From Candidatus Eiseniibacteriota bacterium (GTDB taxonomy: Bacteria; Arandabacterota; Arandabacteria; JAGLYR01), in assembly GCA_023132135.1 (NCBI GenBank), contig JAGLYR010000022.1, positions 1 through 18,632 of the forward strand: a DNA stretch of 18,632 nt. The letters run 5' to 3'. How positions within the stretch are numbered: position 1 is the stretch's first letter; the number at the start of each line of letters is the position of its first letter. Positions 1 to 18,632 of the stretch are shown here, piece by piece. Position numbers and translations under genes: made by a program. The notes beneath the pieces were generated by a model. That model had not been told where the DNA came from. It saw only the letters and a program-made list of their open reading frames with translations, and ran no database searches.

Positions 1-671
1 TCGTACATCGGGTAGATGCACCAGTCGTCGCCCGTCCTGTGATGCGACGCTTTCTTAATACGGTAGATGAGCGGGTCCCGCATCTTCATGTTGGGCGATG
101 CCATGTCGATCCTGGCGCGCAACGTCCTCGAGCCATCCGGGAACTCCCCCGCCTTCATTCGTTCCAGAAGATCCAGATTCTCTTCCACCGAGCGCTCGAG
201 ATAGGGACTCCGAGTACCGGCCCTGGTGACCGTACCGCGGTGCTGCCGGATCTCCGCATCGCTCAAGTCACACACATAGGCCCTGCCCTTCTTGACCAGC
301 TGAACCGCGAAGTCGTACAGTTTCTGGAAGTAGTCGGAAGCATAGTACTCCCGGTCATCCCAGTCAAAACCCAGCCAGCGAACATCTTCCTTGATGGAAT
401 CGACGTACTCTGTCTCCTCCGTCACCGGATTCGTGTCATCGAACCGGAGATTGCACTTTCCGCCGTAGTCGGCGGCGATGCCGAAATCAATGCAGATCGC
501 TTTGGCATGGCCGATATGCAAATACCCGTTGGGCTCCGGCGGGAATCGCGTGTGCACCCGGCCGCCATACTTGCCCGTCTTGAGATCGCCTTCGACTCTC
601 GCCCGGATGAAATCGGGTCCCGGCACCGTGCCACCGGTTCGCTCAGCGCCCTTCCTACGTTCGTCCTTCAT
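1..671 (-). CDS. glnS: Glutamine--tRNA ligase, N-terminal part (cut by window edge)
   Basis: Class I aminoacyl-tRNA synthetase that charges tRNA-Gln with glutamine in the cytoplasm. Only the first 223 residues are present; the gene continues beyond position 1. The ATP-binding HIGH motif lies in [14 protein letters not shown] (about residues 44-57), followed by the RFDDTNP block near residue 76 that is typical of GlnRS. GluRS has RIEDTDR at the same place, which separates the two families. The ATG at 671 follows AGGGGAG at a spacing of about 5 nt. The gene begins 16 bp after gltX and is probably co-transcribed with it. Having glnS means the cell need not rely on the GatCAB transamidation route for Gln-tRNA. 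The KMSKS region and anticodon-binding domain are outside the window, so completeness cannot be judged. Confidence 0.95.
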
Positions 672-687
672 GGGATCTCCCCTGGGT

Positions 688-2181
688 TCAGTCGAACATG
701 GCAGAATACTCGTTCTCCAGCTTCCTGAGCTTCTTCCCCGAGATGCCTCCCAGCAGATCGATTGCCCTTCTCAGCCGCATCCGGGTCATGTCGGAGCCCA
801 GGACCTCCATCGAATCGAACAGAGGGGTCCATGCCTTTCTTCCGCTCAGCGCGACGTAGTAGGGCATCGTGAATTGCTTGAGCTTCACCTCGAACTTCTC
901 GGCCAGTTCCTGGAAGAGGATCTCAAGGAAACCCTTCGAGAAATCCTGCAGCTCCTCGAGCTTCCAAATCGTCATCTGGAAAATGCCGGCGAGCTCTTCC
1001 GCCGTCTTGCCTTTCATCAACAGATCTTCCGGATTGACCGGGACTTCGTCCGCGAAGAAAGCCGCTGTCAGATATCCCCAATCCGCCAGGGTCTGCAACC
1101 GCATGTGAGCCAGCGGGACGATCCGGCCGTTCATCTCCCGGTTGATCGCCCACCGCTCCAGCTCCTCGTGAAGCGCTTCGTCCGTGTAGTCCTCCCGGAT
1201 GTAGCGCGCATTGAGCCACTTGAGCTTCTGACGGTCGAACACCGGCCCGCCGAGGGAGATGTCCTCCAGCTTGAGGTTCTCGCACATCTCTTCCAGGGTG
1301 AACTTCTCTTCGCCGTTGGGCATCAACCAACCCATCATTCCAAGGAAGTTCAGAAGGGCTTGCGGAAAATACCCGGCCCGGCGGTAGTAGTGAATCGATG
1401 TCGGGTTCTTACGCTTCGACAGCTTGCTCTTGTCCTCGTTGCGCAGGAGCGGCAGATGGCAGAAGAGGGGCGGCGTCCATCCGAAGTACTCGTAGAGTTT
1501 CAGGTGCTTCGGGACGGAGTTGAGCCACTCCTCCCCGCGGATCACGTGGGTGATGCCCATCAGATGGTCATCCACGACATTCGCAAGGTGATAGGTGGGA
1601 AACCCGTCGCTCTTGAGGATGATCTGATCATCGACGGACGCCCAGTCCTTGTGAACCTCCCCGTGCAGAATGTCATGAATCACGCAGTGCCCTTCCACCG
1701 GCACCTTCATGCGAACGACAAAAGACTCTCGGCTGTTCGCGCGCTTCTGCGACTCCTGTGCCGCCACGCTCCGGCACAGGCGGTCGTACCCCAGCATCTC
1801 GCCTTTGGCCCGCTGCTCGGCCCGCATTTCCCCAAGCCGCTCTACCGTGCAGAAGCAGCGGTACGCGTGGCCGGCTTTCAGAAGCCCGTTCACGTGCTCG
1901 CGATAGATCTCGCTCCGCTCACTCTGCCGGTATGGCCCATGGGGTCCCCCGACATCCGGACCCTCGTCCCACGGGAGTCCCAGCCACCGGAGCGATTCCA
2001 GAATTGCCTCTTCGGATTGCTTCGTCGAGCGCGCCCGATCCGTGTCTTCGATACGGAGGACAAACTTCCCGCCTCGCCCTCTGGCGAAGGCGTAGTTGAA
2101 AAGCGCCTGGTAGGCGGTTCCCACATGCGGATCTCCCGTGGGCGATGGAGCAACCCGGACGCGGACTTCTCCTTCTGACAT
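688..2181 (-). CDS. gltX: Glutamate--tRNA ligase
   Basis: Cytoplasmic class I synthetase that attaches glutamate to tRNA-Glu. The 497-residue length is normal for bacterial GluRS. The HIGH-equivalent is HVGT (residues 19-22) within [15 protein letters not shown], followed by RIEDTDR near residue 43. The KMSKS-equivalent is KLSKR (253-257), a common GluRS variant. The C-terminal half is the helical anticodon-binding region. The ATG at 2181 is preceded by a GAGG-type ribosome site (GAGGTAGCG before the ATG). It lies 27 bp after the CPBP protease gene and 16 bp before glnS, so all three are probably one transcript. Since a real GlnRS follows, this is presumably a discriminating GluRS that does not mischarge tRNA-Gln. 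That is inference, since specificity cannot be read directly from these motifs. Confidence 0.97.
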
Positions 2182-2208
2182 CGCTACCTCATCTCCGAAG
2201 TTCCCAAA

Positions 2209-2934
2209 CTACGAGCCGATGGATGACTGCGCCAGCTTGCCCAGGACCCCGGCAACGTTGAACATCATATGGATGACAATGGCCGGGACAAGGCTTCCCG
2301 TCTTTTCCCGGTAGTACCCGGCCACAATACCCAGAACCGTGGTGGCGAACACGATCACGGCCACCAGAGGACCCGGCGTGTTTCCGATCAGGATCAGGTG
2401 CGACATGCCGAAGGCCGCCCCCGCAAGGATCACAGGAAGGCTGAGGCGAACCCGCAGCAACTGGATTCCGTGAGTCCCCAGCGGCGCAAGGAAACTCTGG
2501 ATCAGCCCCCGGTAGAGGACCTCCTCGGCGATGCTTGCCAGGATGAGGATCGAGGTGAACATCTGGAGCGCTGTCATCCCCTTGGTGGGCCCCATCCCCT
2601 CGCCCAGGATGCCGCGCCCGCCAATCATGACCATCAGCATCGTGGGAATCATGCTCGCTGCAATCACAGTGACCGCACCTGCCAAGATGGCTTTGGGAAT
2701 GACGCGGACGGAAACCCCCTTGAATCCGTACGCCCCGAAGTCACCGCCGCTCATCACCCGGATGAGGACCAGCGACAGGATGAGCATTGCCAGATGCGTG
2801 AACACACTGCCTGCGATCCAGGAATCCGGCCCCAGCCACTCTCCGAACACCTTGACCGACCCTACACCCAAAGTCACGGCGTACGAAGCCGCGCACAGTA
2901 CGATCGCCCAGATCACACGGCATGGATTCTTCAT
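2209..2934 (-). CDS. CPBP family intramembrane metalloprotease
   Basis: Predicted 241-residue multi-pass membrane protein of the CPBP (Rce1/CAAX-protease-like, formerly Abi) family. The three conserved motifs are present in order: EEVLYR (E137, E138, R142), FGMSH (F175, H179) and HMMFN (H222, N226), which supply the glutamate and histidines of the active site. Hydrophobic segments alternate with short loops throughout. The frame can also open at a TTG at 2940, but AGAGGA sits 8 nt before the ATG at 2934 and too close to the TTG, so the ATG is chosen. It is the first gene before gltX and glnS. Bacterial members have been linked to bacteriocin self-immunity, sortase-like processing or protein maturation; the substrate here is unknown. 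The domain call is firm and the role is not. Confidence 0.9.
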   Translation of the reverse strand: MKNPCRVIWAIVLCAASYAVTLGVGSVKVFGEWLGPDSWIAGSVFTHLAMLILSLVLIRVMSGGDFGAYGFKGVSVRVIPKAILAGAVTVIAASMIPTMLMVMIGGRGILGEGMGPTKGMTALQMFTSILILASIAEEVLYRGLIQSFLAPLGTHGIQLLRVRLSLPVILAGAAFGMSHLILIGNTPGPLVAVIVFATTVLGIVAGYYREKTGSLVPAIVIHMMFNVAGVLGKLAQSSIGS

Positions 2935-2977
2935 GGCCAATGTCCTCTCAGTCTCGGGGGAATGGTCTGCGGCCCAT

Positions 2978-3007
2978 ACAATAGCGACAAGCCAACGGGG
3001 GGCACAA
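2978..3007 (-). promoter_or_regulatory. Possible sigma-70-like promoter for CPBP-gltX-glnS
   Basis: On the minus strand, TTGTGC (3002-3007) and TATTGT (2978-2983) are 18 bp apart, about 45 bp upstream of the CPBP start codon. This is the best -35/-10 pair in the 168-bp gap, but it is not a strong match and was found by eye. Confidence 0.35.
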
Positions 3008-3090
3008 CAGATATTTGCCGAGTGCGAGAGTGGGGTGGGCGTTGTCGCTCTGTCCCCCCGGGTTCCACCCCGACCATCCCTCGCCGGTCA

Positions 3091-3111
3091 TAGCCTGGGT
3101 TATTCAGGCTA
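3091..3111 (-). other. Short hairpin across the RND gene stop codon
   Basis: TAGCCTG (3091-3097) and CAGGCTA (3105-3111) form a perfect 7-bp stem with a 7-nt loop, and the TAG stop codon of the RND gene lies in one arm. No T-tract follows on the minus strand, so a classical intrinsic terminator is not supported. It could protect the mRNA 3' end or assist termination. The rest of the gap to the CPBP gene holds only the possible promoter described separately. Confidence 0.3.
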
Positions 3112-6100
3112 GCGGATCTTCGCCATGATCTGCTCGAACGAGTAATAGAGGGAAGGAATGATCACCAGGGTGAAGAAAGCGCTCACCAGCACTCCGCCCA
3201 TCGTCACCACGGCCATGGCGGTCCGGTACTCGAAACCCGCGCCCGTTCCCAGGGCCTGCGGGATCATGCCGACGGCAATGGCCAGGTTGGTCATGATGAC
3301 GGCTCTCAATCGCACGGGGCATCCCTCGACAATCGCTTCCTCCAGACCCCGCCCGCGGCGTCTCAGCTGCCCGACATAGTCCAGAAGCAGGATGGCGTTG
3401 TTCACCACGATCCCCACCAGCATGACCATGGCCATGAGGCTCATAAGATTGATGGTCTGTCCTCCGAAGAACAGCCCGATGGCCGACCCTACGAGCCCCA
3501 GAGGAAGTGTTATCATAACCGTGATCGGGTGGATGAAGGACTCGAGGATCATGGCCAGCACCACGTAGGTCAGGATGATGGCCAGGATCAGGGCCTCGAA
3601 AATGGCAGCGAAGGATTCCTCCTGGAATTCATACTCCCCGGCGAACTTGATTCTGTAGCCGGGCGGCAGGGCCAATTGATCGGTCCGGGCGCGGATAACG
3701 CTGACGGCTTCGGACACCGTCCCTTCGGCAATGTTGGCCCGCACCGTAATCCGGCGCTGCCGCTCGCGCCGCAGGATCTCTGCTTCACCCCTCTGTTTCT
3801 CCACACGCCCCAGTTGAGTCAGGGGAACCGGAACTTCCCCTGCGGCGATCCGGATTTCTTCCAGTGTCCGCTGATCCTGCCTGTCTTCGTCGTCGAACTG
3901 AACACGGATGGCGTACTCCTCGCCCCCCTCACGGAACACGGAGCTATCGTCCCCTTCAAACGAGTTTCTCAGGAGCGCGGCAACAAGGCCGGTCGAGAGA
4001 TCCCGCCGGGCCATCTCCTCCCGATCGGGGATGAATACCAGCTCCTCGCCCCCCTCTTCCCAGCTGCTCTCGACATCCACCAGACCCGGGATCGAGGCCA
4101 CAATCGCAAGCACCTGAGATGTGAGCCCCTTCAGCGTTTCCAGTTCGTCCCCCATGACCTCAATCTCGAGGTCTCCTGAGGAACCACCCTCCTGTTCCCC
4201 CCCTGCCACAGAGATATCCACGCCCGGGACACCCGCCAGCTTGGGTCTGAGATCGTTGGACATCTGGTACGCGGAGCGATCCCGCCGGGAGATGTCTACC
4301 AGCTTTGCCAGGACCGTCGCCTCGTTCACACCCCTGCCGGCGCCCCCGATGGTACTGAGAATCGAGACAACGTCCGGCTCCGCAGCCAGGATGTTCTCAA
4401 TCTCGATGACGCTGCGTTCAGTCATCCTCAGTGATGATCCCGCTGGAAGCTTGACGGCAACATACACGGTTCCCTGATCGATCCTTGGCATGAACTCGCC
4501 GCCCGACACCCCTATGAGAACCAGGCCAAGAAAGAACATGACCACTGTGGCAAGCATCAGGAACGAACGGTTGCGGGCCCTGGCGAGGCTCCAGGTCAGG
4601 AGACCACGGTAGGACTCCGCCAGGCTGTTCATCCGACGATCCATCCAGTGGCGCGGCACACCTTGCCCTTCCCGCTCGTCGCGGCTTTCGTCCTTCGAGT
4701 CCCTCCGTCCACCCATGCGCTTGAGAACCACGGAGGAGAGCATCGGGGTCAGCGTGAAGGAGATAATCAGTGAGAAGATGGTGGCGAACACGACCGTCAT
4801 TCCGAACTGCAGGAAGAACCGCCCCACGATCCCTCTCATGAAGGCGATGGGGACGAAGACCACGATATTGGTCATCACGGAAGCGACCACGGCCAGGGCC
4901 ACCTCGTTCGTTCCGGTCATGGCCGCCTCGTCGGGCGCTTTCCCCTTCTGCAAATGGCGAACGATGTTCTCGATGACTATGATGGAGTTGGTCACCAGAA
5001 CACCCACGGAGATTCCCAGCGCCATCAGGGTGAGCATATTAATCGTGAATCCCGACGCCTGTATGAGCAGAAACGACGAGATGATGGCCGAAGGCATCAC
5101 AACCGCAGCCACCAGCGTCACGCGCACATTCCTGAGAAAGACGTACAGGAGAACCGAGGTCAGGAGAATACCGATGAGGATGTTCTGCAGTACGTCCTCA
5201 ACGGTATCCCGGATGAACACGGAACTGTCCCGGGCGTACTCGATCACGAAGTCAGGAGGCAGCTCCTTTCGCAGCTCCTCGACGGCCTTGTAGATGCCGT
5301 CGGCGGTGTCGATGGTATTGGCCCCGGCGCGCTTGACGACGTCCACCTGCACGGCTTCCTGCCCGTTGAACCGGGCCCCGGATCGAGCTTCCTCAAAGGT
5401 GTCCCGGACAATGGCGATGTCCTTCAGAGAAATGAATCCGCCGCCGGGCAGAGGAATTCGCAGACAGGCAATTTCCTCCACGCTGGCGAACTGCCCCAGG
5501 GTCCGGATCGTGAACTCCTGCTCCGGTTCGATGATGCGCCCTTCAGGGACGTTCATGTTCTCCATCGCAACGGCCCGAGTCACCGCGCTGATCGGCAGGT
5601 TGTAGTAATCCAGTTTCCGCCGGTCGACGGCCACCTGGATCTCCCGCTTCTGTCCTCCGATAATGTCGATGGTCGCAACACCGGACACCTGGGCCAGCCG
5701 ATCGCGAACGGTCTCGTCCGCCAGGGCAAAAGTCTGGTTCACTCCGCGGTCACTGGAGACCGACAGCGAGATAATGGGGAACGCGCCGATTTCAAATTTC
5801 AGCACCTGTGGCTTCTCGGCTCCCTCGGGAAGGTCGTTGAGAATCGCATCGACCCGGGCCCGCACGTCGTTGGCGGCATCGTCGGAGTCTCTCTCCAGCT
5901 CGAAGCGCATGATTACGAAGGACACGCTCTCCCGCGAGATGGACTCCATCAGATCGACGCCGGCCAGTGTACTGACGGCATCCTCAATCCTCTTGGTGAT
6001 CTGGCTCTCGATTTCCTCGGGTCCCGCGCCCGGATAGATCGTGGTGATTGTGACGAACGGGAAATCCACATCCGGCATGAGATCGACCGAGAGCCGGAGG

Positions 6101-6186
6101 TATCCGAAGATCCCCAACACGACGAAGGCCAGAACCAGCATCGTGGTGAAAACGGGTCGTCGAACTGAAAGATCAGAAAGAAACAT
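3109..6186 (-). CDS. RND (HAE1-like) efflux pump, inner-membrane subunit
   Basis: Inner-membrane pump of a tripartite efflux system, of AcrB/MexB type by architecture: 1025 residues, TM1 at about residues 12-31, a large periplasmic loop, a TM2-TM6 block (about 335-480), a second periplasmic loop, and TM8-TM12 near the C-terminus. The opening FLSDLSVRRPVF and the YPGAGPEEIE block are typical of the family. The proton-relay positions are unusual. Where AcrB has D407-D408 in TM4, this protein has T399-N400 (VLVTNSIIVIENI), and where AcrB has K940 in TM10 it has N929 (VVNNAILLLDY). The TM11 arginine is kept. Energy coupling may therefore differ from AcrB. The ATG follows GGGAGG inside the end of the adaptor gene, 3 bp away, so translation is probably coupled. 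The substrate is unknown. Confidence 0.95.
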   Translation of the reverse strand: MFLSDLSVRRPVFTTMLVLAFVVLGIFGYLRLSVDLMPDVDFPFVTITTIYPGAGPEEIESQITKRIEDAVSTLAGVDLMESISRESVSFVIMRFELERDSDDAANDVRARVDAILNDLPEGAEKPQVLKFEIGAFPIISLSVSSDRGVNQTFALADETVRDRLAQVSGVATIDIIGGQKREIQVAVDRRKLDYYNLPISAVTRAVAMENMNVPEGRIIEPEQEFTIRTLGQFASVEEIACLRIPLPGGGFISLKDIAIVRDTFEEARSGARFNGQEAVQVDVVKRAGANTIDTADGIYKAVEELRKELPPDFVIEYARDSSVFIRDTVEDVLQNILIGILLTSVLLYVFLRNVRVTLVAAVVMPSAIISSFLLIQASGFTINMLTLMALGISVGVLVTNSIIVIENIVRHLQKGKAPDEAAMTGTNEVALAVVASVMTNIVVFVPIAFMRGIVGRFFLQFGMTVVFATIFSLIISFTLTPMLSSVVLKRMGGRRDSKDESRDEREGQGVPRHWMDRRMNSLAESYRGLLTWSLARARNRSFLMLATVVMFFLGLVLIGVSGGEFMPRIDQGTVYVAVKLPAGSSLRMTERSVIEIENILAAEPDVVSILSTIGGAGRGVNEATVLAKLVDISRRDRSAYQMSNDLRPKLAGVPGVDISVAGGEQEGGSSGDLEIEVMGDELETLKGLTSQVLAIVASIPGLVDVESSWEEGGEELVFIPDREEMARRDLSTGLVAALLRNSFEGDDSSVFREGGEEYAIRVQFDDEDRQDQRTLEEIRIAAGEVPVPLTQLGRVEKQRGEAEILRRERQRRITVRANIAEGTVSEAVSVIRARTDQLALPPGYRIKFAGEYEFQEESFAAIFEALILAIILTYVVLAMILESFIHPITVMITLPLGLVGSAIGLFFGGQTINLMSLMAMVMLVGIVVNNAILLLDYVGQLRRRGRGLEEAIVEGCPVRLRAVIMTNLAIAVGMIPQALGTGAGFEYRTAMAVVTMGGVLVSAFFTLVIIPSLYYSFEQIMAKIR

Positions 6187-6189
6187 GCG

Positions 6190-7368
6190 CTATTTCCTCC
6201 CGGCCCAAGTACCGAAGCGCTCTTCCGTAAGATCCGCGTGGATCTTCACCTTCGCCCCGTCTTCCAGGTTGTTCTGCCCCCAGACGACCACCCACTCACC
6301 GGAGACCAACCCATCGGAGACGGCAACGAACGCCCCGTTCCCCACCCCCCGGCGGATGTCTCTGAGGCGGGCTCTCCGATTCCCCTCAGGACCATCGACG
6401 ACATAGATGAACTCTCGCCCGTCATGCTGGAGAACCGCCGCGGGAGGAATCACCGGCCGGTCATCCACCGAAGCCACAAGAATCTCGGGGGTCACCAGCG
6501 CGCCGGGCCGAAGAACACGTCCGACGTTGTCCACCACGACTTCCACCGCGAAGAGCCGCGTTTGCGGATCCGCGCTCAAGGCGGCCTTCGCGACAGAACC
6601 CCTGAGGAGCAGACTATCCTCGGCCGGGTCCAGGCTCGCCGAAGGATCGCTGGAACAGCCCCGCGCGCCCATCCCGCGACGACCGGGCCGGAGCCGGACC
6701 GCTAGTCCGACCTGGATCAGAGCGCGTTCCGCCTCGCTGACTTCCAGCCGGATCCGAACGCGGTCATAGGAGGACACGGTGGCCAGGATCTGTTCGTCGG
6801 CAGCGTAGTCCCCGTCATCCACGTTGACCGCCGTCACGATGCCGGAGATCGGCGTGTCCAGCTCCACCGCCCGCCTTGCAGTCCGGTAGTGAGCTCGGGC
6901 CGCCTCGGTGGCTGCGCGGACGTGATCCACCTCCTGCTGCGACACCGCGCCGCTTCGGAAGAGTTCCTCGATCCGCAGGCTGTCCACCCGCGCCGTTTCG
7001 TACTGTGTTTCTGCGGTTCGCAGGTTCATCGCGATGCGCGCGGGATCGTAAGTGTCGAGAGAGACAATAACTTTGCCGGCCGGAACTTCGTCCCCGACCT
7101 CTGCATGCACCTTCTCCACCCGGGTCCGGAAGGGCGCCATGAGGTCCACTTGGTCGTACCCTTCTGCGACCCCTACGAACTCGCGCCAGTCCTCCACCGG
7201 CATCGTCTCCGTACGAACAACGTCGACGGGAATACCCTCCCTCTCCTGTACAGACTCGATGCTCTGGACTTCTTCCTTCTGCAACCTGCGCACTCCCGTG
7301 ACTCCGAACACCACGGCAACAACGGCGATGACCAGAACCCAAAGTCCGACCTTGGCGCCACGACTCAT
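6190..7368 (-). CDS. RND efflux periplasmic adaptor (membrane fusion protein)
   Basis: Periplasmic adaptor of the AcrA/HlyD family that bridges the RND pump to the outer-membrane channel; 392 residues. An N-terminal membrane anchor (about residues 7-26) without a lipobox cysteine suggests an anchored rather than lipidated protein. A lipoyl/barrel-sandwich half (about 65-105) is followed by a helical hairpin (about 106-170) and a return lipoyl half with LDTPISGIVTAV, then a beta-barrel and a membrane-proximal domain (PVIPPAAVLQHDG...). A stretch near residues 228-255 (GRRGMGARGCSSDPSASLDP) looks like a lineage-specific insertion in the beta-barrel. The ATG is preceded by GAGAAGGAG within the end of the TolC-type gene, 6 bp away, and the pump gene begins 3 bp downstream. 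It presumably works with both neighbours. Confidence 0.94.
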   Translation of the reverse strand: MSRGAKVGLWVLVIAVVAVVFGVTGVRRLQKEEVQSIESVQEREGIPVDVVRTETMPVEDWREFVGVAEGYDQVDLMAPFRTRVEKVHAEVGDEVPAGKVIVSLDTYDPARIAMNLRTAETQYETARVDSLRIEELFRSGAVSQQEVDHVRAATEAARAHYRTARRAVELDTPISGIVTAVNVDDGDYAADEQILATVSSYDRVRIRLEVSEAERALIQVGLAVRLRPGRRGMGARGCSSDPSASLDPAEDSLLLRGSVAKAALSADPQTRLFAVEVVVDNVGRVLRPGALVTPEILVASVDDRPVIPPAAVLQHDGREFIYVVDGPEGNRRARLRDIRRGVGNGAFVAVSDGLVSGEWVVVWGQNNLEDGAKVKIHADLTEERFGTWAGRK

Positions 7369-7374
7369 GGACGT

Positions 7375-8826
7375 CTACTCCTTCTCAGGGTGCGCGGGCG
7401 CCTGGGACGTGCGTCCCAGGACCCGTTCCAGATTGGCGATAGCCACGTTGTATCGATAAAGAGTTTCGGCGAAATTCGTTCGGGCAAAGTTCAGCGCGGT
7501 CTCCGCATCCGTCAGTTCCAGATGCGTGGAAAGACCGCTGCGGAACCGCGTCTGCGCAATAGCGTAGGTCTCCTCGGCCAGCTCGACCGTCGCGACCTGG
7601 GACTCGTATTCCTGCCCCAGGCTTTCGAGATCCTGGACTGCTTTGGTCGCCTCTAGGCGAATACCCTTTCGGGCCCGTTCCAGTTCGTACTCCGCCCGGC
7701 GAAAACTCGCCTTTGCCTGCTGGACTTTCCCCCGCGTCCGGAAACCGTCGAAAATCGGGATCCGCAGAGCAATCCCCGCCGAAGCCGAGATGGCGCGCCG
7801 CGCACCATAGAAGGGACCCGTCAGGCTGCTCTTGCTGGCGTGGCCCTGCATGGCCACCTGGCCGTAGAGACCCAGGGTCGGAAGGAGCCCGGCCTTCTCG
7901 ATGGCCAGGATCATCTCTTTCCCCCTCACATTGAGATCCAGGGAGAGCATTTCCGGGCGCTGCCGGAGCGCTTCCAGAACCGCCGATTCCAGGGGGATCT
8001 CAAGCGGATCGAAACCAAGCGAATCGGTCAGCACGGGATCCGGGTCGGCTTCAAGACCCAGGACCTGCTTCAAATCCTGTATGGAGAGAGCAAGAGTGTT
8101 CGTTGCACTAATGACCTCGGGTTCGCGATTCTTGACCTCGACCTGCGCGCGCAGGAGCTCGTAACGAGACGCTGTCCCCTGATCGTATTTCTGCTCCACC
8201 TCGGTCAGATGGGAGCGCGCCTGCTCGAGAGATTGTCTCCGAATATCCGCGACCTTCCGCAGCAGCAGGACACGGAAGTAGGCCTCTCTTGCAGAGAAGA
8301 TTACTCCGCTTCGGGCCTGCTCGACTCCCTGCGCTGAAATATCCTTGTAGATGTTGGCGAACTTGAGAGCATTGCCGACGCGGCCAAAGGCGTAGAGAAC
8401 CTGGTCCACCCGGATCCGTCCCTGGACTTCTATGTCCTCCCCCATCTCGAACTTCCCGCCTTCGAATTCCTCGGGCGCGAAGAACACCGGCCTCTTGAAG
8501 TTGCCCTGGTAGATCCCCTCGAAGGAAACGCTGGGCAGGGCCCCCGCCCAGGCTTCCTTGACGGCCCCCTTGGCTCGCTTCTCATCCTCCTGAGCAATCA
8601 GGAGAGCCTCGTTGTTCCTTTCCGCCAGCGAGACCGCTTCCTCCAGCGAGAGATGCCGCACCCCGGCGGGCGGCGCTGCGCCTGCCGGATTCCACGGGGA
8701 GATCATGAGGATCACAAGCGAGAGGCCGAACACCCAACCCGGGAACAGGAAATCCTCCCGAAACGAAACCCCACGGCGGTGTTCCTCCTGATTCTCGACA
8801 TACTCTCCGATCGAACTCACCTCCAT
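7375..8826 (-). CDS. TolC family outer-membrane efflux channel
   Basis: Outer-membrane channel protein of the TolC/OMF family; 483 residues from the chosen start, within the family's usual range. After a hydrophobic signal region (about residues 30-48, ending near AGAAPPAG) comes SLEEAVSLAERNNEALLIAQED, the standard OMF opening, then two repeats of long amphipathic helices. The second repeat has LPTLGLYGQVAMQG and a C-terminal helix with GLSTHLELTDAETALNFARTNF. The open frame extends upstream to 8913, but that would overlap the flavin reductase gene by 77 bp, so the ATG at 8826, 10 bp after that gene's stop, is preferred. Even this start leaves an unusually long polar segment before the hydrophobic core, so the true start may be further in. 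Adaptor and pump genes follow with tiny gaps. Confidence 0.93.
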   Translation of the reverse strand: MEVSSIGEYVENQEEHRRGVSFREDFLFPGWVFGLSLVILMISPWNPAGAAPPAGVRHLSLEEAVSLAERNNEALLIAQEDEKRAKGAVKEAWAGALPSVSFEGIYQGNFKRPVFFAPEEFEGGKFEMGEDIEVQGRIRVDQVLYAFGRVGNALKFANIYKDISAQGVEQARSGVIFSAREAYFRVLLLRKVADIRRQSLEQARSHLTEVEQKYDQGTASRYELLRAQVEVKNREPEVISATNTLALSIQDLKQVLGLEADPDPVLTDSLGFDPLEIPLESAVLEALRQRPEMLSLDLNVRGKEMILAIEKAGLLPTLGLYGQVAMQGHASKSSLTGPFYGARRAISASAGIALRIPIFDGFRTRGKVQQAKASFRRAEYELERARKGIRLEATKAVQDLESLGQEYESQVATVELAEETYAIAQTRFRSGLSTHLELTDAETALNFARTNFAETLYRYNVAIANLERVLGRTSQAPAHPEKE

Positions 8827-8836
8827 TCCAGGCAGC

Positions 8837-9328
8837 CTACGGATAGACACCCCGTTCTTCCCCCAGCGCGTAGTAGACCCGATTGAACAGAACGAGGGCG
8901 GACTTCGATTCATCCGCTACCGTTCTCACGACCTTCCCGTAGAACACCGTGTGGTCGCCCACAGTGTGGTGCGACACAACCTTGCACTCCAGCCAGGCCC
9001 GCGCTCCAGCAATGTGAGGGGCCCGGATCTCTTCCCCCGGAAGGATCTCCACCTTCTCCTGCGCCGGCTTGTCCACATCGCGCCCGCTCGTCGTCCCTCC
9101 CAGTGTCGCGAGTTCCTTCTGGTCGTCGGCAAGAATCGAGACACCGAACTCGCCGGCCTTGAGGATGAGATCGTGGGTGTGACGTCCGGGGGCGATGCTG
9201 ACCATGAGAATCGGCGGGGCAAAGGAAACAGGAGACGCCCAACCGACTGTCATGAAGTTGGTCTCTTTCTCCGTAGTGACTGTAACCAGTATCACGGGAT
9301 CGGGGAACTGGCTCGAATACTTCGCCAT
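8837..9328 (-). CDS. Flavin reductase family (FMN-binding split barrel) protein
   Basis: Soluble 163-residue protein of the flavin reductase-like (DIM6/NTAB, FMN-binding split-barrel) family. The N-terminal half shows the family pattern PVILVTVTTE...NFMTVGWASPVSFAPPILMVSIAPGRHTHDLI, and the second half has the GRDVDK and WLECKVV segments. Members bind FMN and reduce flavin or small acceptors with NAD(P)H, often supplying a partner monooxygenase or oxidoreductase; no such partner is seen in the window. The ATG at 9328 has a strong site (GAGGAGG, 5 nt spacing). It is the first gene of the TolC-adaptor-RND operon, 10 bp before the TolC-type gene. The context suggests a detoxification or redox role coupled to efflux, which is inference. 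Confidence 0.88.
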   Translation of the reverse strand: MAKYSSQFPDPVILVTVTTEKETNFMTVGWASPVSFAPPILMVSIAPGRHTHDLILKAGEFGVSILADDQKELATLGGTTSGRDVDKPAQEKVEILPGEEIRAPHIAGARAWLECKVVSHHTVGDHTVFYGKVVRTVADESKSALVLFNRVYYALGEERGVYP

Positions 9329-9358
9329 CCATGCCTCCTCGGGTTTAGCTTGTCTGCG

Positions 9359-9387
9359 ACGGTATCCATCCGCAGGTCAAAATTCAA
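9359..9387 (-). promoter_or_regulatory. Probable sigma-70-like promoter of the flavin reductase-TolC-RND operon
   Basis: In the 102-bp gap upstream of the flavin reductase, TTGAAT (9382-9387) and TACCGT (9359-9364) are exactly 17 bp apart on the minus strand, about 30 bp from the start codon. The short inverted repeat AGGAAGATTCCT (9387-9398) abuts the -35 box and could be an operator, though repeats this short are common by chance. The same TACCGT -10 with 17-bp spacing occurs before FTCD. Confidence 0.5.
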
Positions 9388-9430
9388 GGAAGATTCCTCG
9401 CCTGCCCTCGAGACGCCCTCCCCTCTTGCA

Positions 9431-10561
9431 CTACGTGAACCTCTTCTGGAATCTCAGCACCGCGCCTGTGAAGGTCACGACGCCAATGGCGGCCAATGGC
9501 ACAAGATCAGAAGCCACGTCGGGCAGCGTCGCCCCCTGGAGGAAAATGCCCCGCACCATGCTCATCATGTAGCGGAAGGGATTGAGATACGTAAGCCATT
9601 GCACCTCCCGGGCCATGTTCTCGATCGGGTAGAAAAACCCGCTCATCAGGATGCCGAACACGAGGAAAAACCAGAGCGTGAACATCGCCTGCTGCTGCGT
9701 GGCGGACACGGTGGACACCAGAAGTCCCACGCCCAGAGTCACAAGAAGGTAGGCCATCGCACAGCCGGCCAGAAGCAGGACAGACCCTTCGAAGGGCAGC
9801 CTGAACCACAGGACCGCCACTGTTGTGGCGAAAGCCAGCTCCAGGAACGCCAGTACAACAATGGGAATCGTCTTGCCCGCAATGATTTGTCCGGATGTAA
9901 GAGGACTCACCATGAGCTGCTCAAGAGTCCCGATTTCCCTCTCACGTACCACTGCGATCCCGGTCAGCATCGCGGAAACGATGGTAATGATGAGGACGAC
10001 GATTCCAGGCACCATGTAGTGGCGACTCCGGAGCTCGGGGTTGTAGTAGAACCGGGAATCGGCGTCCACGCGGTGGGTCCGCGCCGCCAGACCCGGATGC
10101 GCGAGGGCAACCTTCTCCAGCCGTGCCAGCGATTCCTGCCGGACGATGGCCGTGGCATATCCCATAACTCGCCCGGCCACATTCCCGTTCACGCCGTCAA
10201 CGGTGACTGCAACCGAAGCGGGATCTCCCCGGGCCAGGTCCTCGGAGAATCCGCGGGGAATCCAGAGAGCTGCGTCGGTTTTGCCCTCCAGAAGAAACCG
10301 ATCGAGATCCCGAGGCGCGCCGGCCGCCGGCCCCGGGACAAACACATCTGAGGCGTAGTATGCGTCAACCAGCCTCCGACTTCCCTCGCTCCGGTCCTCG
10401 TCCAGCACCGAAACCCGAACATTCTTCAGGTCTGTGTTGGCCGCGTAGCCAAAGACAAAGAGCTGGATCATGGGCACAACCAGAACCACCCGAAGCAGGG
10501 CGCGGTCACGAAAGAGCTGTCGCAACTCCTTCTGTGCAATCCAGAAAATCGGTCGAAACAC
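9431..10561 (-). CDS. ABC-2 type transporter permease (YbhR-like)
   Basis: Inner-membrane permease of an ABC-2 exporter; 376 residues. One transmembrane helix lies near the N-terminus (about residues 22-42), then a periplasmic domain of roughly 130 residues (including VSVLDEDRSEGSRRLVD), then about five transmembrane helices in the C-terminal half. The cytoplasmic signature REREIGTLEQLMVSPLTSGQIIAGK is split around residues 207-231. This layout matches YbhR/YbhS and related permeases. The start codon is GTG at 10561, with AAGGGAG 7 nt upstream that overlaps the preceding permease's stop; the gap is 12 bp. It is the last gene of the adaptor-ATPase-ATPase-permease-permease cluster and should heterodimerise with its neighbour. 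By family analogy, substrates may be drugs or cations; none can be read from the sequence. Confidence 0.92.
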   Translation of the reverse strand: MFRPIFWIAQKELRQLFRDRALLRVVLVVPMIQLFVFGYAANTDLKNVRVSVLDEDRSEGSRRLVDAYYASDVFVPGPAAGAPRDLDRFLLEGKTDAALWIPRGFSEDLARGDPASVAVTVDGVNGNVAGRVMGYATAIVRQESLARLEKVALAHPGLAARTHRVDADSRFYYNPELRSRHYMVPGIVVLIITIVSAMLTGIAVVREREIGTLEQLMVSPLTSGQIIAGKTIPIVVLAFLELAFATTVAVLWFRLPFEGSVLLLAGCAMAYLLVTLGVGLLVSTVSATQQQAMFTLWFFLVFGILMSGFFYPIENMAREVQWLTYLNPFRYMMSMVRGIFLQGATLPDVASDLVPLAAIGVVTFTGAVLRFQKRFT

Positions 10562-10573
10562 CGGAGCACTCCC

Positions 10574-11680
10574 TTATTCCATTGTGGTTTCGAATTTCTT
10601 CACCGCCATTGCCATCAACAGGAGGGCCATCCCCACCATCACACCGCCCTCCAGCGGAAACCAGATTCTCCCCTTCAACATGATGCCCCGGATCACTTCC
10701 AGGTAGTAAGTCGCAGGAATAATCTGCCCAATCCACTGCAGGGGCCACGGCATGCTGGCTCGGGGAAAAATGAATCCCGAAAGCAGCATCGTCGGGAGCA
10801 GCGTGGCCATCAGCGCCATGATCATGGCTACCCGCTGGGTCGCTGCCACGGCCGAGATCAGAAGTCCCAGCGCCAGGGCGATCAGGAGGTAGATCAAACT
10901 GTATCCGGCCAGGACCCACCAAGAACCATGCATGGGGACCCCGAATACGAAGCGTCCCGCCAGGAGAACGAGCGCGCCGTCTGCCGACCCAATCAGGAGA
11001 TACGGCAGGACTTTACCGATGACCAGTTGGCGAGGAGTTATTGGAGTCGTTAGAACCTGCTCCATTGTACCGGTCTCTTTTTCCCGGGTAATCGCGATGC
11101 TGGTAAGAAGCGCACAGATCATCACCAGTACGATGGCCACAAGCCCGGGAACAATGAAGTTGTCGCTTTCGAGCTGGGGATTGAAGAGGACCCGGACGCG
11201 GGCCCCCATGGGGAGCTCCGCCGATCCCGGCCGCCCGGCGGCGATCCCACTGTTGAACAGCAGGATAGCGGCTCTCAGGTAGTTGTCCACCGCGGCTGCA
11301 GTTGTCGCGTCCGCCCCGTCAATCAGAACCTGCACTCTGCTCACGGGCTCCCGAACCAGGGATTCCGCAAACCCTCGCGGGATCACTACTACCGCCCGGA
11401 AGCGGCCCCGCCGGAAGCCCGGCTCCACTTCCTCGCGCGAGGACAGGCGGCCCGCGTCCACGATGAACTGGCTGGACATCATGCGGGTGACAAGTTCCCG
11501 GCTCGCCGGACTCTGGTCCTCATCCAGGATGCCGACGGGCAGGTCGCTGAGTTCCATGTCTATCGCGTATCCGTAGAGGATCACCATCGCAATGGGCATG
11601 ATGATCGCAACCATGAGACTGCGCGGATCCCGCAGGATGTGGTACGTTTCCTTTCTCGCCAAAGCGAGGATTCGTCTCAT
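10574..11680 (-). CDS. ABC-2 type transporter permease (YbhS-like)
   Basis: Second permease of the same exporter; 368 residues with the same plan as its neighbour: one N-terminal helix (about residues 22-41), a periplasmic domain containing VGILDEDQSPASRELV, and a C-terminal membrane block. The signature REKETGTMEQVLTTPITPRQ lies between membrane segments. The two permeases are clearly homologous but well diverged, as expected for a heterodimer. The ATG at 11680 overlaps the stop of the upstream ATPase gene by 4 bp (ATGA), implying translational coupling and near-equal expression. The position between an ATPase and the second permease matches ybhS in the E. coli ybhGFSR operon. The symbol is not assigned because orthology was inferred only from order and motifs. 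Confidence 0.92.
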   Translation of the reverse strand: MRRILALARKETYHILRDPRSLMVAIIMPIAMVILYGYAIDMELSDLPVGILDEDQSPASRELVTRMMSSQFIVDAGRLSSREEVEPGFRRGRFRAVVVIPRGFAESLVREPVSRVQVLIDGADATTAAAVDNYLRAAILLFNSGIAAGRPGSAELPMGARVRVLFNPQLESDNFIVPGLVAIVLVMICALLTSIAITREKETGTMEQVLTTPITPRQLVIGKVLPYLLIGSADGALVLLAGRFVFGVPMHGSWWVLAGYSLIYLLIALALGLLISAVAATQRVAMIMALMATLLPTMLLSGFIFPRASMPWPLQWIGQIIPATYYLEVIRGIMLKGRIWFPLEGGVMVGMALLLMAMAVKKFETTME

Positions 11681-12468
11681 CGCCCGACCACCTGCAGGAA
11701 AACGTCCTGCATTGTCCCAGCTCCGGTTTGCTGCTTCAGTCGCGCCGGGGAGTCCAGGGCCACCACTCGGCCATCCACCATGATCGACACCCGGCGGCAG
11801 TACTCCGCCTCATCCATGTAGTGGGTCGTGACGAAAATGGTCGTGCCCCCATCCGCCAGTTCATAGATGAGATCCCAGAATTGGCGCCGGGCCAGCGGAT
11901 CGACTCCTCCCGTGGGCTCGTCCAGGAAAAGTACGCTGGGCGAATGCAGGACCGCGCAACCCAGAGCAAGACGCTGCTTGAACCCGAGAGGCAATGACGA
12001 AGTCAGGCGACGGCGATAGTCCTTAAGGCCGAGACGCTCCAGCAACAGATCTCCGCGCTCGGTGACTTCCCGGCGACTCAACCCGTAGATTCCTCCAGTG
12101 AAGGATACATTCTCCTGGATCGTGAGATCATCGTAGAGACCGAATCTCTGGCTCATGTAGCCGATACGACGCTTGATCTTCTCGGGCGCGGCGACCACCG
12201 GAAACCCGTCTACCCAAGCCTCCCCCTCCGTGGGAGCCAGCAATCCACAGAGCATCCGGATCGCCGTCGTTTTCCCCGCCCCATTCGCGCCAAGAAAGCC
12301 GAAGATCTCCCCTCTCTCGACCGAGAAGCTGATCCCGTCCACAGCGGTGAAATCACCAAAACGACGAGTGAGACCCTGGACCAAAACCGCGTACTTCCCC
12401 GGTGCAACATCTCCGGCCGACATCGATGCCGTCGGCACTCCTTCCATCCCTGCTCCTCTGCCCTTCAT
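11677..12468 (-). CDS. ABC transporter ATP-binding protein (matches C-terminal half of YbhF)
   Basis: Cytoplasmic nucleotide-binding subunit; 263 residues. Walker A is GANGAGKTT (60-68), the Q-loop glutamine is in GYMSQR (Q107), Walker B is VLFLDEP with GGVDP after it (179-191), and the H-loop is TTHYMDEA with H216 intact. The ABC signature is degenerate, LPLGF at 159-163 in place of LSGGQ. From memory, the C-terminal half of E. coli YbhF is similar there. Its own catalytic residues are complete, so it should form a working ATP site together with the intact LSGGM signature of the partner ATPase. ATG and stop overlap the upstream ATPase and downstream permease by 4 bp each. A roughly 25-residue leader before the domain leaves a slightly later start possible. 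Confidence 0.94.
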   Translation of the reverse strand: MKGRGAGMEGVPTASMSAGDVAPGKYAVLVQGLTRRFGDFTAVDGISFSVERGEIFGFLGANGAGKTTAIRMLCGLLAPTEGEAWVDGFPVVAAPEKIKRRIGYMSQRFGLYDDLTIQENVSFTGGIYGLSRREVTERGDLLLERLGLKDYRRRLTSSLPLGFKQRLALGCAVLHSPSVLFLDEPTGGVDPLARRQFWDLIYELADGGTTIFVTTHYMDEAEYCRRVSIMVDGRVVALDSPARLKQQTGAGTMQDVFLQVVGR

Positions 12469-13400
12469 CCGGCCGCCTCCGGGCTGTGAGTCACAAGAGA
12501 GATGAAGGTGTCTTCGATCGTAGGCTCCACTGGACCCACGCGGACATCCACCCGGGCCAGTGCCTCCCGGATACCCGCGTCCTCCTCTTCCAGGTCATGC
12601 ACGACGTGCAGGCGATCTCCAAAACGATGCACGTCGACACCTGGCCACCGCAAGCCCACAATTCTCTCCCGGGCCTTGGCTATGCCCGGTCCGGTAACCT
12701 CCAGGAGTCGCTGCCCGAACCGGCTCCTGACTTCGCCCGGTGTGCCTGAGGCAACCGCACGCCCCCGATGCATGAGGATCAGCCGGTCGAACAACGCGGC
12801 CTCCTCCATGTAGGGCGTACTTACGAGAAGAGCCATTCCCTCCCCTGCCAGATCCCGGAGGATGGTCCAGAACTCGCTGCGGCTGACCACGTCCACTCCT
12901 GTGGTGGGCTCATCCAGGATCAGAACATCGGGCGTGTGAATCAACGTGCAGCACAGGGCCAGCTTCTGTTTCATCCCTCCCGAGAGGGCGCCGGCCCGTC
13001 TGCCGAGGAAGGGCGCCAGCCCGCTGAACGCCATCAGTCGCTCCTGACGTTCCCGGCGCTCGGAAGACGAAACCTCGAAGAGATCGGCGAAGAACCGGAG
13101 ATTCTCCGCCACGGTGAGATCGGAGTAGAGGCTGAAACGTTGTGGCATGTAGCCGATATGTTCCTTGACCCGTTGGCCCTCCTCCCTGCAATCCAATCCC
13201 ATCACACGGGCAAATCCGTCATCGGGTCGAACGAGTCCGCAGACAGTCCCCATGGCCGTTGTCTTGCCGGCGCCGTCGGGACCGATGAGGCCGACAATCT
13301 CGCCGTGCTCGACCCGCAGCGAGAGTCCATCGAGAGCGTTGATCTCGCCGTAGCGCTTCCGTAGACCCTCGACGAGAATCGGGATAACGGTGTCTGTCAT
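12465..13400 (-). CDS. ABC transporter ATP-binding protein (matches N-terminal half of YbhF)
   Basis: Cytoplasmic nucleotide-binding subunit; 311 residues. Walker A is GPDGAGKTT (40-48), the Q-loop is GYMPQR (Q87), the signature LSGGMKQ (139-145) is intact, and Walker B is VLILDEP (159-165). The H-loop histidine is replaced by proline: STPYMEEA with P196, where active ATPases have STHYMDEA. This predicts that its own ATP site is weak or inactive. A C-terminal extension of about 85 residues follows the core domain. Together with the next ATPase the length (about 574 residues) equals a fused YbhF, so this looks like a split version. ATGA overlaps link it to the adaptor gene upstream and the ATPase gene downstream. 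The symbol is withheld for the same reason as for the permeases. Confidence 0.94.
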   Translation of the reverse strand: MTDTVIPILVEGLRKRYGEINALDGLSLRVEHGEIVGLIGPDGAGKTTAMGTVCGLVRPDDGFARVMGLDCREEGQRVKEHIGYMPQRFSLYSDLTVAENLRFFADLFEVSSSERRERQERLMAFSGLAPFLGRRAGALSGGMKQKLALCCTLIHTPDVLILDEPTTGVDVVSRSEFWTILRDLAGEGMALLVSTPYMEEAALFDRLILMHRGRAVASGTPGEVRSRFGQRLLEVTGPGIAKARERIVGLRWPGVDVHRFGDRLHVVHDLEEEDAGIREALARVDVRVGPVEPTIEDTFISLVTHSPEAAG

Positions 13401-14317
13401 GATGATTTCCTAGCCGCGGGCTGAAGGCGGACTTCCGCCGGCATTCCGATGTGCAGCCGGCCGTGCGGGTTTGCGAGCCGGAGCTTTACAGCGTACACCA
13501 GCTGGGCCCGCGCTTCGCGAGTTTGAACATTCCTGGGCGTGAACTCTGCTTCCGAGCTGATCCAGATCACCGTACCCGTGAGCTCCTCTCCTTCCAGCGC
13601 GTCCACCAGAACCCGCAGAGCTTGTCCGACCCGTACGAGATCCAAGTCCTCTTCGCCCAGGAATATCCGCAGTTCCATTTTCGAGAGATTCGCTATACGC
13701 ATCAGCGTCCCGCCGGGAACGGCCATCTCCCCCGGTTGGGTGGCTCGGACGAGCACGGTTCCATCCAATGGCGCAGTCAGAACACCGTCCTGCAGCTGCC
13801 GGTCGAAGACCGCCAGCGCCGCATTCACCTTGGCCTGTTCCGCTGCAAAGACCTCCAACCGCTTCCGGGCCGCTGTCAGGCGGGAGGCGGCCACGTCTCG
13901 CTGTGTCGTCAGATCGTCCACCCGTTGCTGGGTTGCACTTCCCTCATCCAAGAGAACCTCAAGCCTGCGGAGTGTGGTTTCCGCCAGCTCAAGACTCCGC
14001 TTTGCCTGCCGGATGTCTTCTTCCGCCAGCCGGCGCTGGGCGACGATACTCTGTTGGTTCGCTTCTGTCTGCGCCCGCTGGAGCCGGATGAGCTCCGTAT
14101 CGAGCACGACCAGCGTATCTCCCAGCGACACTCGATCCCCCAACCGCGCCCGGACTTCGAGAACTCTCCCGCCGATGGCCGGCGCCACGTTGATCTTCGT
14201 TGCTTCCAGGGTGCCCGACGGATTCGCTCTCTCCGGGGCCCCTCCGCATCCCGTCATCATCCACGCAACAAGCACTACCAGCGCCGCTGCCCGGAGCTTT
14301 CCGGTCCCGACCTTCAT
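13397..14317 (-). CDS. HlyD-type periplasmic adaptor lipoprotein (YbhG-like)
   Basis: Periplasmic adaptor of the ABC exporter; 306 residues. From the ATG at 14317 the N-terminus is a clean lipoprotein signal: MK, a hydrophobic core, then the lipobox MTGC with the cysteine at residue 24. A lipoyl half (about 33-66, ATKINVAPAIGGRVLEV) is followed by a long helical hairpin (about 70-170) and the return half with LTAPLDGTVLVRATQPGE, then a beta-barrel. An in-frame ATG at 14341 also has a good site (GAGGAGAAGGAG); 14317 has GGGAGG at 7 nt and gives the more normal signal peptide, so it is preferred. The stop overlaps the first ATPase by 4 bp. The gene order adaptor-ATPase-ATPase-permease-permease mirrors ybhGFSR. 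It would connect the permeases to an outer-membrane channel, possibly the TolC-type protein encoded downstream. Confidence 0.92.
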   Translation of the reverse strand: MKVGTGKLRAAALVVLVAWMMTGCGGAPERANPSGTLEATKINVAPAIGGRVLEVRARLGDRVSLGDTLVVLDTELIRLQRAQTEANQQSIVAQRRLAEEDIRQAKRSLELAETTLRRLEVLLDEGSATQQRVDDLTTQRDVAASRLTAARKRLEVFAAEQAKVNAALAVFDRQLQDGVLTAPLDGTVLVRATQPGEMAVPGGTLMRIANLSKMELRIFLGEEDLDLVRVGQALRVLVDALEGEELTGTVIWISSEAEFTPRNVQTREARAQLVYAVKLRLANPHGRLHIGMPAEVRLQPAARKSS

Positions 14318-14380
14318 CCGCGGGCCTCCCGTGTTTCTCATTGCTCCTTCTCCTCAGTTCGGAACATACGCACTCACCGG

Positions 14381-14392
14381 CGGCCATGGCCG
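14381..14392. promoter_or_regulatory. 12-bp palindrome, possible operator of the ABC exporter operon
   Basis: CGGCCATGGCCG is a perfect palindrome lying just downstream of a possible -10 box, where a repressor would block initiation. E. coli ybhGFSR is controlled by a TetR-family regulator, which makes an operator plausible. Four or five palindromes of this length are expected by chance in a window this size, so the call is weak. Confidence 0.25.
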
Positions 14393-14402
14393 ATCGTGAA
14401 AC

Positions 14403-14431
14403 ACCCTACCAGACGCAGAGATGGAGCGCAA
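14403..14431 (-). promoter_or_regulatory. Weak candidate promoter of the ABC exporter operon
   Basis: On the minus strand, TTGCGC (14426-14431) and TAGGGT (14403-14408) are 17 bp apart, about 85 bp upstream of the preferred adaptor start codon. The match to consensus is modest. No better pair was seen near the start. Confidence 0.3.
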
Positions 14432-14687
14432 CAAGTCCACGCCCGTCCCCTCCGGCGCAGCCCGAATCGGGTCATGTCCCCCAGAATCCCCCATCGCCCC
14501 GGGGCCTTTTCCTCAACCGCCTGTGCCGAGCGGCAAATCCCTGGTCCCGGCGGCATCGCGTCCGCCGATCACACCCGTGCAAGGACACGCAACGGAACAA
14601 CCTGGATCCTGTCATGATCGCAAGGACCCGCGACGGAGGAATTCCCGCAAACCGAAAGATTGACTCGTCCGCCTCCCCGACCAACTC

Positions 14688-14702
14688 TGGCACGCTACGT
14701 GC
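14688..14702 (+). promoter_or_regulatory. Sigma-54-type promoter in front of the predicted small RNA
   Basis: TGGCAC-N5-GTGC matches the -24/-12 consensus TGGCAC-N5-TTGC at nine of ten fixed positions. The invariant GG (14689-14690) and GC (14701-14702) are exactly 10 bp apart. Initiation is predicted near 14714. Such promoters need an enhancer-binding ATPase; no clear upstream activator site was identified. A similar promoter precedes the related element near the right end of the window. Confidence 0.65.
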
Positions 14703-14713
14703 ATTGGGGATAG

Positions 14714-14882
14714 GGCGACAACCAAATAGAGCTCGCCCCCGAGCTTCCCTGCAGTGTTCGTGATCTGATTCGTGGGCCGACTTCAAAAACCCTTGACGCG
14801 CGGGCTTCACACGGAACTCGACACGACACAGGCGGGGACACTAAACAGAGAAGAGGAGCCATCTGGCTCCTCTTTTCTGTTT
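14714..14882 (+). ncRNA. Predicted sigma-54-dependent small RNA, about 169 nt
   Basis: I do not recognise this RNA. It is predicted from three signals in line: a sigma-54-type promoter, a 30-nt element at 14718-14747 shared with 18601-18630 (24/30 identical, all changes transitions), and a strong terminator at the end. The element folds as AGCTCG-CCCC-CGAGCT (14730-14745), a 6-bp stem with a four-C loop. A central stretch may pair GTTCGTG (14756-14762) with CACGGAAC near 14810. No ATG-started frame of note exists, only very short GTG frames. FTCD has its own promoter beyond the terminator, so this looks like a free-standing RNA rather than the FTCD leader. An attenuated leader is the main alternative. 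The C-rich loop could pair with G-rich ribosome sites, which is speculation. Confidence 0.55.
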
Positions 14883-14883
14883 A
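14842..14883 (+). terminator. Strong intrinsic terminator of the predicted small RNA
   Basis: A 19-bp stem (14842-14860 with 14865-14883) contains one G-U pair and closes on the loop ATCT. The GC-rich core AGGAGCC/GGCTCCT is followed by TCTTTTCTGTTT on the plus strand. The T-run is better on the plus strand than on the minus strand. It lies between two divergent protein genes, where no protein transcript needs to end, so it marks the end of some other transcript. Confidence 0.85.
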
Positions 14884-14896
14884 ACGCTCTTTTCCA

Positions 14897-14925
14897 TTGA
14901 CGGAACCCCCTTCTCCCACTACCGT
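14897..14925 (+). promoter_or_regulatory. Probable sigma-70-like promoter of FTCD
   Basis: TTGACG (14897-14902) and TACCGT (14920-14925) are exactly 17 bp apart, just after the terminator and about 105 bp before the FTCD start codon. This would give FTCD a transcript of its own, with a leader of roughly 100 nt. Confidence 0.5.
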
Positions 14926-15030
14926 CCTAGTCTACCTACCACGACAAAAACCGGTCGACGACGGCAGTCATCCGCTATCCAGCGGACCGGCGTCGGCCTG
15001 TTCACGAACCACAGGAGGACGGCGGCAACC

Positions 15031-16704
15031 ATGCTCAAGCTCGTAGAGTGCGTTCCCAATTTCAGCGAGGGGCGGGACCGGGCCCTCATCGACGCTATCA
15101 CCAAGCCAATCGCCGATGCGCAGGGGATCCAGCTTCTCGATGTGGATCCGGGGCCCGACACGAACCGGACGGTCGTGACCTTCATCGGAGAGCCGGACGC
15201 AGTCGTGGAGGCCGCCTTTGCGGCAATCGCGAAAGCAGTCGAGCTCATTGACATGAGTCAGCATCACGGCGAACACGCGCGCATGGGCGCAACCGACGTG
15301 TGTCCCTTCGTGCCGGTAGCGGGCGTGACCATGGACGATTGTATCCAGCTGGCTCACCGGCTCGCAAAGCGGGTTGCCGAGGAGCTGTCCATCCCCGTCT
15401 ACCTCTACGAGAACGCAGCTCAGAAACCGGACAGGCGCAATCTGGCGGATGTCCGCAAGGGAGAATACGAAGGGCTTCCGGACAAACTCAAGGATTCACA
15501 GTGGGCGCCGGACTACGGAGAGCCTGTCTTCAGCGCCCGCTCTGGAGCCACCATCATTGGCGCCAGGGAATTCCTCATCGCATACAACATCAACCTGAAC
15601 ACGCGTGATCCGCGATTGGCCAAGGACATCGCCCTCAGCATACGACAGCAAGGACGCGCCAAGCGCGACGCGAACGGGAAAATCGTTCGCGACGAGAACG
15701 GCAAGACCGTCAAGGTTCCCGGGGTTCTCAAGTGCTGCAAGGCAACGGGCTGGTACCTGGAGGCTTTCGAGACCGCCCAGGTATCCATGAACCTGACCGA
15801 CTACCACGTGACCTCGCTCCATGCGGCGTTCGAGGAGGTCCGGAAACAGGCCAATGCCCGCGGTCTCCGGGTAACCGGGTCCGAACTCGTGGGGCTCATC
15901 CCCAAAGAGGCCATGCTCATGGCGGGCCGCTACTACCTGGAGAAACAGGGCAAGTGCCCATCGGTGCCCGAGAAGGAGCTGATCCGGGTCGCGATTCGCT
16001 CTCTGGGAATGAGCGAGATTGCTCCTTTCGATCCCCGGAAAAAGATCATGGAGTACCAGTTCGGAAGCGACGTGAACCTGACCGGGATGACGGTATCGGA
16101 TTTCGCCGATGAGCTGTCCGCGGACTCCCCCGCGCCCGGAGGCGGATCGGTTTCCGCTTTGCTCGGTTCCCTTGCCGCGTCCCTGACCGCGATGGTGGCC
16201 AACCTGACCTTCGCCAGCAAGGAGTACCGGGACCTGCGGCCGGAGATGACGGACATCGCCGCCAAGGCGCAGGCGGCCAAGGAGGAGTTTCTCTCCCTGG
16301 TCAATCAGGACACCGAGGCGTTCAACATGTACATGGCGGCCCGCAGACTCCCCCGCAAGACAGATGCGGACAAGGCCCGCCGCGAGACGGAAATCCAGGA
16401 GGCCACCCGCAGCGCAACCCTGGTTCCGTTGAATATCCTCAGGCGCGTGCCGGCGGTGCTGGATCTGGCCCGGAGCATCATCGACAAGGGAATGCAGAGC
16501 TCCGTGAGCGACGGTGGAGTGGCCGCTGCGGCCGCGCGCGCCGCAGCCGTAGGCGCCTGCTACAACGTCCGCATCAATCTTCCCGGGATTGAGGACAAGG
16601 ACTTCGTCAGGGAAACCGGGGAAGAGGCTACGCGCATTCTCAACAACTGCATCGCCGCCCAGGAAGAAATTGCGGGGGTGATGGAGGATAAACTCAAGGT
16701 GTGA
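15031..16704 (+). CDS. Bifunctional glutamate formimidoyltransferase / formimidoyl-THF cyclodeaminase
   Basis: Fused folate enzyme (FTCD) of the glutamate branch of histidine breakdown. It moves the formimino group from formiminoglutamate to tetrahydrofolate, then deaminates it to 5,10-methenyl-THF and ammonia. The transferase domain covers about residues 1-330, with VECVPNFSEGRD at the start and HHGEHARMGATDVCPF; H82 matches the catalytic histidine reported for the mammalian enzyme. The cyclodeaminase domain follows from about residue 352, with SPAPGGGSVSALLGSLAASL (APGGGS at 368-373). The 557-residue length is close to that of animal FTCD. A lysine- and aspartate-rich insertion (about 211-231) separates two transferase segments. 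AGGAGG lies 12 nt before the ATG, a long spacing. No other hut genes are in the window, so it appears to be encoded alone. Confidence 0.96.
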   Translation: MLKLVECVPNFSEGRDRALIDAITKPIADAQGIQLLDVDPGPDTNRTVVTFIGEPDAVVEAAFAAIAKAVELIDMSQHHGEHARMGATDVCPFVPVAGVTMDDCIQLAHRLAKRVAEELSIPVYLYENAAQKPDRRNLADVRKGEYEGLPDKLKDSQWAPDYGEPVFSARSGATIIGAREFLIAYNINLNTRDPRLAKDIALSIRQQGRAKRDANGKIVRDENGKTVKVPGVLKCCKATGWYLEAFETAQVSMNLTDYHVTSLHAAFEEVRKQANARGLRVTGSELVGLIPKEAMLMAGRYYLEKQGKCPSVPEKELIRVAIRSLGMSEIAPFDPRKKIMEYQFGSDVNLTGMTVSDFADELSADSPAPGGGSVSALLGSLAASLTAMVANLTFASKEYRDLRPEMTDIAAKAQAAKEEFLSLVNQDTEAFNMYMAARRLPRKTDADKARRETEIQEATRSATLVPLNILRRVPAVLDLARSIIDKGMQSSVSDGGVAAAAARAAAVGACYNVRINLPGIEDKDFVRETGEEATRILNNCIAAQEEIAGVMEDKLKV

Positions 16705-16711
16705 AACGCCG

Positions 16712-16731
16712 GGGTGACGCATGCGTCACCC
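16712..16731. terminator. Perfect 20-bp palindrome between convergent genes, probable bidirectional terminator
   Basis: GGGTGACGCATGCGTCACCC is a perfect palindrome 7 bp after the FTCD stop, and its last base is the first of the stop codon of the minus-strand gene. As RNA it gives an 8-bp stem with a CATG loop from either strand. The following T-tract is weak (TACTCTTTC on plus, none on minus), so a protein-binding site is the alternative. A 20-bp palindrome is unlikely by chance in this length. Confidence 0.55.
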
Positions 16732-18359
16732 TACTCTTTCACATTCCTCACGGCACGCAGCAACCGCTGGAGATCCACTCCTTCCCGGTAGTACAGGTAC
16801 TTCGGCCTCGTCTCCTTACCCGTGAGCGAACCCAGCAACCCGGCCCGGATTCCCAGCTCATCAAGCGTCACTCGCCTGTAACCAAACCGCTTTTCCAGAC
16901 CGGCCGATATCCTGTCCACTATGATCACCGGGAAGCGTCCGCTCTCCAATCCCCGCTCGTTGTCCTGCTCGAAGATCGGGAAGAGCACAGCGTGGGGAGA
17001 CAGATCCCTGGACGCCATCGCGTGATAGTGGTTGTCCTCAAGACATCCGGTCAACACCGCGGCATTCCGGGTCGGCATCAGGACCCGGCCGTCCACGGCT
17101 CTCACCAGAGCGGCCAATTGCCGAGCCGCAAACCTGCGCTCGTGTGTAACCCGCTGACCGCCAACATCAATGCTCAGTGCACCCGTCACACTGGAGATCA
17201 GAATCATGACGAGAACGACCGTCAGCACAACGGGGGCCGCCGGACCCGCAGGAGCAGTCTGTCCACCCCCATCTTCCCCGGCCATCGATCCCTCCAACCT
17301 GCGAAGGACCACACCCGCCGAGTAGAACCCAAGCAGTCCCAGCAGGAAGTAGGCGGGAATGAACGCATTCTCGTAGCCGCCCCACTTGGCCCGCGTCAGC
17401 AGCGACACCGCGACCGCAGCCAGGGCAAACAATCCGAGGAGCCTCAACCGTCCCCTGTTCCCGCTGTGGAGACACCGCCAGGCCGCGAAAAAGAGCGACG
17501 CGCTCAGGGCAACCAGAATCGGACGAAACATGTACAGGTTCCTGATCGCCAGTGAGAAAGCAGCTGTGAAACTCTTCTTCCACCACCCGTGTGTCCGGGG
17601 CACTTCGAAGATGTAGGTGAAGGCAAGACGTCCCTCGCCAAGGAAGAGACTGCCCCACAGAAGCAGATTGACTACGGCGGAGGCGATCGCGAAGACAGCC
17701 AGCCCGCGCCAGTTGCGGTCCAGCACCAGGTGGAGCGCAAGAGCGAGTGCAAAAAGAGCGAAGCTCTGTTTTCCGAAGGAGGCCAGGGCCAGCAGAGCGG
17801 CAGCGGTAATGACATTGGCCCCGCGGTGCTCTCTCATGTTCAGCAAAGCGAAGACAGATCCCACGACGAAGAGCAGTGCCATGCCGTCGACCCTTACCAG
17901 ATCGAACCAGTATCCCGTAACTCCGTATGCCGCGAAGGGAGTCAGGAAAGCGAACCCGGCAAGAACGCTGTTCCTGTTTTCTTTCCACACGAGCCATCCC
18001 ACCAGCGCCGCGGTGCCAACGACACTCACCAGCGAAATCAACCTGGCGAACGTGAAACCGATGCCGGTGAGCCCGATGCCCAGGGCCGTCACATACGCGT
18101 ACAGCGGCGGGTAGATGAATGGGACGAACTCCTGCGAGGGCAGCTTGTAGATGCTCCCGGTCTTGATCAACTCGATCCCATGACCAAGAACAGCCCCCTC
18201 CATCCATTCGATATCAAGGGGACAGCTCAGACGGCTCAGTGCAATGGTGAGGAACTGGACGAAGGGAACGGTGGCGACAGCCAGGACGACGCAGGACAGC
18301 CACCGAACCGAGGACGGCATTCGGCCGTTCTTTGCTTCGGATTGAGCCGCTTCACCCAT
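16731..18359 (-). CDS. GT-C type membrane glycosyltransferase (GT39/PMT-like)
   Basis: Predicted 542-residue integral membrane protein with about eleven hydrophobic segments. After the first helix (about residues 20-42), the first outer loop contains CPLDIEWMEGAVL (D49, E51, E54), the acidic motif expected of polyprenol-phosphate-sugar-dependent GT-C enzymes, followed by FVPFIYPPLYAYV. This matches many bacterial proteins called glycosyltransferase family 39. They transfer a sugar from a lipid carrier to lipid, glycan or protein outside the inner membrane; donor and acceptor here are unknown. The frame stays open to a TTG at 18506, but that leader is not family-like. The ATG at 18359 has AGAGG about 11 nt upstream and is preferred; 18320 is a further option. 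It converges with FTCD, and no clear promoter was seen. Confidence 0.75.
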   Translation of the reverse strand: MGEAAQSEAKNGRMPSSVRWLSCVVLAVATVPFVQFLTIALSRLSCPLDIEWMEGAVLGHGIELIKTGSIYKLPSQEFVPFIYPPLYAYVTALGIGLTGIGFTFARLISLVSVVGTAALVGWLVWKENRNSVLAGFAFLTPFAAYGVTGYWFDLVRVDGMALLFVVGSVFALLNMREHRGANVITAAALLALASFGKQSFALFALALALHLVLDRNWRGLAVFAIASAVVNLLLWGSLFLGEGRLAFTYIFEVPRTHGWWKKSFTAAFSLAIRNLYMFRPILVALSASLFFAAWRCLHSGNRGRLRLLGLFALAAVAVSLLTRAKWGGYENAFIPAYFLLGLLGFYSAGVVLRRLEGSMAGEDGGGQTAPAGPAAPVVLTVVLVMILISSVTGALSIDVGGQRVTHERRFAARQLAALVRAVDGRVLMPTRNAAVLTGCLEDNHYHAMASRDLSPHAVLFPIFEQDNERGLESGRFPVIIVDRISAGLEKRFGYRRVTLDELGIRAGLLGSLTGKETRPKYLYYREGVDLQRLLRAVRNVKE

Positions 18360-18571
18360 TTTCCGGCGACCTCTTGGGCATTGCCCCCAATGAACCCGGC
18401 GGCTGCTCCCGGAACCTCGCATTACGTATCGCAGCAAACGCGGAAGTGACCGGCCAGAGCCAACCAAACAGCCGAAGCCGCTGCAAGCAATCTCCAGGAA
18501 ACACAAGGGCCCTGTTCATCCGCACTCCACAATGGATGAGCAACGGCACTACCGCCAGCCGGCTGCAGGCC

Positions 18572-18586
18572 TGGCACAGACCTTGC
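18572..18586 (+). promoter_or_regulatory. Sigma-54-type promoter, full match to the core consensus
   Basis: TGGCAC-N5-TTGC matches all ten fixed positions of the -24/-12 consensus, with GG (18573-18574) and GC (18585-18586) 10 bp apart. Start of transcription is predicted near 18598, pointing out of the window and away from the glycosyltransferase gene. A 10-bp palindrome, CAGCCGGCTG (18556-18565), lies just upstream, of unknown meaning. The remainder of the upstream region from 18360 shows no gene. Confidence 0.7.
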
Positions 18587-18597
18587 GTCAACCAGTG

Positions 18598-18632
18598 AGT
18601 ACAACTGAATAGGGTTCGCCCCCAAACTTCGA
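18598..18632 (+). ncRNA. Start of a second predicted small RNA of the same family (cut by window edge)
   Basis: The first 35 nt of a predicted transcript. Bases 18601-18630 match the element at 14718-14747 at 24 of 30 positions, and all six differences are transitions. The spacing from the -12 GC to the element differs by only 1 bp between the copies (15 and 16 nt). The hairpin is kept in part: the C-G pair of the first copy is T-A here (compensatory), an A-T pair becomes G-T, and one C-G pair becomes C-A (disruptive). The loop CCCC is unchanged. The 3' part and any terminator are outside the window. Confidence 0.5.

Follow-up and report, generated by a model that had tools for sequence, protein, structure and literature searches.

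Compact 6S-like RNAs with probable sigma-54 promoters in Candidatus Eiseniibacteriota and beyond

What is encoded by the short stretch that lies before the FTCD gene in a contig of Candidatus Eiseniibacteriota? The window, i.e., the whole 18,632-nucleotide stretch of DNA analysed here (contig JAGLYR010000022.1, positions 1 to 18,632), holds at that point what an earlier note had described as a free-standing small RNA gene with its own sigma-54 promoter and terminator, no open frame of note, which the note did not recognise as a known RNA family. Here this gene is termed sR1. It extends from about 14714, near which its start is predicted, to 14883, and consists, along with its promoter, of the following parts:

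14688..14702, + strand: sigma-54 (-24/-12) promoter of sR1, TGGCACGCTACGTGC, 9 of 10 core positions; kept before the genes of relatives
14718..14729, + strand: leader element of sR1, ACAACCAAATAG; conserved in the form ACAACTGAATAG in type II relatives (see below) and ahead of the class's canonical 6S genes
14729..14746, + strand: small hairpin of sR1 with a C-rich loop; confined to the two copies of this genome
14743..14842, + strand: rod-shaped, 6S-like core of sR1; Rfam 6S model positions 1-187, 26.6 bits; R3 model 94.7 bits; shuffle test
14842..14883, + strand: intrinsic terminator of sR1, with a 19-bp stem; terminator scan

The locus and its second copy

A scan of core positions bears out the promoter that had been claimed, at nine of ten. 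Such a match on its own nevertheless carries little weight, as about one as good is expected per window by chance, and as sites of this type number 42 genome-wide versus 41 for a reversed control, i.e., there is no excess. It is conservation, instead, which makes the sR1 promoter real. The claimed terminator stem was likewise found, with four terminator-like sites in the region versus 0.7 expected, and the predicted sR1 transcript folds at -79.5 kcal/mol (z of -6.9 versus shuffles). Open reading frames overlapping the sR1 stretch do exist, with coding support for none of them. The sigma-70-like promoter for FTCD which that note had placed beyond the terminator was not recovered by promoter scan.

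The 30-nt element at 14718-14747, which had been described as shared, indeed has a second copy, 80% identical, at 18601-18630. With this second copy begins another complete gene, sR2, as follows from an exact 150-nt overlap: positions 18483-18632 of the window are identical to L086:1-150, where contig C166 begins. Through this overlap C135 is joined to C166, and the assembly break falls inside the sR2 gene. The parts of sR2, with the adjoining operon, are these:

18572..18586, + strand: -24/-12 promoter of sR2, TGGCACAGACCTTGC, 10 of 10 core positions; start predicted near 18598
18601..18632, + strand: 5' part of sR2, leader and C-rich hairpin; exact contig overlap of 150 nt, 6S match of 19.3 bits, fold
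L086:152-252 (contig C166): continuation of sR2 with its core, the terminator reaching to about L086:288; read via the contig overlap
L086:326-6563, - strand: microcompartment (BMC) operon convergent to sR2; class II aldolase, EutN-type and BMC shell genes, PduP-type aldehyde dehydrogenase

Between the two genes the promoter positions are retained, the spacer and flanks have diverged, the cores are 73% identical, and the sR2 terminator is different yet equally strong. sR1 and sR2 are paralogous members of one RNA family, and this family is missing from Rfam 15 and thus probably unannotated in its hosts. The same BMC operon also holds a single open reading frame fusing RpiB and DeoC domains.

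The family in other genomes

A blastn search with the sR1 locus against 40 relatives gave no match beyond this genome. Several other searches were set aside: a short mismatch-tolerant pattern within the class, the matches of which were noise; a covariance model of the two copies alone (R1), which recovered no believable relative; an exact-pattern scan of a named genome collection, with nine matches all judged to be chance; and a 16-nt pattern from the core, run on viral contigs, where none of 11 matches was backed by the R3 model described below. With the R2 model, built from sR1, sR2 and a short 6S-like RNA of the relative G006, compact RNAs were recovered in every genome of the class, and these are of two types. 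Type II is marked by a -24/-12 promoter, by ACAACTGAATAG as leader and by GCCAGGTCGTGGGCTGATCTC as core. Type I RNAs, of about 118 nt, instead have a conserved CTTGA(CA) -35 region and stand beside guaA where checked; they include L090-L096 as well as the paralogues L098 and L100:

L090, L092, L093, L095, L096, about 1501-1620, + strand: type I RNAs, sigma-70-type promoter
L091, L094, L098, L100, - strand: type I RNAs, sigma-70-type promoter

Most genomes of the class have a type I RNA next to guaA, and G006 and G003 possess additional paralogues. None of these RNAs scores above 19 bits with the Rfam 6S model. Near the guaA-linked RNA, the cspA thermoregulator family gives matches of 26-32 bits, below its cut-off (L032:995-1361, L095:964-1324 and L092:782-1234, all on the - strand).

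A covariance model of the type II RNAs (R3), from which the promoter was left out and to which the genomes G003 and G005 did not contribute, finds the RNAs of both of these held-out genomes, with promoters of 9/10 and 10/10 each standing 29 nt before the leader. R3 detects a single copy per genome in the seven other genomes of the class and, among 386 genomes sampled across the domain, nine matches outside of the class. In a second phylum (that of G106; f102), the RNA and a -24/-12 site are present in 7 of 7 genomes examined. R3 is positive as well in six genomes of three further families, f72 (G076, G217, G346), f176 (G201, G332) and f69 (G073), which belong neither to the window's class nor to the G106-phylum genomes examined. 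It had no match in 156 kb of other loci.

Upstream of these genes a site of 9-10 out of 10 core positions is found, within about 60 nt or less, in 19 of 22 cases, versus a background of 0.6% of 75-nt stretches; six of the nine matches outside of the class in the 386-genome sample have such a site within 40 nt. Sites farther away are seen in G332 (10/10 at -79) and G073 (9/10 at -132), and in G201 the region upstream is cut by the contig end. G073 is retained as a doubtful member, given that its RNA precedes a BMC operon and that it does possess the distant site. The gene for sigma-54 itself, rpoN, is present in 8 of 8 class genomes, and no upstream activator (enhancer) motif common to the RNA genes rose clearly above shuffles. 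The nitrogen, envelope-stress or motility response offered as an example by the earlier note is accordingly supported neither way. Whether promoter and element are kept together in relatives had been set as a test by the earlier note. They are so kept in 8 of 8 class genomes, with promoter and core kept beyond the class as well. At the level of sequence, promoter, rod-like core and following terminator are shown to be retained as a unit, within the class as well as in lineages far from it. The earlier note's reading as a free-standing small RNA gene is borne out. The family, its fold and its predicted sigma-54 promoter are well supported.

What stands beside these genes bears on what they might do. 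In 13 genomes (the seven other class genomes, f72, f176 and f69) the RNA is followed at 70-446 nt, on the same strand, by the next BMC-locus gene, these genes including pduL where found, BMC shell genes, EutN-type genes and pduP; in G006 an unrelated open reading frame intervenes. Upstream of the class's BMC operon, molybdopterin oxidoreductase and RACo-type (corrinoid activation) genes are seen as well (L109:812-4735, L112:5372-9230). The RNA could act in cis, as 5' leader or attenuator to the BMC operon, read from the sigma-54 promoter and with the terminator setting read-through, which would account for its co-directional position directly upstream in those genomes and for the U-rich tails or terminator hairpins which follow it. 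In this genome, however, sR1 stands before FTCD and sR2 converges on the BMC operon. No BMC gene was found within the stretches read around the RNA in the second phylum, and in most genomes a TTGACA-type site comes after the RNA and before the BMC operon. The RNA goes with BMC loci in most lineages, but it is not simply a BMC leader, and a cis-acting role is judged to be improbable.

Alternatively, the RNA might sequester a protein regulator of the BMC operon. A free-standing RNA next to such an operon does resemble EutX (PMC5821096). Scanning with Rfam, including 12 relatives' loci, however, gave no cobalamin riboswitch nor match to another family, and in the second phylum the RNA is not at BMC loci within the stretches read. 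Sequestration seems a very distant prospect.

Fold and relation to 6S RNA

The rod fold, placed on 21 sequences, has 91.5% of its cells paired, versus at most 53% when slid. Of its 34 pairs, 14 are double-changed, versus 6.6 in shuffles and with 0 of 500 shuffles reaching 14, counts which are biased in that the alignment was fitted to the covariance model; an independent consensus fold regains the closing stems and inner helix. Covariation supports the rod. On the 5' side, the strand around GTCGTGGGCTGATC has changed much less than its pairing partner has, and it is this strand which we take, by analogy with E. coli 6S, to be the template of a product RNA. In this genome, both copies have drifted from the consensus of that strand.

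That sR1 should belong to no recognised family holds in part. At the gathering threshold Rfam reports no family, and the present one is absent from Rfam 15; its core, on the other hand, is 6S-like. At a permissive threshold the Rfam 6S model (RF00013) matches sR1 at 26.6 bits (E of 0.0007-0.001 over all families; E-values of these covariance searches are rough) and sR2 at 19.3 bits, with sR1, sR2 and L135 each matching that model from first to last position. All 6S scores, i.e., 19-29 bits, are below the curated cut-off of 46.4 bits, and no RNA of the family exceeds it among the 12 relatives' loci scanned, the best match being 6S at 29.2 bits (L135 locus). MicroRNA families likewise appear among the permissive matches. 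As stable hairpins attract matches by structure alone, base pairs were shuffled with the fold kept. Arm similarity to the 6S consensus was then reached in 1 of 20,000 shuffles for each of sR1 and sR2, and p was below 0.02 for 18 of 21 family members, with L148 marginal and L120 and L138 displaying no extra similarity in this test.

The closing stem and conserved arm motifs of 6S RNA thus are present in this family. The large central bubble, flanked by an upstream arm, is not, there being instead a small conserved internal loop and a short apical hairpin. With both the Rfam cut-off and the large bubble lacking, we describe the RNA as 6S-related and as outside of RF00013. A further tie is the leader: GTGACAACTGAATAGC occurs upstream of the canonical 6S gene in four class genomes, at 13-15 of 16 positions, which 0 of 2000 shuffles reach in each case. 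The canonical 6S genes of the class have this leader in common with the compact RNAs, but they have sigma-70 promoters; that of this genome, lacking the leader, scores 81 bits and has a sigma-70 promoter, as is the case in most relatives. It lies at L087:2524-2705, directly after guaB, and other canonical 6S genes of the class are at L026-L031. R3 also picks up type I RNAs, with E as low as 4e-5, and gives a weak match to one canonical 6S. Common descent of the compact core with 6S RNA is likely, judging from these similarities, as likely is derivation of this core from 6S RNA via loss of the upstream (-35-like) arm and of most of the central bubble.

A proposed role, and known systems

6S RNAs are known regulators of primary-sigma polymerase. 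Our reading, to which we assign a probability of roughly 60%, is that sR1 and sR2 are sigma-54-dependent, compact 6S-related RNAs that bind RNA polymerase as promoter mimics. Transcription, processing, polymerase binding, a product RNA and an effect on the BMC operon are here inferred. An enhancer-binding protein would activate sigma-54 polymerase and the RNA would be made; its leader, perhaps a processing signal, would be trimmed after transcription; and the rod would bind, most simply, the housekeeping holoenzyme. Release would come from a short product RNA for which the near-invariant strand GCCAGGUCGUGGGCUGAUC is the template, and which is predicted to start AUCAGCCCACG (GUCGGCCC for sR1). 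A sigma-54 signal would in this manner dampen sigma-70 transcription, for which the BMC operon with its own TTGACA-type site is a plausible target. B. subtilis 6S-1, cut to 78 nt by removal of its -35 arm, still templates product RNA and still binds polymerase, with an affinity lower by about tenfold (PMC8876501). As the truncated form still works, a natural compact form could as well, and a polymerase-binding RNA is favoured by this analogy. Against it are the 6S matches below cut-off, the small bubble and the weak recognition of canonical 6S by R3. A global polymerase decoy also leaves the link with the BMC operon unexplained.

The near-invariant strand may instead be read as a seed. Many known sigma-54-dependent small RNAs, such as Qrr and GlmY/GlmZ, act by base-pairing, and the RNA may be another, with GUCGUGGGCUGAUC pairing to mRNAs, perhaps that of the BMC operon, and with its likeness to 6S a remnant or convergence. 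The conservation of this strand, which far exceeds that of its partner, and the BMC operon adjoining in most lineages would fit. The GUCGUGGGCUGAUC stretch, however, is mostly paired within the covariation-backed rod, the arms are 6S-like, and the leader is one in common with canonical 6S. Base-pairing as the principal function we consider unlikely.

Polymerase binding has a more ambitious form as well, which we offer tentatively. These RNAs might be an old second branch of 6S made only by sigma-54 polymerase, such that an enhancer-binding-protein signal would repress housekeeping transcription directly via RNA, tied to a BMC switch in most lineages, with a conserved product RNA from the invariant strand that may itself act. 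No sigma-54-dependent 6S RNA was found in the literature, among a limited number of open-access papers. Activator-dependent sigma-54 control of a widespread 6S-related RNA would join two sigma-factor programmes by way of RNA, BMC operons would have an unexpected RNA partner, and laboratory minimal 6S would have a natural counterpart. The R3 model together with the promoter rule make the family easy to test.

Among known systems, paralogous small RNAs with -24/-12 promoters include, as here, Pxr of Myxococcus (PMC5568312), though Pxr was set aside as a relative, its published probe and primer sequences being unlike this core (PMC5568312). EutX/Rli55 similarly is a non-coding RNA adjoining a BMC operon, but has a cobalamin riboswitch, EutV-binding hairpins and a constitutive promoter (PMC5821096). 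Ms1 and the CoRP RNAs are 6S-like and bind RNA polymerase in other ways; by description they differ in being known from actinobacteria and of about 300-500 nt (PMC11077062). The truncated 6S-1 (6S78, PMC8876501) is, like the present core, a minimal 6S of similar size without a -35 arm; it is a laboratory construct, however, versus a natural conserved gene here. With 6S RNA itself (SsrS; RF00013) are held in common the rod, the CCCUG...CGGGG closing stem, the GUGUUCGUGA and GCYGA motifs, the leader, as found before the class's canonical 6S, and the occurrence of more than one copy per genome, as compare 6S-1 and 6S-2 of B. subtilis. The sigma-54-dependent, paralogous Qrr and GlmY/GlmZ, which also have -24/-12 promoters, are by contrast not 6S-like. 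From 6S RNA these compact RNAs differ in a core of about 100 versus about 185 nt, without the upstream arm and with little of the bubble left, in scores below the Rfam cut-off, in a -24/-12 rather than a sigma-70-type promoter, and in their place beside BMC operons.
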